From contig NZ_CP022098.1 in NCBI RefSeq assembly GCF_002305875.1, positions 4,402,001 through 4,466,000 of the forward strand: a DNA stretch of 64,000 nt, read 5' to 3'. How positions within the stretch are numbered: the first letter of the stretch is position 1; each line of letters starts with the position of its first letter. The position numbers and the translations under genes were made by a program. Shown here piece after piece: positions 1 to 64,000 of this stretch. Source of the DNA: Cystobacter fuscus (GTDB lineage: Bacteria > Myxococcota > Myxococcia > Myxococcales > Myxococcaceae). The notes beneath the pieces were generated by a model. It was not told the DNA's origin, made no database searches, and saw nothing but the letters and a program-made list of their open reading frames with translations.

Positions 1-2448
1 AACAACTCCTACGGCAATGACATCGTCGGGCTGGCGTGGATCACGTTCGATCCGAGCACGGGGACGGCCGGCGGCGCGACGCAGACGCTCTACGTGGGGG
101 TCGCGGACAAGGAGAACAACATCTTCCGCAGCACGGACGGCGGCGCCACCTGGGAGGCGATTCCCGGCCAGCCCGTCGGCTATCTGCCGCACCATGGTGA
201 GCTTGCCTCCAATGGCAACCTCTACATCTCCTATAGCGATGGCGTCGGGCCCTACGATGGCGCCAAGGGAGATGTCTGGAAGTTCAACACCCAGACGGGT
301 GTCTGGACGAACATCAGCCCCGTGCCGAGCAGCAGCACGGACAACTATTACGGCTACGGTGGTCTCGCCGTCGATGCTCAGCACCCGGACACGCTCGTGG
401 TCGCCACGCTGAACAGCTGGTGGCCGGATGCCAAACTCTTCCGCAGCACGAACGGCGGTGCGACCTGGACGGCGATCTGGGACTGGGATGGCTACCCGAG
501 CCGGAAGCTCCGCTACACGCAAGACATCTCGGGGGCCCCCTGGCTGTCGCTGGGCATCGAGCCCATCCCGCCGACTCCTTCTCCCAAGCTGGGTTGGATG
601 ATCGGGGATCTCGAGATCGATCCCTTCAACTCCAACCGGATGATGTACGGCACGGGCGCGACCCTGTATGGCACGAACAACCTGACGGACTGGGACAGCG
701 GCGGCAAGGTGAACATCTCCGTCATGGCCAGGGGCATCGAGGAAACGGCCATCATGGAGCTGATCAGCCCGCCGGCTGGAGCGCCGCTCCTCAGCGCGAT
801 GGGTGACATTTCCGGCTTCCGTCATGATGACCTGACGGCGCCGCCCGCCAAGACGATGTCCGTGCCGGCGTGGAGCACGACGTACGGCATCGACTACGCG
901 GAGCTCAACCCGGGCTTCACGGTTCGTGTGGGAATGGCGGATTACGCGGCGGATGCCAATGCCAGGTCGGTGGGCCTCTCTCATGACGGGGGAGCGAACT
1001 GGTACAAGGCGTCCTCGGAACCGACGGGAACGAAGGGCGGGGGAACGGTCTCGGTCTCGGCCGACGGCAACGCCATCGTGTGGAGCACGTCGGATGTGGG
1101 GGTGTACTACTCGAAGTCGGGCGGCAATTCCTGGACGGCCAGCAGTGGCATTCCGGCGGGGGCGAAGATCGCTTCCGACCGCGTGAACCCGAGCAGGTTC
1201 TACGCCTACTCGGCCGGCAAGTTCTATCTCAGCACCAACGGAGGCGCCACGTTCACCCAGACGGCCGCGGCGGGCCTTCCCAGCGGCGGCGCCGCCTCGC
1301 TCAAGGCCGTTCCTGGCCGCGAAGGTGACGTCTGGTTCGCTGGTGGCAATGAGACCCCCGGCCCCTACGGTCTGTGGCATTCGACCGATTCCGGCGCGAC
1401 CTTCACGAAGTTGGCGAACGTGCAGGAGGCCGACGGAGTCGGGTTCGGGAAGGCGGCGCCGGGCCAGAGCTACATGGCCCTGTACGTCATCGCCAGGATC
1501 GATGGTGTGCGCGGTTTCTTCCGCTCGGACGATGGGGGCGCTTCCTGGGTGAGGGTGAATGACGCTCAGCATCAATACGCGAGGGTCACGACGATCACCG
1601 GAGATCCGCGGGTGTACGGCCGCGTCTATGTGGGCACGAATGGCCGTGGCATCGTCTATGGCGACCCGGTGGGCGGTACGCCGGACCCGGACCCGGATCC
1701 GGTCAAGCAGTCGACCATCAGCCCGACGAGCTCATCCTTCGACAAGAAGACGGGCAATCAAGCGGACATCACCGTGACGATGACGCTGAACGGGAACACC
1801 TTCGGCGGCATCAAGAATGGCACGGCGACGCTCGTGTCCGGCACGGACTACACCGTCTCCGGCTCGATCGTGACCCTGTCGAAGAGCTATCTGGCCAGGC
1901 AGCCGGTCGGGACGACGAGCCTGACCTTCCAGTTCAGCGCGGGCACGTCCCCCGTTCTGGCCATCACGGTGATCGATACGACCTCCACTGGCTCGGGGAA
2001 CATCAAGGTGCAGATGTACAACGGGTCCACGGCGGCGACCGTCAATGGCATCAGCCCGAGGTTCAAGCTGCTCAATACGGGAACGAGCGCCATCACGCTC
2101 TCGACCGTCAAGCTCCGCTACTACTACACCATCGACGGAGAGCAGGCGCAGAGCTTCTTCTGTGACTGGTCCCATGTGGGTGGCTCGAATGTCACCGGAA
2201 CCTTCGTCAAGATGGCGACACCGGCCACCGGCGCCGATCACTACCTCGAGGTTGGCTTCACGAGTGGGGCAGGCAGCCTCGCGGCCGGGCAGAGCATCGA
2301 GATCCAGATCCGGTTCTCCAAATCCGACTGGAGCAACTACACGCAGTCGGGCGACTACTCCTTTGCCTCGGCGGGCACCACGTATGCGGACTGGAGCAAG
2401 GCGACCGGCTACATCTCTGGCGGCCTCCAGTGGGGCCTCGAGCCCTGA
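1..2448 (+). CDS. Secreted GH74 xyloglucanase with CBM_X2 and CBM3 modules, 5'-truncated
   Basis: The reading frame is open from base 1, so the signal peptide and the start of the catalytic domain lie outside the window; 815 residues remain. Seven Asp-box (BNR) motifs of the type STDGGATW or SxDGGAxW are spaced through residues 35-540, the hallmark of the two seven-bladed propellers of GH74 endo-xyloglucanases. A Pro-Asp linker (PDPDPDP) leads to a CBM_X2/Ig-like module (about 568-660) and a C-terminal family 3 cellulose-binding module (about 666-815) with the typical YYYTIDGE and FCDWSHVG strands. The enzyme should cut plant xyloglucan outside the cell while held on cellulose. A strong hairpin terminator follows. 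The family call is firm; endo versus exo mode cannot be told. Confidence 0.9.
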   Translation, partial: NNSYGNDIVGLAWITFDPSTGTAGGATQTLYVGVADKENNIFRSTDGGATWEAIPGQPVGYLPHHGELASNGNLYISYSDGVGPYDGAKGDVWKFNTQTGVWTNISPVPSSSTDNYYGYGGLAVDAQHPDTLVVATLNSWWPDAKLFRSTNGGATWTAIWDWDGYPSRKLRYTQDISGAPWLSLGIEPIPPTPSPKLGWMIGDLEIDPFNSNRMMYGTGATLYGTNNLTDWDSGGKVNISVMARGIEETAIMELISPPAGAPLLSAMGDISGFRHDDLTAPPAKTMSVPAWSTTYGIDYAELNPGFTVRVGMADYAADANARSVGLSHDGGANWYKASSEPTGTKGGGTVSVSADGNAIVWSTSDVGVYYSKSGGNSWTASSGIPAGAKIASDRVNPSRFYAYSAGKFYLSTNGGATFTQTAAAGLPSGGAASLKAVPGREGDVWFAGGNETPGPYGLWHSTDSGATFTKLANVQEADGVGFGKAAPGQSYMALYVIARIDGVRGFFRSDDGGASWVRVNDAQHQYARVTTITGDPRVYGRVYVGTNGRGIVYGDPVGGTPDPDPDPVKQSTISPTSSSFDKKTGNQADITVTMTLNGNTFGGIKNGTATLVSGTDYTVSGSIVTLSKSYLARQPVGTTSLTFQFSAGTSPVLAITVIDTTSTGSGNIKVQMYNGSTAATVNGISPRFKLLNTGTSAITLSTVKLRYYYTIDGEQAQSFFCDWSHVGGSNVTGTFVKMATPATGADHYLEVGFTSGAGSLAAGQSIEIQIRFSKSDWSNYTQSGDYSFASAGTTYADWSKATGYISGGLQWGLEP

Positions 2449-2466
2449 CACCCTGATGTGAACGTC

Positions 2467-2502
2467 CCGGCCCGGAGCGGACTTCCTTCCGCTCCGGGCC
2501 GG
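2467..2502. terminator. Hairpin between the xyloglucanase and the ABA4-like gene
   Basis: Two perfect 14-base arms (2467-2480 and 2489-2502) enclose an 8-base loop. It starts 19 bases after the xyloglucanase stop and lies between convergent genes. There is no U-run, so it may act as a bidirectional, factor-assisted terminator. Confidence 0.7.
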
Positions 2503-2544
2503 TGTGCCCTCGATGACAGCCGCCGTGTGTGCATCGGCGTCTCG

Positions 2545-3015
2545 TCATCCGTTTTGCCGTGGTGCCTCGGATTCCTCGTGGAGGGTGAGCGCCCCGCGCA
2601 TGAAGAAGCGGAGGACGAGGTACACCAGGAGCCCCGTCGGGCCATACATCATGGTCAACAGGACACAGGGAGCCACCGCCAGATGGGGAAGTCCGCGACG
2701 CCCCGCATCCCGGACGATCCACGCGCCCACGAACAGGTCGAACGCCAGGTAGTGGATCCAGCAGAGCACCGCCACCCAGGGGTCGCTGAAGAGCAGCATG
2801 GCGCCCCGAAGGCTCGCCGCGCTGGCCCCTTCAGGGATGGACGCACTCAGGTTCAAACCCAACATCAGGCCGAGATGCGCCACGCCCAGCATGACGGGTA
2901 TCAGTACGGAATGGACCAGCCGACGGGTCCACTTCCAACGCGGTGCGAACAGCAGCAGCGCCCACGCGGGAAACACACCATAGTTGAAGAGGTTGAATAC
3001 GGTTTCGACTCTCAT
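2545..3015 (-). CDS. ABA4-like (DUF4281) integral membrane protein
   Basis: A 156-residue protein with about four hydrophobic segments. The segment near residue 88, WIHYLAFDLFVGAW followed by RDA, matches the signature of the ABA4-like/DUF4281 family, named after the plant neoxanthin-synthesis factor; bacterial members have no proven activity. The frame is open further upstream, but the start at 3015 is preferred because GGAGG lies six bases before ATG and the upstream extension is Arg-rich shadow sequence. It converges on the xyloglucanase gene and has no carotenoid gene beside it here. The family call is good; any role in carotenoid or lipid chemistry is inference. Confidence 0.72.
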   Translation of the reverse strand: MRVETVFNLFNYGVFPAWALLLFAPRWKWTRRLVHSVLIPVMLGVAHLGLMLGLNLSASIPEGASAASLRGAMLLFSDPWVAVLCWIHYLAFDLFVGAWIVRDAGRRGLPHLAVAPCVLLTMMYGPTGLLVYLVLRFFMRGALTLHEESEAPRQNG

Positions 3016-3497
3016 ACAGCCCTCCAGTTGGGCACTGCGGATGGGGATGGCGGATGCATGGACGTGGCGAATGAGAGCCGTGACATGGGTTGCCTCTCGG
3101 GCTGCTCGGCCCGTCGGACGACGGGCGGCGAGCGAGCGCGAGGCAGCCACCCGCCGGTGAGCGGCGGGGCCTCGGAGCGTTCGCTTGTCAGGTAGCCTCA
3201 CTCCGCCGTCACCCGCTCACGACGTGAACTCCCGCGGAAACCCGTGGAGCGTCGTCGCGATGGTGCAATCGGGCGGCCAATGGGCAACCGGCCTACCAGG
3301 AGCGATAGGCGATTCACCTCGAAAGGCCGCGTGGCGGAGGATGTTTAGCGAGAGGAGATCATGGGAGACGCGGGGGACGCGTCGAAAAGGAAGGTACACC
3401 TCGTCGCCGGATTTGCAATGGCTTTTTCGCGGAGAGCTTCCCGGCAGACGGCGGCCTGGAGACTGGCGCCGAGCGCGTGACGCGGGAGAATCCAACC
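3016..3497. other. Intergenic region, no gene seen
   Basis: It separates the divergent ABA4-like and GNAT genes. Open frames here have poor codon quality. No tRNA, repeat or clear promoter was found; the divergent promoters presumably lie in it. Confidence 0.6.
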
Positions 3498-4364
3498 ATG
3501 ACAACCCCTGCCGTCGTGGAAATCGACCACCGCGACCCCGCGCTGCGATCCGCCTTCTGTGACTATGTGCCTCGGGTCTTCCGTACCGTGGACTTCCGGC
3601 GTTGGTGCGAGTGGGGTGAATGGAACGATGACTATCGAGCCTTCTCGGTGCTCGACGAGGGGCGCGTGGTGGCCAATGCCTCGGTGATGCGCATGCGGCT
3701 GCGGGTCGAGGGCCGCGAGGTCATCGGCTACCAGCTCGGCGCGGTCGGCTGCGTGCCCTCTCACCGGGGCAGGGGGCTGTCGCGGGTGGTGATGCGGGCG
3801 GCGCTCGAGTCTTGCGGCGAAGCGCCGGTGCTGTTGTTCGCCAACAAGAACGTGCTCGGCTTCTATCCGCGCTTCGGGTTCACGCCTCGGGCGCAGGCGT
3901 TGTTCGGCGCGGCGTTCCACGCGGTGCCTGGAGGTGAGCCCGCGCCGGTGCTCGAGTTGGCGGAGGCCCACGTGCGCTCGGGACTGGTCTCTTTGTCCGA
4001 AGAGGGGCTCGTGGTGACCGAGCACTTTGGCTCACGCGGCCATGCGAGGATCGCGAGCTGGTATGCGGCGAATGCCTTTTCCCGGCCGCTGCGCCAACTG
4101 CACGCGGATGCCTGGGTGTTCGCCGGTGTCGAGGATGGCACGCTCTACATCGACGACATCTTCGCGCGTGAGCCCTTCGACCTGCGGCCCTACATCCCGC
4201 GATTGATTGACCAGCCCATCACGGCGGTCCATTTCGGCTTCACGCCCGAGCGCTGGTGGCCTCGGGCGGATGTCGTCGGAGAGGACATGGAGGCCGACCT
4301 CTTCGTGCGCGGCCTGGAACTGCCGCCCGGGCCTCATCGGTTTCCGGTGATGGCACGAACCTGA
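3498..4364 (+). CDS. GNAT family N-acetyltransferase
   Basis: A 288-residue cytosolic protein. Residues 40-130 form the GNAT fold: strands around DEGRVVANASVM, then the acetyl-CoA loop VPSHRGRGLSRVVM (residues 87-100), which fits the R/QxxGxG/A motif, then a NKNVLGFYPRFGF strand typical of the C-terminal half of the domain. About 150 further residues make a second domain, as in two-domain (Eis-like) acetyltransferases. The start at 3498 is chosen over the GTG at 3477 because GGGAGA lies eight bases before it. The substrate is unknown. The gene converges on the regulator/glyoxalase scar. Confidence 0.8.
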   Translation: MTTPAVVEIDHRDPALRSAFCDYVPRVFRTVDFRRWCEWGEWNDDYRAFSVLDEGRVVANASVMRMRLRVEGREVIGYQLGAVGCVPSHRGRGLSRVVMRAALESCGEAPVLLFANKNVLGFYPRFGFTPRAQALFGAAFHAVPGGEPAPVLELAEAHVRSGLVSLSEEGLVVTEHFGSRGHARIASWYAANAFSRPLRQLHADAWVFAGVEDGTLYIDDIFAREPFDLRPYIPRLIDQPITAVHFGFTPERWWPRADVVGEDMEADLFVRGLELPPGPHRFPVMART

Positions 4365-4406
4365 CGCCTTGGCTCCGACGAGCCGCGGCATTGGGCTGCT
4401 CTTGGT

Positions 4407-4724
4407 CTAACGCGGATTGTTGGCCGGGACGAAGGGGCGGAGGCGATGCCCATCCGGATCCTCGACCACGAAAGTGAAGCCGAAGTCCATGTCCGTGGGC
4501 TCCTGCACCACCTTGAGGCCGAGCCTGGTCCACTCGGCATAGGTCGCGCGGACGGCATCCTTGCTCTCTTCGCTGAACGAGATTTCGACGCCGCCAGCGG
4601 GCTTCGGTGTCGGCTCCATCTCGTTGGCGAGCCAGAGGCCGATCTTCAGGCCAGTCGGAAGTACATAGCTGAGTTCGCACCACGCGGCGAGCACCAGCAC
4701 CTTGTCGAAGAAGCCGATCACCAA
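4407..4724 (-). pseudogene. VOC/glyoxalase-family remnant, N-terminus deleted
   Basis: About 105 residues match the second half of a VOC (glyoxalase/bleomycin-resistance) protein: PTGLKIGLW, GGVEISFS, PTDMDFGFTFVVEDPDGH and a FVPAN end. Full members have about 120-130 residues; the first beta-alpha element with its first metal ligand is missing. The usable start is a TTG inside the end of the upstream regulator fragment. The frame overlaps that of the regulator out of phase, so a deletion appears to have removed the end of the regulator and the start of this gene together. A functional protein is unlikely. Confidence 0.7.
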
Positions 4725-4974
4725 TGGCCAGAACCAGCGCCTCGAGCTCGTCGGCCGAGAACATCAGGGGCGGTAGGGTGAAGCCGGGGCGCAGCACGTA
4801 CCCGAGGCCCGGTTCACCCTGGATGTCGGCGCCCTGCGCCTGCAACGTCGCGATATCGCGATAGAGGGTGCGGATGGAAATACCGAGTTCCTCGGCCAGC
4901 GCCGGGCCGGTGATCGGCGCGCGGTGGCGGCGCAGCAACTGGATGAGATCGAGCAGGCGAGAGGCACGGGACAT
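4713..4974 (-). pseudogene. YafY/DeoR-type HTH regulator, truncated after the DNA-binding domain
   Basis: The first 85-90 residues form a clean helix-turn-helix of the YafY/HTH_11 type: RLLDLIQLLRRH, then LAEELGISIRTLYRDI, then the GYVLRPGF wing. The WYL or effector part that normally follows is absent. Near 4715 the frame runs out of recognisable sequence and into the glyoxalase remnant in another phase. YafY-type regulators often sit just before a VOC gene that they control, so the two fragments were probably neighbours in one operon. A short product that still binds DNA remains possible. Confidence 0.72.
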
Positions 4975-5032
4975 GGGGGGAAGGTACCAGGCCGATTGCG
5001 CGGGCTTGGGCGGCGCCGAGTGGCTCCTGGAC

Positions 5033-7330
5033 TCAGCTCTTCTTCAGAAAACGAAAGCCGAGCGCCGAGAGCAGCAGGAGGACCGCCATGGGCACGTCCC
5101 CATCCTGGCCCGCGGCGCAGCCACAGCCCGAACTCGGAGGAGACGATGGCTGCTGGTCGGTCACGAGCACGGTGACGGTGTCCTCGCTGCTTTTTCCGCG
5201 GCCGTCCGTCACCTGGAGCCGGAAGGTGAGTGCCGTCTCCTCGTCCACGTCGGGCGTGTTGAACATGGCCCTCGGGCCCGCCAGGATGAGGTTCACCGTG
5301 GGACCGTCCACCTGGGTCCAGGTGTAGCTCAGGTCGGTGCCCTTCGAGTCCGAGCCGTTGAGCGTCACCCCACTGCCTTCACGCACGCGCTGGTCCGCAC
5401 CCGCCCGGGCCTCTATCGACGCGTCCAGGACGGGCACGATCACCTTCACCGGTGTGCTCTCCAGCTTTCCATCGCTCACGATGAGCTGGAAGCTCAGCTC
5501 CGTCCTCTTGTCCACGTTGGGCGCGGTGAAGGAGGGCGAGGCCGTGTCTTTGTCGCTCAGAGAGACGATGGTGCCGCCCGTCTGCTTCCACTTGTAGACG
5601 AACGCGGTCTCCCCATCCTCATCCGTGGCGCTCCCCTCGAGCGTCACGCGAGTCCCCTCGTCCACCGCCTCCACCGGCTTCACCGAGGCCACCGGCGCAT
5701 GCTCGCGGTTGTTCACCTTCACGGTGACGGTGAATGGGGCGCTCGACTCCTCGCTGTCGTTGGCGACGACCTGGAAGGTGAGCACGAGCGTCTCCTTCAC
5801 CTCGGGTGCGACGAAGGTGGCCTTCGTCGTGGTGGCACCGTCCAGGGAGACGGCGGGCGTACCCACCTGCGTCCATTGGTAGCTGAGGGGGTCCCCGTCA
5901 GCGTCCGTGCCCGAGGCCTCCAGGGTCACCGATTCCAGCTCGAAGACGCTCAGTTCCGGTTTGGCTGTCACCGTGGGCGCGTGGTTGCCTTCGGGGAGGT
6001 CGCGCACCCGCACGGTCACCGAGTCTGGCGGGCTCGTGTTCACCTCATCGCGCACCCGCAGCTCGAATCGGAGATCCGTGTCCGCCGTCACCTTGGGCGA
6101 GGCGAAGGTGGGGTTGGGCACGCTCGCGTCACTGAGCGTCACGAGCGGGCCTCCGACCTGCTTCCACTCGTAGGTGAGCTTGCGGCCCTCGGGGTCCGTT
6201 CCGCTGCCAGCGAGTGTCACCAGGCGCCGCTCGTTGACGATCTGATCCGGGCCCGCGTTCGCCACCGGCACCCGGTTGAGGCACACGCCCCGGTGCGCCC
6301 CCATCGAGCTGAAGGGCGTGTTCACCAGCCCCTCGAACTGGAGGTCATCCAGGTCCCAGCCCGTGGCGCCCGTGTCGAGGTCCGTGCCGATGCGGAAGCG
6401 GATGAGCACCGTCTTCCCGGCATGGTTGGTACCGAGGTCGGCGGTGGCCGGAGCGAACGCGGGGTAGCCGGGACTCTGGCCTCCATATGCTGGCAGGCCC
6501 CCGATCGGGTTCTGCCCCGACTTCTCGAGGGTCGCGTTGTAGGTGGGGTCTACCCAGGTGCCAATATCCACCCAGGTCCGCCCTGCATCCTCGCTCAGCT
6601 CGATGACGGCGCCGTCGTAGAAGGAGTTCGAGCCGGGCGCCGCCTCGAAGACGTAGCGGTGCTGGAAGGTGAACCGGAATGCCTTCGTCTCCGACACCTG
6701 GAGGGGAGGCGAGACGAGCGCGAGGTCTCCGGCCACCTTGTTGTTCGGTCCGCGGAAGAACCAGTTCGTGCCCGTCGAATCGAGCTGGCGCGTCCACTGT
6801 GAGAGGCTCGTCGGGCTGGCCGTGATGGTCCACGGATGATCGGGTGCCTCCACCGTCTCGAGGGTGCTCGTCCCCGGCAGATAGTCCGTGTTCACCCGGT
6901 ACACCGCCGTGTGCGTCTTGTCCCCAGGCACCTGCTGCTCTTTATCGCGGTAGTCGATGCGCAGGGAGACGTCGCGTGGCTTGGCGGAACCCACGAGCTT
7001 CATCGTCAGCTCCGCGCTGGTGAGCTTGCCTGGCTCCGAGGCGGGAAAGGTCACCTCCTGTCCCTTGGGGAAGGAGACGTCCGGGTCCACGCTGGAGAGC
7101 GTCATGCTCGTCTGAGTGAGCTTCTCGGTGCCGTTGTTGCGCAGCGTGACGTGCACGCGCGCGGTCTCGCCCGTGTCGAGCACTCCGTCATCGTCACAGG
7201 AGTCCGCCGTCCCCGTGGAATCGAGCAGCTCCACGCTGACGAACGTCACGTCCTTGCCCGTGGCGAAGCTGAAGGCTTCCACCGGAGCGAGCAGGAGGAG
7301 ACCCACCACTGCGGCGACGCATGGTTTCAA
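5033..7330 (-). CDS. MYXO-CTERM surface protein with five PKD/K319L-like repeats
   Basis: A 765-residue exported protein starting at TTG, with GGAGG seven bases upstream. Residues 1-20 are a signal peptide ending near VEAFS. Residues 25-150 resemble a CARDB/DUF11-like domain (DDGVLDTGE, VTLRNNGT). Residues 170-340 form a jelly-roll domain like those of M6/M36 peptidase tails (ELSEDAGRTWVDIG, WDLDDLQFEG). From about residue 350, five Ig-like PKD/REJ repeats each carry a YxWxQ core and an AxDGxxxS-type turn. The end, SGCGC, then a hydrophobic segment, then basic residues, is a MYXO-CTERM sorting signal. The protein is expected to be processed by a myxosortase and kept at or released from the cell surface. 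The ligand is unknown. Confidence 0.85.
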   Translation of the reverse strand: MKPCVAAVVGLLLLAPVEAFSFATGKDVTFVSVELLDSTGTADSCDDDGVLDTGETARVHVTLRNNGTEKLTQTSMTLSSVDPDVSFPKGQEVTFPASEPGKLTSAELTMKLVGSAKPRDVSLRIDYRDKEQQVPGDKTHTAVYRVNTDYLPGTSTLETVEAPDHPWTITASPTSLSQWTRQLDSTGTNWFFRGPNNKVAGDLALVSPPLQVSETKAFRFTFQHRYVFEAAPGSNSFYDGAVIELSEDAGRTWVDIGTWVDPTYNATLEKSGQNPIGGLPAYGGQSPGYPAFAPATADLGTNHAGKTVLIRFRIGTDLDTGATGWDLDDLQFEGLVNTPFSSMGAHRGVCLNRVPVANAGPDQIVNERRLVTLAGSGTDPEGRKLTYEWKQVGGPLVTLSDASVPNPTFASPKVTADTDLRFELRVRDEVNTSPPDSVTVRVRDLPEGNHAPTVTAKPELSVFELESVTLEASGTDADGDPLSYQWTQVGTPAVSLDGATTTKATFVAPEVKETLVLTFQVVANDSEESSAPFTVTVKVNNREHAPVASVKPVEAVDEGTRVTLEGSATDEDGETAFVYKWKQTGGTIVSLSDKDTASPSFTAPNVDKRTELSFQLIVSDGKLESTPVKVIVPVLDASIEARAGADQRVREGSGVTLNGSDSKGTDLSYTWTQVDGPTVNLILAGPRAMFNTPDVDEETALTFRLQVTDGRGKSSEDTVTVLVTDQQPSSPPSSGCGCAAGQDGDVPMAVLLLLSALGFRFLKKS

Positions 7331-7532
7331 AGTACGGCCTCCAGGGTTCAGGCGCGAGCCCCGATTCTAGCCCCCTGGCTCGAGAATTTCACAGGAGGGA
7401 AGCCCTCGCTCCGACAACCCGGGGACCCCCAGGGAGCCGCTGCTGGAGGTGGCCTCGTCCCGAGTCTGGTAACGTGGGCTGTACCCACGTGACGCGGGTC
7501 CGGCTCACGGGCCCTGCACGGGGGGAATCCGC

Positions 7533-9308
7533 ATGGACACTCGACCCGAGGTCGTTCGTTTTCGTACCCCCGCCGAGAGCGGAGAGGCGCGTGAGGTCGC
7601 CGCCTGGCGCGTGGGCCCGGACCTCTACCTGACGGCTTGCTCCCACTTGCTGGGAGCTCAGCACCGGGACGTGCGGCGCGTGGTGGTCCGAGCAGCCGGG
7701 CAGGCGGAGCAGGTGCTCGTCCTGACATCGGATGACGAGGCCAATCTGGCGCTGTTGGCCCCCGCGGTGGAGGGCGGCGCTCCGATTGGCGGCTCGGACC
7801 TCGTCGTCGAGGTACTGGGGACCACGGCGGACGCGAAGGATCAGTGGTCCCTGTTGGCGGATGCGCCGATGGAGAGTGCGAGCTGCCTCGTGCACCTCTC
7901 CTCCGCGCAGGGCGGACAGCCTTTCCTGGGCCGGCTCCGCCCGGAGGGGGACGTGCTGGAGGTGACGACGAGCCCGGATGCCGGCGTGGACATGCGGGAG
8001 CTGCCGGGCTGCCCCGTGGTGCGGGGTGGCAAGGTGGTGGGGCTGGTGACCCAGCGGACGCGAGAGGAGGGCCGGGTGCTCGCCGTCACGGCCTCGACCC
8101 TCCTGTCTCTCTGGAACCGGCGATGTGGTGCCGGACAGCAGGGATGGCGGCAGCGGAGCTTCGCCTATGGGACCATCAAGCTGTTCGTGGCGGCCATCGC
8201 GGACGCGGAGGTCTGGAAGCGCGAACTCTCCTCCGTGGACCCTCGGCTGGCGTTGGACTTCGGGGCCTACCAGCTCTCGGTGCAGCAGGCCCAGCAGATG
8301 CCTCTGCTCATCTTCCTGCTGCGATGCTTGTTGGGGCCGCTCGTCACGGTGCTCCTGTTCGATCTGGCGCTCACGGGCCAGTTCCTCGTCTACGCCGACG
8401 TGTTTCCCCCTGGAGTGATGGCGGGGATGACGCGGGAGCTCACGATGTCCTACTGCATCGCGATCGTGGGAGCGCTGGGGCTCAGCCTGCTCACGGGGGT
8501 GGGAGCCGCCGTGGGCGCGGCGACGTTGGGAGGCCTCGCGGGCGCGGTCGCGGTGCTCGTGTCGATCCCCTTGAGGGAGAGCTCCTGGATCGTGGCGGGC
8601 ATCACCCTGGGCACCATGTGTGGGACGGCCTGTGGTGTGCTGTGGATGCAGCGGGCCGAAACCCGAGTCATGCCCACCCGGGATCAGGTGCTGGCGGTGG
8701 CGTGGGGACTGGCGGAGAGCCTCGTCCTGGTCGCCTCGCTGAGCCTCATCAGCCTCCAATTCGTCCAGGCCCAGCTGTACTGGGGCATGGAGCGGGAGCG
8801 GGCGATGGGGGCCGTGCTCGGCCTGCTGCTCGTCACCCCTTGCTTGCTGGCCTTCTTCCTGCGGCGGCGGGAGGCGCCAGGGCAATGGTTCGGGACCGTC
8901 CTGCTGGGCATGGTCGCGGTGTTCGCCTTTCTCGGGGCCGTCCTCCAGCCCATCCTGGCCAGCTCCACTTCCTCCACTCTCGCGTTCGGCATGAGCGTGG
9001 GCCTGCTGGCGGGAGTCGCCGTCTGTGGGCTCTTCAGCATGATGCATGCCCTGGCGGAGAACTTTGGCGCGGGCCCGTGGAGCGACCTGACTCCCGTTCT
9101 GGGCAACTGCCTGCTGCTGCCGCTGCTGGGCCTCGCGTACGCGGGCTCGGCGGGGCTGTTCCTGTCCCGTCTCTCCTGGTGCCTGCTCACCAGTGGCCTG
9201 CTGAGCTTCGTGCTGGTCACCGTCCGCAAGTGGGTGCCGATCCGGGCGCGTTACGTCGGCGCCGGCCAGCGTGGCTCGGGGCCAGGGGTCAGCTCGGGCG
9301 TGTCGTAG
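7533..9308 (+). CDS. Pseudoprotease-like domain fused to a polytopic membrane protein
   Basis: 591 residues, ATG start behind GGGGGAA. Residues 20-175 look like a trypsin-like fold with the landmarks in order: LTACSHLL (His38 position), DDEANLALL (Asp position filled by Asn71) and LPGCPVVRGGKVVGLV, where the catalytic Ser position of the usual SGxPVV motif is Pro158. The triad is therefore broken. From about residue 245 there are roughly ten hydrophobic helices to the end, with no transporter motif I recognise. It may be a sensor or scaffold in the inner membrane. The fold of the first domain is inference from motif order. Confidence 0.55.
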   Translation: MDTRPEVVRFRTPAESGEAREVAAWRVGPDLYLTACSHLLGAQHRDVRRVVVRAAGQAEQVLVLTSDDEANLALLAPAVEGGAPIGGSDLVVEVLGTTADAKDQWSLLADAPMESASCLVHLSSAQGGQPFLGRLRPEGDVLEVTTSPDAGVDMRELPGCPVVRGGKVVGLVTQRTREEGRVLAVTASTLLSLWNRRCGAGQQGWRQRSFAYGTIKLFVAAIADAEVWKRELSSVDPRLALDFGAYQLSVQQAQQMPLLIFLLRCLLGPLVTVLLFDLALTGQFLVYADVFPPGVMAGMTRELTMSYCIAIVGALGLSLLTGVGAAVGAATLGGLAGAVAVLVSIPLRESSWIVAGITLGTMCGTACGVLWMQRAETRVMPTRDQVLAVAWGLAESLVLVASLSLISLQFVQAQLYWGMERERAMGAVLGLLLVTPCLLAFFLRRREAPGQWFGTVLLGMVAVFAFLGAVLQPILASSTSSTLAFGMSVGLLAGVAVCGLFSMMHALAENFGAGPWSDLTPVLGNCLLLPLLGLAYAGSAGLFLSRLSWCLLTSGLLSFVLVTVRKWVPIRARYVGAGQRGSGPGVSSGVS

Positions 9309-9380
9309 CGAGCCACCGGGAACTCCCGGGGTGGCGGCGTCAGCGTGTGCCCTGGGCTTTGCGCTGGGACGGAGGGAACC

Positions 9381-10574
9381 ATGAGGGTGGATGTCTTCTC
9401 GGAGATGCAGTACCCGAAGGCGCTGTGGGGAGACGGGGGACACGAGCAACGGCTGATCCAGGAAACCCTGGAGCAGGCGAGGCTGGCCGACGAGCTGGGC
9501 TACGGGGTGTGGTGGCAGGTGGAGCACCATGGGGCGGCGGAGTTCAGCTACAGCTCGGCGCCCGAGGTGATGCTGACGGCCATCGCCATGAGCACGAGGA
9601 ACCTGCACGTGGGCCACGCGTCGGTGCTGGCACCCGCGCGGTTCAACCACCCGATCCGCGTCGCCGAGCGAGCGGCTTTTCTCGATCACCTGAGCAGGGG
9701 GCGTTGCCAACTGGGCCTGGCGCGGAGCACCGTCCCCGAGTGGCGCAACTTCAACATCCCTCCGGACTCGACGCGGGGGCAGTTGCAGCAGGCCTTCGAG
9801 ATGATTCCGAAGATGTGGACCCGGGAGGCGTTCTCCTGGGACAGCCCTGACTTCCAGATCAAGAACATCAACGTCGTGCCCAAGCCGTACCGCCAGCCTC
9901 ATCCGCCGCTGTGGCAGGCCTGCTCCAGCCCGGCCTCGTTCGAGCAGGCGGGGCGCAACGGCGTGGGAGCGCTGGGGGTGACGCTGTGGGCCTCGTTGGA
10001 AGAGGCCGCGGAGATGATCCACCTCTACCGGGAAGCGCTGCGCACCCGGTGCGAGCCGGTGGGCGAGTTCGTGAACGACCAGGTGGCCTTCTTCACCTTC
10101 GTGCACTGCGCGGACAGCGAGCAGGAGGCCATGGAGAACGGCGCGGCGAGGGCAGCGGCCTGGTACACGAGCGGCTCCTTCACCTTTTTCGAGGCGAAGG
10201 AGCACTTCGTCAAGACGGCCGCCGAGCTCGAGGCGCTGGCGAAGGATCCCGCCGGCGGAGGGCTGACGGGCCAGTACCTGCGAAAGAAGGATCCGAACGC
10301 CCCTCAGTCCCGAGCCCAGCGGTTGCTCGGCCGGGTGATGTCGAACGAGGCCGTGCCGGACCAGGAGCTCTGGGAGGTGCTCAGCGAGCAGGAGTCGCTG
10401 ATCGTCGGCACGAAGGATCAGGTCCGCCGGAGGATGAAGCGCTACGAGGCGCTCGGCATCGACGCCCTGATGTCCTTCCACCAGGTTGGTGCCCTCCGGC
10501 ATGAGCAGGTCATGAAGAGCCTGCGTCTCACGGGCGAGCTGATTCCGGAGTTCAGCGCGCCGCGGGTGCCCTGA
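9381..10574 (+). CDS. LLM class flavin-dependent oxidoreductase (luciferase-like)
   Basis: A 397-residue cytosolic protein with the bacterial luciferase-like TIM-barrel pattern: GVWWQVEHHG near residue 45, ASVLAPARFNHPIRVAERAA near 80, and LSRGRCQLGLARS near 105, the usual flavin-site strand. The late KDQVRRRMKRYEALGID block is typical of LLM monooxygenases using reduced FMN or F420. The start at 9381 has GGAGGG six bases upstream; the longer reading from 9345 does not look like coding sequence. It ends back to back with the SDR gene. The substrate is unknown. Confidence 0.85.
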   Translation: MRVDVFSEMQYPKALWGDGGHEQRLIQETLEQARLADELGYGVWWQVEHHGAAEFSYSSAPEVMLTAIAMSTRNLHVGHASVLAPARFNHPIRVAERAAFLDHLSRGRCQLGLARSTVPEWRNFNIPPDSTRGQLQQAFEMIPKMWTREAFSWDSPDFQIKNINVVPKPYRQPHPPLWQACSSPASFEQAGRNGVGALGVTLWASLEEAAEMIHLYREALRTRCEPVGEFVNDQVAFFTFVHCADSEQEAMENGAARAAAWYTSGSFTFFEAKEHFVKTAAELEALAKDPAGGGLTGQYLRKKDPNAPQSRAQRLLGRVMSNEAVPDQELWEVLSEQESLIVGTKDQVRRRMKRYEALGIDALMSFHQVGALRHEQVMKSLRLTGELIPEFSAPRVP

Positions 10575-11426
10575 TCAGGACAGATGCCGCTCCACCCCCG
10601 CGCCGTCCCCGTCGGTGGAGCGCGCGAGTTCGCTCCAGGTGGAGATCTCCGCGGCGACGCTCCGGTGCTTGCCTTCGATGCGCGCGAGCGTGTCGCTGCC
10701 GAGCGGCAGCCGCAGGGGCGGGTGGGTGGCGTTCGCGAGGGCGAGCATGGCCCTGGCCAGCTTCGCGGGGTCCCCCGGCTGCGCGTGGTTGAGCCGCGTG
10801 GCGGACTCGCGCGTGACGCCGGACGAGGCGGCGTAGTCGGCGATCGGCGCGGCCACCGCGAGGGAATGTCCGTCGAGGAAGTCGGTGCGGAAGAAGCCGG
10901 GCTCCACGACGGTCGCCTTGATGCCCAGCGGCGCGAGCTCGGCGGCCAGTGCCTCCGTGAGCCCCTCCACCGCGAACTTGGTGGCGCCGTAGACGCCCCA
11001 GCCCGGATAGGCCGCGTAGCCGCCGAGCGAGGAGATGTTGATCACATGCCCCGAGCGCTGACGCCGCATGTGCGGCAGCACCGCGCGGGTGACGTTCAGC
11101 AGCCCGAACACGTTGGTGGAGAACACGCGCTCGACCTCCCGGGCCGTGGCCTCCTCGACCGCGCCGAGCAGGCCGTAGCCGGCGTTGTTGAGCAGGACGT
11201 CGATGCGGCCGAAGCGTTGGATCGCCGCGTCGGCCGCGGCCCGGGCCTGCTCCTCCTGGGTGACATCGAGGCGGACGGCGAGCAGACGCGGGTGCTCCCC
11301 GAACTTCGCGGTGATGGTCGCCGGCTCCCGCGCCGTGGCCACGACGGCGTCGCCCGCGGCCAGGGCCTCGGCGGTGATCAGCGCTCCGAAACCACGAGAA
11401 GCTCCAGTAATGAACCAGATACGCAT
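10575..11426 (-). CDS. Short-chain dehydrogenase/reductase (SDR)
   Basis: 283 residues with all the marks of a classical SDR: TGASRGFG (residues 7-14, NAD(P)-binding), NNAG (80-83), the catalytic Ser in NISSLGGY (130-137) and YGATK (Tyr146, Lys150). The basic residues after the first strand suggest NADPH. It is divergent from a LysR gene, a common arrangement in which the LysR protein controls the SDR. The start at 11426 gives the normal N-terminus MRIWFITG; the longer frame to 11549 overlaps the regulator and is Arg-rich. The stop codon abuts that of the LLM gene within a shared CTGATCAG palindrome. Confidence 0.88.
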   Translation of the reverse strand: MRIWFITGASRGFGALITAEALAAGDAVVATAREPATITAKFGEHPRLLAVRLDVTQEEQARAAADAAIQRFGRIDVLLNNAGYGLLGAVEEATAREVERVFSTNVFGLLNVTRAVLPHMRRQRSGHVINISSLGGYAAYPGWGVYGATKFAVEGLTEALAAELAPLGIKATVVEPGFFRTDFLDGHSLAVAAPIADYAASSGVTRESATRLNHAQPGDPAKLARAMLALANATHPPLRLPLGSDTLARIEGKHRSVAAEISTWSELARSTDGDGAGVERHLS

Positions 11427-11548
11427 GATGAATACCCCTTGGGGTCGTCGCCGACGGAAGCGCCGGCGTTGCGAGACAGAAGGTAGAGGGGACCCGTTGT
11501 TGAGGGAATCACTTGAGTCCGCATCGAGCTGGTGAGTGGATTTCATCA
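11427..11548. promoter_or_regulatory. Divergent intergenic region of the SDR/LysR pair
   Basis: 122 bases between two divergent start codons. A LysR protein normally binds such a region to regulate both itself and its neighbour. I could not fix a T-N11-A box or promoter elements with confidence. Confidence 0.4.
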
Positions 11549-12445
11549 ATGAAGCCGATCGAGCCCATCGCCCTGTCGCCGTTCCTGGCCATCGCCACCC
11601 ACCGCAGCTTCCGCCGGGCGGCGGTGGAGCTGGGGGTGTCGCCCTCGGCGCTGAGCCACTCGCTGCGCGGTCTCGAGGAGCAGCTCGGTGTGCGGCTCAT
11701 CAATCGCACCACCCGGAGCGTCGCCCTGACGGAGGCGGGCGAGCGGCTCTTCGAGCGCATCCGCCCCGCCTTTCGCGACATCCGCGATGCGCTCGAGGAG
11801 CTGAATGACTTCCGGGGCCAGCCCACGGGCACGCTGCGCATCAACGCGGCCCGGACATCGGCCCAGCTGGCGCTGATGCCCGTGATCTCCCGGTTCGCGC
11901 GGGCCTATCCGGACGTGCGGGTGGAGATCCGGGTGGACGACGGCCTGAGCGACATCGTGGCGGAGGGCTTCGACGCCGGGGTGCGCCTCGGCGAGAACCT
12001 CGCTGCGGACATGCTCGCCGTTCCCCTGGGCCCCCGTCAGCGCTCCGCCGTCGTGGCCTCGCCGGAGTATTTCACGCGGCATGCCGTGCCCCGGACACCC
12101 TGGGAGCTGCGGGAGTTGCCATGCATCCGCTACCGTTTTCTCAGCGGCGCCTTCTATCGCTGGGAGTTCGAGCGTGACGGCGAGGAGGTGACGGTCGAGG
12201 TCGATGGACCCCTGACGTTCGGTGACCAGGGCTTCATGATCGATGCGGCGCTGGACGGCCTTGGCCTGGCCTATGTCTTCGAGGAGCTGGTGAGCACCTT
12301 GCTCGAGCAGGGCCGTCTGGTGCGGGTCCTCGAGGACTGGTGCCCCGACTATCCTGGCTTTTTTCTCTACTACCCCAGCCGCCGCCAGCTCCCGGTGGCG
12401 CTTCGGGCCTTCATTGATTTCATGAGGACCGGGCGGTCCGTCTAA
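11549..12445 (+). CDS. LysR family transcriptional regulator
   Basis: 298 residues. The winged helix-turn-helix occupies residues 8-65, with FRRAAVELGVSPSALSHSLR and the LTEAGERLF end of the linker helix. The effector domain (about 90-295) begins TLRINAARTSA and contains VRLGENLAADM and the GLGLAYVFE strand, typical of the CrgA-like LysR group. The ATG at 11549 is preferred to the TTG at 11513. Its divergent neighbour SDR is the likely target. The coinducer is unknown. Confidence 0.88.
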   Translation: MKPIEPIALSPFLAIATHRSFRRAAVELGVSPSALSHSLRGLEEQLGVRLINRTTRSVALTEAGERLFERIRPAFRDIRDALEELNDFRGQPTGTLRINAARTSAQLALMPVISRFARAYPDVRVEIRVDDGLSDIVAEGFDAGVRLGENLAADMLAVPLGPRQRSAVVASPEYFTRHAVPRTPWELRELPCIRYRFLSGAFYRWEFERDGEEVTVEVDGPLTFGDQGFMIDAALDGLGLAYVFEELVSTLLEQGRLVRVLEDWCPDYPGFFLYYPSRRQLPVALRAFIDFMRTGRSV

Positions 12446-12544
12446 TTTCGACAGGGCTCACAGCTCCGCCATCGGATGGCCAGGGGCGCAATTCTGGTCT
12501 TCAAGCTTCCTGGTATTCGCGAAGGCTTTCTCTACTTCGGTAAT

Positions 12545-12680
12545 GTGTTCTGTCTGGAGGACAGTCAGCCGCTCACCGCAGGCATGACCGAGCACCGCCT
12601 GGAGCGGGTACTGGGCCGAGTGGGCATCACGCTGCCGTACCGACCAGAGACGCCGGAGGGCTCACTTGAGGGCACATGTG
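12545..12680 (+). pseudogene. Tyrosine-recombinase C-terminal fragment (left copy)
   Basis: In frame with a longer ORF starting at 12476, this segment encodes VFCLEDSQPLTAGM, then EHRLERVLGRVGI, the stretch that in tRNA-targeting tyrosine integrases leads up to the last catalytic box. The catalytic Arg, His and Tyr boxes are missing. A better preserved copy lies at 15260-15550. It is debris of an older insertion at the same tRNA. Confidence 0.65.
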
Positions 12681-12696
12681 GAAGCGGGGGCAAAAG

Positions 12697-12732
12697 AAAA
12701 GCCCAGCAACCCCGTAGGATTGCTGGGCTTCT
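12697..12732. terminator. tRNA-Glu-type terminator, left duplicate
   Basis: Arms AAAAGCCCAGCAA and its complement around a 10-base loop; one base in the right arm differs from the copy at 15573-15608. Duplicated together with the att site. Confidence 0.75.
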
Positions 12733-12737
12733 CCGTG

Positions 12738-12763
12738 TGTCCCCGACGGGATTCGAACCCGTG
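12738..12763 (-). pseudogene. tRNA-Glu 3'-end fragment (attachment-site remnant)
   Basis: 26 bases identical to the 3' end of the intact tRNA-Glu at 15614-15686: half of the T arm, the acceptor 3' strand and the discriminator base. It marks the far end of the inserted segment. Confidence 0.85.
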
Positions 12764-12934
12764 GGCAGGGCGGAGACCTCCGAGCCGGGCGGCCTTCAGG
12801 GGGTCCGACGCTCGGAACCTTCAGCGTCGGCTCCAGCGGTTCTTGGGCCGCCCGAGCAGAATGTGGACCGGCAGCCTACAGAGGAGTCGTGAATGTTGCT
12901 GCGCTCGGGCCCGCCTTGGTAGGTTAGCTCCTCC

Positions 12935-13867
12935 ATGCGCGCGCTCCCACTTTTCAGGTATGGCCTGTTGCTCGTCTTGCTGGGTGTCCCGGCGTTGGCC
13001 CGGGACGTGGACGAGAAGCTCACGATTCGCACGCTGAAGTACCAAGATCACCCGAGCCAGGAGCCATCTTCCATCTTCGTTGCCGGTCAGGTGGTGACGG
13101 CGCTCCGCTTCGAGAAAGAAGTTGATCCAGCGAAAACGAAGTTCCTCGCGTGGGAGGGGCGCTTTGAGCCCCCGCTCGTAGGCGGTAAGAAAGTGGTTCT
13201 AGAACCGCTGAGAGACCTCGGTAACGGCGAGTCGCTGCCCCTGCTCGTAACGCTCGTGGACGGAACGGAGTTCACGTTCCTTGTGAGGCCCAAGAGCCGC
13301 CAAGACTGGGGATGGATCGACTATCAGGTCAACGTGTTCAAGGACCCCGACAGTTACAACGCGGTTCTCTCTGGCCTTTATGACTCCCTCAAGAGGGAGC
13401 ACACACTGAACGAGGAGAACGAGCGGCTCAAGCAGGAAGAAAATTCCATCGACCACGCCTACGCGACGCTGCTCGCAAACGGGCAGGTAAAGAAAACGCC
13501 GTTTCGCCGCAGATTGGTTTACCGGCCAAAAAATCAAGACATGGACATGGTCGTCGAAGTCTTCGAGGGTCCTGGCAAAGCGGCAGCGCTCGTCACCTTG
13601 AAGAACACCTACTACGGCGAGCCCTGGAAGTTCGATGGTGCCTACCTGACCCGTGACCTTACCCACTACACGCTTCGGCCTTTCGCGCTTCGCATGGACC
13701 GAAGCAGCATCGTCGAGGGGGAAACAGGGAGGATCGCGGTGGTAGCGGACAAGAGCGCCTTTCAGACCGACGACGGGCAGCTCACCGATCTCGCCCTCCA
13801 AATCTTCCGTGGTGATGGCCTGCTTCAAGTTTACGTGAGGATGGACCGCACGCTGATTCGGAAGTAG
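12935..13867 (+). CDS. DUF2381 family (TIGR02268-type) myxobacterial exported protein
   Basis: A 310-residue protein with a cleavable signal peptide (cleavage near PALARD, residue 24). The layout is that of the DUF2381 paralogous family of myxobacteria: an N-terminal beta domain, a central charged coiled coil (about 150-175, EENERLKQEE) and a C-terminal beta domain with FALRMDRSSIVEGETGRIAVV. The function is unknown. Members usually sit beside a Ser/Thr kinase; here the partner is a small lipoprotein 11 bases downstream and no kinase is present. It is carried inside the tRNA-Glu insertion. The Shine-Dalgarno is weak, so the start is less certain than the family. Confidence 0.75.
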   Translation: MRALPLFRYGLLLVLLGVPALARDVDEKLTIRTLKYQDHPSQEPSSIFVAGQVVTALRFEKEVDPAKTKFLAWEGRFEPPLVGGKKVVLEPLRDLGNGESLPLLVTLVDGTEFTFLVRPKSRQDWGWIDYQVNVFKDPDSYNAVLSGLYDSLKREHTLNEENERLKQEENSIDHAYATLLANGQVKKTPFRRRLVYRPKNQDMDMVVEVFEGPGKAAALVTLKNTYYGEPWKFDGAYLTRDLTHYTLRPFALRMDRSSIVEGETGRIAVVADKSAFQTDDGQLTDLALQIFRGDGLLQVYVRMDRTLIRK

Positions 13868-13878
13868 AGGTGCCGACC

Positions 13879-14367
13879 ATGCACACCGCTAGAGTTCTCT
13901 TGCTCACCGCTACCATCCTGCTCGCCTTCTCAACCGGCTGCACTGGAAACGGCGTAACACTGCGCCCCGATGGCAGCCCGGGGCTACAGGAGTGCCCGGC
14001 GGAGTCAAAGAAGGCGATGCGCTACATGGGACTGCGTGTTGGGGACAGCGTGTTGGTGGATCTCGACGCGAACCAAACAGAGAGCCGACGAGTCACGCTC
14101 TACGATGGGCCCATTGAGAGTGTCACAAGGGAGGATTTCGGCCCGTTCACGGCGACGAGCCGCTTGTATGGGCAGGTTTGGACGAGCGGTCCGCAGGTTG
14201 TAATCCGTTACTACGAAGCGCAGTCGCCGACCGGCGAAAAAGTTCCCCTTTGTGCGGTGGCACGACTCGGTTATGACCAAATGCGGAAGTTGCCCGAGTC
14301 CAAAACTGGAACCGCCATCCTCGAAGGCTCTGTCGCAGCCGCGTTTATCGTTGATGCGTTCCGGTGA
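13879..14367 (+). CDS. Small lipoprotein, partner of DUF2381
   Basis: 162 residues with a lipoprotein signal ending FSTGC, so the mature protein starts at Cys near residue 21. The mature part begins CPAESKKAMRYMGLRVGD and includes LYGQVWT and GEKVPLCAV. The same landmarks (CPAGSEKT, a GLG segment, FKGQLYT, GEKPMPIC) occur in the C-terminal tail of the kinase at 37434-39191, so the two are homologous. The ATG at 13879 is favoured over GTG at 13870 because AGAGG is well spaced before it. No activity is known. Confidence 0.72.
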   Translation: MHTARVLLLTATILLAFSTGCTGNGVTLRPDGSPGLQECPAESKKAMRYMGLRVGDSVLVDLDANQTESRRVTLYDGPIESVTREDFGPFTATSRLYGQVWTSGPQVVIRYYEAQSPTGEKVPLCAVARLGYDQMRKLPESKTGTAILEGSVAAAFIVDAFR

Positions 14368-14555
14368 TCCAATCGCTTGGCTTCCCCAGCCTCTGCGCCG
14401 CTACCACTGAAGAAGTTGCTTCACACGGTGGGTCTGATTACTGCTTGCTGCGCGTGCGTATCAATGAATTGCCCTGGCGTTTGTTGGGAATGAGTGGGGC
14501 TGTCGCTCATCCGCCGATTGACATGGCTTCTAAGTTCATGTCATCGGGTTCCGAG

Positions 14556-15084
14556 TTAGAAAGGTACCTGAGCGGCCGGATAACTGAGGCGACTCGGGTG
14601 CCTGGGAATAACCGTGCCCCGCGAGTAGCCGATGCAGAAAAGTGGCTTGTTGGTCGCGCGCAGTAGCGCTTCGATTGCGGCGCAGCGCCCCGCGTTGATG
14701 TCCATGGCGGACGCGCCCCAGCAGCACAAGACCGCTTCGGCATTGGCCACCATGGCCTTCAGGAACCGGTCAGTATGCCGATCCCACAAGACTAAGCTTG
14801 GCGCCTTGAGCTTGGAGGGATCCTTGTCGCAGTAGGAAAAGACGTTGGCCATGAGCAGCCGACTGTAGCCCCATTGCCGGGCGACATTGACCAATTTCGA
14901 CACCGTATTGTCCGAGCCCTCTCGCGTGGCCGTTGACGGGTTGCAGCCGCAGGCCATCAGAATGCGTTCTGGCCCGTCGTCCTGACCGGCGCTGGCAGCT
15001 TCAAAACAGTAGTCAAGGTAGTAGCGGTGCCGCCCGTTCCGTGTATGGGGGGGCGAAGCAGTCCCGCGTCATCAGCACCTTCAC
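14556..15084 (-). pseudogene. DUF1643 family protein, frameshifted near 15035
   Basis: The main frame (14556 to about 15060) reads RYYLDYCFEAAS, ILMACGCNPSTATREGSDNTV, FARxWGY-like and MANVFSYCDKDPSKL, then CCWGA and a PRHP end, the pattern of DUF1643. It has no start codon before the internal ATG at 14957. The missing N-terminus, VLMTRDCFAPPYTER, is in another phase from a GTG at 15078 or 15084, so a single frameshift lies in the GC-rich run at about 15025-15045. The function of DUF1643 is unknown. A sequencing error would also explain this. Confidence 0.6.
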
Positions 15085-15259
15085 GTTGCCCGCTTTGAAC
15101 AGGAAAGAACGGCGGCCGGGCGGGAGCAGGGGCAGGGACATATGGTTGGAAGAGTCAGGATTAAGTTCCAGCGTACAGCAAAGCATACATGTATCGGCAG
15201 TGCGAAAGCTGAAGCTCGGACGCTCGGAGCGCGAACAGGCAAGACACCAGATGCCTCAA

Positions 15260-15550
15260 CATTGCCTCAAGCTGGACTTGCAGCGCGGCAAGCTCCAGGT
15301 GCGCCGTTCCATCTGGCAGGGATGACTGGACTGCCCAAGGGCGGACGCGAGCGGACAGTGGACCTGCCGCGCTCGGCAGTGGACGCCCTCAAGGGACACC
15401 GGCACCTGCGCGGTCCCTACGTGTTCTGTCAGGAGGACGGCCAGTCACTGACCGCTGGCATGACGGAGCACCGACTGGAGCGGGCACTGGGCCGGGCGGG
15501 CATCACGCCGCCGTACCGACCAGAGACGCCGGAGGGCTCACTTGAGGGCA
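15260..15550 (+). pseudogene. Tyrosine integrase remnant, truncated and frameshifted
   Basis: The segment LDLQRGKLQVRRSIWQG ends at a stop at 15325 in one frame. It continues in another as GMTGLPKGGRERTVDLPRS, then AVDALKGHRHLRGPYVFC and GMTEHRLERALGRAGI. Together these are the central part of the catalytic domain of a phage-type tyrosine recombinase. The N-terminal DNA-binding domain and the final HxxR and Tyr boxes are missing. Its place next to the tRNA-Glu 3' end, reading towards the tRNA, is that of an integrase beside its own attachment site. Confidence 0.72.
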
Positions 15551-15639
15551 CATGCGGAACCGGGGGTAAAAGAAAAGCCCAGCAACCCCGTAGGATTGCT
15601 GGGCTTTTCCGTGTGTCCCCGACGGGATTCGAACCCGTG
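15421..15639 (+). repeat. 219-bp direct repeat, right copy
   Basis: Matches 12545-12763. This copy runs into the intact tRNA-Glu and is the chromosomal end of the inserted segment. Confidence 0.88.
15573..15608. terminator. Rho-independent terminator of the tRNA-Glu transcript
   Basis: A perfect 13-bp stem (15573-15585 with 15596-15608) with a 10-base loop; the arms end in A4 and T4, so it can stop transcription in both directions. It starts six bases after the tRNA-Glu 3' end. Confidence 0.88.
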
Positions 15640-15686
15640 TTACCGGCTTGAAAGGCCAGCGTCCTGGGCCTCTAGACGACGGGGAC
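15614..15686 (-). tRNA. tRNA-Glu (UUC)
   Basis: 73 bases including the discriminator A; CCA is not encoded. The acceptor arms GTCCCCG and CGGGGAC pair perfectly, the anticodon loop reads CTTTCAA (anticodon UUC) and the T arm contains GGGTTCGAATCCC. Its 3' end served as the integration site for the segment to its left. Confidence 0.96.
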
Positions 15687-15703
15687 GGCTCCTTCTACCT
15701 CTG

Positions 15704-15776
<73 letters not shown>

Positions 15777-15955
15777 GCACTATTCTTTTTTACGGGACCC
15801 TCCGATTTCCGCAAGGCCCCTCGATGTGGCCACTCTCTACCAGCACTCGTTCCGGACTTCTACTCCCGATCCGGGTCCCTGTTTCCCGCCAACCTCCACG
15901 TGCCCCGCTCCCTCCGCTGGCTGGCGCTCCCCCCGCGAGGCGCTATACCGGAAGC

Positions 15956-16519
15956 ATGCGCCGCGACAGCCGACACTCCGAGGGAGCACCCGAGGAACCC
16001 GACGACCTGGACCTGGAAGGGGAGGAGGACGAGGAGCCCGCCTCCAAACCCCGGCGCTACCTCACCCGGGCGGGGGCCGAGCGCATGCACAAGGAGCTGC
16101 TGCGGCTGCTCAACGAGGAGCGTCCCAAGGTCACCGCCGAGGTGTCCGCCGCGGCCGCCCAGGGAGATCGCTCGGAGAACGCCGAGTACATCTACGGCAA
16201 GAAGCGCCTGCGGGAGATCGACCGGCGGCTGCGCTTCCTCCAGAAGCGCCTGGACACCGCGACCATCGTCGTTCCGTCCGAGCAGACGGACACCGGGCAC
16301 GTCTACTTCGGCGCCACGGTCACGCTCGAGGACGAGGACGGCGGGCGGGTGACCTATCAGATCGTGGGCTCGGACGAGATCGACACCGCGGGCGGGCGCA
16401 TCAGCGTGGAGTCCCCCCTGGCCCGGGCCCTGTTGCGCAAGAAGGTCGATGACACCGTGGAGGTCGTCCGGCCCCGAGGGGAGATCGAGTACACCCTCGT
16501 CCAGATCCGCTACGTGTAG
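15956..16519 (+). CDS. greB: Transcription elongation factor GreB
   Basis: 187 residues. After a 40-residue acidic tail (EEPDDLDLEGEEDEE) comes a standard GreA/GreB body: YLTRAGAERMHKELLRLL, the coiled-coil tip region GDRSENAEYIYGKKRLREID with its invariant acidic residues, and the FKBP-like C-domain (YFGATVTLEDEDGG, RISVESPLARALLRKKVDD). GKKRLREID is the GreB form of this motif. It rescues backtracked RNA polymerase by stimulating transcript cleavage. The start at 15956 avoids a Pro/Arg-rich out-of-family extension. Confidence 0.9.
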   Translation: MRRDSRHSEGAPEEPDDLDLEGEEDEEPASKPRRYLTRAGAERMHKELLRLLNEERPKVTAEVSAAAAQGDRSENAEYIYGKKRLREIDRRLRFLQKRLDTATIVVPSEQTDTGHVYFGATVTLEDEDGGRVTYQIVGSDEIDTAGGRISVESPLARALLRKKVDDTVEVVRPRGEIEYTLVQIRYV

Positions 16520-16803
16520 CGGCCTGTTCGCCCTGGTGCGTCATGCAACACCCGGCTGGCATGCGCGTGTCCTCCGCGCGTCTTTGTCCACTGCTCCGGG
16601 AGTCCGGGTGATTGGGGAGTGTCCTCGTCGCTGGACGCGTTAAAACTCCAGGAGGTCCCGAAACGGCTTCGTCGGGCTTCCTGCCGAGGAAGCGAGCCCT
16701 ATATTCGGGAGGAGTAGAGCAGGCGCAGCGCAGTCCGTCAGTCGGAGTCCCGTCGCACGGTCGGTCCATCGGTCGCACCCACTTCGAGGTCGCGCTCCAC
16801 ACG

Positions 16804-18123
16804 ATGCGAAAGAACTTCATCCTCGACACCAACGTCCTTCTCCACGATCCGCGCTCCATCTACGGGTTCAGAGAACACAACGTCATCATCCCCATCTACG
16901 TCATCGAGGAGATCGATCAGTTCAAGCGCGATCTCTCCGAGCTGGGCCGCAACGCGCGCCTGGTCGCGCGCTACCTGGATTCCTTCCGGGAAGAGGGCTC
17001 GCTGAAGGAGGGCGTGCGTCTGCCGCATGGCGGCGTGCTGCGGGTGTGCTTCACCGAGCGTGAAGCGCCCCTGTCCATGGCGGACAGGGATCTGATGGAC
17101 AACCGCATCCTCGCGGTGGCGTTGGATCTGATGGAGCGCGAGCCCCAGTCTCCGGCCGTCTTCATCACCAAGGACACCAACCTGCGCATCCGCGCGGATG
17201 CCCTGGGCCTGCTCGCCGAGGACTATGACGCGGAGCGCGTGGAGATCACCGAGCTGTACACGGGCTTCACCGAGCGGCTGGTGCCGCGGGACATGGTGGA
17301 CCAGATGTACAAGTCCGGCGCGGAGGTGGAGATCTCCGGTCAGGACACGCTCTCGCCGCATCAGTTCATCCTCCTCAAAGACGAGACGAACCCGTCCCAC
17401 GCCGCCATGGGCCGCTTCAATGCATCCCGGGGGCGGGTGGTGCCGCTCTCGCGCGGCATCAAGGAGGGCGTCTGGGGCATCCGGCCGCGCAACATGGAGC
17501 AGAGCTTCGCCCTGGACCTGCTGATGAACGACGAGATCAAGCTCGTCACCATCGTGGGCAAGGCGGGCACGGGCAAGACGCTGCTGGCGATCGCCGCGGG
17601 CCTGCACAAGGTGACCGAGGAGAGCGTCTACCAGAAGCTGCTCGTCAGCCGGCCCGTCTTCCCCCTCGGCCGCGACATCGGGTTCTTGCCCGGGACGCTC
17701 GAGGAGAAGATGAACCCGTGGATGCAGCCCATCTTCGACAACGTGGAGTTCCTCATGAACCTCAGCCGCGCCGACAAGAAGGCCGGCCGGGGCTACCACG
17801 AGCTCATCGACCTGGGGCTGATGGAGATCGAGGCGCTCACCTACATCCGTGGGCGCAGCATCCCCAACCAGTACATCATCATCGACGAGGCCCAGAACCT
17901 CACGCCCCACGAGGTGAAGACCATCATCACGCGCGTGGGGGACAACACGAAAATCATTCTCACCGGGGACCCATTCCAGATAGACAACCCCTACGTGGAC
18001 GCCACCAGCAACGGACTCGTCCACGTGGTCAACCGGTTCAAGAACGAGAAGATCGCGGGCCACATCACCATGACCAAGGGCGAGCGCAGCGCCCTGGCCG
18101 AGCTCGCCGCCAACCTTCTCTAG
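16804..18123 (+). CDS. PIN domain-PhoH family ATPase
   Basis: 439 residues. Residues 1-150 form a PIN-type ribonuclease domain with its acidic residues visible in ILDTNVLLHD, EEIDQF, MADRDLMDNRI and TKDTNLRIRA. Residues 230-439 are the PhoH ATPase: Walker A GKAGTGKT, VSRPVFPLGRDIGFLPGT, Walker B YIIIDEAQN and the GDPFQIDNPY loop. The combination is that of PhoH2 proteins, proposed to unwind and cleave RNA. Two genes of the neighbourhood (PhoH, then DUF493) are closely spaced. The start at 16804 gives MRKNFILDTN, the normal family N-terminus. Confidence 0.9.
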   Translation: MRKNFILDTNVLLHDPRSIYGFREHNVIIPIYVIEEIDQFKRDLSELGRNARLVARYLDSFREEGSLKEGVRLPHGGVLRVCFTEREAPLSMADRDLMDNRILAVALDLMEREPQSPAVFITKDTNLRIRADALGLLAEDYDAERVEITELYTGFTERLVPRDMVDQMYKSGAEVEISGQDTLSPHQFILLKDETNPSHAAMGRFNASRGRVVPLSRGIKEGVWGIRPRNMEQSFALDLLMNDEIKLVTIVGKAGTGKTLLAIAAGLHKVTEESVYQKLLVSRPVFPLGRDIGFLPGTLEEKMNPWMQPIFDNVEFLMNLSRADKKAGRGYHELIDLGLMEIEALTYIRGRSIPNQYIIIDEAQNLTPHEVKTIITRVGDNTKIILTGDPFQIDNPYVDATSNGLVHVVNRFKNEKIAGHITMTKGERSALAELAANLL

Positions 18124-18150
18124 TGCCCTGCGCCACGGGAGGAGTCAGTC

Positions 18151-18468
18151 ATGTCGGGAGACGGTACGCAGCAGGATCCCGCCCAGGGCACGGGCGGCGA
18201 GCAGGAGAAGAAGCCGCTCATCGACTACCCGACCGTCTACACCTTCAAGGTGATGGGGCGGCGGGCCCCTGACTTCGTCGAGCACGTGCGCGACCTCTTC
18301 CGCTCGTACATGGGCACGGAGATTTCCCCGGACTCCATCCAGGAGCAGTCCAGCAGCAAGGGGACGTACGTGTCGGTCAGCGTGTCCGTCTACCTGCTGT
18401 CCGAGGAGCACCGACGCTCCATCTACGTGCGGCTCAAGGAGGAGCCGCGCGTCGTCTACTACTTGTGA
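18151..18468 (+). CDS. DUF493 (YbeD-like) protein
   Basis: 105 residues; a ferredoxin-like ACT fold typical of DUF493/YbeD is suggested by YPTVYTFKVMGR, then VRDLFRS, then SSSKGTYVSVSVSVYLLSEEHRRSIYVRL. It starts with ATG behind GGGAGGAG, 27 bases after the PhoH gene, so the two are probably one operon. The function is unknown; small allosteric or RNA-metabolism roles have been suggested for the family. Confidence 0.8.
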   Translation: MSGDGTQQDPAQGTGGEQEKKPLIDYPTVYTFKVMGRRAPDFVEHVRDLFRSYMGTEISPDSIQEQSSSKGTYVSVSVSVYLLSEEHRRSIYVRLKEEPRVVYYL

Positions 18469-18547
18469 AGGTGGCCGATCGGGGCCCGGAGCCCTGGTGG
18501 AGTGGGGAATTGGAGATTCCCGAACATCGGTGTAGAAGGGACGTGTC

Positions 18548-19306
18548 ATGAGTGTGGCCGAGCCCTTTCCGCTCTACTTCCCCGGTGATGCTCGGCGTCC
18601 CTTCGGCTCCGAGCTGGCAACCCGGCGCTTCGCCAAGGTGGCTCAACTGGAAGAGGGCGGGCGCGTACTGGATCTGGGGTGCGGTCCTTCCATCCAGGCC
18701 GGCGTCGTGCTCGCCCAGGAGTTCGGTTGCTCCGTGGTGGCCGCGCACTGGGATGAGGCACAACTGTCGCGCATGCGCGAGCGTGTCCACGCGCTCGCGC
18801 TGGACGGGCGCGTGGAGGTGCGGCGGGTGGACCTGGGCCGGCTCTCCTTCCGCGAGGGCGAGTTCGACGCCATCCTGTGCCAGGGTCCGATCGTCATGGC
18901 CCTGCCCGACGCCCTGCGCTCCCTCCGGCCCTTCCTGGCCCACCGAGGACGGTTGGGCCTCACCTATCCGGTGCGCGTGGGCCGGGTGACTCCGCGCGCG
19001 GTGCTCGAGTTCTGGGAGCGCCGTATGGGCGGCCCCCTGTTGTTGCCTCGCGAGTTGCTCCAGCAGTTGTCGCAGGCGGGCTTCGAGCCCGAGTCCGTCG
19101 AGTCCCTCCAGGACTCCGAGCTGGATACGCTCTACCGGGAACTCGCCCCCTACCTCGAGCAGGCGCCCGCCGAGTCCATTCACTGGCTGCGCGAGGAGAT
19201 GGCCCTGCACCGTGAAAATGGGACGGCCACCTCCAGCTACGCCTTCGTCGTGGGTCGTCGTCGGGAGCCGGGAGAGAAGCCGCCCGCCTCGCGCGACCGC
19301 GGCTAG
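18548..19306 (+). CDS. Class I SAM-dependent methyltransferase
   Basis: 252 residues. Motif I, RVLDLGCGPSIQAG (about 39-52), binds S-adenosylmethionine; the acidic end of beta-2 and VRRVDLGRLSFREGEFDAILCQG (motif post-I/II) follow in the usual order. It is similar to small-molecule or quinone methyltransferases, but the substrate cannot be told. The C-terminal 20 residues are basic and disordered. It probably follows DUF493 in one transcript; the gap is 79 bases. Confidence 0.8.
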   Translation: MSVAEPFPLYFPGDARRPFGSELATRRFAKVAQLEEGGRVLDLGCGPSIQAGVVLAQEFGCSVVAAHWDEAQLSRMRERVHALALDGRVEVRRVDLGRLSFREGEFDAILCQGPIVMALPDALRSLRPFLAHRGRLGLTYPVRVGRVTPRAVLEFWERRMGGPLLLPRELLQQLSQAGFEPESVESLQDSELDTLYRELAPYLEQAPAESIHWLREEMALHRENGTATSSYAFVVGRRREPGEKPPASRDRG

Positions 19307-19370
19307 CGCGCCCCTCGGGTGGACGCCCTCCCTCCGGGAAGGCGTCGTCCCGCGTTCACTGCCCCCCAGG

Positions 19371-20462
19371 TCACTGCACCGAGGGGAGGAAGTCCAGCAG
19401 CTCCACGGACTCGGCCGCCATCCCGAGCGTCACTTCCCGCCGGTAGCCCGCCGCGTCTCCACCGATCTGGAAAGGCATCGGCCTGCTGAAGCGCAGGTGC
19501 ACCTCGCGCGCGTAGAAGTCATGCAGGCCCTCGGGGAACCAGCGGCCCGCCCATAGCTTCGGAAGGTTCGCCAGCACGTGGGGCGGGTTCAACTGGCCCA
19601 GGCGCAGCTGCATCATCCCCGGGCGCTGTCCCGCGAAGGGGAACATGCGGAAGCCGTAGCCGTAGTAGGGCATCGTCGCCGCCGCCGCCATGATCAGCTC
19701 GCCCTTGAAGAGCCTCGCCCCGGGGGCGAAGGGCTCGCCCACGGGCCTGCCATCCGGGTCCACGCGGTACGCCGGGCCGGCCTGGCCATTGGTGACCTCA
19801 CACTCCACCCGCGTGGGATTCGTCAGGTAGTGCGGCACCGTCTTGAAGGCCACCGCCGAGAAGTAACCGCCTGGCCCCGACAAGAGCTTCTTGAGCAGGC
19901 CCCGGCCCAGGTGATCCTTCACCCAGAGGTAGTCGTTGAGCAGCTTCCCATCCACGCCCAGGCCCGCGAAGGGCGTGCGCGTGCCGTCCACCATCAGCAG
20001 CTCCATGCACCGCTGACCGGACACCTTGCCGGCACGCGCCCGGGTCACATCCTGGAGAATACCCTCCGTGCCCCCACTGGAGTTCACGTACGAGGCCAGT
20101 CCGTTGCCCGTGCCCAGCTTGAGCACGCCCAGGCGGGGTGCCTGCCTGCCGGCGAACCGGCCGCGCGGCTCCATCTGACGGAACATCTCGTTCACCACGC
20201 CCAGGAACGTCCCGTCGCCTCCTCCCGTCATCACCACCGGGTAGTCGCGCTCCAGGATCGTCTGGACGATGCGCCGGCAGTCCAGCTCCGAGCGAGACAG
20301 GAAGAGATCCTGCTCCGGGACCACGTGCGACAAGAACTTCACCAGCCGTGCGTCTACCTGGCGGGCGTTGGCATTCAGCAGGACCGCGAGTCGATGCTCG
20401 GTCGCCCCGAGAACGGACGGGCTGGAGCGCGCTTCGACGGACCGCAGGGGCTGAACCATCAT
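19371..20462 (-). CDS. Diacylglycerol kinase-type lipid kinase
   Basis: 363 residues. The DAGK catalytic loop VVMTGGGDGTFLGVVNE (nucleotide site) and LGTGNGLASYVNS are clear, followed by the two-lobe beta sandwich (FAGLGVDGKLLND, FKTVPHYL, RMFPFAGQRPGMMQLR). These cytosolic or membrane-associated enzymes phosphorylate diacylglycerol, sphingoid bases or related lipids. ATG at 20462 is chosen because GGAGA lies eight bases upstream; a GTG at 20477 in the same frame is possible. It is divergent from dnaK. Confidence 0.82.
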   Translation of the reverse strand: MMVQPLRSVEARSSPSVLGATEHRLAVLLNANARQVDARLVKFLSHVVPEQDLFLSRSELDCRRIVQTILERDYPVVMTGGGDGTFLGVVNEMFRQMEPRGRFAGRQAPRLGVLKLGTGNGLASYVNSSGGTEGILQDVTRARAGKVSGQRCMELLMVDGTRTPFAGLGVDGKLLNDYLWVKDHLGRGLLKKLLSGPGGYFSAVAFKTVPHYLTNPTRVECEVTNGQAGPAYRVDPDGRPVGEPFAPGARLFKGELIMAAAATMPYYGYGFRMFPFAGQRPGMMQLRLGQLNPPHVLANLPKLWAGRWFPEGLHDFYAREVHLRFSRPMPFQIGGDAAGYRREVTLGMAAESVELLDFLPSVQ

Positions 20463-20813
20463 GGGTGCTGTCTCCACGAAAAATCAGGTGCCCACCGCGA
20501 CGTCGCGGCGGGGGGCCCCTTGAGTCTGTGCATGTTCTCCGCCAGCGGCTGACGCGAGGCGTTAGCTGTCCGTTTCCCCAGGAGTTCCAAGGGGTTGCGG
20601 CACTGGCTCGAGCGGAAGCCGTCCGGCGGATTGGTACCCGCGGGTGGCGGAAGTGGAGAATGGTTTACGCACCTGGCACCCGGTCGTGGCTGGTCCGTCA
20701 CCCGGGAAGCACTCGGTTTGACACCCCGGGGTGGGTGGTTACGTTGGTCACACGACGGAAGCAATCCAGCCTTTCGCGGTAATTTTCCCAGTTATTTCCG
20801 GAGGTTGTACACC
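20463..20813. other. Intergenic region upstream of dnaK
   Basis: 351 bases between divergent genes. No ORF of good quality and no CIRCE-type inverted repeat was seen. It holds a likely promoter at 20718-20745 and the dnaK ribosome binding site. Confidence 0.55.
20718..20745 (+). promoter_or_regulatory. Putative sigma-70-type promoter of dnaK
   Basis: A perfect TTGACA -35 hexamer at 20718-20723 is followed after 16 bases by TACGTT at 20740-20745, a partial -10. It lies about 70 bases before the GTG start. The -10 is poor, so this is tentative. Confidence 0.4.
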
Positions 20814-22730
20814 GTGGGCAAGATCATCGGCATCGACTTGGGCACGACCAACAGCGTGGTCGCCATCATGGAGGGCCGCGAGCCCAAGGTCCTCACCAAC
20901 GAGGAGGGCACGCGCACGACTCCCTCGGTCGTCGCCTTCGCCAAGGATGGGGAGCGGCTCGTGGGGCAGGTGGCCAAGCGTCAGGCCATCACCAACCCGG
21001 AGCGCACCATCTACTCCATCAAGCGCTTCATGGGCCGGCGCTACGAGGAGACCACCGAGGAGGCCAAGCTCGTGCCCTACAAGGTGGTGCGCGGCCCCAA
21101 TGGCGACGCGCGCGTGGACCTCGACGGCAAGCAGTACAGCGCGCCGGAGATCTCCGCGCAGGTGCTGCTCAAGCTCAAGCGCGCCGCGGAGAACTACCTG
21201 GGCGAGAAGGTGACCGAGGCGGTCATCACCGTGCCGGCCTACTTCAACGACGCCCAGCGCCAGGCGACCAAGGACGCGGGCGAGATCGCCGGCCTCACCG
21301 TGCGCCGCATCGTCAACGAGCCGACCGCGGCGGCGCTCGCCTACGGCCTGGACAAGAAGAAGGACGAGAAGATCGCCGTCTATGACTTCGGCGGCGGCAC
21401 GTTCGACATCTCCATCCTCGAGGTGGGTGAGAACGTGGTCGAGGTGCTCGCCACCAACGGCGACACGCACCTGGGCGGCGACAACATCGACCTGACCCTG
21501 ATGAACTGGCTCATCGCCGAGTTCAAGAAGGACACGGGCATCGACGTCGCCAAGGACAAGATGGTGCTGCAGCGCCTCAAGGAGGCCGCGGAGAAGGCGA
21601 AGATCGAGCTGTCCTCCACCATGGAGACGGAGATCAACCTGCCGTTCCTCACGGCGGACGCGACGGGCCCCAAGCACCTCAACGTGCGGCTCACGCGCGC
21701 CAAGTTCGAGTCGATGATCAGCGACCTCGTCGAGCGCTCGCTGGAGCCGTGCCGCAAGTGCCTCAAGGACTCGGGCCTGGACGTGAAGGATCTGCACGAG
21801 GTGGTGCTCGTGGGCGGCTCCACGCGCATCCCGATGGTGCAGGAGGCCGTCAAGAAGCTGTTCGGCAAGGAGCCCAACCGCTCCGTGAACCCGGACGAGG
21901 TGGTGGCCGTGGGCGCGGCGGTGCAGGCCGGCGTGCTCTCGGGCGAGGTGAAGGACATCCTGCTGCTGGACGTCACCCCGCTGTCGCTGGGCGTGGAGAC
22001 GCTGGGCGGCGTGATGACCAAGCTCATCGAGCGCAACACCACCATCCCCACCCGCAAGTCGGAGACCTTCTCCACGGCGGCGGACGGCCAGACGCAGGTG
22101 GAGATCCACGTGCTGCAGGGTGAGCGCGAGATGGCGGCGGACAACCGCAGCCTCGGCCGCTTCCACCTGACCGGCATGCCTCCGGCGCCGCGCGGCGTGC
22201 CGCAGATCGAGGTGACGTTCGACATCGACGCCAACGGCATCCTCAACGTCAACGCCAAGGACAAGGCGACGGGCAAGGAGCAGAAGGTCACCATCTCCCA
22301 CTCCTCGGGTCTGGCCAAGGACGAGGTGGAGAAGATGGTTCGCACCGCCAAGGAGAACGAGGCGGCCGACAAGGCCCGTCGCGAGCTCGTGGAGGTGAAG
22401 AACCAGGCCGAGGCCCAGGTGTACGCGGCCGAGAAGCTGGTGAAGGAGAACCGCGAGAAGCTCCCCGCGGACGCCGTGTCCGCGATCGAGGCGGCCATCA
22501 AGGGCGTCAACGACGTGCGCGAGGGCGACAACAAGGACGCCATCAAGAGCGCCCTGGATGCGCTGCAGCAGGCCAGCTACAAGGTGGCCGAGGAGATGTA
22601 CAAGGCCACGGGTGGCGCCGCGGGCGGCGAGGCCGGCGCGCCTCCTCCGGGCGCCGAGCAGGGCGCGGCTCCGGGCAGCTCGGCCAAGCCGAAGGACGAC
22701 GTGGTGGACGCCGAGTTCCGTCAGTCGTGA
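20814..22730 (+). CDS. dnaK: Molecular chaperone DnaK (Hsp70)
   Basis: 638 residues, full family length. The GTG start at 20814 has GGAGG nine bases upstream and gives [13 protein letters not shown]. The ATPase domain (1-385) carries phosphate loops [21 protein letters not shown] and [11 protein letters not shown]. The linker is [13 protein letters not shown], the substrate domain follows, and the flexible tail is Gly/Ala-rich ending [11 protein letters not shown]. No grpE or dnaJ is adjacent, as is common for the extra or separate dnaK genes of myxobacteria. A terminator hairpin follows. Confidence 0.96.
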
Positions 22731-22747
22731 TGTCCGGTTGAAGTCCA

Positions 22748-22792
22748 CGAGGGCCGGCGCTCCTCCCACGAGGGGGCCGGCCCTCGGCTTTT
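22748..22792 (+). terminator. dnaK terminator
   Basis: An 11-bp stem (22748-22758 with 22776-22786) around a 17-base loop, followed by GCTTTTG. It begins 17 bases after the dnaK stop. Confidence 0.75.
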
Positions 22793-22815
22793 GTTGCCAG
22801 GGCCAGGGGGATACG

Positions 22816-25380
22816 ATGCGGCCTCTCGTCCCTCGTGGAATCACCGTGATCCATACCCCCACGCCCGTCTCCGCCCAGGCCGCGCAGGCCTTCCGCCGCT
22901 TCTTCCAGGAGCTGCGCGAGGCCTATCTGGAGCGCGAGACCCTCTTCACCCAGATCGAGCTGGCGCTGCTCTGTCGCGAGCACGTGCTCGTGGTCGGCCC
23001 CCCGGGAACCGCCAAGAGCGCCATTGCCTCCGCGGTGCTCGGCCGCATCCTGGACGAGCAGACCGGACAGCCCTCGCTCTTCGCCAAGCAGCTCGCCGAG
23101 TCCACCGTGCAGACGGATCTCATCGGCCCGGTGGACTTCAAGGTGCTCACCGAGACGGGCCGGACCGAGTACCTCACCGAGGACGGCATGCTGGGCGCCA
23201 CCCACGCCTTCCTCGACGAGGTGTTCGACGGGCGCGACATGCTGCTGCGCTCCATCCTCAACGTCCTGCACGAGCGCGAACTCAAGCACGGGCGCCGGGT
23301 GACGAGCGGCCGCATCGAGTGCGCCATCATGACGAGCAACCGCTACCTCTCCGAGGTGCTGGCGCGCTCGCCCGAGCTGCTGCTCGCCTTCGCCGACCGC
23401 CTGAGCTTCATCTCCTTCGTACCGAAGAGCTTCGCCCGGCCCGCCAGCCGCTCCGCCATGCTGCACCGCTTCGCCCATGGCCTGCGGCCGGACCTGCGCG
23501 CCGTGCTCACCCTGCAGCATCTCGACGTGCTCCAGAAGGCCGTGGAGCGGGTGACGGTCTCCAACACCCTGCTCGAGGCCATCGAGCTGCTCACCGATGA
23601 GTTGGAGCGCGCGCTCACCGCCCAGGTGTCCAAGCTGCCCGACTACGTTCCCACCAAGTACTTCTCCCAGCGCTCGGTGGTGAAGGCCTTGTGGGCCCTC
23701 AAGGCCGCCGTGGTGAGGGATCAGCTCTACCGCCGTCCGGATCGTCCCCTCGAGGCCACCCTCGAGGACCTGGACGCCCTGCGCTGGTTCTTCCTGCTCG
23801 GGGGGCCTCCCGCCGAGGAGTCCGAGGCGCTCCTCAAGGTGGCCGTGGATCCGCGAGAGCGCGCGCAGCTGGAGATCGTCCGCATCGAGCAGAAGGCCTT
23901 CGATGCCGCCCTGGCCAAGGTGCGTGCGGAACTGGGCGCGGGTCCGGAGCGCGAGGCCGCGACGCTCGGCGCCGCCGAGGAGCTCAAGACGGTCGAGGCG
24001 CTCGCCCGGGAGCGCGGTTTCCAGCCGGGAATCGCGCTCTCAACGGCGCGCAGGCTGCATGGCAAGCTCGTTCCCGGCCCCCGCCACGCCGACAACCGGG
24101 TGGCCCTCCTGGCCGCCGCGCGCGGCCTGCTCGCGAGCGTGGAGCAGCGGCTGTCGCGCGGGCCCATCGAGGGCAGCGAGCCGCGCGCGGGCGAGGCCTT
24201 GTTCTCCGCGCTCGTGGAGTCGCTCTCCCTGTGCCGTCAGGTCCCCGAGCTGACCCCTCGGCTGCCCGCCGTATGCGACGCGATCCACCGCTTCGTCCTC
24301 CAGGCGTTGGAAGTCATGGCGCTCCAGGCCGAGAGCCTCGCCTTCGACGAGTCGGTGTCCCTGGATCCGCTCGTCGCACTCACGGACAACCTCGCCGAAG
24401 AGCTGGGCCAGGTGGGCGAGCTCCTGGCGCTGCTCGCCGAGTCCTCCTCGGGCTCGGTCCCGCACCTGAGGACCGCGGAGGCCGAGACTCGGCGACGTGC
24501 CGTGTCCGCGATCCGTCAGCGCGCGGAGCGTGTCTTTCCGGGCCCTCGGGGCCGAAGGGATCCGCTCGATGCGCTCTCCGCGGACTCGCGCCGGCTCGCC
24601 CAGCTCGAACAGTCCCTGTGCCGGTTGGAGCCCTCCCAGCGCGGTCTCAAGCAGCAGCTACTGGAGCCGCTCGGCTTCGACTATGCCCGGGACGTGTTCT
24701 CCACCGTGCCCTTCGAGCGCATCGACCAGTTGTCGCGCACGGTGCAGGCGGTGGCGGAAAACCTGCGGCGCGAGGGCCTGGCCCCCGAGCCCGTGTTCGT
24801 CGAGTGCCGCGACATCCTCGAGGCGCGTCTGCGCGAGTACGTCCAGGGAATCGGCCGCGAGGTGGCGAGCCCTCCGACCGCCCCGCAGGCCGCCGTCAAT
24901 GGCGAGGCCTACAGCTTCTACCGGGGCTCCTTCTCCAAACAGATCCCGGACGGAGAGTTCCCCGCGTTGCTCGGCCTGGAGGGACAGCTCGCCTTCGCCC
25001 GCTCCGCCTCCAGCGCGTTCTTCCTCTCCGATGCCATCCGGGACGCCGTGGCCCGGGTGGAGCTGTCCTTCGTGCAGGTGCGTCTCAAGTACCTGCGCAG
25101 CTGGCTCACCCAGTTGCTCACCTCGCTGCCCGCGCCCCAGAGCGCGAACACCCGGGCGGCCGCGGATCAGATCTTCGATCGCCTGGTGCGCAGCCGCTTC
25201 CCGATGCTCGCCCTGAAGGAGGGCGAGCTGGTGCGCCTCAAGGGCGTGCTCGGCATGTTGATGGGCATGCCCGGGGAGTTGGGAGAGAGCGCGCGCAAGC
25301 TGCAGGGCGTGCTGCTCGGCATCGACGACGACTTCTCCCGCTTCAGCAAGCAGTTGCTGGAGCTGCGGGCCTCATTGTGA
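22816..25380 (+). CDS. MoxR/RavA-like AAA+ ATPase with long C-terminal extension
   Basis: 854 residues. The MoxR AAA+ module fills residues 20-320: Walker A GPPGTAKS (61-68), Walker B AFLDEVFDG (131-139), a NVLHEREL stretch and sensor 1 TSNR. RavA-type lid residues follow (YFSQRSVVKALWALK). The last 450 residues are Glu/Ala/Leu-rich helices of no recognised family. MoxR ATPases remodel or activate partners together with VWA proteins; such a protein is encoded 14 bases downstream. The ATG at 22816 has GGGGGA before it; a longer frame overlaps dnaK and is spurious. Confidence 0.82.
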   Translation: MRPLVPRGITVIHTPTPVSAQAAQAFRRFFQELREAYLERETLFTQIELALLCREHVLVVGPPGTAKSAIASAVLGRILDEQTGQPSLFAKQLAESTVQTDLIGPVDFKVLTETGRTEYLTEDGMLGATHAFLDEVFDGRDMLLRSILNVLHERELKHGRRVTSGRIECAIMTSNRYLSEVLARSPELLLAFADRLSFISFVPKSFARPASRSAMLHRFAHGLRPDLRAVLTLQHLDVLQKAVERVTVSNTLLEAIELLTDELERALTAQVSKLPDYVPTKYFSQRSVVKALWALKAAVVRDQLYRRPDRPLEATLEDLDALRWFFLLGGPPAEESEALLKVAVDPRERAQLEIVRIEQKAFDAALAKVRAELGAGPEREAATLGAAEELKTVEALARERGFQPGIALSTARRLHGKLVPGPRHADNRVALLAAARGLLASVEQRLSRGPIEGSEPRAGEALFSALVESLSLCRQVPELTPRLPAVCDAIHRFVLQALEVMALQAESLAFDESVSLDPLVALTDNLAEELGQVGELLALLAESSSGSVPHLRTAEAETRRRAVSAIRQRAERVFPGPRGRRDPLDALSADSRRLAQLEQSLCRLEPSQRGLKQQLLEPLGFDYARDVFSTVPFERIDQLSRTVQAVAENLRREGLAPEPVFVECRDILEARLREYVQGIGREVASPPTAPQAAVNGEAYSFYRGSFSKQIPDGEFPALLGLEGQLAFARSASSAFFLSDAIRDAVARVELSFVQVRLKYLRSWLTQLLTSLPAPQSANTRAAADQIFDRLVRSRFPMLALKEGELVRLKGVLGMLMGMPGELGESARKLQGVLLGIDDDFSRFSKQLLELRASL

Positions 25381-25394
25381 GGAGGGGCTGACGC

Positions 25395-27698
25395 GTGCTC
25401 GGCTCGCGGCTCGCGCATCTGCGGCTTCAGTTGGATTCGCTCCAGGAGCGCCCGTCCCGGGGCGAGGGCATGCGCTCCTGGTGGCGGGGAATGACCGCCC
25501 CGGCCGAGGTGGACCTGTCCCTGCCCACCGTGACGGCGCTCGATCGGGCCCTGGAGCGGGTAGGGGTGCATACCCTCGCGGACGCGCGCCTGCTGCTCGA
25601 GCTGGGCGTGAAGAAGGGCCGGGTGGGCGAGCTGGCCAAGGGATTGAAGGAGCGCGCGCACGAGGCGCTGGAGGAGTTCGAGCGCACCCTGGAGGCCGTG
25701 CACAAGATGCACCACGCGGGCCGCACGCCCCCGGGGGCTCGCACGACGCTGGAGCGGGGCTTCGTCCGGCTCGTGCGGGTGCTGCGGGTGGCGGATCTCT
25801 TCCTGTCGCCCTCGGCTCCGACTCCGGACTCGGGCGAGGCGCAGCTCTTCCCGCGGCCCGGCCCCTCCTGGAATGCCCAGCGCGCGCCGACCCGGGCGCG
25901 CATGGCCGTGGCCGAGTTCCTCGCCCAGCGGGCCCGCGCCACCGTGGACGACGTGGTGCAGAAGCGCAGGGATCTGGACATGGCCCACGAGCTGTTGCTG
26001 CGCATCGGCATGGAGCATGACCGCGAGCGCGGTGTGGCCCTGCGCCATGAGGTGGCCCAGGCCCGCGAGCGCGTCCGCGACACGCCCCCGACACGCTCGC
26101 TCGAGGAGCTGGTCGAGCAGGTGCGCCAGTCCGCGGTGCGCGAGCCACAGCTGGCCTGGCGCTCGCTCCGGGGCCTCTACGAGCGCGCGGTGGAAGCCGA
26201 GCAACCCCAGCTCGCCGCGGCGGCACGGGCGGCGCTCACCCGGCTCATGCCCCCACGCGAGTCGATGCGGGCCCTGCTGGAGTCCGCCGAGCGCGATGAG
26301 CTGCGGCGCTGGTTCGGCGAGGAACAGCCGCCCGCGAGGGCCGACAAGGTGGAGGGGCTGCGTCCGGAGGACTCGTCCGCGGACGAGCTGCTCGCGGACC
26401 TGGCCTTCTCCCTGCGTCCCGAGCAGCGCGCCGCGTTCGAGCTGGCGGCCGGCTGCGCCCGCTACTTCGACGTGGAGGACGTGCTGTCCGACGAGGTCGT
26501 CGAGGTGAACCCCCGCAAGGTGCGCCCGGTGCCCCGGCTCGTGCCCCATCCCACCCAGAACATGACCTTCGAGCGCACGGGCGGACTGCACGACGTGCAC
26601 AACTTCGTCCTCTCCGATCCGCGCATGCTCCTCTACGATCTGGCTTCCCACCGCCAGCTCGTGCGCGCCTACCTCGAGGACGAGCCACCTCCCGAGCCCA
26701 AGAAGAAGAAGCGCACCGCGGTGCGCGTCTACGTGTGTGACGCCTCGGGCTCCATGCACGGCGCCCGCGCGCGCTTCCGCGACGCCCTCATCATCGCCGA
26801 GCTCAACAACCTGCGCGTCAAGGCGCGCCAGGGCCTGCCCTTCGATCCGCTCTACTTCTCCTTCTTCAACGACATCCCCACCGAGCTGTCTCGCGTGGAC
26901 ACGGCCCGCGAGGCCACCCGGCAGATCGAAAAGCTCTTCCGCCACTCTCCCGCCGAGGGCCAGACGGACATCACCCTCGCGCTCATGTCCGCCTTCGACT
27001 CGATCCGCGCCGCGCGTGGACGGGATCCCTACCTCGCGCGCGCCACCGTGGTGATCATCACCGATGGCGAGGATCGCGTCGATCTGGAGCTCATCCGCCG
27101 CACCCGCGCGCCCATGGACTCGCTGGACATCGCGCTGAGCTTCGTGTCGCTCGGCGAGGAGAACCCGGACCTCAAGTCGCTCGTCCAGGAACAGAGCGCC
27201 CGCGGAGGCCGCGCCTTCTACCACCACCTGTCCGACCGGGAGATCCAGTGGGCGCGCACCGAGTTCGACAGCCCCTGGCGCACCTTGCTCCCCCGCGACG
27301 TACCCGTCACCCCCGAGGCCCTCGAGGCACTCGGCCCCCACCTGGCCGCGCTCGAGGCGCTCGCCACCGGACGCTCCGCCCCCGCCGCGCCCCTCGTGTC
27401 CGAGGCCTCCTTCGACGCGCTCTTCCCCGCGCCCGAGGCGCTCGCGCGGCAGCAGGCCCCGGAGGTCCCCGAACCCGAGGTGGTCGCACGCGTGGCGGAC
27501 ATCCTCGACGCGCTCGTGGAGACCTCCGCGCTCGCCCCCGCCGATCGCCGCGCCACCGAGACGCTCGTGCTCCTGCGTCACCTGCTGGACGTGTACCAGC
27601 TCACTCCCGCGCGCTACCTCGCGGCGTTCGCCACCGGAAGTCCAGAGGTGCACGAGCGCCTCGCCCGCGTGCGCCTGCTCTGCCGTCCCTTCGGCTAG
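25395..27698 (+). CDS. VWA-domain protein, ViaA-like partner of the MoxR ATPase
   Basis: 767 residues. A helical N-terminal region of about 430 residues precedes a von Willebrand A domain (about 440-630) whose metal-ion site is intact: DASGSMHG near 449, the Thr in GQTDIT and the Asp in IITDGED. The basic run PKKKKRTAVRVYVCDAS marks the domain start. Its order after a MoxR ATPase matches RavA-ViaA systems, where the VWA protein is activated by the ATPase. GTG start with GAGGAGGGG upstream. Confidence 0.8.
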   Translation: MLGSRLAHLRLQLDSLQERPSRGEGMRSWWRGMTAPAEVDLSLPTVTALDRALERVGVHTLADARLLLELGVKKGRVGELAKGLKERAHEALEEFERTLEAVHKMHHAGRTPPGARTTLERGFVRLVRVLRVADLFLSPSAPTPDSGEAQLFPRPGPSWNAQRAPTRARMAVAEFLAQRARATVDDVVQKRRDLDMAHELLLRIGMEHDRERGVALRHEVAQARERVRDTPPTRSLEELVEQVRQSAVREPQLAWRSLRGLYERAVEAEQPQLAAAARAALTRLMPPRESMRALLESAERDELRRWFGEEQPPARADKVEGLRPEDSSADELLADLAFSLRPEQRAAFELAAGCARYFDVEDVLSDEVVEVNPRKVRPVPRLVPHPTQNMTFERTGGLHDVHNFVLSDPRMLLYDLASHRQLVRAYLEDEPPPEPKKKKRTAVRVYVCDASGSMHGARARFRDALIIAELNNLRVKARQGLPFDPLYFSFFNDIPTELSRVDTAREATRQIEKLFRHSPAEGQTDITLALMSAFDSIRAARGRDPYLARATVVIITDGEDRVDLELIRRTRAPMDSLDIALSFVSLGEENPDLKSLVQEQSARGGRAFYHHLSDREIQWARTEFDSPWRTLLPRDVPVTPEALEALGPHLAALEALATGRSAPAAPLVSEASFDALFPAPEALARQQAPEVPEPEVVARVADILDALVETSALAPADRRATETLVLLRHLLDVYQLTPARYLAAFATGSPEVHERLARVRLLCRPFG

Positions 27699-27712
27699 GC
27701 TGTGCCCCGGCC

Positions 27713-28282
27713 ATGTTCTTCGACTGGTTGCGCAAGAAGACTCCCAAGAAGCCCGCGCACGGGGTGGATCCCCTCGCGGCCTTCGATCAGCTCATCGAGG
27801 ACCTGGAGCGGCAGGGCGCGGAGGTGCGCAAGTCGGCCGCCACGCTGCTGGCCCTCAAGGGCGAGCTGTCCCGCTCCCAGGAGCGCTATGCCCGGCGGCT
27901 GGAGGAACTCGCCCGGCGCAAGGCCGTCGCGGACACCCAGGGGGACGCGAAGATCTCCCAGACGCTCGAGCGCGACCGCGCCCAGGCCGAAACCCTGCTG
28001 AACACCACGCGCGAGTCGCTGCTCCGGGCCGAGCAGGACGGCCAGTTGCTGCTGGAGGCCGCCGCGGACCTGGGCAACCGGGTGGCCGAGCTGCGCACCG
28101 AGCGGGAGAGCGCCTCCGCGCGGCTCGCCGTGGGCGGCCTGGTGTCCAGCGCCCTGCGCGAGCAGGTGGAGCGCTTCGAGAAGGTGCTCGCGGTGGACGC
28201 GGCCCGGGATGAGATCGAACGGGCCCACGCGCTCGCGGAGATCTACCGCGAGGAGCGCGAGGAGTCCGGCAAGCAGGGCTGA
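27713..28282 (+). CDS. Coiled-coil protein resembling PspA/IM30
   Basis: 189 residues, almost wholly alpha-helical. It starts MFFDWLRKKTPKK, like the amphipathic N-terminal helix of PspA, and continues as a Glu/Arg/Ala-rich coiled coil (FDQLIEDLERQGAEVRKSA and onwards). It lies 14 bases after the VWA gene and is probably translated from the same transcript. PspA/IM30 proteins protect membranes under stress. The likeness is in length, N-terminal helix and coil pattern, not in a diagnostic motif, so the family call is tentative. Confidence 0.55.
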   Translation: MFFDWLRKKTPKKPAHGVDPLAAFDQLIEDLERQGAEVRKSAATLLALKGELSRSQERYARRLEELARRKAVADTQGDAKISQTLERDRAQAETLLNTTRESLLRAEQDGQLLLEAAADLGNRVAELRTERESASARLAVGGLVSSALREQVERFEKVLAVDAARDEIERAHALAEIYREEREESGKQG

Positions 28283-28298
28283 GCGCGCGGGCCCGCCC

Positions 28299-29999
28299 TC
28301 ACCGGATGAAGCGGGAGAGGGCCCGGAGCCAGACGACCACCGCCTCCGCGCCCGCGTCGGGCAGACCGAGGGCGCGCTCGCCGAGGTAGCTGGCACGACC
28401 CAGACGGGGCTTCATCCGCGCCGTGGCCTCGGCTCCCCGCTCGGCGGCGAGGAGGGCCTCCGCCCAGGCCTCGGCGGGCGTGCCTCCGGCCTGGAGCTCC
28501 CGGGAGAAGATGTCCGCGGCGGGGCGCAGGGCGTCGATCATCGTGCGATCTCCCGGACCGGCGCCACCGAGCTCGGCCACTGCCTCGACACCCGCCTGGA
28601 AGGCCTCGGCCCAGGCGCGGGCATCGGGCAGGGGATGCTCCGCCAGCCGGCGGGAGGCGCGCAGCAGGGCGGTGGCGTAGAAGGGCCCCGAGCTGCCGCC
28701 AATGGCGCGGCGCAGGGCCTCGCTGAGCGCCATCAGGGCCCGCGCGGGGCTCGTCCAGGAGGACGGGGGCAGGGCCCGGATCGCCGCCGCGCCCCGTACG
28801 AGGCTGATGCCGAGATCTCCATCCCCCGCCGCGCCGTCGAGTTCCGTCAGCCGCGTCTCGGCGGCGTCGAACGCATCGGCGATGGCGAGGAGCGCCTGGT
28901 GGACGTGCTCCATGTCCGCCGGGCGCGACTCGGTGGGACTGGAGGCGTGTGGCACGGTGCGAGCGGGCGCGATCCTGCGCGCGGGGGCGAGCCGTCCGGA
29001 GCCCGGCCAGGCGGGGGCGGAGGTGGCGGCGTCGAGCCGGTGCAACCGCTCGTCGTCCACCTTCAACAGGGACAGGGAACAGCCGGGCATCTCCAGGGCG
29101 GTGAGGAACTCGCCGCTCCAGGCCCGCTCCACGGTGAGGCCCCGCTCGCGCAGGAAGGCCAGGGCGCGGCGGGCGATGATCGCCAGCTCCTGGGCCGGAG
29201 TGCCTCCCAGCCCGTTGATGAGCAGGGCCACGCGGTCACCCGCGCCGAGGCGTTGATCGTCGACGATGGCGGAGAGCAGGGTGTCCACCAGGGCATTGGC
29301 GGGCTGGAGGGGGACGCGGCGGACGCCTTGTTCACCATGGATGCCGAGTCCCAGCTCGATCTCGTCCTCGCCGAGGGAGAAGCCGGGACGGCCCGCGGCG
29401 GGCACGGTGCAGGCGCCGAGGCCCACGCCCATGGTGCCCAGCGCGCTGGCGGCGGCGGCGGCTTCGCGCGCGACCTGCGCGAGCGAGGCGCCGGAAGCGG
29501 AGGCGGCGCCGGCCACCTTGTGCACGAGGACGGTGCCCGCGATGCCCCGGCGCCGCGAGGGCTCGACGGTGTCGCGCAGGGAGACGTCGTCGGAGACGAT
29601 GACGGTTTCGGTGGGGATGCCCTCGGCGCGGGCCAGCTCGGCGGCGAGACCGAAGTTGAGCCGGTCTCCGGTGTAGTTCTTCACCACGAGGAGGGCACCG
29701 GCGGGCCCGGCGACGGCGCGGATGGCGGCGAGGACCGAGTCGGTGCTCGGGGAGGTGAACACGTCGCCGGCGACCGCGGCGTGCAGCATGCCGGGCCCCA
29801 CGTAGCCGGCGTGGGCGGGCTCGTGTCCGCTGCCGCCTCCGGAGAGCACGGCGACCTGGCGCGCGGCGGGGTCGGCGGGAAGATCGGAGCGCATCACGAC
29901 GGCTTCACCCTCGAGCAGCGCGAGCCCTGGATGGAGCGAGACGAGACCTTCGAGCATCTCCCCCACGACGGCGCGGGGATCATTGATGAGCTTCTTCAT
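28299..29999 (-). CDS. Single-chain dihydroxyacetone kinase (DhaK-DhaL fusion)
   Basis: 566 residues. The DhaK half (1-330) shows GGGSGHEPAH (54-63) and LGLGIHGEQG, whose His221 forms the covalent hemiaminal with dihydroxyacetone. The DhaL half (about 365-566) shows ELDGAAGDGDLG (Mg-ATP binding aspartates), GGSSGPFYATALL and GGAGPGDRTMIDAL. The fusion is the ATP-dependent type, as in Citrobacter, rather than the PTS-linked three-subunit form. It makes dihydroxyacetone phosphate for glycolysis. ATG at 29999 with GGAG seven bases upstream. It converges on the MoxR operon with a 16-base gap. Confidence 0.9.
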   Translation of the reverse strand: MKKLINDPRAVVGEMLEGLVSLHPGLALLEGEAVVMRSDLPADPAARQVAVLSGGGSGHEPAHAGYVGPGMLHAAVAGDVFTSPSTDSVLAAIRAVAGPAGALLVVKNYTGDRLNFGLAAELARAEGIPTETVIVSDDVSLRDTVEPSRRRGIAGTVLVHKVAGAASASGASLAQVAREAAAAASALGTMGVGLGACTVPAAGRPGFSLGEDEIELGLGIHGEQGVRRVPLQPANALVDTLLSAIVDDQRLGAGDRVALLINGLGGTPAQELAIIARRALAFLRERGLTVERAWSGEFLTALEMPGCSLSLLKVDDERLHRLDAATSAPAWPGSGRLAPARRIAPARTVPHASSPTESRPADMEHVHQALLAIADAFDAAETRLTELDGAAGDGDLGISLVRGAAAIRALPPSSWTSPARALMALSEALRRAIGGSSGPFYATALLRASRRLAEHPLPDARAWAEAFQAGVEAVAELGGAGPGDRTMIDALRPAADIFSRELQAGGTPAEAWAEALLAAERGAEATARMKPRLGRASYLGERALGLPDAGAEAVVVWLRALSRFIR

Positions 30000-30160
30000 T
30001 GTCGTCTCCAGGGCAGAGGAGGAAAGGGCCGCGCCGCATCGGGCGCGGGCACGGAAGGTGGACGCGAGGCATGAACCGCGTCAAGCGCGATCGCGCCGCG
30101 GTTGGAGGCGCGGGACGGAGGGATGGTAATGAGGAAGGAGGTTTTACCGGGAGGTGGCGA

Positions 30161-30378
30161 GTGGTTCTTCGAGAAGCTGGAGCGGTGCTGCTGCTATATC
30201 GCTCACGGCGTGTGCCAGTACGCGTTCCTGGGAGCAGGAGGGCGGGGAGTTCCGTCCGGGTGCGGTGGCTGTGCAGCCCATTCCCCTGGTGCCAAACGAG
30301 TTTCAACGAGCTGTCGAGCGGCTGGTCCGGGACATGAAGTGGAAGGGAACACCTCGGGAGGCGGCGGAAGGACAGCAG
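30161..30378 (+). pseudogene. SitA-like toxin lipoprotein, 5' fragment with a frameshift
   Basis: From GTG at 30161 (GGGAGG upstream) one frame encodes VVLREAGAVLLL, half a signal peptide. Near 30195 the sense passes to another frame, ISLTACASTR, a lipobox, then PIPLVPNEFQRAVERL, then VRDMKWKGTPREAAEG. This EF..A...L..D......P.EAA pattern is what I recall from the N-terminus of SitA-type lipoprotein toxins and their relatives in Myxococcus. The rest of the toxin is absent; the frame runs without a stop into the immunity-like gene at 30379. The family link is from memory of the motif and is tentative. Confidence 0.5.
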
Positions 30379-31002
30379 ATGCTCGCTACCAAAGCCGTCC
30401 TCAAGAACCGGGAAATCAAAAACGAGCGACTGGAACTGACCGACAAGGGCTCGCTCTACTTTCTCGGTCCCGAACTCACGTTGAGTCATTGCACCGTCGT
30501 CCTGAAGGTGTCTGCCAGAAGCCTCCTCATCCGCGAAGGAACACGTTTCATAGACTGTACCTTCGAGGTGAAGAAGGAACTGAAAAACCATCAGGATTGG
30601 GTATTTGCCTCCCTCAAGGGTTGCCGGTTCAAGGGGAGGCTGTCGGGTTGTGAGTTCGGCCGTTGGCCCGACTATTCGGAAGGATGGGAGCATGGCTCCA
30701 TCGACGCCTGTGATTTCTCCGAGGCTCACTTGGACGGCTGTCGGTTCCACGGCTGTGACATGAGCACCCTCCAGTTGCCCCTATGGCCGTGCTTCACCAT
30801 TCTGGATCCCCTCCGCCGGGGTCCTGAGTTGGTTGCTCGGCAGTGGCCCGGGGATGTTGGCATCGCGATGAAGGGGCACCTTCGCGAGCCGCCTTCCACC
30901 GTGGCCGTGACCTGGTCTGCATCGGTCCTGGCGAAGGAGGGTGGGACTACGCCGGAAGCTATCAAGGCGGTCCTCGATCAATGTGAGGGCATCGTCTATT
31001 GA
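30379..31002 (+). CDS. Pentapeptide-like putative immunity protein, paralog A
   Basis: 207 residues, one of three paralogs in this island (others at 33671-34303 and 34432-35055). Shared landmarks are ENERLELTD near residue 15, RFIDCTFEVK, LKGCRFKGRLSGCEFG, ACDFSEAHLDGCRF and LPLWPCFTILDP. The repeated CxF/xxCxF pattern suggests a short right-handed beta-helix like pentapeptide-repeat proteins. No known family is recognised. It lies after a broken toxin-like lipoprotein and shares its frame, so a fused product is possible, although ATG at 30379 aligns with the paralogs' starts. Its role as an immunity protein is inferred from context. Confidence 0.6.
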   Translation: MLATKAVLKNREIKNERLELTDKGSLYFLGPELTLSHCTVVLKVSARSLLIREGTRFIDCTFEVKKELKNHQDWVFASLKGCRFKGRLSGCEFGRWPDYSEGWEHGSIDACDFSEAHLDGCRFHGCDMSTLQLPLWPCFTILDPLRRGPELVARQWPGDVGIAMKGHLREPPSTVAVTWSASVLAKEGGTTPEAIKAVLDQCEGIVY

Positions 31003-31067
31003 CGCGGGGCGGGCTCCGCATGCCTGGAGGACTGGACTTCGCCTCGTGGAGCGGAGAGCATTGGGTC

Positions 31068-31466
31068 ATGGCCGGAATGCGCGAGGACTACATCGAGCGA
31101 ATGATCAAGCAACTCGTCTCCGCGCTGGCGGCCATCGCGAAGGCGGGAAGGGGTCAGAAGACGGACGAGGCGCTCGAACTGGTGCGGCAGACGAGCCTGT
31201 CGCTGTTCGGGATGGAGTACCGCACGCTCATCACCTTCGATGCGGCGTCGGTGGCGGAACTGCTCGGGACTCCCGAGAAGATCCTGGCCCTGGTCAGATT
31301 GCTGAGCGCGGAAGCGGACCTGCTCGAGCAACGTGGGGACATGGAGGGTGTGTCACATCGCCTGGGTCATGCGCTCGCGTTGTCGCGGCACGCACAGGCC
31401 AAGAAGGCCACTCCCGAGGGTGAAGCGCTCCTCCAGGCGGTGAGTGATCGACTGTCCGCGCTTTGA
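31068..31466 (+). CDS. DUF6483-like small protein
   Basis: 132 residues. The start MAGMREDYIERMIKQLVSALAAI and the helical remainder (EALELVRQTSLSLFGM, LLSAEADLLEQRGD) fit DUF6483, a family of small alpha-helical repeat-like proteins of unknown role. ATG at 31068 has GGAGAG about nine bases upstream; the longer frame reaches into the preceding gene's stop. It may be read with the immunity-like gene before it. Confidence 0.6.
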   Translation: MAGMREDYIERMIKQLVSALAAIAKAGRGQKTDEALELVRQTSLSLFGMEYRTLITFDAASVAELLGTPEKILALVRLLSAEADLLEQRGDMEGVSHRLGHALALSRHAQAKKATPEGEALLQAVSDRLSAL

Positions 31467-31620
31467 CGTTCGGCCTGCCCAGCATATCGCGCTCTTCGGA
31501 GCAGTTCCCAACCCATGTTCCCAAGTAGACCCTGCGGCCTGGTTGCTCTGGCGGAATTCTACTGGTGCACGCTACCGTATCTTGCTGGACACATAGCCAA
31601 ACAGGTACTGGGGGGATGCC

Positions 31621-32127
31621 GTGTGCACTTCAAGACGACTCGCACGAATGTTTGCATTCATGCCTTTGTTCGTGCTGCTCTCCGGATGTGCCGCTGGAGC
31701 AACAAGGACTTGGGTTGAAGGGGGAGTGAGACCGAGCCACTTCCAATTCAAGGATGTTGTTCCTCTGCAAGACGAGGAGGCCGGGGGCTGGCGGGCCGCT
31801 TGTCTTCACGTTGGCATCTTGAGAGATATCACGGAAGAGTTGGTTTACTGCAAGTTTGGCGTCGAAGTACCAATCAAGAACAAGAAGCAGGGCTTCATTC
31901 CCGTAGATGTGGCACAAAGCCGAGCTGCAAGCTGCGCTAATGCAGTTGCTTGGGAGACGCTCGGGGCTGCTACGCTTGCAACGCCCATAGGTATTGCGTG
32001 CGAGCAGTTCAAGACGCTTTATGGACTAACTCTTAGAGAGGTTATCCTGGGATCGCGCGTCACGTCCATTTGTTATCCAGGGGTTGAGCCTGTCATTCTC
32101 ACTCCTCGCGTTTCGCCTGTCAGGTGA
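31621..32127 (+). CDS. Lipoprotein of an accessory two-gene module
   Basis: 168 residues; signal peptide with lipobox LLSGC, so the mature protein begins at Cys about residue 23. The body has ACLHVGILRDITEELVYC and KFGVEVPIKNKKQGF, then SCANAVAWETL and ATPIGIACEQF, with five further Cys residues. I do not recognise a named family but believe similar lipoproteins occur with the same downstream partner in other myxobacteria. GTG start with GGGGGA upstream. Base composition is visibly lower in GC than flanking core genes. Confidence 0.6.
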   Translation: MCTSRRLARMFAFMPLFVLLSGCAAGATRTWVEGGVRPSHFQFKDVVPLQDEEAGGWRAACLHVGILRDITEELVYCKFGVEVPIKNKKQGFIPVDVAQSRAASCANAVAWETLGAATLATPIGIACEQFKTLYGLTLREVILGSRVTSICYPGVEPVILTPRVSPVR

Positions 32128-32131
32128 TGTC

Positions 32132-32710
32132 ATGTCTTCGTCTCTTGAGCAGTTGATTGCGGTCGCGAGCAGATACTGGCCATCAAATAGAAATGGCGAC
32201 TATCGTCCGGGCCAGCAGATCAGTCCCGAAGCCAGGCGGCTTCATGAGTTGTGGGAACAGGAAATCAAAAATATAAATCGCTGGTGGGCATTCCTTGATG
32301 AGCTCAGGGGTGAGTTGCCCGGATTTTCCATTGGCGATGCCACCGCGACGCCCGATGCTTGTTTCCGTTGTGTCGTATACCCCGATAAGGGACGCCCGTT
32401 GCCAGACCTTCATTGGGTCGTTGTTGGTTGCGTGAGCATTATTGCCCCGGTTTATGCCGTCTATGGTGTGCAGTTCGAAGACCGGGAGAAGACGCGGGTT
32501 TTCAGGGCGATGGACTTTGAGCTTCAGCGACCCGAGATAAAGGCGCCTGCTGAAGTCATTGCAAGGAGAGTCGAAGCTAAGTTTGGATTCACCCGGCTTC
32601 CGCGCGAGATGGCACAAATGCCCGTTTCGCTGTTCGTACAATGGAAGGAGCCTCCAGAAACCACATTGTTTCACGCGCTCTTCACGAACGAACCAGAGAA
32701 CGTCCCTTGA
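32132..32710 (+). CDS. Cytosolic partner of the preceding lipoprotein
   Basis: 192 residues, no signal peptide, unrecognised family. The start MSSSLEQLIAVASRYWPS lies four bases after the lipoprotein stop, so the pair is translationally linked. Landmarks are WVVVGCVSIIAPVYAVYGVQF in the middle and PPETTLFHALFTNEPENVP at the end. A secreted lipoprotein followed at once by a soluble cytosolic protein is the usual layout of toxin/immunity pairs, but no toxin domain is visible. A hairpin terminator follows. Confidence 0.55.
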   Translation: MSSSLEQLIAVASRYWPSNRNGDYRPGQQISPEARRLHELWEQEIKNINRWWAFLDELRGELPGFSIGDATATPDACFRCVVYPDKGRPLPDLHWVVVGCVSIIAPVYAVYGVQFEDREKTRVFRAMDFELQRPEIKAPAEVIARRVEAKFGFTRLPREMAQMPVSLFVQWKEPPETTLFHALFTNEPENVP

Positions 32711-32720
32711 CTTCAACGAA

Positions 32721-32754
32721 GAGAGCCTCCTCAGCCGACGACGAGGAGGCTCTC
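32721..32754. terminator. Hairpin terminator after the lipoprotein/partner pair
   Basis: A perfect 12-bp stem with a 10-base loop between convergent genes. The AACGAAGAG sequence before it and the CCTCCTC stem recur at 36445-36480. Confidence 0.75.
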
Positions 32755-32779
32755 ATCGAACGTAGCCTCCAGGCGGTGC

Positions 32780-33079
32780 TCAAGACTTCTTCAGGAACCG
32801 GAGGGCTTCTCGGTTGATTCGCTTCAACTCGGCGACCTGCTCATCAGTCGGCGGTCCGTCAACCAGGAAGATTCCTCGCCTTGCGAGTGGAAGCTCCAGC
32901 TCGATGGCCGTTTTGAGTTGTGCGAACAGATCTGGGTCCTCGGGAAACAGTTCCCGTGCCTCGCGCTCCACTGTTGGGTCCTGGGAGAGCGCTTCAAGCT
33001 TCTTGGCGTCATGTCCCGCTTCGGCGCGAATTGCGTCAATCTTCGCAAAAAACCACCTTGAGCTGGCTCGCGTCTTCAT
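32780..33079 (-). CDS. Small hypothetical protein
   Basis: 99 residues, charged and probably alpha-helical: SRWFFAKIDAIRAEAGHDAKKL, then TVEREARELFPEDPDLFAQL and ELKRINREALRFLKKS. It has no signal peptide or known motif. A strong AGAGGAG lies six bases before the ATG, and the codon pattern is ordinary. It sits alone on its strand within the toxin/immunity-like island. Confidence 0.6.
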   Translation of the reverse strand: MKTRASSRWFFAKIDAIRAEAGHDAKKLEALSQDPTVEREARELFPEDPDLFAQLKTAIELELPLARRGIFLVDGPPTDEQVAELKRINREALRFLKKS

Positions 33080-33185
33080 CTGGCACTCCTCTTGAATTGT
33101 CTCTCAATCCATCCGCGACCCAGATTCCAGGCTCCCTTGTCGGAGGAAGCACTCGCGTGTTCGGCGAGCGGTCGATGGGTGCGAT

Positions 33186-33347
33186 TTACTCGCCCGGCTG
33201 GCCCATCATGGGTGCCCCCGCTCCTGCGGGGACGTACCGGGGAACAGGCACTGGGATGGACGGAGCAGGAGGTGGAGCTGGCGCCACTGCCTGGGCATGA
33301 ACCGCCGTGGCGACCAGCACGCCGAGCCCCATCACACGGAAGGTCAT
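33186..33347 (-). CDS. Small exported Pro-rich protein
   Basis: 53 residues. Signal-like start MTFRVMGLGVLVATAVHAQA, then a Pro/Ala/Val-rich tail (VAPAPPPAPSIPVPVPR). ATG at 33347 is chosen for the AGGAG eight bases upstream over a longer start at 33401. Probably a secreted or periplasmic peptide of no known function. Confidence 0.5.
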   Translation of the reverse strand: MTFRVMGLGVLVATAVHAQAVAPAPPPAPSIPVPVPRYVPAGAGAPMMGQPGE

Positions 33348-33419
33348 TCCGAAAACTCCTACTTGAAACGTCATGCCCCGCGCTTCTACCTTCGTTTTCA
33401 TCGCCCAGGCAAGGTCACC

Positions 33420-33659
33420 CCGGGGCGCCTACAGTGCGTTCCCGCCGCCTGTGGTGATGTGCTCGCGGCCGCCCGGGAGTTGCTCCACCTCCTGCCGCCA
33501 CCCAATGGCGTTGAGACGGTAGAAAGCAAGGGAGACTGGCTGCTGGAAGTGTATCGCGACCAGGCCTACAAGTACGAGATGCTCTCCGGAACGGAGTCGA
33601 ACCTGGCGCGGCATGGTCGGCGCATGGCGGGCGAGTTCTTCCGGATGCTCACCTTCTGA
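33420..33659 (+). pseudogene. 3' fragment of a toxin-like gene
   Basis: The frame ending at 33659 encodes LAAARELLHLLPPPNGVE, DWLLEVYRDQAYKYEML and the tail GTESNLARHGRRMAGEFF. No good start codon or signal precedes it; upstream sequence is antisense to the small Pro-rich gene. Its last 74 bases recur at 34347-34420, in both cases 11 bases before a paralogous immunity-like gene. It is best read as the C-terminal end of an effector whose 5' part was lost. The fold is not recognised. Confidence 0.5.
33586..33659 (+). repeat. 74-bp direct repeat, first copy (toxin-like 3' tail)
   Basis: Identical to 34347-34420 and ends at a TGA stop. It marks one edge of a tandem duplication of tail plus immunity-like gene. 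Confidence 0.92.
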
Positions 33660-33670
33660 AAGGGGCGGGG

Positions 33671-34303
33671 ATGGATTCGCTCGGGAACATCGTCTTCAAA
33701 GATCGGGAAATTGAAAACGAGCGGTTGGAGCTGACGGATACGAAAGCCAACTACATCCTCGGCCCCAGCCTGACGATGAGGAACTGTACCCTCGTGCTAA
33801 AGGTGTCCGCCCGGCGCCTGAGCCTCAAGCTGCCCCGGTTCATCGACTGCACCTTCGAGGTGAAGCAGGAGTTGAAGAACTACCAGAGCTGGGTGGCAGC
33901 ATCCCTGAAGGGCTGCCGCTTCAAGGGGCGGCTGTCGGGGTGCGACTTTGGGTACTGGCCTGAATACATGGACCTGCCGTGGTATCAACACGGGTCCATC
34001 GAGGACTGCGACTTCACTGAGGCCCGGCTGGCAGGGTGTCGGTTTCACGCCTGCGACATCAACACCCTTCGCTTCCCCAAGTGGCCCTGCTTTACCTTCC
34101 TTGACCCCATTGGCCGAGCCCCCGAACTACGCAGCGTTAAATGGCCGGGAAGCTTTGGTGATATCGTCGTGGACAACCTGCATACTCACCCTCCGTCCAC
34201 CAAGGCCTTGACTTATTACGCTCCCTCCGCTGCCGAGCGTTTCGAGACCACCCCCGAGGAACTCCGAGCCGTCATCGAGAAGTTCGACTGCATCTTCTAC
34301 TGA
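33671..34303 (+). CDS. Pentapeptide-like putative immunity protein, paralog B
   Basis: 210 residues. It shares with paralogs A and C the blocks ENERLELTD, NCTLVLKVSARRL, RFIDCTFEVKQELKN, LKGCRFKGRLSGCDFG, DCDFTEARLAGCRFH and FPKWPCFT. It differs by LDPIGRAPELRSVKW and a short insertion (MDLPWYQ). Start ATG with AAGGGGCGGGG upstream, 11 bases after the toxin-like tail. No signal peptide: a cytosolic protein, as expected for immunity. Function is inferred from context only. Confidence 0.65.
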   Translation: MDSLGNIVFKDREIENERLELTDTKANYILGPSLTMRNCTLVLKVSARRLSLKLPRFIDCTFEVKQELKNYQSWVAASLKGCRFKGRLSGCDFGYWPEYMDLPWYQHGSIEDCDFTEARLAGCRFHACDINTLRFPKWPCFTFLDPIGRAPELRSVKWPGSFGDIVVDNLHTHPPSTKALTYYAPSAAERFETTPEELRAVIEKFDCIFY

Positions 34304-34346
34304 CGGGACGGTGGGCTTGATCCGTTTTAGTGGCTCTCCCACAGTT

Positions 34347-34420
34347 CCGGAACGGAGTCGAACCTGGCGCGGCATGGTCGGCGCATGGCGGGCGAGTTCT
34401 TCCGGATGCTCACCTTCTGA
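34347..34420 (+). repeat. 74-bp direct repeat, second copy (orphan toxin-like tail)
   Basis: Identical to 33586-33659. Here only the last 24 codons of the toxin-like gene remain, followed after 11 bases by paralog C. Confidence 0.92.
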
Positions 34421-34431
34421 GAGGTCGGCGG

Positions 34432-35055
34432 ATGCTCTACAACAAGGTCTTCTACCAGGGCCAGGAAATCGAGAACGAACGACTGGAGCTGACCGACAAA
34501 GGCTCGCTCTACTTCCTCGGCTCGGGACTGACGCTCCGCAACTGCACGGTCGTCGTCAAGGTCTCGGGGAGGAACCTGTTTCTGACCGGCTCCCGTTTCA
34601 TCGACTGCTCTTTCGAGGTGAAGCAGGAGCTGAAAAATCACCAACAGTGGGTAAAGGCTTCCCTCAAGGGGTGCCGCTTCAAGGGGCGGCTAACAGGGTG
34701 CGACTTCGGGCACTGGCCCGACTACGGTACAGGATGGGAGCACGGGGCCATCGAGGACTGCGACTTCACCGAGGCCCTCCTGGATGGCTGCCGCATCATG
34801 GGCGCAGACCCCACCACCCTGCGCTTCCCCAAGTGGCCCTGCTTCACCATCCTGGACCCCATCAGGCGAGCCCGCGAACTCAACAGCGTCCAGTGGCCGG
34901 GGGGTTTTCGCCCCATCATCGTGGAGGGTCAGTACAGGGATCCTCCCTGCACGACAGCTGTAACGCTCTACGCTCCATCTCTCGCCAAGCGCCGCGAGAC
35001 GACCGAGGACGCATTCAGAGCGGCCATTGAGCAGTTCGACTTCATCGTCTACTGA
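34432..35055 (+). CDS. Pentapeptide-like putative immunity protein, paralog C
   Basis: 207 residues, closest in length to paralog A and in context to paralog B. Blocks: ENERLELTDKGSLYFLG, NCTVVVKVSGRNLF, RFIDCSFEVKQELKN, LKGCRFKGRLTGCDFG, DCDFTEALLDGCRI and FPKWPCFTILDP. It differs from B mostly at the C-terminal half, as immunity paralogs with different specificity do. Start ATG at 34432 behind GAGGTCGGCGG. Cytosolic, no known motif. Confidence 0.65.
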   Translation: MLYNKVFYQGQEIENERLELTDKGSLYFLGSGLTLRNCTVVVKVSGRNLFLTGSRFIDCSFEVKQELKNHQQWVKASLKGCRFKGRLTGCDFGHWPDYGTGWEHGAIEDCDFTEALLDGCRIMGADPTTLRFPKWPCFTILDPIRRARELNSVQWPGGFRPIIVEGQYRDPPCTTAVTLYAPSLAKRRETTEDAFRAAIEQFDFIVY

Positions 35056-35118
35056 CGGAACCGTGTGGCGTGTATACGTCTCTTGCGATGCCCACCTCGC
35101 CGGTGTAGCTTCGGTCAG

Positions 35119-35780
35119 ATGAAAAGCACGAATTACGACTTGGTCCTCGGGACAGGGGTCCTCCTGGGGGTGCTCGTATTAGGCTGTGCATCGGGACCGG
35201 CTACGCTGGAGCTGACCGACGACGCGAGCAGCCATGAGTCCGCAGGGATGAGCGGCGGTACTTTTTATCCCGCCATCGAAGAACTCAACCGGTACGTTCT
35301 CGTCATCCAAGAGTCCCCAAGCGGTCACGTCACGCACAGTTGGCGTCCTGCGGAGGAGCTTGACCTTTCGTCATTCAGGTTCCAGCCCCGCACCGAGAGA
35401 ACACACGGGCGCTCGTGCTTGCGGCTGCTGCTAGACGCCGCGACTGCGATGAAGAGAACCGTCAGTGCGTCAGTGAGTGTATGAGCACCCCAGTCCCCCG
35501 GGGATACGGGCACATGACAACTCCGGATCGTGGGAAGGGCGGGAAAAAAGAATATTGTGAGCGTCGATGCATGCAACCCTATCTAGATTGCAAGAATGCG
35601 CAGGGAGAGCGCGTTCTGGAGTTTTCGACCGCGAGCAAAGCGGTTGATTGGTTGAAGCGATACCATCAGGAGATTTTATTGGGAGGCGTTGTCGTCATCG
35701 CAGGGGTTGCTTTTGTCGCGGTTGCCTCCGGTGGAGGCGCACTGATTCTTGCTCCGGTCTTGTTGTTGGCAGCATCATGA
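35119..35780 (+). pseudogene. Lipoprotein with C-terminal hydrophobic domain, frameshifted near 35413
   Basis: The first frame (from ATG 35119) gives a lipoprotein signal LLGVLVLGCAS and a mature part with FYPAIEELNRYVLVIQESP. At 35413 the sense moves to another frame: VLAAAARRRDCDEENRQCVSECM, YCERRCMQPYLDC, then WLKRYHQEIL and two hydrophobic stretches. One missing base restores GR-x-VLAAA. The joined protein has about 220 residues. Cys-rich central blocks and a membrane-seeking end suggest an exported effector or envelope protein; no family is recognised. The frameshift could also be a sequencing error. Confidence 0.55.
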
Positions 35781-35816
35781 GCCCTGCGGCGGGTTCCACA
35801 CTTTGGCGGCGACACC

Positions 35817-36401
35817 ATGGCAATCGGAGACCTGATCAATAACGCGGTGGATCTCCTCGGACGAGTCGACGAGAAGACCCAGTCCCCGGAGGAGCACGAG
35901 TTGCTTCGTGCTGCGGCCGACGCGCTCAGATTCATCTGGGCGAATGGGCTGTCATATGAATTCATGGACTATCGGGAGAGCCTCGAGTTTGAGTCGCCGC
36001 CCCCGGTGGTTGCCGCTTTCAAGACGCGCGAGGAAGCGAATTCCTGGCTGGCCAACAACCCCAGGCCGCCGGCCATGGCTTATGTCCTGATCTCGGGCGA
36101 GTACCATGTGGTGGCGTATCGTCGCGAGAGCGATTGGCGCACCTTCCTCCCGCATCCAACCCTTGAGTTTTATCTTGAGGAGATGACGAAAGACGGCCTC
36201 CCTTCGGTGGTGGTCACATTCAACACCCGTGAGGAGGCAGATGCTTGGTTTGGAAGTCAGTCGGAGCCGTCAGCGCAGACGGTCATTCAGATCGGGGGCG
36301 AGCACTATCTGGCGGTGTACTATCGAAACATCAAGCACCGCGCCATCTTCCCCTTCTCCACGGCCAAGAGGCTAGAGAAGAAAGAGGAATCGGGACAATA
36401 G
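35817..36401 (+). CDS. Partner protein with two tandem TREEA-type repeats
   Basis: 194 residues, cytosolic. Two internal repeats are visible: VAAFKTREEANSWLANNP with YVLISGEYHVVAYRR, and VVTFNTREEADAWFGSQ with VIQIGGEHYLAVYYRN. The N-terminus MAIGDLINNAVDLLGRV is helical. I believe the same protein follows the same lipoprotein in other myxobacterial genomes, but no function is known. It lies 36 bases after the frameshifted lipoprotein; a lipoprotein/soluble partner pair again suggests effector and protector. Confidence 0.6.
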   Translation: MAIGDLINNAVDLLGRVDEKTQSPEEHELLRAAADALRFIWANGLSYEFMDYRESLEFESPPPVVAAFKTREEANSWLANNPRPPAMAYVLISGEYHVVAYRRESDWRTFLPHPTLEFYLEEMTKDGLPSVVVTFNTREEADAWFGSQSEPSAQTVIQIGGEHYLAVYYRNIKHRAIFPFSTAKRLEKKEESGQ

Positions 36402-36456
36402 AAGCGGCGGCCCAGCAATACGCGCTCGATTGCCGGGTGGTTTGAAACGAAGAGGA

Positions 36457-36480
36457 CCTCCTCGCTCGGTGACGAGGAGG
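36457..36480. terminator. Hairpin between convergent genes
   Basis: An 8-bp perfect stem CCTCCTCG with an 8-base loop, preceded by AACGAAGAG as at 32716. No U-run. Confidence 0.6.
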
Positions 36481-36505
36481 CTCCCTTCTCGATGGTGGGG
36501 TCGGA

Positions 36506-37417
36506 CTAGGGGATCTCGATTCCCCTGATTCTGAGTCTCTTCCCCGAGTCATCCCGTAGGAGCAGCTCGCATTCTACAGATGTCCAGGCGGATGGAGCTT
36601 CCATCTCGATGATGACCATGAACGCCACGTTCACCTCGGGCATCGCTTGCTGCCAGGAATGGACAATCGGCCAATCCCCGTGGGGGAGGAGCCGTACTTC
36701 TATACCGATGTTGTTCCAGGGGATCGAACCCAAGTTCACCAGCCAGAGTTCAATGGCTATACGGTACTTGGAGCGATAGCTGACCCCCTTGTCGACGCGG
36801 AGCTCGTTGCCCTCTTGTCCAATCAGTGACTTCTTGAAAGTCCGGGCACGGATGCCCTCTCGAGTCATGGAGTGGCTGTAAATCAGCCAATGCAGTTGGC
36901 GGGGATCCGCGTACTTCTGACGAAGTTGCTCGAGTTCGAGCCGCAATCGGGCCAGCTCTTGCTGGCTGCGTTGCCTTTCCACGCGTTCCTGCTCCAATTC
37001 GCGTTCGAAGGATTCGCGAGTTCGCGTATCGCGGAACACCTCGACTTGTCGGGTGGACTGGTCGGGAGACGCCACCAGGAACAGCGTGAGGGCGTCCTCC
37101 GGGTGGTTTCCATCCACGTAGCGAGCCGACAAGCGAAGCCGTTCGCCAGGAGCCATGTCCTTGGGGGGCATGACATTGATGCTCGTGCGACCACGAGAGA
37201 CCTCTTCGAACCGGAACTCTTCTTGCAGTTCCACCAAGACGGGTTCATCGAAGACAACTCCTGTCATGCGTCCAGGGCTGACGCAGATCTCGTGGGGAGT
37301 AGGGGCTGTTCTCGTTCGTTCGATACGCTGAATCTCTTCACAGTCCATGTGCCCAGGAGGGGCGGGGTTCTGTGTCAATGAGAGTGTCAGTATGAGCGGC
37401 AGGGCGGTCGCGAGCAC
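36506..37417 (-). CDS. DUF2381 family protein beside a Ser/Thr kinase
   Basis: 303 residues; GTG start with GGGAGA about nine bases upstream, 16 bases after the kinase stop. A weak signal peptide (MLATALPLILTLSLTQ) is followed by the family's N-terminal beta domain (EICVSPGRMTGVVFDEPV), the central coiled coil (about 130-170, many Glu/Arg/Gln) and the C-terminal beta domain ending LLLRDDSGKRLRIRGIEIP. It is the canonical neighbour of a kinase, unlike the orphan copy at 12935-13867. Its role is unknown; a periplasmic partner of the kinase's outer part is plausible. Confidence 0.78.
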   Translation of the reverse strand: MLATALPLILTLSLTQNPAPPGHMDCEEIQRIERTRTAPTPHEICVSPGRMTGVVFDEPVLVELQEEFRFEEVSRGRTSINVMPPKDMAPGERLRLSARYVDGNHPEDALTLFLVASPDQSTRQVEVFRDTRTRESFERELEQERVERQRSQQELARLRLELEQLRQKYADPRQLHWLIYSHSMTREGIRARTFKKSLIGQEGNELRVDKGVSYRSKYRIAIELWLVNLGSIPWNNIGIEVRLLPHGDWPIVHSWQQAMPEVNVAFMVIIEMEAPSAWTSVECELLLRDDSGKRLRIRGIEIP

Positions 37418-37433
37418 GGGTCAGGCTCTCCCA

Positions 37434-39191
37434 TCACCGGCTGGGGATCGGACGGAATTCAGGCATGGTCCTGAGCCGCACGGCGGGAGGGAGCAATGGG
37501 TTGCTGCGCGTCCCTCCGTATGTCTCCACACCGGGTTCATCCAGGCCGCCATCGTCCATCTCCATGCAAATCGGCATGGGTTTTTCGCCCGGGAGAGTGA
37601 CCTCGGTGAATCGACCATAGACACGGTTCTCCCGGGTATAGAGTTGTCCCTTGAAGATCGTGCGCCTGGGGATCGCGTCCTGCGTCCTCTGGGGCACGTT
37701 GCTGATTGGGAGGGGAAGGATTTTGGGTTCGGTGATGACCGGACCGGACTTCACGTAAATGAATGAAGTGAAGTCATTTCCTCTCACGTAGCTCATCAAC
37801 CACACCTTGACATCCTCGGTCGGACCGAGGCCCAGACGCTCACGGGTCTTCTCGCTGCCAGCGGGGCAGGGTTCAGCGGGCATCGGAGGGGCAGGCTTCG
37901 GCCCGCTCACACAAGCGGGAGCCGTGCAGACAGCGGCAGTGGCCGCAGCGGTGATGATCAGACGATTCTTCGGAGAGGGACGCATGGGTATTTCCGCGGG
38001 GTTCGTCGCCTGGGCGACGGGCGCGGGGGGTGGTGACTTCTGAAGTCCCGCGCTGGACACAACTTCTCCCGTCATGTCGACCTCCGCCATTTCATGGCGA
38101 GAAACCTCCTGGGACGTTGGCAGCAGCACGGTGGACTTTTGAAGTGGGGTCGCGGGAGCGAGGAACAGGGCCGCGAGCGCGCCCAACGCGAGGGCCATGT
38201 GCCGCCGCCGCAACTCGGACGCCAGGGGGAACTCGGGCTCCGGCATGAGGGGAAGGCAGGGCTCCGCTGGAGGCAGCGGCTTGCGGCCTCCGTCGAAGAG
38301 GGGCTCGTCCCACGCGGCATCGGCTCCGGCGAGGGCGGCCTTCAAGTCGAGCTCGAGCGCGGACGCATCGGCGGGGCGCTCCGCGGGCTCCTTCGCCAGC
38401 AGGCGCAGGCACAGCTCGCCCACTGTCGCGGGCACGCGCGGATTGCGCACGTGGGGAGGCTCGGGTGCGTCCTCGAGGATGGCTTGTGCCAGGGAGCCGT
38501 GGCGATCGCCGAAGGGCAGGGTGCGCGTGAGCAGCGCGTAGAGGGTGACGCCCAGCGCCCACAAGTCGTCCCCGGGCCGCCCCGGCGGTGGCTCTCCCTC
38601 CCACTCGCGGGCGAAGCGCACCACCTCGGGGCTGCGGTACTCGGGGGTGCCCGGCGGCAGCCGCAAGGTGAGCCGATGCGCGCCCTCGAACCCCGCCGCG
38701 CCGAAGTCCACCAGCACCGGATGGCCGTCCTTCCGCCGCATCACGATGTTGGCCTCCTTCACGTCCCGGTGCACCACGCCCGCGGCATGCAGCTGGCCGA
38801 GCGTGGACACCAGCGGCAGCATCACCTGGGTGAGCAGCTCGGACGTGCTCGGGTTGAACTCCCGCGCCCAGGTGTCCAGCGCGACGCCTTCCACCAACTC
38901 CAGCGCCAGGACGATGAAGCGCGGCTTCTCCTCGGGCCACAGGCCATAGCCGTGGAAGCCCACCACGGGCAGATCCTGCACCCGCCGCAGCGCGTCCACC
39001 TCCCGCTCGCCCCGCGCGTCCCGGGGCACCAGCTTGATGGCGAAGCGCTTGACACCCCTTCGGGCCTGGTACAGCGCGCCGAAGCTGCCAGCCGCCAGCC
39101 GCCTCTCGATGATGAAGCCGGCCACCTCCGCTCCGGGCAACAGGTTCAACCCGAGCGGCTCGTCCGGCACCTCATCCCTCGCGATTCTCAT
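37434..39191 (-). CDS. Ser/Thr protein kinase with lipoprotein-like C-terminal tail
   Basis: 585 residues. The kinase domain (22-310) is complete: AAGSFG loop (33-38), Lys53, HRDVKEAN (Asp143), DFG (162-164) and GTPEYRSPE. A transmembrane helix lies near 332-348. From Met403 the sequence restarts like a lipoprotein: MRPSPKNRLIITAAA, then a TAPAC lipobox, and a domain homologous to the free lipoprotein at 13879-14367. Either this is one fusion protein, or an internal start makes a separate lipoprotein of about 183 residues. The kinase start has GGAGGAGGGTGGG before ATG. Operon with DUF2381 downstream. Confidence 0.82.
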   Translation of the reverse strand: MRIARDEVPDEPLGLNLLPGAEVAGFIIERRLAAGSFGALYQARRGVKRFAIKLVPRDARGEREVDALRRVQDLPVVGFHGYGLWPEEKPRFIVLALELVEGVALDTWAREFNPSTSELLTQVMLPLVSTLGQLHAAGVVHRDVKEANIVMRRKDGHPVLVDFGAAGFEGAHRLTLRLPPGTPEYRSPEVVRFAREWEGEPPPGRPGDDLWALGVTLYALLTRTLPFGDRHGSLAQAILEDAPEPPHVRNPRVPATVGELCLRLLAKEPAERPADASALELDLKAALAGADAAWDEPLFDGGRKPLPPAEPCLPLMPEPEFPLASELRRRHMALALGALAALFLAPATPLQKSTVLLPTSQEVSRHEMAEVDMTGEVVSSAGLQKSPPPAPVAQATNPAEIPMRPSPKNRLIITAAATAAVCTAPACVSGPKPAPPMPAEPCPAGSEKTRERLGLGPTEDVKVWLMSYVRGNDFTSFIYVKSGPVITEPKILPLPISNVPQRTQDAIPRRTIFKGQLYTRENRVYGRFTEVTLPGEKPMPICMEMDDGGLDEPGVETYGGTRSNPLLPPAVRLRTMPEFRPIPSR

Positions 39192-39353
39192 CCCACCCTC
39201 CTCCGAGTGGCCGGCAGGCTACCAGGGAGGTGAGGGAAGCGTTCGGAGGTCTGAGGTAGGGCGCGGAGTGGACGACGCCAGGGAGTACTTCTCGTGGCGG
39301 AGGTGGCGGGGCCCTCGTGTACGAGTCCCGCCGTGTGGACTCCGGGCCGGGGT

Positions 39354-40235
39354 TCAGGTGCGGCGCGCGGTCTGGTGCAGCTCCAGCACGATGTTGCCGT
39401 TCTTGAAGAGCCGCACCGCTCCGGAGGTCTGGCTCACCACCAGCGCGATGCTCTTCGTCGTCGAGGTGATGCTCGCCGCCGCGGCGTGCCGCGCGCCCAG
39501 GCCGAGGGGAATCTTCACCGCCTCGTCGGACGCCGACAGGTAGCGGCCCGCGGCCAGCACCACGCCGTCCTCGCGGATGACGAACGAGCCGTCGAGCACC
39601 GAGAAGTTCTTGATGGCCTCGCGGATCTTCGGATCCAACACGTTGCGCTCGGACTCGGAGATGCCCTGGAAGGGGTTGATCGTCATCTGCCGGCTCTTCT
39701 CCATCACGCTCGTGTGGTCGCCGATGGTGATGATGGTGCCGATGGGGTGGCCCTCGAAGCCCTCCTGGCCGATCTGCAGCGCGAGCTGGATGAGGGCGTC
39801 CACCACCTGGGAGTTGAACTCGTCCCCGAGCTTCACGCCCTCGATGGCCAGCCGATCGTCCAGCGAGCCGCCGATGCGCATCTGCATCAGCGTGTCCGGG
39901 GGACGGCCGAGCTTGCCCGTCATGCACAGCACCAGGTTGCCCTCGGCGAACGCTCCCTGGGACAGCGCGGACACGAGCGCCACCTTCACCCGCTCGGTGC
40001 GCGAGTAGTCGTAGGCGGGGATGACGAGCGCGCGCTGCTTGTTGGCGAGCAGTTCCTGGGCGAGGCGTGGGGTGGTGACGGCGTAGACGAGCTTGCGCTT
40101 GGCGAGCTGTCGCCGCAGATCCTCGGGCGCGATGAGCACGTCGCTGATGTAGAGGAAGTGGTCGACGTCACCCTTCCCAGCGAGCGAGAGGGCGGCTCGC
40201 AGGAACTCCCGGTCGAATTTCGAGGTTTCGCTCAT
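39354..40235 (-). CDS. Diadenylate cyclase (DAC/DisA_N domain) protein
   Basis: 293 residues. The C-terminal half (about 165-285) is a DAC domain, which makes cyclic di-AMP from two ATP. The two key motifs appear in variant form: DGS at 215-217 for DGA, and GARHAAAASIT (247-257) for the RHR motif, followed by SIALVVSQTSGAVRLF, which is typical of the family. The N-terminal 150 residues (an alpha/beta region with VIPAYDYSRTERVKVAL) are of the sort found in CdaZ-like cyclases. No membrane segment. ATG at 40235; weak Shine-Dalgarno. It may feed c-di-AMP signals to the stress genes nearby. Confidence 0.78.
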   Translation of the reverse strand: MSETSKFDREFLRAALSLAGKGDVDHFLYISDVLIAPEDLRRQLAKRKLVYAVTTPRLAQELLANKQRALVIPAYDYSRTERVKVALVSALSQGAFAEGNLVLCMTGKLGRPPDTLMQMRIGGSLDDRLAIEGVKLGDEFNSQVVDALIQLALQIGQEGFEGHPIGTIITIGDHTSVMEKSRQMTINPFQGISESERNVLDPKIREAIKNFSVLDGSFVIREDGVVLAAGRYLSASDEAVKIPLGLGARHAAAASITSTTKSIALVVSQTSGAVRLFKNGNIVLELHQTARRT

Positions 40236-40366
40236 AAGATGCAACCGCGCCGCTTGTTGGAGGGAAGACGGGCCTCCTTGACACCAGTCCGCGTCTGAAT
40301 AAAGCTTTCCGGCCTTTTTTTCGGGGATGTTGGGCCCATGTCCCCGCCGCACGGGAGCCTACGGCT

Positions 40367-40729
40367 GTGAACCAGAAAGATCTCAAGCGTTACAAGAAGA
40401 TGCTCGAGGACAGCAAGACGAGCCTGCTGGAGAGCGCCAAGAAGACGCTGGTAGAGGAGGCCAGCTTCGACACCGACGATCTCCCCGACGAGATCGATCA
40501 GGCCTCTTCCGAGTACACGCAATCGATGGTGTTCCGGTTGCGTGATCGGGAAAAGTTCTTGCTGCAGAAGATCGACCGGGCGCTCGGCCGTATCGAGGAT
40601 GGCACCTTCGGCGTCTGCGAGCGGTGCGACGAGGAGATCTCCCCCAAGCGGTTGGAGGCACGGCCCGTCACCACGCTGTGCATCCGCTGCAAGGAGGAGC
40701 AGGAGAAGAAGGAGAAGTCCTACGGCTGA
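40367..40729 (+). CDS. TraR/DksA family zinc-finger protein
   Basis: 120 residues. A helical hairpin precedes a four-cysteine zinc finger, Cys84-x2-Cys87-x17-Cys105-x2-Cys108, in GVCERCDEEI and TLCIRCKEEQE. Acidic residues at the coiled-coil tip region (FDTDDLPDEIDQ) resemble the DksA tip that enters the RNA polymerase channel. DksA-like factors act with (p)ppGpp, and a RelA/SpoT gene lies 4 kb away. GTG start with GGGAG upstream. Slightly shorter than E. coli DksA (151). Confidence 0.86.
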   Translation: MNQKDLKRYKKMLEDSKTSLLESAKKTLVEEASFDTDDLPDEIDQASSEYTQSMVFRLRDREKFLLQKIDRALGRIEDGTFGVCERCDEEISPKRLEARPVTTLCIRCKEEQEKKEKSYG

Positions 40730-40791
40730 TGCCGTGACGGAGTGGGGGGCCCTCCAAGCCTGGGCCCGGCTGGATCCCCCTGCTCCGAGCC

Positions 40792-41547
40792 TCACGCCGC
40801 CAGTTGGATCTCCACCCGGAGCAACTGCCGTCCGATGAGGAAGTGGTCCCCGTTCTCCACGAAGACGGGTCCGGTCAGCCGCAGGAAGGTGCCGTTGGAC
40901 GAGCCCACGTCCTTGACGCGCAGCCGGTCCTGCTTCACGTGCAGGAGCGCGTGGCGTCCGGAGACGAAGCCGTCGGTGGGGAAGGTGATCTCCCCGTGCT
41001 CGCGTCCCAGGTGGTTGTCCCCTTCCTTGAGCGGGAAGGCCGCCCCGCGGATGCCCCCCTCGAGAATCTGCACCAGCCGCAGCCGGTAGCCGGGATCCGC
41101 CGAGCCCCAGATGTGGGCGCCGCCGGGGCCCACGGCCGCCGCCGGAATGGGCTCGAGCACCAGGCGCTGCCGGCCCAGCCGCAGCTCGCCGCCCACGGGC
41201 AGCTCCCGCTCCTGGCGCAGGCGGGCGAACACGCCGTTGGCTCCGCCCACGTCCTCCATGGCGAGCCGGCCTCCGGAGAAGAAGAAGCGCGCCTGCACGG
41301 GCATGATGAAGGGATCGTCCACGAGCGGCAGATCCCCCTGGGGGCCGCAGGTGAGGGTGTCCCGGGTCATCTTCACCACGGATTCCGGGCCCCCGTCGGC
41401 CCGCACCACCCGCAGGGAGACCTGGGGACGGAGCACGGGCTTGGTGGCGGCCATGACCATGGTCCCCGAGCGCAGGGGCGCGCTACAGGCATGGCAGGTG
41501 GTGGCGGAATCGGGATTCTCGGCGTCGCAGCGGGGACAGTGTGGCAT
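40792..41547 (-). CDS. Zinc-ribbon protein with two FHA domains
   Basis: 251 residues. N-terminal zinc ribbon with Cys4, 7, 18 and 21. A first, degenerate FHA-like domain (about 43-135, VDDPFIMPVQARFF) is followed by a clear second FHA (155-248): LGREHGEI, FVSGRHALL, DVGSSNGTFLR. FHA domains bind phosphothreonine peptides, so this is probably a reader for kinase signals. It is divergent from a Ser/Thr kinase that has the same type of zinc ribbon. The ATG at 41547 gives MPHCPRC. Confidence 0.85.
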   Translation of the reverse strand: MPHCPRCDAENPDSATTCHACSAPLRSGTMVMAATKPVLRPQVSLRVVRADGGPESVVKMTRDTLTCGPQGDLPLVDDPFIMPVQARFFFSGGRLAMEDVGGANGVFARLRQERELPVGGELRLGRQRLVLEPIPAAAVGPGGAHIWGSADPGYRLRLVQILEGGIRGAAFPLKEGDNHLGREHGEITFPTDGFVSGRHALLHVKQDRLRVKDVGSSNGTFLRLTGPVFVENGDHFLIGRQLLRVEIQLAA

Positions 41548-41676
41548 GGCGGGCGGGTGTACATATCAAGCCGCGCGGGGGGTTGCTCGGAACGAGATCA
41601 GGGGTCCTCCATCTTGCGGGACACCCGACGCTCATGGGAAGTTCGGGGGACAACACCCGATCCTCCTGCATCCGGG

Positions 41677-43515
41677 ATGTCCTCCTTGCCTTGCCCCAGC
41701 TGCGGCACCGAAACCGGTGACGCCTCCAATTACTGCCCCTCCTGCGGCGCCACGCTCGCGCGTGGAGATCAGGACGAGTACATCGGCCGCACGCTCGCCC
41801 GGAAGTACAAGGTCGAGGCCCTCATTGGCGAGGGGGGCATGGGCAAGGTGTACCGTGCCCGTCAGGAGGCGTTGGACAAGCTGGTGGTGCTCAAGGTGCT
41901 GCGCCGCTCGCTGCTCAACGACGAGCGCACCGTGGCGCGCTTCAAGCGCGAGGCCAAGGCGGCCAGCCGCCTCAACCACCCCAACTCCATCAGCATCCTC
42001 GACTTCGGCCAGGCCGAGGACGGGGCGCTCTTCATCGCGATGGAGTTCGTGCCGGGGCAGGATCTGCACACCGTGCTCAGCAAGGAGGGGCCGCTGTCCG
42101 AGCCGCGCATCGCGCGCATCGTCAGCCAGGTGCTCTCCGCCCTCAACGACGCGCACGGCGCCGGCGTCATCCACCGGGACCTGAAGCCCGAGAACATCAT
42201 GGTGGAGCAGCGCCGCAACGAGCCGGACTGCGTCAAGGTGCTCGACTTCGGCATCGCGAAGATCCAGGACGGCGGCAACGACGACGGGCCGGCGCTCACG
42301 CGCACCGGCTTCGTGTGCGGCACCCCCGAGTACATGTCGCCCGAGCAGGCCAGGGGCGGCTCGTTGGATCACCGCTCGGACCTGTACGCGGTGGGCGTCA
42401 TCCTCTACCAGCTCGTCACCGGGCGGCTGCCCTTCGAGTCCGACACCGCGGTGGGCTTCGCCACCAAGCACCTCACCGAGGAGCCGGTTCCGCCCTCGCG
42501 CCGCCGTCCGGAGGTGCGCGTGTCGCCGGGCATGGAGCGGCTCATCATGCGGGCGCTCTCCAAGAGTCCGGATGACCGGCCCCAGGACGCGGAGGCCTTC
42601 CGGGCGGAGCTGCTCGCGGTGGCCCAGGAGCGGGAGCGCCGCCACGCGCCCTCGGGCTCCACCGGCCGGCGCCCGGCGCAGGGGCTCGCGCCGCTGCCGC
42701 GCCGGGGCACGCCCCCGCCCAATACCCTGAGCACGGAAATCACCGACACGAACTGGAACGGCTCGCCCGAGCCCACCGTGAAGGCCCCGCTCGAGCGCAC
42801 GCAGGCGACCGCTCCCATGCCCCGGGCGGCGCCCGAGCGTACGCAGATCGCCCCCGCGTCCCGGGCCGAACGCGATCGCTCCTCCACCGCGTCCGTCTCC
42901 GTGATGCGCGCGCCCGAGCGCACTCCTCCCCCGATCTTCAACGCCCCGCTCAACGACAAGACCGAGGCGATGCTCCTCACCCTGCCGCCGCGCGAGCCCG
43001 AGTCCGAGCCCGAGCCCGAGCCGGGAGGCGGCTTCGGGGTGCTCAAGGCGTTCGTGCTCACCCTGGCGCTGGGCACGCTCGCCCTGGCGGGCTACTGGCT
43101 GTACACGAGCTGGAGCGAGCAGGCGCGCGCCAAGCCCTTCGTCCCGCCGAGCAACGCGCCCATTCCGGGGCAGGACACCGGGGCCTACGTGCCCGCGCCC
43201 GGGGTGCCGCTGTACGAGCAGGTCATTCCGCCCCGCCGGCGCGACGAGCGCGAGGCGCTGCGGCGCAAGCAGGCGGGCTACGAGGCCTACAAGAACGGCA
43301 ACCTGGATCTCGCGGCCACCGAGTACCGCAACGCCTTCGTGTTGGATCCGACGCCGGAGCTGTCGTTGATGCTCGGCGAGGTGTACTGGGCGCGGGGCAT
43401 CAACGACGAGGCGCGGGGGTGGTGGCGCAGGCACCTGCGCGACGCGCCGGACTCCAAGGCGCGCGCCACGTTGCTGCTCAAGGAGCCGGGCCTCGCCGAG
43501 CCCGCGAGCCCGTAG
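41677..43515 (+). CDS. Zinc-ribbon Ser/Thr protein kinase with TPR-like tail
   Basis: 612 residues. Zinc ribbon Cys6/9/20/23, then a complete kinase domain (about 42-305): GEGGMGKV (51-58), Lys73, HRDLKPEN near 166, DFGIAK near 190, GTPEYMSPEQ. A Pro/Thr/Arg-rich juxtamembrane region (310-445) contains repeated ERT motifs that could be phosphorylated. A single transmembrane helix follows (VLKAFVLTLALGTLALAGYWL), then an outer domain with TPR-like helices (YEAYKNGNLDLAATEYRNAF). Type I kinase of the PknB class. It lies between two FHA genes, one divergent and one convergent. Confidence 0.9.
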   Translation: MSSLPCPSCGTETGDASNYCPSCGATLARGDQDEYIGRTLARKYKVEALIGEGGMGKVYRARQEALDKLVVLKVLRRSLLNDERTVARFKREAKAASRLNHPNSISILDFGQAEDGALFIAMEFVPGQDLHTVLSKEGPLSEPRIARIVSQVLSALNDAHGAGVIHRDLKPENIMVEQRRNEPDCVKVLDFGIAKIQDGGNDDGPALTRTGFVCGTPEYMSPEQARGGSLDHRSDLYAVGVILYQLVTGRLPFESDTAVGFATKHLTEEPVPPSRRRPEVRVSPGMERLIMRALSKSPDDRPQDAEAFRAELLAVAQERERRHAPSGSTGRRPAQGLAPLPRRGTPPPNTLSTEITDTNWNGSPEPTVKAPLERTQATAPMPRAAPERTQIAPASRAERDRSSTASVSVMRAPERTPPPIFNAPLNDKTEAMLLTLPPREPESEPEPEPGGGFGVLKAFVLTLALGTLALAGYWLYTSWSEQARAKPFVPPSNAPIPGQDTGAYVPAPGVPLYEQVIPPRRRDEREALRRKQAGYEAYKNGNLDLAATEYRNAFVLDPTPELSLMLGEVYWARGINDEARGWWRRHLRDAPDSKARATLLLKEPGLAEPASP

Positions 43516-43532
43516 CGTCCCCAGCGCCCGGG

Positions 43533-44258
43533 TCAGGTCATCAAATCCACCTGGACGACGTGCTGGCCCATGCGCACCCGGTCTCCCGAGCGCAGCGGCC
43601 GGTCCACGCCGGAGGGGATGCGCACGTAGGTGCCGAGGCCGCCGGACAAGTCCCTCAGCTGGGCCCCGGAGGCGGTGAAGCTCAGCTCGCAGTGCCGTCC
43701 GGCGAGCCCTTCCTCCTGGGCGTAGCAGAAGTCGCAGTTGGCCTGTCCGATGGTGAGCAGCGGGGCGGAGGTGACGACCGTGCGACCTCCCCGGCCGCCG
43801 ACGAGCACCTCTTCCACCCCATAGACGCCCTGTCCGGGAGGCACCGGGGCGCCATAGACGATGGGCCGCCCGGCGACGGGGGGCGGCGCGTCGAGCTTGC
43901 CGATGAAGCGGAAGAGCCGCTGGCCCACGCTGAAGAAGGCGTAGGGGGTGAGCGTCTCGGTGCCGGGGATGGTGACGTAGAGGCCCGAGGCACTGGCCTC
44001 GTCGCGCACGTGCAGCACGTTGTCCTTGATGAGGAAGGTGGCGTGCTGGGCGGAGACGAAGACGTCATCCGCGAAGAGGATGGCACCCCGGGTGCGGCCT
44101 ACCGTACAGCCGGTGATGGGCAGCTTGAAGCGCTGGCCCCGGGACGAGCCGGCGACGACCGTGAGGCCGAAGCGCGAGGCGGTGGGCACGGGCCGGGCGG
44201 CGCTGACGGGCCGGGCCGCCGGGGCGCCTCCCACGGCGGGACGGGCCGGCGCGCTCAC
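43533..44258 (-). CDS. FHA-domain protein translated after a zinc-ribbon ORF
   Basis: 241 residues; GTG start in a GTGA overlap with the stop of the preceding ORF. A Pro/Ala-rich start is followed by two FHA-like domains: the first around VGRTRGAILFADDVFVSAQHATFLI-like strands with DEASASGLYV, the second near 145-240 with LAGRHCELSF and DLSGGLGTYVRI. Both carry the Arg/Ser/His-type phosphopeptide positions in part only. With the upstream ORF it would make the same zinc-ribbon/FHA/FHA layout as the gene at 40792-41547. It converges on the kinase gene. Confidence 0.78.
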   Translation of the reverse strand: MSAPARPAVGGAPAARPVSAARPVPTASRFGLTVVAGSSRGQRFKLPITGCTVGRTRGAILFADDVFVSAQHATFLIKDNVLHVRDEASASGLYVTIPGTETLTPYAFFSVGQRLFRFIGKLDAPPPVAGRPIVYGAPVPPGQGVYGVEEVLVGGRGGRTVVTSAPLLTIGQANCDFCYAQEEGLAGRHCELSFTASGAQLRDLSGGLGTYVRIPSGVDRPLRSGDRVRMGQHVVQVDLMT

Positions 44259-44521
44259 GGGGCCCGGGGAAGGGCTCCGGGCGGAGGCCGGGCGGCGACG
44301 GGGACGCCTCCCGCCGCGGCATGGGGGGGCGGCGTGCGGGTGGAGGGCCGCAGACCGGGGGGGGAGTCGGCTCCTGGCCTACCCGAGGGGCGGGCGGGGG
44401 ACTTCGACGCGGTGGCCGCGAGCGGGGCGCCACAGCTGGCGCACACCTCGGTCCGAGGGGGGTTGTGGCCGTCACAGTTCGGGCAGACCACGGCGAGAAC
44501 GGACAGCAGCAGCTGTGACAT
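44255..44521 (-). CDS. Small zinc-ribbon ORF, N-terminal part of a split FHA protein
   Basis: 88 residues: MSQLLLSVLAVVCPNC, CASCGAPL (a four-Cys zinc ribbon), then a Pro-rich linker ending at a TGA that overlaps the GTG of the FHA gene by four bases. In the neighbouring paralog the ribbon and FHA domains are one chain. Here either a frameshift in the GC-rich linker has split one gene, or the two are made separately by coupled translation. The ribbon itself is convincing; the short independent product is less so. Confidence 0.6.
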   Translation of the reverse strand: MSQLLLSVLAVVCPNCDGHNPPRTEVCASCGAPLAATASKSPARPSGRPGADSPPGLRPSTRTPPPHAAAGGVPVAARPPPGALPRAP

Positions 44522-44640
44522 GATCGGATCGACTCTAGAAGTGGGTGCAACGCCGGGTCAACGACAGCGAGCGTCGGGCGAATCCCGAGAGCGCGACATT
44601 GCCCCTCCTGGGTGCGGCAGTTAGCATTGCTGACGCCTCG

Positions 44641-46863
44641 ATGATTCGCCTGAACGACATTCTCCAACGGGTGGCCTCCTATCACCCGGACCCCGACCTG
44701 GACATCATCAAGAAGGCTTACGTCTATTCGGCCAAGGTGCACCAGGGTCAGTTGCGCAAATCAGGTGAGCCCTACCTGATACATCCTCTGGAGGTCGCTG
44801 GGCTGCTCGCCGAGCTGAAGCTCGACGAGGCCTCCATCGTCACAGGACTGCTTCACGACACCATCGAGGACACGCTCGCCACCGCCGAGGAACTCACCGA
44901 GCTGTTCGGCCCCGAGGTCGCCCAGCTCGTCGACGGTGTGACGAAGCTGTCCAAGTTCTCCGCCTCGGCCACGCTGTCCCAGGAGGAGAAGCAGGCGGAG
45001 AACTTCCGCAAGATGATCATCGCGATGGCGCAGGACATCCGCGTCATCCTGGTGAAGCTGGCCGACCGCACCCACAACATGCGGACCCTGGACCACATGT
45101 CCGAGGAGAAGCAGCGGCGCATTGCCCAGGAGACCCTGGACATCTACGCCCCGCTGGCCAACCGCCTGGGCATCAGCTGGGTGAAGACGGAGCTGGAGGA
45201 CCTGTCCTTCCGCTACGTCAAGCCCCAGGAGTACTTCGCGCTCCAGGACAAGATCGGCCGGCGCAAGAAGGAGCGCGAGAAGTACCTCGACGACGTGAGC
45301 ACGCTCATCACCAGCAAGCTCGCCGAGCGTGGGCTCAAGGGCGAGGTGAGCGGCCGCTTCAAGCACGCCTACAGCATCTACAAGAAGATGAAGTCGCAGG
45401 GGATCGAGTTCGAGCAGATCCACGACGTCATCGCCTTCCGCATCATCACCAACTCCATGCCCGCCTGCTACGAGGCGCTGGGTCTGGTGCATCAGCTGTG
45501 GAAGCCCGTGCCGGGGCGCTTCAAGGACTTCATCGCCATCCCCAAGCCCAACATGTACCAGTCGCTGCACACGACGGTCGTGGGGCCGCTGGGCGAGCGC
45601 ATCGAAGTGCAGATCCGCACCCCGGACATGCACAAGGTGGCCGAGGAAGGCATCGCGGCGCACTGGGCGTACAAGGAGGGCAAGGCGCTCTCCGTCAGCA
45701 AGGACGACGAGAAGTTCGCCTGGCTGCGCCAGCTCATGGAGTGGCAGCAGGACCTCAAGGATCCCAAGGAGTTCCTCGAGACGGTGAAGGTGGACCTCTT
45801 CACCGACGAGGTCTTCGTCTTCACGCCCCGGGGTGACGTGAAGAGCCTGCCGCGCGGCGCCACGCCCGTGGACTTCGCCTACGCCATCCACTCGGACGTG
45901 GGCGGCCGGTGCGTGGGCTCCAAGGTGAACGGGAAGATCGTCCCGCTGCGCTACAAGCTCAAGAACGGGGACACGGTGGAGGTGCTCACCAGCCCCCAGG
46001 CGCACCCGTCCAAGGACTGGCTCACCTTCGTCAAGACGAGCCGCGCCCAGCAGCGCATCCGCGCCTTCATCAAGCAGCAGCAGCGCGAGAAGAGCCTGCA
46101 ACTGGGCCGCGAGCTGCTCGAGCGCGAGCTCAAGCGCTTCCAGCTCAACTTCAACCGCCTGCTCAAGAACGGCGAGCTCAAGAAGGTGTGCGAGGAGCTG
46201 GGCTTCCGCGTGGAGGACGACCTGCTGGTGGCCATCGGCTACGGCAAGGTGGTGCCCAACCAGGTGCTCTCGCGCGTGGTGCCGCCGGAGAAGCTGGCCG
46301 CGTCCTCGGGCGAGGCTCGCAACGCGCCCGCCTCGGACACCTCCGGCAACCACGCCAGCTCCGCCAGCATGCTGCCGGGCCTGTCCAAGGTCACCGACTT
46401 CGCCAAGAAGCTGGTGGGCAAGCAGAACAGCAGCGGCGTGCAGATTGGTGGCGTGGACGACGTGCTGGTGCGCTTCGGGCGCTGTTGCAACCCGGTTCCG
46501 GGGGACCCCATCGCGGGGTTCATCACCCGGGGCCGGGGCGTCACGGTGCACACGGTGGGCTGCGACAAGGCCCTGGCCACGGATCCCGAGCGGCGCGTCG
46601 ACGTGTCCTGGGATGTTCGCGGCGACTTCAAGCGTCCGGTCACCCTTCGAGTGCTCACCACCGAGCGCACGGGCATGCTGGCGGACATCTCCAACACCTT
46701 CTCCAAGAAGGGCGTCAACATCTCCCAGGCCAACTGCCGGGCCACCGGGGATGAGCGCGCGGTGAACACCTTCGAGGTCACCATCACCGACCTCAAGCAG
46801 CTCACCGACTTGATGCGCACCATCGAGCGCCTGCCGGGTGTCTACTCCGTCGAGCGCATCTGA
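44641..46863 (+). CDS. relA: Bifunctional (p)ppGpp synthetase/hydrolase, RelA/SpoT family
   Basis: 740 residues. The hydrolase HD domain is intact (HPLEVAGLLAEL, LLHDTIEDT, KLADRTHNMRTL). The synthetase domain has GRFKDFIAIPKPNMYQSLHTT and EVQIRT; the RFKD form of the charge motif is that of bifunctional enzymes, not of EXDD-type RelA. TGS (about 385-445, DEVFVFTPRGDV), a zinc-finger/helical region with CCNP, and a C-terminal ACT domain (665-740) follow. It sets the stringent-response alarmone, which in myxobacteria also triggers development. ATG at 44641 chosen on family N-terminus. Confidence 0.95.
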   Translation: MIRLNDILQRVASYHPDPDLDIIKKAYVYSAKVHQGQLRKSGEPYLIHPLEVAGLLAELKLDEASIVTGLLHDTIEDTLATAEELTELFGPEVAQLVDGVTKLSKFSASATLSQEEKQAENFRKMIIAMAQDIRVILVKLADRTHNMRTLDHMSEEKQRRIAQETLDIYAPLANRLGISWVKTELEDLSFRYVKPQEYFALQDKIGRRKKEREKYLDDVSTLITSKLAERGLKGEVSGRFKHAYSIYKKMKSQGIEFEQIHDVIAFRIITNSMPACYEALGLVHQLWKPVPGRFKDFIAIPKPNMYQSLHTTVVGPLGERIEVQIRTPDMHKVAEEGIAAHWAYKEGKALSVSKDDEKFAWLRQLMEWQQDLKDPKEFLETVKVDLFTDEVFVFTPRGDVKSLPRGATPVDFAYAIHSDVGGRCVGSKVNGKIVPLRYKLKNGDTVEVLTSPQAHPSKDWLTFVKTSRAQQRIRAFIKQQQREKSLQLGRELLERELKRFQLNFNRLLKNGELKKVCEELGFRVEDDLLVAIGYGKVVPNQVLSRVVPPEKLAASSGEARNAPASDTSGNHASSASMLPGLSKVTDFAKKLVGKQNSSGVQIGGVDDVLVRFGRCCNPVPGDPIAGFITRGRGVTVHTVGCDKALATDPERRVDVSWDVRGDFKRPVTLRVLTTERTGMLADISNTFSKKGVNISQANCRATGDERAVNTFEVTITDLKQLTDLMRTIERLPGVYSVERI

Positions 46864-46991
46864 CGTCTTCTCCGCATCCGCCCCGCCTCGGGGCCGTCCA
46901 GGGGATTGGCCGGCCGGCGGGCGGATGGTAGAGCCCGCCCCGGACACGCGCGCGGCCACTCCTGGCCGCCGCTCGCTCCCGAGGTGACGAC

Positions 46992-47378
46992 ATGGCTCGC
47001 AAGACGGTGCACTCCGACAACGCGCCCAAGGCGATTGGCCCCTACTCCCAGGCGGTGCAGGCGGACGCCGGGAAGATGACCTTCCTGTCCGGACAGATTC
47101 CCCTGGACCCGAAGACGATGGAGCTGGTGCCGGGCGATGTGGTCGCGCAGACCGAGCAGGTGATGAAGAACCTGGGCGCGGTGCTCCAGGCCGCTGGTCT
47201 GGACTTCTCCCACGTGGTGCGCTGCACCATCTTCCTCACCGACCTGGGGGACTTCGCCCGGGTGAACGAGGTGTACGGCCGCTCCTTCCCCGGCTCGCCT
47301 CCGGCCCGCGTCACCGTGCAGGTGTCCGCGCTGCCCCGTGGCTCCAAGGTGGAGATCGACGCCATCGCCGTGTCCTGA
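46992..47378 (+). CDS. ridA: RidA family reactive-intermediate deaminase
   Basis: 128 residues, the usual length. The N-terminus KTVHSDNAPKAIGPYSQAV, then FLSGQIPLDP, QTEQVMKNLGAVLQAAG and the C-terminal PPARVTVQVSALPRGSKVEIDAIAV contain the family's active-site Arg in PPAR. RidA hydrolyses reactive enamine/imine intermediates from pyridoxal-phosphate enzymes. ATG with GAGGTGA seven bases upstream. It follows relA by 128 bases and is closed by a strong hairpin. Confidence 0.93.
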   Translation: MARKTVHSDNAPKAIGPYSQAVQADAGKMTFLSGQIPLDPKTMELVPGDVVAQTEQVMKNLGAVLQAAGLDFSHVVRCTIFLTDLGDFARVNEVYGRSFPGSPPARVTVQVSALPRGSKVEIDAIAVS

Positions 47379-47398
47379 AGCCTCCCCCCGCAAGCACG

Positions 47399-47438
47399 AA
47401 GGCCGCCGGCCCCCGGGAAGCAGGGGGGCGGCGGCCTT
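47399..47438. terminator. Bidirectional terminator between ridA and the DsbA-like gene
   Basis: A long GC-rich hairpin whose outer arms AAGGCCGCC and GGCGGCCTT pair perfectly, extended by a C-run facing a G-run. The genes on both sides end here. Confidence 0.8.
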
Positions 47439-47461
47439 CCGACTTCAGCGCACGGTGCGGA

Positions 47462-49420
47462 CTACTTCTGGTCCGCGGCGACCGTGCCCTTCTTCTTCAG
47501 CTCCTCGTCGATGACGCGCTTGAAGGCGTCGATGGGCTGGGCGCCCACGAGTGAGCGGCCGTTGATGAAGAAGCTCGGGGTGCCGGTGACGCCCACGCGG
47601 CCCGCCTCGGCCATGTCGGCGGTGACCTGGGCGGTGAACTTGCCCGAGTCGAGCGCGGCCTTGAACTTGTTCACGTCGAGCCCGACTTCCTGGGCGTACT
47701 TCTCGAGCGAGGCGCGGTCCAGGGCGCGCTGATTGGCGAAGAGCTTGTCGTGGTACTCCCAGAACTTGCCCTGCTCGTTCGCGGCGAGCGCGGCCTCGGC
47801 GGCCGGCTTGGCGTTGGGGTGCATGGGCAGCGGCTGGTTCTTGAAGGCCACGCGGATCTTCCCCTTGTACTCCTGCTCGAGCTGGTGGAGCGTCGGTACG
47901 ACGCGGCCGCAGAACGGGCACTCGAAGTCGGAGAAGGCCACGATCGTCACGGGGGCGTTCTTCGCGCCCGTCACCGGGGCATTGCCCACCTCGATGTTCT
48001 GCACGGCCGGCTCGGCGGGAGCGGCGGCGGCGCCGTTGGACTTCAGTCCCTCCTCGATGAGCCTGGCGTACAGCCCGTCCGGCTTGGTGCCGGAGGCCAG
48101 CAGCTTCTCGGCGCGCGCCTTCTCCTCGTCGATGATCCGCTTGAAGCTCTCGAAGGGCTGGGCGCCCACGAACTCACGGCCGTTGACGAAGAAGGTCGGG
48201 GTGCCATTGGCGCCCACCGCGGCGCCAGCGGACGAATCCGCCTCCACCTTCGCGCGGAACTTGCCCGAGTCGAGCGCGGACTTGAACTTGCCCAGGTCGA
48301 GCCCGACTTCCTGGGCGTACTTCTCGAGCGAGGCGCGGTCCAGGGCGCGCTGATTGGCGAAGAGCTTGTCGTGGTACTCCCAGAACTTGCCCTGCTCGTG
48401 CGCGGCCATCGAGGCCTCGGCGGCCGTCTTGGCGTTGGGGTGGAAGGGCAGCGGCTGGTGACGGAACACCACGCGCACGTCCTTGGCGTACGTGTCCTTG
48501 ATCTGCTTGAGCGTGGGGCCCACGCGGCCGCAGAAGGGGCACTCGAAGTCCGACCACTCGACGATCGTCACCTTGGCGTCCTTGGGGCCGAAGGACGGGG
48601 CATCCTCGGGCACGTCCACCTTGCGGTAGGCCTGCGCGGGAGCCTCGGGCTGCGAGGGGTTGTTGCGCGGCGCCGACTCCACGCCCTTGGCGACGATGGC
48701 GGCGTACACCTGGTTGGCCGGGGTGCCCGAGCGCACGAGGGACTCGGCCTTGCCCAGCTCCTCGTCGATGATGGTCTTGAAGTTGCCGATCGGCTGGGCG
48801 CCCGAGAGGAAGCGGCCGTTGATGAAGAAGGCCGGGGTGCCATTGGCGCCGAGCTTGCCGGCCATGGCCTGATCGCGGTCGATGATGGCGGAGAGCTTGG
48901 GGTTGTTCAGGTCCGCCTTCCAGCGGGAGATGTCCAGGCCCACGTCCTGGGCGTAGCCCTCCAGGTCCTTGTCCTCGAGCGCCTTGGCGTTGGCGAAGAG
49001 CTTCTCGTGGTACTCCCAGTACTTGCCCTGCTCACCAGCGGCGAGCGCGGCCAGGGCGGCGGGCTTGGCGCGCGGGTGGAAGGACAGCGGGTTCTGCTTC
49101 ATGACCACGCGCAGCTTGCTGCCGTAGTCCTTCTGCAACTGCTCCACCGTGGCGTTGGCGCGCGCGCAGAACGGGCACTGGTAGTCGGAGAACTCGACGA
49201 GCGTGACGAGCGCGTCCGCGCTGCCCTTGATGGGCGAGTCGTCGATGGGCACCTTGAAGATGGTGGCCTCGGCAGGCTTCCCACTGGGAGCCGCCGCGTT
49301 GGCGGCCGCGGTGGGCTTGTTGCTTCCCGCGGAATCCTTCGAGGAGCCGGTGAAGGCCCGGCCACCCACGAAGCCCAGCAACAGGCCCACGAGGAGGGCA
49401 ACGATGACATTGGGTTTCAT
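47462..49420 (-). CDS. Membrane-anchored protein with three DsbA/thioredoxin-like domains
   Basis: 652 residues. An N-terminal membrane anchor (VIVALLVGLLLGFVGG) and a Ser/Ala/Pro-rich linker precede three DsbA-type (Thioredoxin_4) domains at about 55-225, 275-445 and 475-645. Each has a CPFC active site (first Cys at 82, near 292 and near 502) and a cis-Pro loop (TPAFFINGR, TPTFFVNGR, TPSFFINGR). It should act in the periplasm as a thiol oxidase or isomerase. Domains 2 and 3 share 103 identical bases, so one was copied from the other recently. ATG start behind GGAG at 12 bases. Confidence 0.88.
   Translation of the reverse strand: MKPNVIVALLVGLLLGFVGGRAFTGSSKDSAGSNKPTAAANAAAPSGKPAEATIFKVPIDDSPIKGSADALVTLVEFSDYQCPFCARANATVEQLQKDYGSKLRVVMKQNPLSFHPRAKPAALAALAAGEQGKYWEYHEKLFANAKALEDKDLEGYAQDVGLDISRWKADLNNPKLSAIIDRDQAMAGKLGANGTPAFFINGRFLSGAQPIGNFKTIIDEELGKAESLVRSGTPANQVYAAIVAKGVESAPRNNPSQPEAPAQAYRKVDVPEDAPSFGPKDAKVTIVEWSDFECPFCGRVGPTLKQIKDTYAKDVRVVFRHQPLPFHPNAKTAAEASMAAHEQGKFWEYHDKLFANQRALDRASLEKYAQEVGLDLGKFKSALDSGKFRAKVEADSSAGAAVGANGTPTFFVNGREFVGAQPFESFKRIIDEEKARAEKLLASGTKPDGLYARLIEEGLKSNGAAAAPAEPAVQNIEVGNAPVTGAKNAPVTIVAFSDFECPFCGRVVPTLHQLEQEYKGKIRVAFKNQPLPMHPNAKPAAEAALAANEQGKFWEYHDKLFANQRALDRASLEKYAQEVGLDVNKFKAALDSGKFTAQVTADMAEAGRVGVTGTPSFFINGRSLVGAQPIDAFKRVIDEELKKKGTVAADQK
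47675..47777. repeat. 103-bp internal repeat of the DsbA-like gene, copy in domain 3
   Basis: Identical to 48296-48398; it encodes the helical insert ahead of the cis-Pro strand, including LFANQRALDRASLEKYAQ. Confidence 0.92.
48296..48398. repeat. 103-bp internal repeat of the DsbA-like gene, copy in domain 2
   Basis: Identical to 47675-47777. The flanking parts of the two domains have diverged, which points to gene conversion or recent duplication. Confidence 0.92.
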
Positions 49421-49762
49421 AAGTCTGTTCTGCTCCTAGGTACGGCGTCGGTCCAACTGCGGTCCCGGGCACATGCGGTCCATCAGCAGGGCGCGGGGTG
49501 ATAACAGAGCCCGTTGCGGGCACGCAAGGCGAGGCGGGCCCTTCCGGCCCGGGTGATGACGCCTTCAGGTCCCCGAAAACACAAAGGTTTTCGTGGGAAA
49601 TTCCCCCGGTGGCCCCCCGCCGGAGGGTCTACACCGAGGCCAGGCGGCCAGACGTGCACACGGCGGGTGGGTGAAGGGTGGGGCGGCATCTCCCGATGGG
49701 TGACCGGAACCGCCCTGGAGTTTCACCCGGGATTTTCCGGGGAATTCTTTCCCGCCCGGGAC
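49421..49762. other. Intergenic region, no gene seen
   Basis: 342 bases between the start of the DsbA-like gene and the end of the ABC operon, both on the minus strand. Frames through it have poor codon quality. It probably carries the DsbA-like promoter and the ABC terminator; neither is clear by eye. Confidence 0.55.
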
Positions 49763-50674
49763 TCAGGTGAGCTGGAGCACGCGCTCCTCGAGCCGCTGGC
49801 CCCGCGACACGCCCAGGATGAGCACACCGGTCTGGAGCAGGTGGCCCACGACGCGGCTGATGACCTCCTCCGGTCGATGCGCCTGGCCGTCGAAGCGCAC
49901 GTGCAGCAGGTGCTCGCCCTCCATGCGCGCGGCGGTGACGCCGGGGAGCGCCTCCAGTTCGGGCAGGAGGACGGTGCCCCGGGCCACCTGGACGCGGAAC
50001 TCGGCGCCCTGGCTCGTGAGGTCGGCGATCGAGCCGGCCTGCACCAGCCGGCCCCGGTCGAGGATGGCCGCCGCGTCACACAACTGCTCCAGTTCCTGGA
50101 GATTGTGGCTGGAGACCACCACCGTGCGCTGGCCGCGCATGTCGAGGATGACCTGCCGCACCTGATGGGCGATGCGCGGGTCCATTCCGGCGGTGGGCTC
50201 GTCGAGCAGGACGAGGGGCGGACGTCCCATGAGCGCCTGGGCCAGGGCCACGCGCTTGCCCATGCCGTGGGACAGGGCGCTCGTCTCCACGCCCCACGCC
50301 TCCAGCAGGCCGACCTTCTCCAGGGACTCGCGCGCCTCGCGCTCGGGAGCCTCCAGGCCGCTCAGCCGGGCCCAGTACATGAGCAGCGGCCCCACCTTCC
50401 ATCCCCCGGGCAGTACCGCGTCCTGGGGCAGCACGCCGAGCTTGCCCTTGAGCGCGCCCTCGGCGCTGGGGGTGACGCCCATGACCCGCACCTGGCCCTG
50501 GGTGGGCCGCAGGTAGCCGCACATCATGGAGAAGGTGGTCGTCTTGCCGGCTCCGTTGGGCCCGATGAGGCCATACACCTGGCCGCTCTCGATGCGCAGG
50601 CTCACCCCATCCACCGCGACCTTGTGGCCGAAGCGCCGCGAGACATTCGTGAGTTCGATGGCGGGCTCGCTCAC
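49763..50674 (-). CDS. ABC transporter ATP-binding protein
   Basis: 303 residues. Walker A GPNGAGKTT (about 38), Q-loop LPQDAVLPGG, signature LSHGMGKRVALAQAL (an atypical form of LSGGQ), Walker B LVLLDEPTAGMD and H-loop SSHN are present. The last 90 residues form the C-terminal domain found in CcmA/NatA-type exporters. GTG start at 50674 overlaps the permease stop as GTGA, so the two are translationally coupled. It energises export of an unknown substrate. Confidence 0.9.
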   Translation of the reverse strand: MSEPAIELTNVSRRFGHKVAVDGVSLRIESGQVYGLIGPNGAGKTTTFSMMCGYLRPTQGQVRVMGVTPSAEGALKGKLGVLPQDAVLPGGWKVGPLLMYWARLSGLEAPEREARESLEKVGLLEAWGVETSALSHGMGKRVALAQALMGRPPLVLLDEPTAGMDPRIAHQVRQVILDMRGQRTVVVSSHNLQELEQLCDAAAILDRGRLVQAGSIADLTSQGAEFRVQVARGTVLLPELEALPGVTAARMEGEHLLHVRFDGQAHRPEEVISRVVGHLLQTGVLILGVSRGQRLEERVLQLT

Positions 50675-51462
50675 AGGTCCCTCGTGCGCAGCGCCGTCAG
50701 GGCGGAACCGAGGAACAACAGCGTGAAGACGGCATAGGCCGCCACGCTGATCGCCGCCGTGCGCAGCGCCGGATCCAGCAGATCCAACGAGTACTTCAAC
50801 GGCGAGAGGAAGCGCAGGTAGCGCACGGGATTGCCCTCGTCGGCCAGGGCCGTCATCCACAGCACGAGCGAGAACACGAGGACGGCGAGGTTGAGGATGA
50901 GGCTCACGGGGGGACTCGTCGTGACACAGGAGCAGAGCGAGGTGAGCGACAGGAAGGTGGAGGAGAAGACCGCGGAGGCCAGCCAGAAGCGCAAGAGGCT
51001 CTCGCCGAAGTCCGCCAGGCCGAAGCCCGGCGTGCTGACCCACGCGTACACGCACAGCCCCAGGTCGAGCGCGAACACGAGGCTCAGCAGCACCGTGGCC
51101 TGCGCCAGCAGCTTGCCCCACAGCACCGACGAGCGGCGCGCGCGCACCGTGAGGTAGCGGATGGAGCGCGGGCCCACCTCGCCGCTCACCTGATCGAACC
51201 CCATCAACGCCACGTACAGCGGCAGGAAGAAGAGGCTGAAGAAGAAGACCACCACGACCGCCAGGGGAATCCCCTCGCTCGGCACGGTCATCATCCCCGA
51301 CTGCGTCATCTGCTGGACGAACGAGCGCAGGAACGCCGCCACCACGAAGACCAGCAGGGAGAAGAGGCTGTAGAGCCCGAGCAGCGCCAGCACGCGCGTG
51401 CTGCGCAGGGTGCGCTGGCACTCGGCGCTCCAGATGACCGCGGTTTCTTTCAGTCCGTTCAA
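50671..51462 (-). CDS. ABC transporter permease (ABC-2 type)
   Basis: 263 residues with six hydrophobic helices: LLGLYSLFSLLVFVVAAFL, IPLAVVVVFFFSLFFLPLYV, ATVLLSLVFALDLGLCVYA and three more. GFDQVSGEVGPRSIRYL between helices 2 and 3 is the ABC-2/NatB-like coupling region, including the E-x2-x-GxxR-type motif. The start appears to be TTG at 51462 (MNGLKETAVIW). It is the first gene of a two-gene exporter operon with the ATPase. The substrate is unknown. Confidence 0.82.
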   Translation of the reverse strand: MNGLKETAVIWSAECQRTLRSTRVLALLGLYSLFSLLVFVVAAFLRSFVQQMTQSGMMTVPSEGIPLAVVVVFFFSLFFLPLYVALMGFDQVSGEVGPRSIRYLTVRARRSSVLWGKLLAQATVLLSLVFALDLGLCVYAWVSTPGFGLADFGESLLRFWLASAVFSSTFLSLTSLCSCVTTSPPVSLILNLAVLVFSLVLWMTALADEGNPVRYLRFLSPLKYSLDLLDPALRTAAISVAAYAVFTLLFLGSALTALRTRDL

Positions 51463-51562
51463 GGCCGCCCGACCCTAGCGGTCCCGGGGAGCGCTCGCCA
51501 GGATTCTCGTCCCCCAGGGAAGCACCGCGAAGGGAATGGACGCCTGGAATAGGGCGGGTACC

Positions 51563-53086
51563 ATGCTCGCTCCCCCACCTCGCCCCGCGAGACGCCCCCG
51601 CATGACGTTCTCCCGAGTCGCCCCCGCCACGCTGCTGCTGCCCCTGTTCTTCCTGCTCATTGGCGCGGACGAGAGCGGTGCCCTGCCCGGTAGCCCCGAG
51701 TCGGAGCCCGAGGCCGCCGCGCTCGCGGAGGCCGGCGCGGGCGATGCCGGAACCCCGGACGGCGGTCTGGCCGAGGCGGGGGAGGAGAGTGATGCCGGGG
51801 TGATGCTGGGCCTGGTGCCCCCCCGGCCGGTGCCCTCGCGCGAGGCGGATCCTCCCATCGCCCACCTGCGCCCGCTCCCCGCCAGGCAGGACGTGCTCGC
51901 CCGGGCGAAGAAGGACGCCAAGGGCCGGCTGGTGGTGCCGGGCCCCAACGGGGCCGTGCCGCTGACCATCGATCCCGTGCTCCAGGAGCAACTCAAGCGC
52001 ACGCTCGAGCTGTACCAGGTGCCCTTCGGCGCGGTGGTGGTGCTCGAGCCCTCCACGGGCCGGGTGCTCGCCATGGCCGAGCACTCGCAGTCGCGGCCGG
52101 ACCTGCGCGGCCTGGCCACGCGCGCGGTGTTCCCCGCGGCCAGCATCTTCAAGATCGTCACCGGCGCCGCGCTGCTCGAGGCGGGCCTGACCCCCGAGGC
52201 GCAGACGTGCTTCCACGGCGGCAAGCGGCGCATCTCCGCGAAGCTCCTGGAGGACAGCACGAGCGACGGCCAGTGCCACTCGCTCGCCGCCGCCATGGGC
52301 AAGAGCGCCAACGTCATCTTCGCCAAGCTCACCCAGCGCCACCTGTCGCCCGAGTCGTTGCGGCGTGCCGCGGCGCGCTTCCACTTCAACCGGGACATTC
52401 CCTTCCCCGTGCCCACGGACGTGTCGCTCGCCGCCGTGCCGGAGGAGGACGGGTTCCGCTTCGCGCAGACGGGCGCGGGCTTCGGCGACGTGTACCTCTC
52501 GCCGCTGCATGGCGCGCTCCTGGCGGCCGTGGCGGCCAACGGCGGCGTGTGGAAGGACCCCATCCTCTTCGAGCCCGGCGCGGACGCGCCCTCCGTCCCC
52601 GGGGAGCAGGTGCTCTCGCCCGAGGTGGCACGAGGCCTGACGACGATGCTGGAGGCGACGGTCACCCAGGGCACCGCGCGCCGCGTCTTCCGCGAGCGGG
52701 GCATGCGCGTGCCGGGCGCGGTGGGCAAGACGGGGACGCTGGCGGACAACAAGCCCTTCCGCGACTACTCGTGGTTCGTGGGCTTCGCGCCCAAGGACAA
52801 CCCCAGGCTCGCCGTGGCGGCGGTCATCGTCAACGAGCCGCTCTGGCGCATCCGGGCCGCGTGGCTCGGCCGCGAGGGGTTGCGCCTGGGCATGGCCCGC
52901 CTGCCTCCGGGCGCCCTCGCGCCCCAGAAGGACGACGCGCCCGACGTGCCCGTGGAGGAGGACTCCGAGGAAGAAGAGGCCCAGGAGGGCGGCCCGCCCG
53001 CCCCCGCCGTGGCCACGACGCCCGCCGCGACGCCTCCCGAGACAACTCCCGGGACGGAAGCCGCGTCGGCGATGTCCCAGCCGTGA
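51563..53086 (+). CDS. Penicillin-binding transpeptidase-domain protein
   Basis: About 507 residues (starts at 51536 and 51602 are also possible). A membrane anchor or signal (VAPATLLLPLFFLLIGADE) and an acidic disordered region precede a transpeptidase domain with all three boxes: AASIFKI (SxxK), KSANVIF (SxN) and GKTGTL (KTG). There is no glycosyltransferase domain and no obvious PBP dimerisation domain, so it is a short class-B-like or regulatory PBP. The tail is Glu/Pro-rich. It should act on peptidoglycan in the periplasm. Divergent from the ABC operon. Confidence 0.82.
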   Translation: MLAPPPRPARRPRMTFSRVAPATLLLPLFFLLIGADESGALPGSPESEPEAAALAEAGAGDAGTPDGGLAEAGEESDAGVMLGLVPPRPVPSREADPPIAHLRPLPARQDVLARAKKDAKGRLVVPGPNGAVPLTIDPVLQEQLKRTLELYQVPFGAVVVLEPSTGRVLAMAEHSQSRPDLRGLATRAVFPAASIFKIVTGAALLEAGLTPEAQTCFHGGKRRISAKLLEDSTSDGQCHSLAAAMGKSANVIFAKLTQRHLSPESLRRAAARFHFNRDIPFPVPTDVSLAAVPEEDGFRFAQTGAGFGDVYLSPLHGALLAAVAANGGVWKDPILFEPGADAPSVPGEQVLSPEVARGLTTMLEATVTQGTARRVFRERGMRVPGAVGKTGTLADNKPFRDYSWFVGFAPKDNPRLAVAAVIVNEPLWRIRAAWLGREGLRLGMARLPPGALAPQKDDAPDVPVEEDSEEEEAQEGGPPAPAVATTPAATPPETTPGTEAASAMSQP

Positions 53087-53095
53087 GGCGAGCGC

Positions 53096-54271
53096 TCACC
53101 GGGGCTTGAGCTGCACCAGCCCCGTGTCCACGAAGGACTGGAAGTACTTCAGCGCGTCCAGCTCGCCGAGCGGCGACATGCCGAGGATGGTGCCCACGTC
53201 GCGCTTGCCGTCGATGCGCGAGAGCAGGTAGCGCTCGGGGGTGGTGAGCGGGGTCGTCTTCAGTTGCGCCGCCGTCACGCGCAGCGAGGGCACCTGGGGC
53301 GTGTCCAGCATCCGCCGCCGCAACAGCCCCAACAGCGCCGCCGACGCCGAGTTGAGCAGCGCCTCCGTCTCCGGCGTGGGGGACTGCTCATGGGCCCGGC
53401 GCGCCAGCGCCTCTCCGTCCCAGAAGTTGCCGTTCTCCAGGTGGGACTGGGCCGCCTGGATGAGCTCGGGCGTGAGGGACTCGTCTCCCACCACGCCCAC
53501 CTCCAGATCCTTCACCTTCTCCTCGAGTTCGGGCGAGGTCGCCGGGCGCACCCGTCCTGGCGGGGGCGTGTTCACCACCCGGATCGCCTCCCGCCGGTAG
53601 AGCGCGTACAGCCGCTGGTACACGAGGAAGTCCGAGGTGTGCAGCGTCTTCACCAGCTCGTCGATGCTCAGCCCCTCGCGCACGCGCTCCACCAGCGTCG
53701 CGTCCAGACTGCCGGCCCGGGGCATCTCCGGCAGCCGCGACTCGTTCACCTCGAGGTAGGCGCTCCCCGAGGGAAACGCCGCCCGCAGGGACTGCCACGC
53801 CGTCTCGCGGAACTCCCCCTCGCGGTGGATGTCCATCAGATCCACCCCCGCCTCCACGCCCTCGATCTGCGGCACCGCCCCCGCGTCGAAGGAGAACTCC
53901 CCCTCCTCCCAGCGGAACATGTCCAGCAGCGTCTCGCGGAACTTGAGCTGGAGCGTGCTGCGCACCGTCACCTCCGACACCCACCCGAGCAGCACGAGGA
54001 TCTGCCCCAGCGGCACGTTCGCCTCGCTCTGCTGGGCATGGGCCTGGGCGAACTGCTCCGCGTTCAGGTGCCCCATGTGGATGAGGAACTGGCCCAGATA
54101 TTCCCGCGTCTGGTTGGAGCTCGCGCTGAGCACCTGCCCCTCGCGCAGGAGGATCAACTTGCGCACTCCCGCGCGCATGACGCGCAGCGTTCCCGAGACC
54201 CGCCGGCTGCCGAGGTAGGCGACGAGGTCCTTCAAGGGCATCGTCGAGAAGTCACCTGACAGGCCGCGCAT
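53096..54271 (-). CDS. DUF4388 (PATAN) domain protein
   Basis: 391 residues. The start GLSGDFSTMPLKDLVAYLGSRRVSGTLRV and the following LREGQVLSASSNQTREYLGQFLIHMG are the DUF4388/PATAN signature, common in myxobacterial signalling proteins. Helical repeats fill the rest, with a second similar block at the end (RYLLSRIDGKRDVGTI). It probably mediates protein contacts in a signalling complex. Its start codon is only 22 bases from that of the divergent glutaredoxin-like gene. Confidence 0.82.
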   Translation of the reverse strand: MRGLSGDFSTMPLKDLVAYLGSRRVSGTLRVMRAGVRKLILLREGQVLSASSNQTREYLGQFLIHMGHLNAEQFAQAHAQQSEANVPLGQILVLLGWVSEVTVRSTLQLKFRETLLDMFRWEEGEFSFDAGAVPQIEGVEAGVDLMDIHREGEFRETAWQSLRAAFPSGSAYLEVNESRLPEMPRAGSLDATLVERVREGLSIDELVKTLHTSDFLVYQRLYALYRREAIRVVNTPPPGRVRPATSPELEEKVKDLEVGVVGDESLTPELIQAAQSHLENGNFWDGEALARRAHEQSPTPETEALLNSASAALLGLLRRRMLDTPQVPSLRVTAAQLKTTPLTTPERYLLSRIDGKRDVGTILGMSPLGELDALKYFQSFVDTGLVQLKPR

Positions 54272-54293
54272 CGCGTCACATCCTCACGAACGA

Positions 54294-54572
54294 ATGATGG
54301 TCCGAATCTACTCGAAACCCCATTGCCACCTCTGTGACCAGGCGAGGGAGGTGCTCGAACGCGTCCGAGCCCGCATCCCCTTCGAGCTGGTGGAAGAGGA
54401 CATCCGCGCCAGTCCCACACTCCTTGCTGCCTACCGCTATGACATCCCGGTGGTCATTTTCGAGGGAATCGCCACCTTCAAGCACCGCCTGAGGGAAGAG
54501 GAGGTCGAGGAATGTCTCCGGCGGGGCGCGGGTGGCACGCACGTTGCTGAATCCAAGGGCCAGGGAAGGTAA
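54294..54572 (+). CDS. Glutaredoxin-like (DUF836-type) small redox protein
   Basis: 92 residues. The N-terminal strand VRIYSKPHCHLCDQAREVL contains a CxxC site (Cys-His-Leu-Cys) at a thioredoxin-fold helix start; IPVVIFEGIATFKHRL has the cis-Pro (Ile-Pro) and the FKHRL end typical of the family. Probably a cytosolic thiol-disulfide exchanger. ATG at 54294 or 54297; the Shine-Dalgarno is unclear and the promoter must overlap the divergent gene. Confidence 0.82.
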   Translation: MMVRIYSKPHCHLCDQAREVLERVRARIPFELVEEDIRASPTLLAAYRYDIPVVIFEGIATFKHRLREEEVEECLRRGAGGTHVAESKGQGR

Positions 54573-54702
54573 CTCCCTTCCCACCCCCAGGAAAAACAGG
54601 GGGATGGACGGAGAGGCGGGCGAGCAGGGGTGGGTAGGGCTGTAAACCTGGGAACTAGTCCCGGGGATCCATTGAAAAAGGTTCAGGTCGGAGGAGGTCG
54701 CG

Positions 54703-55644
54703 GTGGTGTGGAGGCACACGAAGAAGGCCGAGCAGGCGCTCACGGTGCTGGTGGTGGAGCCGCGGGCGGCGGACCTGGAGCAGACCCGGATGACGCTCGG
54801 CGAGGCGGGCTTCCGGGTGGTTCCGGTGACGCGCTTCGATGCGGCGAGTCCCCTGTTCGAGGCCATCCGCCCGGACGCGGTGGTGCTCGCGGCCCAGGGG
54901 CCTGACTTCGCGGCGGTGCAGGCGGCGCGTCGGCTGTCGCAGATGTGCCGCGGCACGGTGCCCATCCTCTACCTCGTGGACTCGCTGGACATGGCGGCCA
55001 TGCGCCACTGTCTGGACAAGGGGCAGGGGGTGGATGTGGTGACTCGCTCGAGCCTGGGCGAGGAGCTGGTGTTGCGGCTGCGCGCCCAGCTCCGGCTGCG
55101 CTCGGCGGTGCGCCAGGCGATGATGCCCACCGAGGCCCACTCCTCCGAGGCCCTGCGCGATCCGCTCACCGGCCTGTACAACCGCGCCTTCCTGCTCGAG
55201 TTCATCGCCCTGGAGATCCGCCGCGCCGAGCGCTTTGGCGGAACCTTCTCGCTGGTGGCGGGCTCGCTCGAGGACTTCCGCGCGCTGCGCAAGGAGTCCG
55301 GCCGAAGCATCGCCGAGCGGCTGCTGGTCTACAGCTCGGCGGTGTTCAGCCAGACGGTGCGCGAGGCGGATGTGGTGGCGCGCGTGGGGGAGGAGGAGTT
55401 CATGGTGCTCCTGCCCGCCACGCCCGCCGAGGGCATGCCGGACGTGATGGCGCGCGTGCGCGATCGTTTCGCCCTGGCGCGTTTGCAGGTGGAGGGACGG
55501 GTGCTGCGTCCCTCGCTGACGTTGGGCGCGGTGAGCTACCCGGACATGGTGGGCTCGCCCGTGCAGCTGCTCAACGGGGCGTTGCAGGCCCTGCGCAGGG
55601 CTCGCGACACGCGCCGGAGCGCCGAGCTGGAAATGATGGTCTGA
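54703..55644 (+). CDS. Receiver-like/degenerate GGDEF protein
   Basis: 313 residues. Residues 10-130 look like a receiver fold (TVLVVEPRAADLEQTRMTL) without a clear phospho-accepting Asp in the right place. From about 145 a GGDEF-type domain follows: DPLTGLYNRAFLLEF, then RVGEEEFMVLLP in place of RxGGDEF. The second Gly of the signature is Glu, so diguanylate cyclase activity is doubtful. GTG start with GGAGG upstream. It precedes an NtrC-type regulator by 72 bases and may be its partner. Confidence 0.8.
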   Translation: MVWRHTKKAEQALTVLVVEPRAADLEQTRMTLGEAGFRVVPVTRFDAASPLFEAIRPDAVVLAAQGPDFAAVQAARRLSQMCRGTVPILYLVDSLDMAAMRHCLDKGQGVDVVTRSSLGEELVLRLRAQLRLRSAVRQAMMPTEAHSSEALRDPLTGLYNRAFLLEFIALEIRRAERFGGTFSLVAGSLEDFRALRKESGRSIAERLLVYSSAVFSQTVREADVVARVGEEEFMVLLPATPAEGMPDVMARVRDRFALARLQVEGRVLRPSLTLGAVSYPDMVGSPVQLLNGALQALRRARDTRRSAELEMMV

Positions 55645-55716
55645 CGCGGAGACGCATCCACGATGGACGTCTCACGGAGTGCAATCGAGATGGATAGGGC
55701 GAGGGGAGGCGAGGGG

Positions 55717-57354
55717 ATGGATCGGATCGCGGTGTTGGTGGTGGACGACGAAGAGCAGGTGCGCACCTTCCTCGCCGAGCTGCTGGGCGGCTCGGGCTAT
55801 CAGGTGCGTTGCGCGTCCAGCGGCGCGCAGGCCCTGGAGATGCTCTCCGGGGGCTCGTTCGACGTGGTGCTGCTGGACGTGATGATGCCGGAGATGAGCG
55901 GCCTGGACGTCCTGCGGCGCTACCGGGCCTCGGGCGGTGGCGCGCCCGTCATCGTCCTGTCGGCGCTCTCGGGCGCGGATGACGCCATGCGCGCCATGAA
56001 GCTGGGCGCCAGCGACTACCTGTCCAAGCCCTTCGGCGGGGACGAGCTGGAGGATGCCCTGGCGCGCGCGCTCGGCAACCGTCTGCCCGCGAAGCAGGTC
56101 GCGGCGAGCACTCCGGTGCTCCACCCGGCGGCGAAGGACGATGGCGGTGGTGAGCGCATTCTCATCTCGCACTCGCCCGCCATGCGCCGGGTGCGTGCGC
56201 TGGTGGAGCGCATCGCGGACACGGACGTGCCGGTGCTGCTGCTGGGCGAGTCCGGAACGGGCAAGGAAGTCATCGCCCGCGAGGTCCACGCGCGCAGCAA
56301 CCGCCGCAACCGTCCCTTCATCAAGGTGAACTGCGCGGCGCTGCCCGGCGAGCTGCTGGAGAGCGAGCTGTTCGGCCACGAGCGCGGCGCCTTCACCGGC
56401 GCCACGGCGGAGAAGCCGGGCAAGTTCGAGCTGGCCGATCAGGGCACCATCTTCCTGGACGAGATTGGTGAAATGGCCATCCGCCTCCAGGCCAAGCTGC
56501 TGCAGGTGTTGCAGGACGAGGAGTTCTTCCGGGTGGGCGGCAAGAAGAGCGTCCGCGTGGACAGCCGCGTGGTGGTGGCGACCAACCGCGATCTGGAGCG
56601 GGAGATCGAGCTGGGCAACTTCCGCGAGGATCTCTTCTACCGCCTGAACGTGGTGGCCATCCGCCTGCCCGCGCTGCGCGAGCGCCCCGAGGACGTGGTG
56701 CCGCTGACGGACCACTTCCTCAAGAAGTACGGGCGCGGGTTCATGAGCGGCGTGGCGGAGCTGCCGCCCGAGGTGTTGCGCGCCTTCACCGAGTACGAGT
56801 GGCCCGGCAACGTGCGCGAGCTGGAGAACATGGTGCGCAGGCTGTGCGTACTCAAGGACGCCACGCTCGTGCTGGACGAGCTGCGCGCGGGAGGCCGGAC
56901 GCCCGCGAGTGCCCCGTCGCTGCCCACGTCCTACGCGGGCGACGGCGAGGTCGAGCCCCCCGCGCCCACGCCGCGCGCCGTGACGCCGGCGCCGCTCGCG
57001 GGCGTGGCCCCGTCGGTGCAGGTGCTGGAGATGCCGGCCCGGGGCAACATGCCTCCGGTGGAGCTGTCCCCGGGACTCCCAATGGCACCCGCGCCGGTGC
57101 GCTACGCCAATCCGTTCGACGCGCCCCAGCCGCCTCCGCCGCCGCCGAGTGTGCCGGAGGCGGAGATGTCGCTGAAGGAGATTGGCAAGCGCGCGGCCAT
57201 GCTCGCCGAGCGCGAGGCCATCCTCGCGATGCTCCAGCGCACGGCGTGGAACAAGCGCCGCGCGGCGGGCAAGCTGCGCATCAGCTACAAGGCGCTGCTC
57301 TACAAGATCAAGGAGTGCGGCATCATCGATCCGCGCGCCTCGGCCGAGTTCTAG
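55717..57354 (+). CDS. Sigma-54-dependent response regulator, NtrC type
   Basis: 545 residues in three domains. Receiver domain 1-120 with the acidic pocket VVDDEE and the phosphorylated Asp54 in VVLLDVMMPEMSG and Lys in LSKPF. AAA+ domain (about 150-390): Walker A GESGTGKE, the sigma-54 contact motif GAFTGA, FLDEIGEM and the arginine-finger region. After a Pro-rich linker, a Fis-type helix-turn-helix (AGKLRISYKALLYKI) ends the protein. It activates sigma-54 promoters by opening the complex with ATP. ATG 55717 is favoured by GGAGG seven bases upstream; earlier ATGs exist. Confidence 0.92.
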   Translation: MDRIAVLVVDDEEQVRTFLAELLGGSGYQVRCASSGAQALEMLSGGSFDVVLLDVMMPEMSGLDVLRRYRASGGGAPVIVLSALSGADDAMRAMKLGASDYLSKPFGGDELEDALARALGNRLPAKQVAASTPVLHPAAKDDGGGERILISHSPAMRRVRALVERIADTDVPVLLLGESGTGKEVIAREVHARSNRRNRPFIKVNCAALPGELLESELFGHERGAFTGATAEKPGKFELADQGTIFLDEIGEMAIRLQAKLLQVLQDEEFFRVGGKKSVRVDSRVVVATNRDLEREIELGNFREDLFYRLNVVAIRLPALRERPEDVVPLTDHFLKKYGRGFMSGVAELPPEVLRAFTEYEWPGNVRELENMVRRLCVLKDATLVLDELRAGGRTPASAPSLPTSYAGDGEVEPPAPTPRAVTPAPLAGVAPSVQVLEMPARGNMPPVELSPGLPMAPAPVRYANPFDAPQPPPPPPSVPEAEMSLKEIGKRAAMLAEREAILAMLQRTAWNKRRAAGKLRISYKALLYKIKECGIIDPRASAEF

Positions 57355-57381
57355 GCCGCTTGCTGGAGCACCCGCGGGTCG

Positions 57382-58395
57382 TCAGTCCACCCGGATGACG
57401 ACCTTGCCGAAGTGCGCGCCGCTCTGGAGGTACTCGAAGGCGGCGTGGGCCTCGGCGAAGGGGAAGACGCGGTCCACCACGGGGCGGATGCCGTGCAGGG
57501 TGAAGGCCCGGTTGAGCGCCTCGAAGGATTGGCGGTGGCCGACGAAGATGCCCTGCACGCGCAGGTTGTTCATGAGGATGGGCGTGACGGGCACCGCGCC
57601 CGCGCCGCCGCTGAGCACGCCGATGACGGACACCGTGCCACCGGTGCGCACGGCGCGCAGCGAGCGCTCCAGCGTGCCCGCGCCGCCCACCTCCACCACA
57701 TGATCCACGCCCACGCCTCCCGTGAGGCTCCGGGCCACCTTGTCCCAGTCGGGCGTGTTCACGTAGTTGATGCCCTCGTGGGCGCCCAGGGCCCGGGCAC
57801 GCTCCAGCTTGTCGTCCCGGCTGGAGGTGAGGAGCACCCGCGCGCCCATCATCCGGGCGATCTGCAACGCGAAGAGCGAGACGCCACCGGTGCCCTGGAG
57901 CAGCACGGTGTCCCCGGCCTTCAGCGCGCCCTGGGTGACGAGCGCGCTCCACGCGGTGACGGCCGCGCACGGCAGCGTGGCGGCTTCCTCGTCCGACAGG
58001 TACGCGGGCGTGGGCACCGCGCCGTCCTCGTGGAGCAGCATCGTGTCGGAGAGCGCCCCATCCAGGGGGCCGCCGAGTGTCTGGGTATGGGAGGCGCGCG
58101 TGGGCTCGCCGGCGAACCAGTTCTGCGCGAAGAGGCCCATCACCCGATCTCCCACCTTCACGCGGGTGACGCCCGGACCCACGGCGTCCACCACGCCGGC
58201 TCCGTCCGAGTTGGGCACCAGGGGCAGCTTCTGCTTCGGGTTGTACTGGCCCCGCACCATCATCAGGTCGCGGTAGTTGAGGCTCGTGGCCTTCACCCGC
58301 ACGCGCACCTGGAAGGGGCCGGGCTGTGGGTCCGGCCGCTCGCACCGCACCAGCTTGTCCAATCCGAATCCATCGCGAATCTCGTAGGCGTTCAT
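57382..58395 (-). CDS. Medium-chain NAD(P)-dependent dehydrogenase/quinone reductase-like
   Basis: 337 residues. The GroES-like domain (SLNYRDLMMVRGQY, LPLVPNSDGAGVVDAVGPGV, KVGDRVMG) and Rossmann domain (TVLLQGTGGVSLFALQIARMMGA) are standard for MDR enzymes. The structural and catalytic zinc cysteines of alcohol dehydrogenases are missing, so it belongs with the zinc-free quinone/enoyl reductase branch. The cofactor is probably NADPH. ATG at 58395 gives the family start MNAYEI; the longer frame overlaps the divergent xylB promoter. It converges on the NtrC gene. Confidence 0.87.
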   Translation of the reverse strand: MNAYEIRDGFGLDKLVRCERPDPQPGPFQVRVRVKATSLNYRDLMMVRGQYNPKQKLPLVPNSDGAGVVDAVGPGVTRVKVGDRVMGLFAQNWFAGEPTRASHTQTLGGPLDGALSDTMLLHEDGAVPTPAYLSDEEAATLPCAAVTAWSALVTQGALKAGDTVLLQGTGGVSLFALQIARMMGARVLLTSSRDDKLERARALGAHEGINYVNTPDWDKVARSLTGGVGVDHVVEVGGAGTLERSLRAVRTGGTVSVIGVLSGGAGAVPVTPILMNNLRVQGIFVGHRQSFEALNRAFTLHGIRPVVDRVFPFAEAHAAFEYLQSGAHFGKVVIRVD

Positions 58396-58523
58396 GACCG
58401 GGGTTCTAACGCACCGCTCGTGGGGTGGGAGACGCTTGGGACGGGGCGTGACGAGTAGCAAGCAGAGCGGCCCCAGGCCGAGCCGCGTCTCGGGTAGAAC
58501 GTCGATGGAGGAGGGCAGGACAC

Positions 58524-59978
58524 ATGTACCTGGGCATCGACGTGGGGACGTCATCCGTGAAGGCCGTGCTCGTGGATGGGCACGAGCGCATCGTCGCCAG
58601 CGCCAGCGCGGCACTGGAGGTCACCCGGCCGCATCCCGGCTGGTCCGAGCAGGAGCCGGACGCGTGGGTCCGTGCCCTCGAGCACGTGCTGGACGAGCTG
58701 TCCGCCACGCACCGGGAGGCCCTGGCGGCCGTCGAGGGGATGGGGCTGTCGGGACAGATGCATGGCGCGGTGTTGCTCGGAGCGGATGACAAGCCGCTGC
58801 GCCCGGCCATCCTCTGGAACGACGGGCGCTCGGAGGCCGAGTGCCGCCTGCTGGAGGAGCGCTGTCCGCGCTCGCGCGAGCTGTCCGGCAACCTCGCCAT
58901 GCCGGGCTTCACCGCGCCGAAGCTGCTCTGGGTCGCCGAGCACGAGCCGGACGTGTTCGCGAGGACGCGCAAGGTGTTGCTGCCCAAGGATTATCTGCGG
59001 CTGTTCCTCATCGGCGACCACGTTTCCGACATGTCGGACGCGGCGGGAACGCTGTGGCTCGACGTGGCGAAGCGGGACTGGTCCGACGCGCTGCTCTCGG
59101 CCACGGGGCTCACGCGCGAGCACATGCCGCGCCTGGTGGAGGGCTCGGAGTCTTCAGGCCGGCTGCGGCCCGAACTCGCGCGGCGCTGGGGCATGCACCG
59201 GGCTCCGGTGGTCGCGGGAGGGGGAGGGGACAACGCGGCGAGCGCGGTGGGCATTGGCGCGGTGAAGCCCGGGGCGGCGTTCGTGTCGCTGGGCACCTCG
59301 GGGGTGCTGTTCGTCTCCAACGCGCGCTTCTCTCCGAACACCGAGGGCGCGGTGCATGCGTTCTGCCACGCGGTGCCTCGCACCTGGCACCAGATGGGCG
59401 TCATCCTGTCCGCGGCGGCGAGCCTGGAGTGGTTGTCGGCGCTCCTGGGCGAGCCGGCTCCCGCGCTCATCGCGGCGGTGGGGGAGCGCGTGCGGGCGCC
59501 GTCGCCGGTGAAGTTCCTTCCCTACCTGTCGGGGGAGCGCACGCCGCACAATGACGCCGGGGCGCGCGGGGCCTTCGTGGGACTGGCGCACGGGGACGGA
59601 CGCGAGGCGTTGACGCAAGCGGTGATGGAGGGCGTGGCGTATGCCGTCGCGGACTGCATGCGGGTGCTGGCCGATGCGGGGACGCGAGTGGAGCGGGCGT
59701 CGGCGGTGGGCGGGGGCTCGCGCTCACCGCTCTGGTTGAAGATCCTCGCGAGCGTGCTCGACCGGCCGTTGGATGTGCATGCCGAGGGAGACTTCGGAGG
59801 CGCGTTCGGAGCGGCGCGGCTGGGACGGCTCGCGGCGACGGGGGAGGATCCGTTCACGCTCGCCGTGCCGCCGCCGGTGGCCCGGGTGGTGGAGCCCGAC
59901 GCCGCGCTCGTTCCCCGCTACGCCGAGGAATACGCTCGCTGGCGCCGCCTGTATCCCGCTCTCCGGCAGGCGCGGTGA
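58524..59978 (+). CDS. xylB: Xylulokinase (FGGY family)
   Basis: 484 residues, full length. The FGGY start MYLGIDVGTSSVKAVLVD (ATP phosphate loop) is followed by SGQMHGAVLL (sugar site), DVSD-like SDMSDAAGTLWLDVA, GGGGDNAASAVG, SLGTSGVLF and the ADP-binding GGGSRSPLWLKILA. It phosphorylates D-xylulose for the pentose phosphate pathway, fitting the plant-polysaccharide enzyme at the window's start. ATG behind GGAGGAGGGCAGG. It is transcribed away from the dehydrogenase gene with 128 bases between the starts. Confidence 0.92.
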   Translation: MYLGIDVGTSSVKAVLVDGHERIVASASAALEVTRPHPGWSEQEPDAWVRALEHVLDELSATHREALAAVEGMGLSGQMHGAVLLGADDKPLRPAILWNDGRSEAECRLLEERCPRSRELSGNLAMPGFTAPKLLWVAEHEPDVFARTRKVLLPKDYLRLFLIGDHVSDMSDAAGTLWLDVAKRDWSDALLSATGLTREHMPRLVEGSESSGRLRPELARRWGMHRAPVVAGGGGDNAASAVGIGAVKPGAAFVSLGTSGVLFVSNARFSPNTEGAVHAFCHAVPRTWHQMGVILSAAASLEWLSALLGEPAPALIAAVGERVRAPSPVKFLPYLSGERTPHNDAGARGAFVGLAHGDGREALTQAVMEGVAYAVADCMRVLADAGTRVERASAVGGGSRSPLWLKILASVLDRPLDVHAEGDFGGAFGAARLGRLAATGEDPFTLAVPPPVARVVEPDAALVPRYAEEYARWRRLYPALRQAR

Positions 59979-60237
59979 GGAAACGAAGAGAGACGGTGGA
60001 CCCAAACCCATGAAGATGCATCCCTGACCATCTAGGCTTTTGGCGAGGTTGTGAAGACGTCGCCTGTCATCCGTATATGATGCGCATCTCATTCGACTCT
60101 CGGAATGAGTACGAGCCCTGATGAATTCTGGTGTTTGACGGCAATTTGTGGTGGAGTTGTCGCTTGTCGTTTGTAAACAACCCGCGCCGGATGCGCTGCC
60201 TCCACAAGCGCTCCAATGTCCAGGAGGGAGCTGCCTG
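59979..60237. other. Lower-GC region upstream of the ATPase/DUF4276 cassette
   Basis: 259 bases, clearly richer in A and T than the xylB gene before it. It holds no confident gene. A 10-bp palindrome GATGCGCATC lies near 60080. Its composition suggests that it came with the cassette. Confidence 0.5.
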
Positions 60238-61491
60238 ATGGTCAGCAAAACCAAATCTGCAATTCAGCCCCGTTCTAGTGGGCCGCCGCGCATTGAGTAC
60301 CTGCGAGTCGAGAACTATCGCGCCCTCAAATCCGTTGAGTTCAAGGATGTCACTCCACTCACCGCTCTCCTGGGTCCGAACGGCAGCGGCAAGTCGACCG
60401 TCTTTGATGTTTTCAATTTTCTCTCCGAGTGCTTCCAATTTGGGTTGCGCCACGCATGGGACCGACGTGGGCGCGCCAGGGAGTTGAAGACACGCGGGCA
60501 GGATGGTCCGGTCGTCATCGAAATCAAGTATAGGGAGCGCCCTGGACTCCCCATCATTACGTACCATCTGGCCATTGATGAAGGAACCAAGGGCCCGTTT
60601 GTTGCCGAGGAGTGGTTGCAATGGAAAAGAGGGTCCTATGGCGCTCCTTTCCGTTTTCTCGATTACAAGGGAGGACAAGGACGCGCCATTAGCGGCGAGC
60701 TTCCTGACGAGACTGATCTGCGCAAAGAGACGCCGCTGCGGTCGCCCGACCTGATTGCGGTCAACACGCTGGGTCAGTTTGCCGAGCATCCACGGGTCGC
60801 CGCACTCCGCGAGTTCATCACTGATTGGTACGTGTCCTACCTGTCGATCGATGACACTCGCGGACAACCAGAAGCTGGGCCCCAGGAGCGCCTCAGCAAG
60901 ACCGGTGATAACCTTCCGAACGTCATCCAGTACCTCAAGGAACAACATCCGCGTCATCTGGAGCAAATCTTCACGATTCTCCAACGTCGGGTGCCGCGCC
61001 TTGAGAAGGTATTGGCTGAACCCATGCCAGACGGTCGCCTGCTTCTTCAGATAAAGGATGCGCCTTTCGAGCGCCCGGTTTTGTCGCGTTTCGCATCGGA
61101 TGGAACGCTCAAGCTACTCGCCTATCTCACGGTACTGCATGATCCCGAGCCTCCCCAGTTCGTGGGCATCGAGGAGCCCGAGAACTTTTTGCACCCACGC
61201 CTTCTTCCCGAACTGGCGGAGGAATGCAGGGCCGCAACCGAGCGCTCGCAACTCCTGGTGACCACGCATTCGCCGTTCTTCCTCAACGCCTTGAAGCCAG
61301 AGGAGGTCCGTGTTCTCTATCGCAACGAGGAAGGATACTCTCAGGCGATTCGGGCCTCGGACATCCAGGGGGTGCCCCAGTTTGTTCAGGCTGGTGCATC
61401 CATGGGTCATCTATGGCTTGAGGGCAGGTTCAGTGTCGGCGATCCCCTTGTAAACGCGGGGGCTCCGCGGAAGAAGGGCGGGCGGGGATGA
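60238..61491 (+). CDS. SMC/OLD-like AAA ATPase of a putative defence cassette
   Basis: 417 residues. The start [18 protein letters not shown] leads to Walker [12 protein letters not shown] (about 45-54). Later come [11 protein letters not shown] (the ABC-type signature helix), [13 protein letters not shown] (Walker B with the catalytic Glu, near 307) and the switch His in TTHSPFFL. This is the AAA_21/OLD ATPase group, found in OLD nucleases, PARIS AriA, Septu and retron systems. ATG 60238 has GGAGGGAG upstream. Its stop overlaps the next start as ATGA. GC is lower than in core genes. The defence role is inference. Confidence 0.85.
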
Positions 61492-62117
61492 GTGTCGAGC
61501 ATGTAGAGGTGTTTGTCGAAGAACCATCAATGGAGGCATTCTTACGACTTGTTTTGCCGCGAATGCTCGGTGATACCTCATTCGAGGTCTACACTCACCA
61601 GTGCAAGGATGAGTTGTTGATGCGCCTCCCGGAGCGCTTGCGAGGTTATGCAAGCTGGCTCCCGGAGACGTGGCGTATTGTAGTGGTAGTGGACCGCGAT
61701 GATGATTGTGTTGCGCTCAAGTGCGAACTCGAGCGTCTGGCCTTGGAGGCTGGTCTCTCCACGAGGTCATCACCCAAGCAGAAGGGCTACTCTGTTGTCA
61801 ATCGAGTTGCGATCGAGGAGCTCGAGGCTTGGTACTTTGGCGACTGGGATGCGGTCCGAGCTGCATATCCTCGGGTAAAGCCGACCGTTCCAGCCCAATC
61901 CAAATACCGCGATCCCGATGGTATCGCGGGTGGTACTTGGGAAGCATTTGAGCACGTCCTCAAGAATGCAGGCTATTTCAAGACCGGGCTCCGGAAGATA
62001 GAGGCGGCTCGAGCGGTCGGCGAGCACATGGTTCCTTCTCGGAACCTGTCTCGGAGTTTCCAGTTTCTACGGACCGCACTCAGCGAAATGGCATCCGCCA
62101 ACTCGGGTTCATCCTGA
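61488..62117 (+). CDS. DUF4276 (TOPRIM-like) protein coupled to the ATPase
   Basis: 209 residues. Acidic residues fall where a TOPRIM/OLD-like nuclease needs them: [12 protein letters not shown] (Glu11/Glu12), then [11 protein letters not shown] (Asp69, Asp71-73), then [12 protein letters not shown] (Glu110-113). This is the DUF4276 family pattern, where the first Glu belongs to a VEG/VEE motif. With the ATPase it gives a split version of the ATPase-TOPRIM pair of OLD proteins and PARIS. It is translated from an ATGA overlap, so both are made together. The nuclease role has not been shown for this protein. Confidence 0.78.
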
Positions 62118-62225
62118 GACATCCCCGGCGGACGGTTCGCCAGATAGCAGCCCACCAGGCAAGCGCTCGCTGCCCATGGCTCGGGAACGCCCCACCTTTA
62201 CCTTCCCACCATGGGAGGGAAGGCC

Positions 62226-62510
62226 ATGACGAAGACGAAACTGCTGCTGGCGGGTCTGCTCACGGGCGCGGTGGCACTCGGCACGGGCTGTGCGACCACG
62301 TCCACCCGGGACACGGAGCCGCCCTCGCCCACCTCGACTCCAGGCATCGGCGGCGCGGGGCTCGATCCGAACCCGGACCACAACATCCCCAACGCGCCCA
62401 ATGGCATCGACGGCGATCCGCTCAGCAACCCGGGCACCCCGGCTGCTCCCGCCAACGCGCCCGACCCGGCCGGTGCGGTCGACTCCGGTGAGAGCCTGCC
62501 TCAACGCTAG
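62226..62510 (+). CDS. Small disordered lipoprotein
   Basis: 94 residues. Signal peptide with lipobox ALGTGC, then a Pro/Asn/Asp-rich mature part (DPNPDHNIPNAPNGIDGDPL) with no fold visible. Strong GGAGGGAAGG before ATG 62226. The last 27 codons and the terminator recur at 63435-63552. Such short lipoproteins are common in myxobacteria; function unknown. Confidence 0.7.
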   Translation: MTKTKLLLAGLLTGAVALGTGCATTSTRDTEPPSPTSTPGIGGAGLDPNPDHNIPNAPNGIDGDPLSNPGTPAAPANAPDPAGAVDSGESLPQR

Positions 62511-62548
62511 ACGTCCCCTCGCCCTCCACTCGAGAGGGCGAGGGAGCA
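62431..62548 (+). repeat. 118-bp repeat, first copy (lipoprotein 3' end and terminator)
   Basis: Matches 63435-63552 (offset 1004) with only a few substitutions, covering the coding end and the hairpin. Confidence 0.85.
62516..62544 (+). terminator. Terminator of the small lipoprotein
   Basis: An 11-bp perfect stem CCCTCGCCCTC with a 7-base loop, six bases after the stop codon. A copy lies at 63520-63548. Confidence 0.85.
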
Positions 62549-62638
62549 TTAAAGGAAGTCGTCGTCCGTGCAGCGCACCGTCACGCGGGGCGAGCCCTTC
62601 AGACCCGGACTGACCCACCGGTTGCTCTTGCGGAGATC

Positions 62639-63337
62639 CTACCGTGCCGAGGCCCGCCGGGCCGACGACTTCGAGGCAGTCCTCTTCTTCCCCGTGGTCT
62701 TCTTCGCGGCGGCCTTGCCCAGCGGCTTCTTCGCCGTTTTCCTGGTGGCAGCCTTCTTCTTCGGCGCCGGCGCCTCTTCTTCCTCCGCGGCTTCCTCCTC
62801 GTTCGCCTCCTCCGCGACGGCCTGAACGTTCTTTTCGTTCTGCTTGCGGAAGCGGTTGAACGCATCCTTGGAGAAGAGCGAGCTGCCCTCGGCTTGGGCT
62901 CGCCGGAACACCTCCTTCAGGCTGTCTCCGGTGAGGCCCGGGTTCTTGAAGTACTCCATCGCCACGCGGCCCATGGCCCAGTTGGCGGCGAAGGCCGGTG
63001 CCACCGTGAGCATCGCGCCGAAGATAGGAATGAGCGCCTTGATGCCCTGCCGCGCCAGCAAGCCCAACCCCGCGGTGGTCCCCAGCTCGAGGATGAGATC
63101 CCGAGCCGACGCCTTGGTGACCTTCCGTCCGTAGATGTGCCCCACGGTCATGACCATGCCGGTCTGGAGGGGCAACATCAGCACCACATCCGACAACGGG
63201 ACGGGCGAGATGGAGACCACCGCGGCCGCGTACGAGCACATGTTGATGACATCTCTCGCTGCCTTGTCCCGGCTCTCCGAAGACACCTTGCTGAAGTCTC
63301 GCGTCCGGATGTCATCCAACGTGTCGAGCCACGACAT
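62639..63337 (-). CDS. DUF697 protein with a histone H1-like basic tail
   Basis: 232 residues. Residues 20-150 match DUF697, a hydrophobic domain (INMCSYAAAVVSISPVPLSDVV, LQTGMVMTVGHIYG, GLLARQGIKALIPIFG, FAANWAMGRVAMEYF) thought to sit in membranes. After an acidic stretch (EEANEEEAAEEEEAP) the last 45 residues are a Lys/Ala/Thr/Pro tail of histone H1 type (KKKAATRKTAKKPLGKAAAKK and on). A membrane domain joined to a DNA-binding type tail is unusual. ATG 63337 has AGGAG six bases upstream and is preferred over ATG 63343. Confidence 0.8.
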   Translation of the reverse strand: MSWLDTLDDIRTRDFSKVSSESRDKAARDVINMCSYAAAVVSISPVPLSDVVLMLPLQTGMVMTVGHIYGRKVTKASARDLILELGTTAGLGLLARQGIKALIPIFGAMLTVAPAFAANWAMGRVAMEYFKNPGLTGDSLKEVFRRAQAEGSSLFSKDAFNRFRKQNEKNVQAVAEEANEEEAAEEEEAPAPKKKAATRKTAKKPLGKAAAKKTTGKKRTASKSSARRASAR

Positions 63338-63434
63338 GGTCATCTCCTGGTAGGCTGGAGCGCCGAGCATACGTCGCAAGTTGCACGTTGAACACGGCGC
63401 GCATCGAGAGCGGCCGTTCTTCAAGAAATCCTGC

Positions 63435-63552
63435 CGGGCACCCCGGCCGCTCCCACCAACGCGCCCGATCCGGCCGGTGCGGTCGACTCCGGTGAGAGCC
63501 TGCCTCAACGCCAGACGTCCCCTCGCCCTCCACTCGAGAGGGCGAGGGAGCA
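63435..63552 (+). repeat. 118-bp repeat, second copy (orphan lipoprotein 3' end and terminator)
   Basis: Copy of 62431-62548 without the 5' part of the gene: the coding remnant carries no start. It contains the hairpin 63520-63548 and lies between the DUF697 start and the end of the PfkB gene, where the hairpin may serve as the PfkB terminator. Confidence 0.82.
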
Positions 63553-63559
63553 CTCCCGC

Positions 63560-64000
63560 TCAGGAGCGCGGGGTCGCCAGGTCCTCGCGCCTGGGCAGCG
63601 CCGCGTAGGAGCCCGGCCGGGTGACCGTGAACGAACCGCACCGGCACGCGAACTCCAGCGCCTGACGCACCAGCGCCGTGTCGGAGGCCCAGGCCGCCAG
63701 GGTCTTCCGGTTGAGTCGCGCATCCACCACGGTCGAGAGAAACCCTCCGATGAAGGCATCCCCGGCCGCCGTGGTGTCGACGACCTGGACCTTGGGCGGC
63801 GCCACCTGGAGGCGCGTGCGCGCCGTCACCGCCGTCACCGGCTCGCCTCCATCGGTGATGATGACCAGCGCGGCCCCGGCGGCCAGACGGGCCTGGAGCC
63901 AACGCTCCTCGGGCTCGTCCCCCCGCAGCAACTCCAGCTCCTCGCGTGCCAGTTTGATCAGCTGCGCCCGGTCGAGCAGCGCGGTGACCCGGGCGGCGTC
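63560..64000 (-). CDS. PfkB family carbohydrate kinase, 5'-truncated by the window edge
   Basis: Open to base 64000; the C-terminal 146 residues are visible. The PfkB second signature DTTAAGDAFIGGFLS contains the catalytic Asp, with Ala in place of the first Gly of GAGD, as in many fructokinases. ALVIITDGGEPVTAV is the strand before it. It is a ribokinase-fold sugar or nucleoside kinase, probably fructokinase-like, but the substrate cannot be told without the N-terminal half. Confidence 0.85.
   Translation of the reverse strand, partial: DAARVTALLDRAQLIKLAREELELLRGDEPEERWLQARLAAGAALVIITDGGEPVTAVTARTRLQVAPPKVQVVDTTAAGDAFIGGFLSTVVDARLNRKTLAAWASDTALVRQALEFACRCGSFTVTRPGSYAALPRREDLATPRS

Follow-up and report, generated by a model that had tools for sequence, protein, structure and literature searches.

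A HEC-01-type ABC ATPase/DUF4276 gene pair in Cystobacter fuscus as a probable two-gene defence module with a predicted TOPRIM nuclease

The combination of an ABC ATPase with a Toprim domain recurs in OLD, Gabija, retrons, AbiL, MADS and PARIS, according to the available text of PMC12409363, which also describes AriA of PARIS as sequestering AriB. For the OLD nuclease BpOLD, the available part of PMC6755086 assigns metal A to E400, D455 and D457 and metal B to E404, T506 and E508, and has K562 acting near the scissile phosphate. Salmonella BREX carries an ATPase/DUF4435 pair between pglX and pglZ (PMC9009780, available part), and TOPRIM-linked OLD-ABC pairs have already been published as BREX accessories (PMC12839542, available part). 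The name HEC stands for "Hma-embedded candidate" (PMC12988326), and the available text of the same source reports several HECs, HEC-06 among them, as active in a preprint's assays. In the papers we searched, a scope that left preprints aside, there was no experiment on HEC-01 and no anti-phage assay of it; literature searches on DUF4276, on MADS and on ABC ATPases/TOPRIM/DUF4435/RloB gave no result.

We analysed a 64,000-nucleotide stretch of the Cystobacter fuscus genome (the window), where the initial annotation had picked out an ATPase gene and a DUF4276 gene, coupled by an ATGA overlap in a lower-GC patch between core genes, as a candidate anti-phage system. The cassette does consist of two overlapping ORFs on the + strand, 60238-61491 (417 aa) and 61488-62117 (209 aa), coupled in this way, and the GC content is 56.6-57.3% in 60001-62000 against 67-73% across the 3 kb to the left and the 2 kb to the right. 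The description "between core genes" has to be refined, since the flanks are metabolic (sugar-use) genes and not universal core genes. The source genome, a single contig of 12.35 Mb, contains one match to the DUF4276 protein. In window positions, the locus is laid out as follows.

58524..59978, + strand: FGGY carbohydrate kinase gene, here xylB (xylulokinase-like), the left landmark (Pfam FGGY_N 1.2e-71, FGGY_C 5.4e-29)
59979..60237, no strand: leader from xylB to the ATPase gene, 259 bp, carrying AGGAGG; single copy, with no second copy elsewhere in the genome
60238..61491, + strand: HEC-01A, ABC ATPase of the OLD/PtuA/AriA kind, 417 aa (Pfam, PADLOC, structure model)
61488..61491, + strand: ATGA start/stop overlap of both genes (ORF calls; in 46 of the 82 paired loci the overlap is estimated at 4 bases)
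61488..62117, + strand: HEC-01B, DUF4276 protein, predicted TOPRIM nuclease, 209 aa (Pfam, PADLOC, AlphaFold2, Foldseek, VIA-align)
62118..62147, no strand: right edge of the insertion; the match to the empty site of a congener (G002) picks up at 62148

We assigned the label xylulokinase by eye. The ATPase ORF runs from an ATG at 60238, preceded by AGGAGG at 60222-60227, to a TGA ending at 61491. An alternative GTG start at 60148 is also open and would give a longer protein, but it falls in DNA without a counterpart in the sister genomes G001 and G003. To the right of the cassette are a small ORF without a Pfam match, a DUF697 ORF, a PfkB kinase, a mannitol dehydrogenase and a sugar-type ABC transporter. 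Of the 19 genes called over 20 kb rightward of window position 62000, the six scanned with Pfam are concerned with sugar use or transport, and the rest were judged by eye. A scan of 55 window genes recognised no other defence system near the window copy, and besides HEC-01 it returned mainly broad kinase-type models (both among the matches listed, 25 of 83 families). We saw no local defence island, and the pair is surrounded by sugar-use genes.

Three other places in the window deserve mention. A 119-bp direct repeat (97%) at 62430-62548 and 63434-63552 brackets the body of the DUF697 ORF (62639-63553, minus strand), and nothing in the compared G001 and G003 stretches matches the DNA between its two copies; this is a second insertion flanked by a duplication, 0.3 kb to the right of the cassette. 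Positions 7533-14957 hold a run of ORFs that match nothing in four compared G003 stretches, partly at low GC (58-61%), and form another variable block. A second low-GC block (55-61% per kilobase) lies at 30000-38000, where dS against G003 is very uneven, from 0.03 to 1.4.

Both proteins find their best PADLOC match in one system. For the ATPase this is HEC-01A (PDLC04182, 2e-163), with residues 17-402 on profile positions 2-404 of 406, and for the DUF4276 protein it is HEC-01B (PDLC04202, 6.4e-87), with residues 5-203 on positions 2-202 of 204. Behind HEC-01A, the systems ranked next for the ATPase are AriA (PDLC02980, 1.4e-30), PDC-M07A (5e-26), AbiLi (4.3e-25), PDC-M25A and mad3 (2e-21). At E up to 1, the DUF4276 protein hits 10 PADLOC families, every one of them HEC-01, and no AriB or AbiLii profile. 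Judging by these profile matches, the pair is already catalogued in PADLOC-DB as HEC-01A/HEC-01B and is not a new system type. The suggestion that a DUF4276 version would be a split or third variant of the OLD and PARIS layouts is not supported, since PADLOC-DB already has the pair and the available part of PMC12839542 already covers the BREX accessories. In two PADLOC models the labels are swapped (the ATPase model PDLC04144 is called HEC-01B and the DUF4276 model PDLC04143 HEC-01A), perhaps as gene-order variants.

On Pfam the ATPase matches AAA_21 (3.3e-31, above cut-off). Foldseek places its structure model (pLDDT 88.8) nearest to PtuA/Septu and retron effector ATPases, and VIA nearest to SMC/Rad50 heads and PtuA (Z 19-22); by sequence the ATPase matches the solved structures of PtuA (1.3e-14), OLD (8.7e-12), GajA (about 1e-4) and AriA (6.5e-4). 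Its motifs were placed on an alignment of 79 sequences (A4), for which loci with an ATPase cut by a contig end were dropped.

60373..60396, + strand: Walker A GPNGSGKS, residues 46-53; K52 invariant in A4
61096..61107, + strand: ABC signature-like SDGT, residues 287-290; invariant in A4
61171..61185, + strand: Walker B region EEPEN, residues 312-316; E312 in at least 90% and the others invariant in A4
61267..61269, + strand: H-loop His344; invariant in A4

The closeness of the ATPase model to SMC/Rad50 heads (Z about 20-22), together with weak matches to RecF models, could suggest a chromosome repair or maintenance function like that of RecF or Rad50. We consider this very unlikely, because the pair is present only patchily: DUF4276 matches turned up in 14 of the 98 relatives searched and, at a stricter cut-off, in 20 of 195 genomes of the phylum (own genome counted both times), and the congener has an empty site.

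The second protein matches DUF4276 on Pfam (PF14103, 5.6e-28, above cut-off). We aligned 83 sequences (A3: the window copy and 82 loci, leaving out L086, whose start is too short). A sequence search of solved structures gave a best chance match of E 0.43 with A3 and none with A1. The AlphaFold2 model made from the 83-protein alignment has a pLDDT of 90.7 and a pTM of 0.89. With Foldseek, its sole PDB match below E 0.001 was the C-terminal (TOPRIM) region of B. pseudomallei OLD (6nk8; E 7.5e-4, probability 1.00), with modest TM-scores of 0.43-0.44. VIA-align ranked OLD TOPRIM entries at Z 10.6, 10.0, 9.9 and 9.5, PH0156 at 9.5, the PARIS chain 8ux9_A at 8.7 (taken as AriB by exclusion, chain B being AriA), GajA at 7.1 and the next row at 6.6. 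A VIA-align Z under 8 may reflect merely a common arrangement, so the GajA match is of little weight. As the OLD TOPRIM rows and the PARIS chain stand above the unrelated rows, HEC-01B is predicted to have a TOPRIM fold; a DUF4276 protein without one was rejected on the AlphaFold2 model and the OLD TOPRIM and AriB structure matches. The reading of the pair as ATPase plus TOPRIM has thus come through the comparison with OLD TOPRIM (Z 10.6-9.5) and AriB (8.7) that the initial annotation proposed.

The acidic motifs that had first suggested TOPRIM are identical in all sequences of A3, and they are listed here with the other conserved positions.

61518..61520, + strand: E11, TOPRIM glutamate, 83 of 83
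61692..61700, + strand: DxD motif D69-R-D71, both D in 83 of 83
61815..61826, + strand: E110-E111-L112-E113, helix start, each in 83 of 83; placed like T506/E508 of BpOLD
61995..61997, + strand: K170, Lys in 82 of 83; placed like catalytic K562 of BpOLD

In BpOLD, E400, D455/D457, T506/E508 and K562 follow one another in the same order and at roughly the same distances. With 4..203 aligned to 393..594 by VIA, E11 falls on E400 and K170 no more than one residue from K562, so that K170 would be the K562 equivalent by position; the equivalences of the DxD motif and of the E110-E113 helix are suggested by order and spacing. At the place of BpOLD E404, 75 of the 83 HEC-01B sequences have Met15 by sequence count, from which the second metal site is possibly built differently, with E12 or E16.

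Both sister genomes carry the pair at the same site as the window. In the congener G002 the site is empty: the kinase gene is followed by 28 bases and then by the DNA found after the cassette in the window. Four further genomes (G010, G030, G031 and G017), which contain the kinase gene, show no DUF4276 match in any part of the genome. The DNA that follows xylB is variable. A 191-bp segment between xylB and the ATPase gene (60026-60216), single copy in the genome, is present in the window and absent from G001 and G003. A TsiV-type gene (type VI immunity for VRR-NUC) was observed at the same site in both, at L042:5768-6571 in G001; in G003, L041:4628-5992 and 5668-6567 hold the TsiV-type gene and an ORF without a Pfam match, which may be its toxin partner.

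Against G003 the two genes have a dS of 0.50 and 0.47 (0.45-0.49 against G001 and G003 in another comparison), and against both sister copies a dN/dS of 0.05-0.09, which we read as purifying selection. The dS of xylB against G003 is 0.145, and among 42 other ORFs compared with G003 (one of them a wrong-strand call) it is at most 0.15 in 36 and 0.18-1.43 in six. From dN/dS and the dS pattern, the cassette alleles seem to be functional, and either to predate most of the DNA around them or to have been exchanged independently of it. We also considered whether low GC might explain the pair's high dS: the low-GC ORFs at 32780-33079, 36506-37417 and 35817-36401 have 0.03-0.12, but four others reach 0.31-0.41 and one partial match 1.43, so the pair is not alone in the window in this respect.

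The window copy could still be decaying. It alone among the 83 sequences lacks one codon, in the loop right after the DxD motif, and both sister copies retain this codon; with the 191-bp upstream difference, the loss might have left the copy weak or silent, and a scan upstream of the ATPase gene found no sigma-70-like promoter. That scan, however, covers one promoter type only, and both frames are open, D69 and D71 are kept and dN/dS is 0.05-0.09, so we think decay unlikely.

The flanks of the cassette offer a lead on how it arrived. Directly after the DUF4276 stop, G001 has a 226-bp duplicate of the 3' end of xylB (96%) and G003 a 40-bp remnant; the window copy has no flanking repeat. The first 190 bases of the G001 fragment agree with its own full gene at 187 positions and with the window at 181, and the last 37 bases, small numbers, with the window at 33 and with its own gene at 30. 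On these counts it looks as if the full xylB of G001 had received a new 3' end. On the insertion reading given below, the cassette would have supplied xylB of both sister genomes with a new 3' end and displaced the old one to its far side.

We looked for such repeats around other cassettes. A first, looser test (2-kb flanks, repeats of at least 25 bp, any orientation) found them in 14 of 88 cassettes and 13 of 228 shifted controls. Under a tighter rule, set after that outcome (500-bp flanks, direct repeats, gene-boundary controls), direct repeats lie on both sides in 8 of 88 cassettes against 0 of 205 controls (Fisher p 5e-5), and inverted repeats in 0 cassettes and 1 control. The 88 were drawn from 95 cassettes, seven being left out with under 250 bases on one side, and some loci are metagenome bins. 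The eight repeat-flanked cassettes amount to seven independent sites, because L041 and L042 represent a single site shared by two sister species. The repeats are 37-437 bp long and often neighbouring gene ends: the kinase gene's 3' end in L041 and L042, hsdS-like tails in L086 and L107 (by eye, without a Pfam match), the 5' portion of a gene for the ribonucleotide-reductase small subunit in L136 (Pfam 1.3e-89), and gene ends judged by eye only in L054 and L056. The L108 repeat is not tied to any gene end. Among six further loci, L179 has a 50-bp repeat with approximate edges. We tentatively suggest that HEC-01 might be a minimal mobile cassette that inserts at gene boundaries, duplicating a neighbouring gene end (37 to 437 bp) without an integrase of its own; we regard this as possible rather than probable. 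If true, it would be a recurrent route of small defence genes into metabolic operons and other defence loci.

One Latescibacteria chromosome (L136:6134-11790) has two ATPase/DUF4276 pairs in tandem, separated by a truncated ribonucleotide reductase small-subunit gene, with a full copy after the second pair (437 bp repeat, 99.5%).

Across the genome and viral collections, 82 of 83 DUF4276 loci have an ATPase homologue directly upstream on the same strand, so the pairing is not due to chance; at the exception, L068, a contig end leaves only 142 bases upstream. The 80 genome loci are the best 80 of at least 539 confirmed relatives that a single peptide pattern picked out, so the sample is weighted towards close relatives. 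A quickly built tree of 76 ATPases (viral loci and fragments dropped; phylum labels from record titles, many of them metagenome bins) takes in 13 named phyla including Archaea and requires 26 label changes against a minimum of 12, with 32 of its 73 inner branches open. Its nine Myxococcota need 7 changes, its two Methanosarcina copies form one clade, and the nearest relatives of the window pair include Myxococcota. The spread of HEC-01 across phyla is patchy. Elsewhere we found few relatives: one weak match in phage records, three viral contigs and 10 plasmid records.

In some of these loci, genes next to the pair belong to known defence systems. Among the 25 commonest families listed, the 73 upstream neighbours scanned include at least eight matches to Specificity_I and at least seven to PglX, and the 80 downstream neighbours at least eight to PglZ, two to type I REase and two to PDC-S05. 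By BLAST the pair lies directly between PglX and PglZ in six loci and adjoins at least one of them in nine. For 97 control genes at least 6.5 kb away, no family reaches more than two matches, and Specificity_I, PglX and PglZ are absent (among the matches listed, 25 of 81 families). Single scans confirmed the Specificity_I neighbour in six loci (L070, L074, L095, L097, L100 and L141), and three PglX proteins scanned singly did not match the Specificity_I model. L101 has PglZ and no PglX match, its upstream gene being without a PADLOC match, and L096 contributes no upstream gene to the set. Adding the nine loci to the eight gives a lower bound of at least 17 of 83 loci that touch BREX or type I specificity genes. 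L067 has Drt4 upstream of the pair, and the upstream gene of L090 matches a dGTPase model. Nine of 20 upstream neighbours scanned singly, picked by size and position and not at random, match no PADLOC model at 1e-20. The initial annotation proposed a test for enrichment in defence islands; a defence setting was seen in some relatives, inside BREX or beside type I restriction-modification genes, and not at the window locus. The opposite outcome, homologues mainly in core operons with a housekeeping role, was partly checked, through the neighbours classified in the same 17 or more loci.

A toxin-antitoxin-like or stress module would have the same two-gene layout. HEC-01B would then be toxic and HEC-01A would restrain it, stabilising the DNA around it or serving a general stress response, much as AriA sequesters AriB in PARIS (PMC12409363, available text). 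Locally this agrees with a lone insertion whose site also has TsiV-type immunity genes in G001 and G003. We judge it improbable, because the PglX-PglZ position in six loci and the hsdS-type neighbours in at least eight point to defence, although stabilisation and defence are not mutually exclusive.

Taking these observations together, we believe that the pair is probably a HEC-01 two-gene defence module, in which a sensing ATPase would control a TOPRIM nuclease. By analogy, a PARIS/OLD-like sensor-nuclease is the most likely description, and the two roles are inferred from fold, residues, pairing and setting. HEC-01A would assemble with HEC-01B and control the nuclease while sensing a phage-dependent signal. 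HEC-01B would use two metal ions to cut nucleic acid; E11, D69/D71 and the helix with E111/E113 would coordinate them, and K170 would lie close to the scissile phosphate. As in PARIS, the sensor may hold the effector until triggered, and by analogy with PARIS and OLD, activation might cleave tRNA or DNA and halt infection, probably to the detriment of the cell itself. The complex, its trigger, its substrate and its anti-phage outcome are all inferred for HEC-01. The predicted fold and putative active site strengthen the anti-phage reading.

DUF4276, so far named as a domain of unknown function, thereby gains a predicted fold and catalytic site, and HEC-01, a pair found across 13 named phyla, within BREX and beside restriction-modification genes, is now directly testable by point mutation. 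The flanking duplications are a lead on how small defence modules insert, and we consider them the part most worth following.

The known systems can be set against the window pair one by one. Septu PtuA and the retron effector ATPases are the closest solved ATPases, by structure with Foldseek and by sequence. The partner nuclease of Septu PtuA and of the retron system is an HNH protein (PtuB), not a TOPRIM protein. Gabija has a UvrD-like GajB helicase as its second gene; the nearest neighbours we identified here are an FGGY kinase, a small ORF without a Pfam match and a DUF697 ORF, with no helicase among them. The ATPase profiles of AbiL, MADS (mad3) and PDC-M07 match the window ATPase (4e-25, 2e-21 and 5e-26). 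Membership of AbiL was rejected, with AbiLi at 4.3e-25 the only match and no AbiLii for HEC-01B at E up to 1, and so was MADS, where the NCBIfam model MADS3 gave the ATPase 111.4 bits, far under its cut-off of 420. OLD nucleases of class 1 and class 2 (GajA among them) share the ABC ATPase plus TOPRIM and the order of catalytic-type residues, and the OLD TOPRIM is the best fold match; OLD is one chain, whereas HEC-01 is two ORFs, and where class 2 has the second metal-site glutamate E404, HEC-01B has mostly Met15 by sequence count, for which E12 or E16 may substitute. PARIS, like the window pair, has separate genes for an ABC ATPase and a TOPRIM nuclease, with 8ux9_A at Z 8.7, and the PARIS-like ATPase/DUF4435 pair of Salmonella BREX holds the same pglX-pglZ place as HEC-01 in six loci. 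However, the PARIS effector AriB is a DUF4435 protein and that of HEC-01 a DUF4276 protein; PARIS membership was rejected, as HEC-01B matches no AriB profile in PADLOC, and the AriA profile on the window ATPase is far weaker than that of HEC-01A (1.4e-30 against 2e-163). HEC-01 as defined in PADLOC-DB is matched by the window pair nearly end to end, and in gene order, strand and coupling; the window copy differs from it as a stand-alone insertion among sugar-use genes with a one-codon deletion in the DxD loop.
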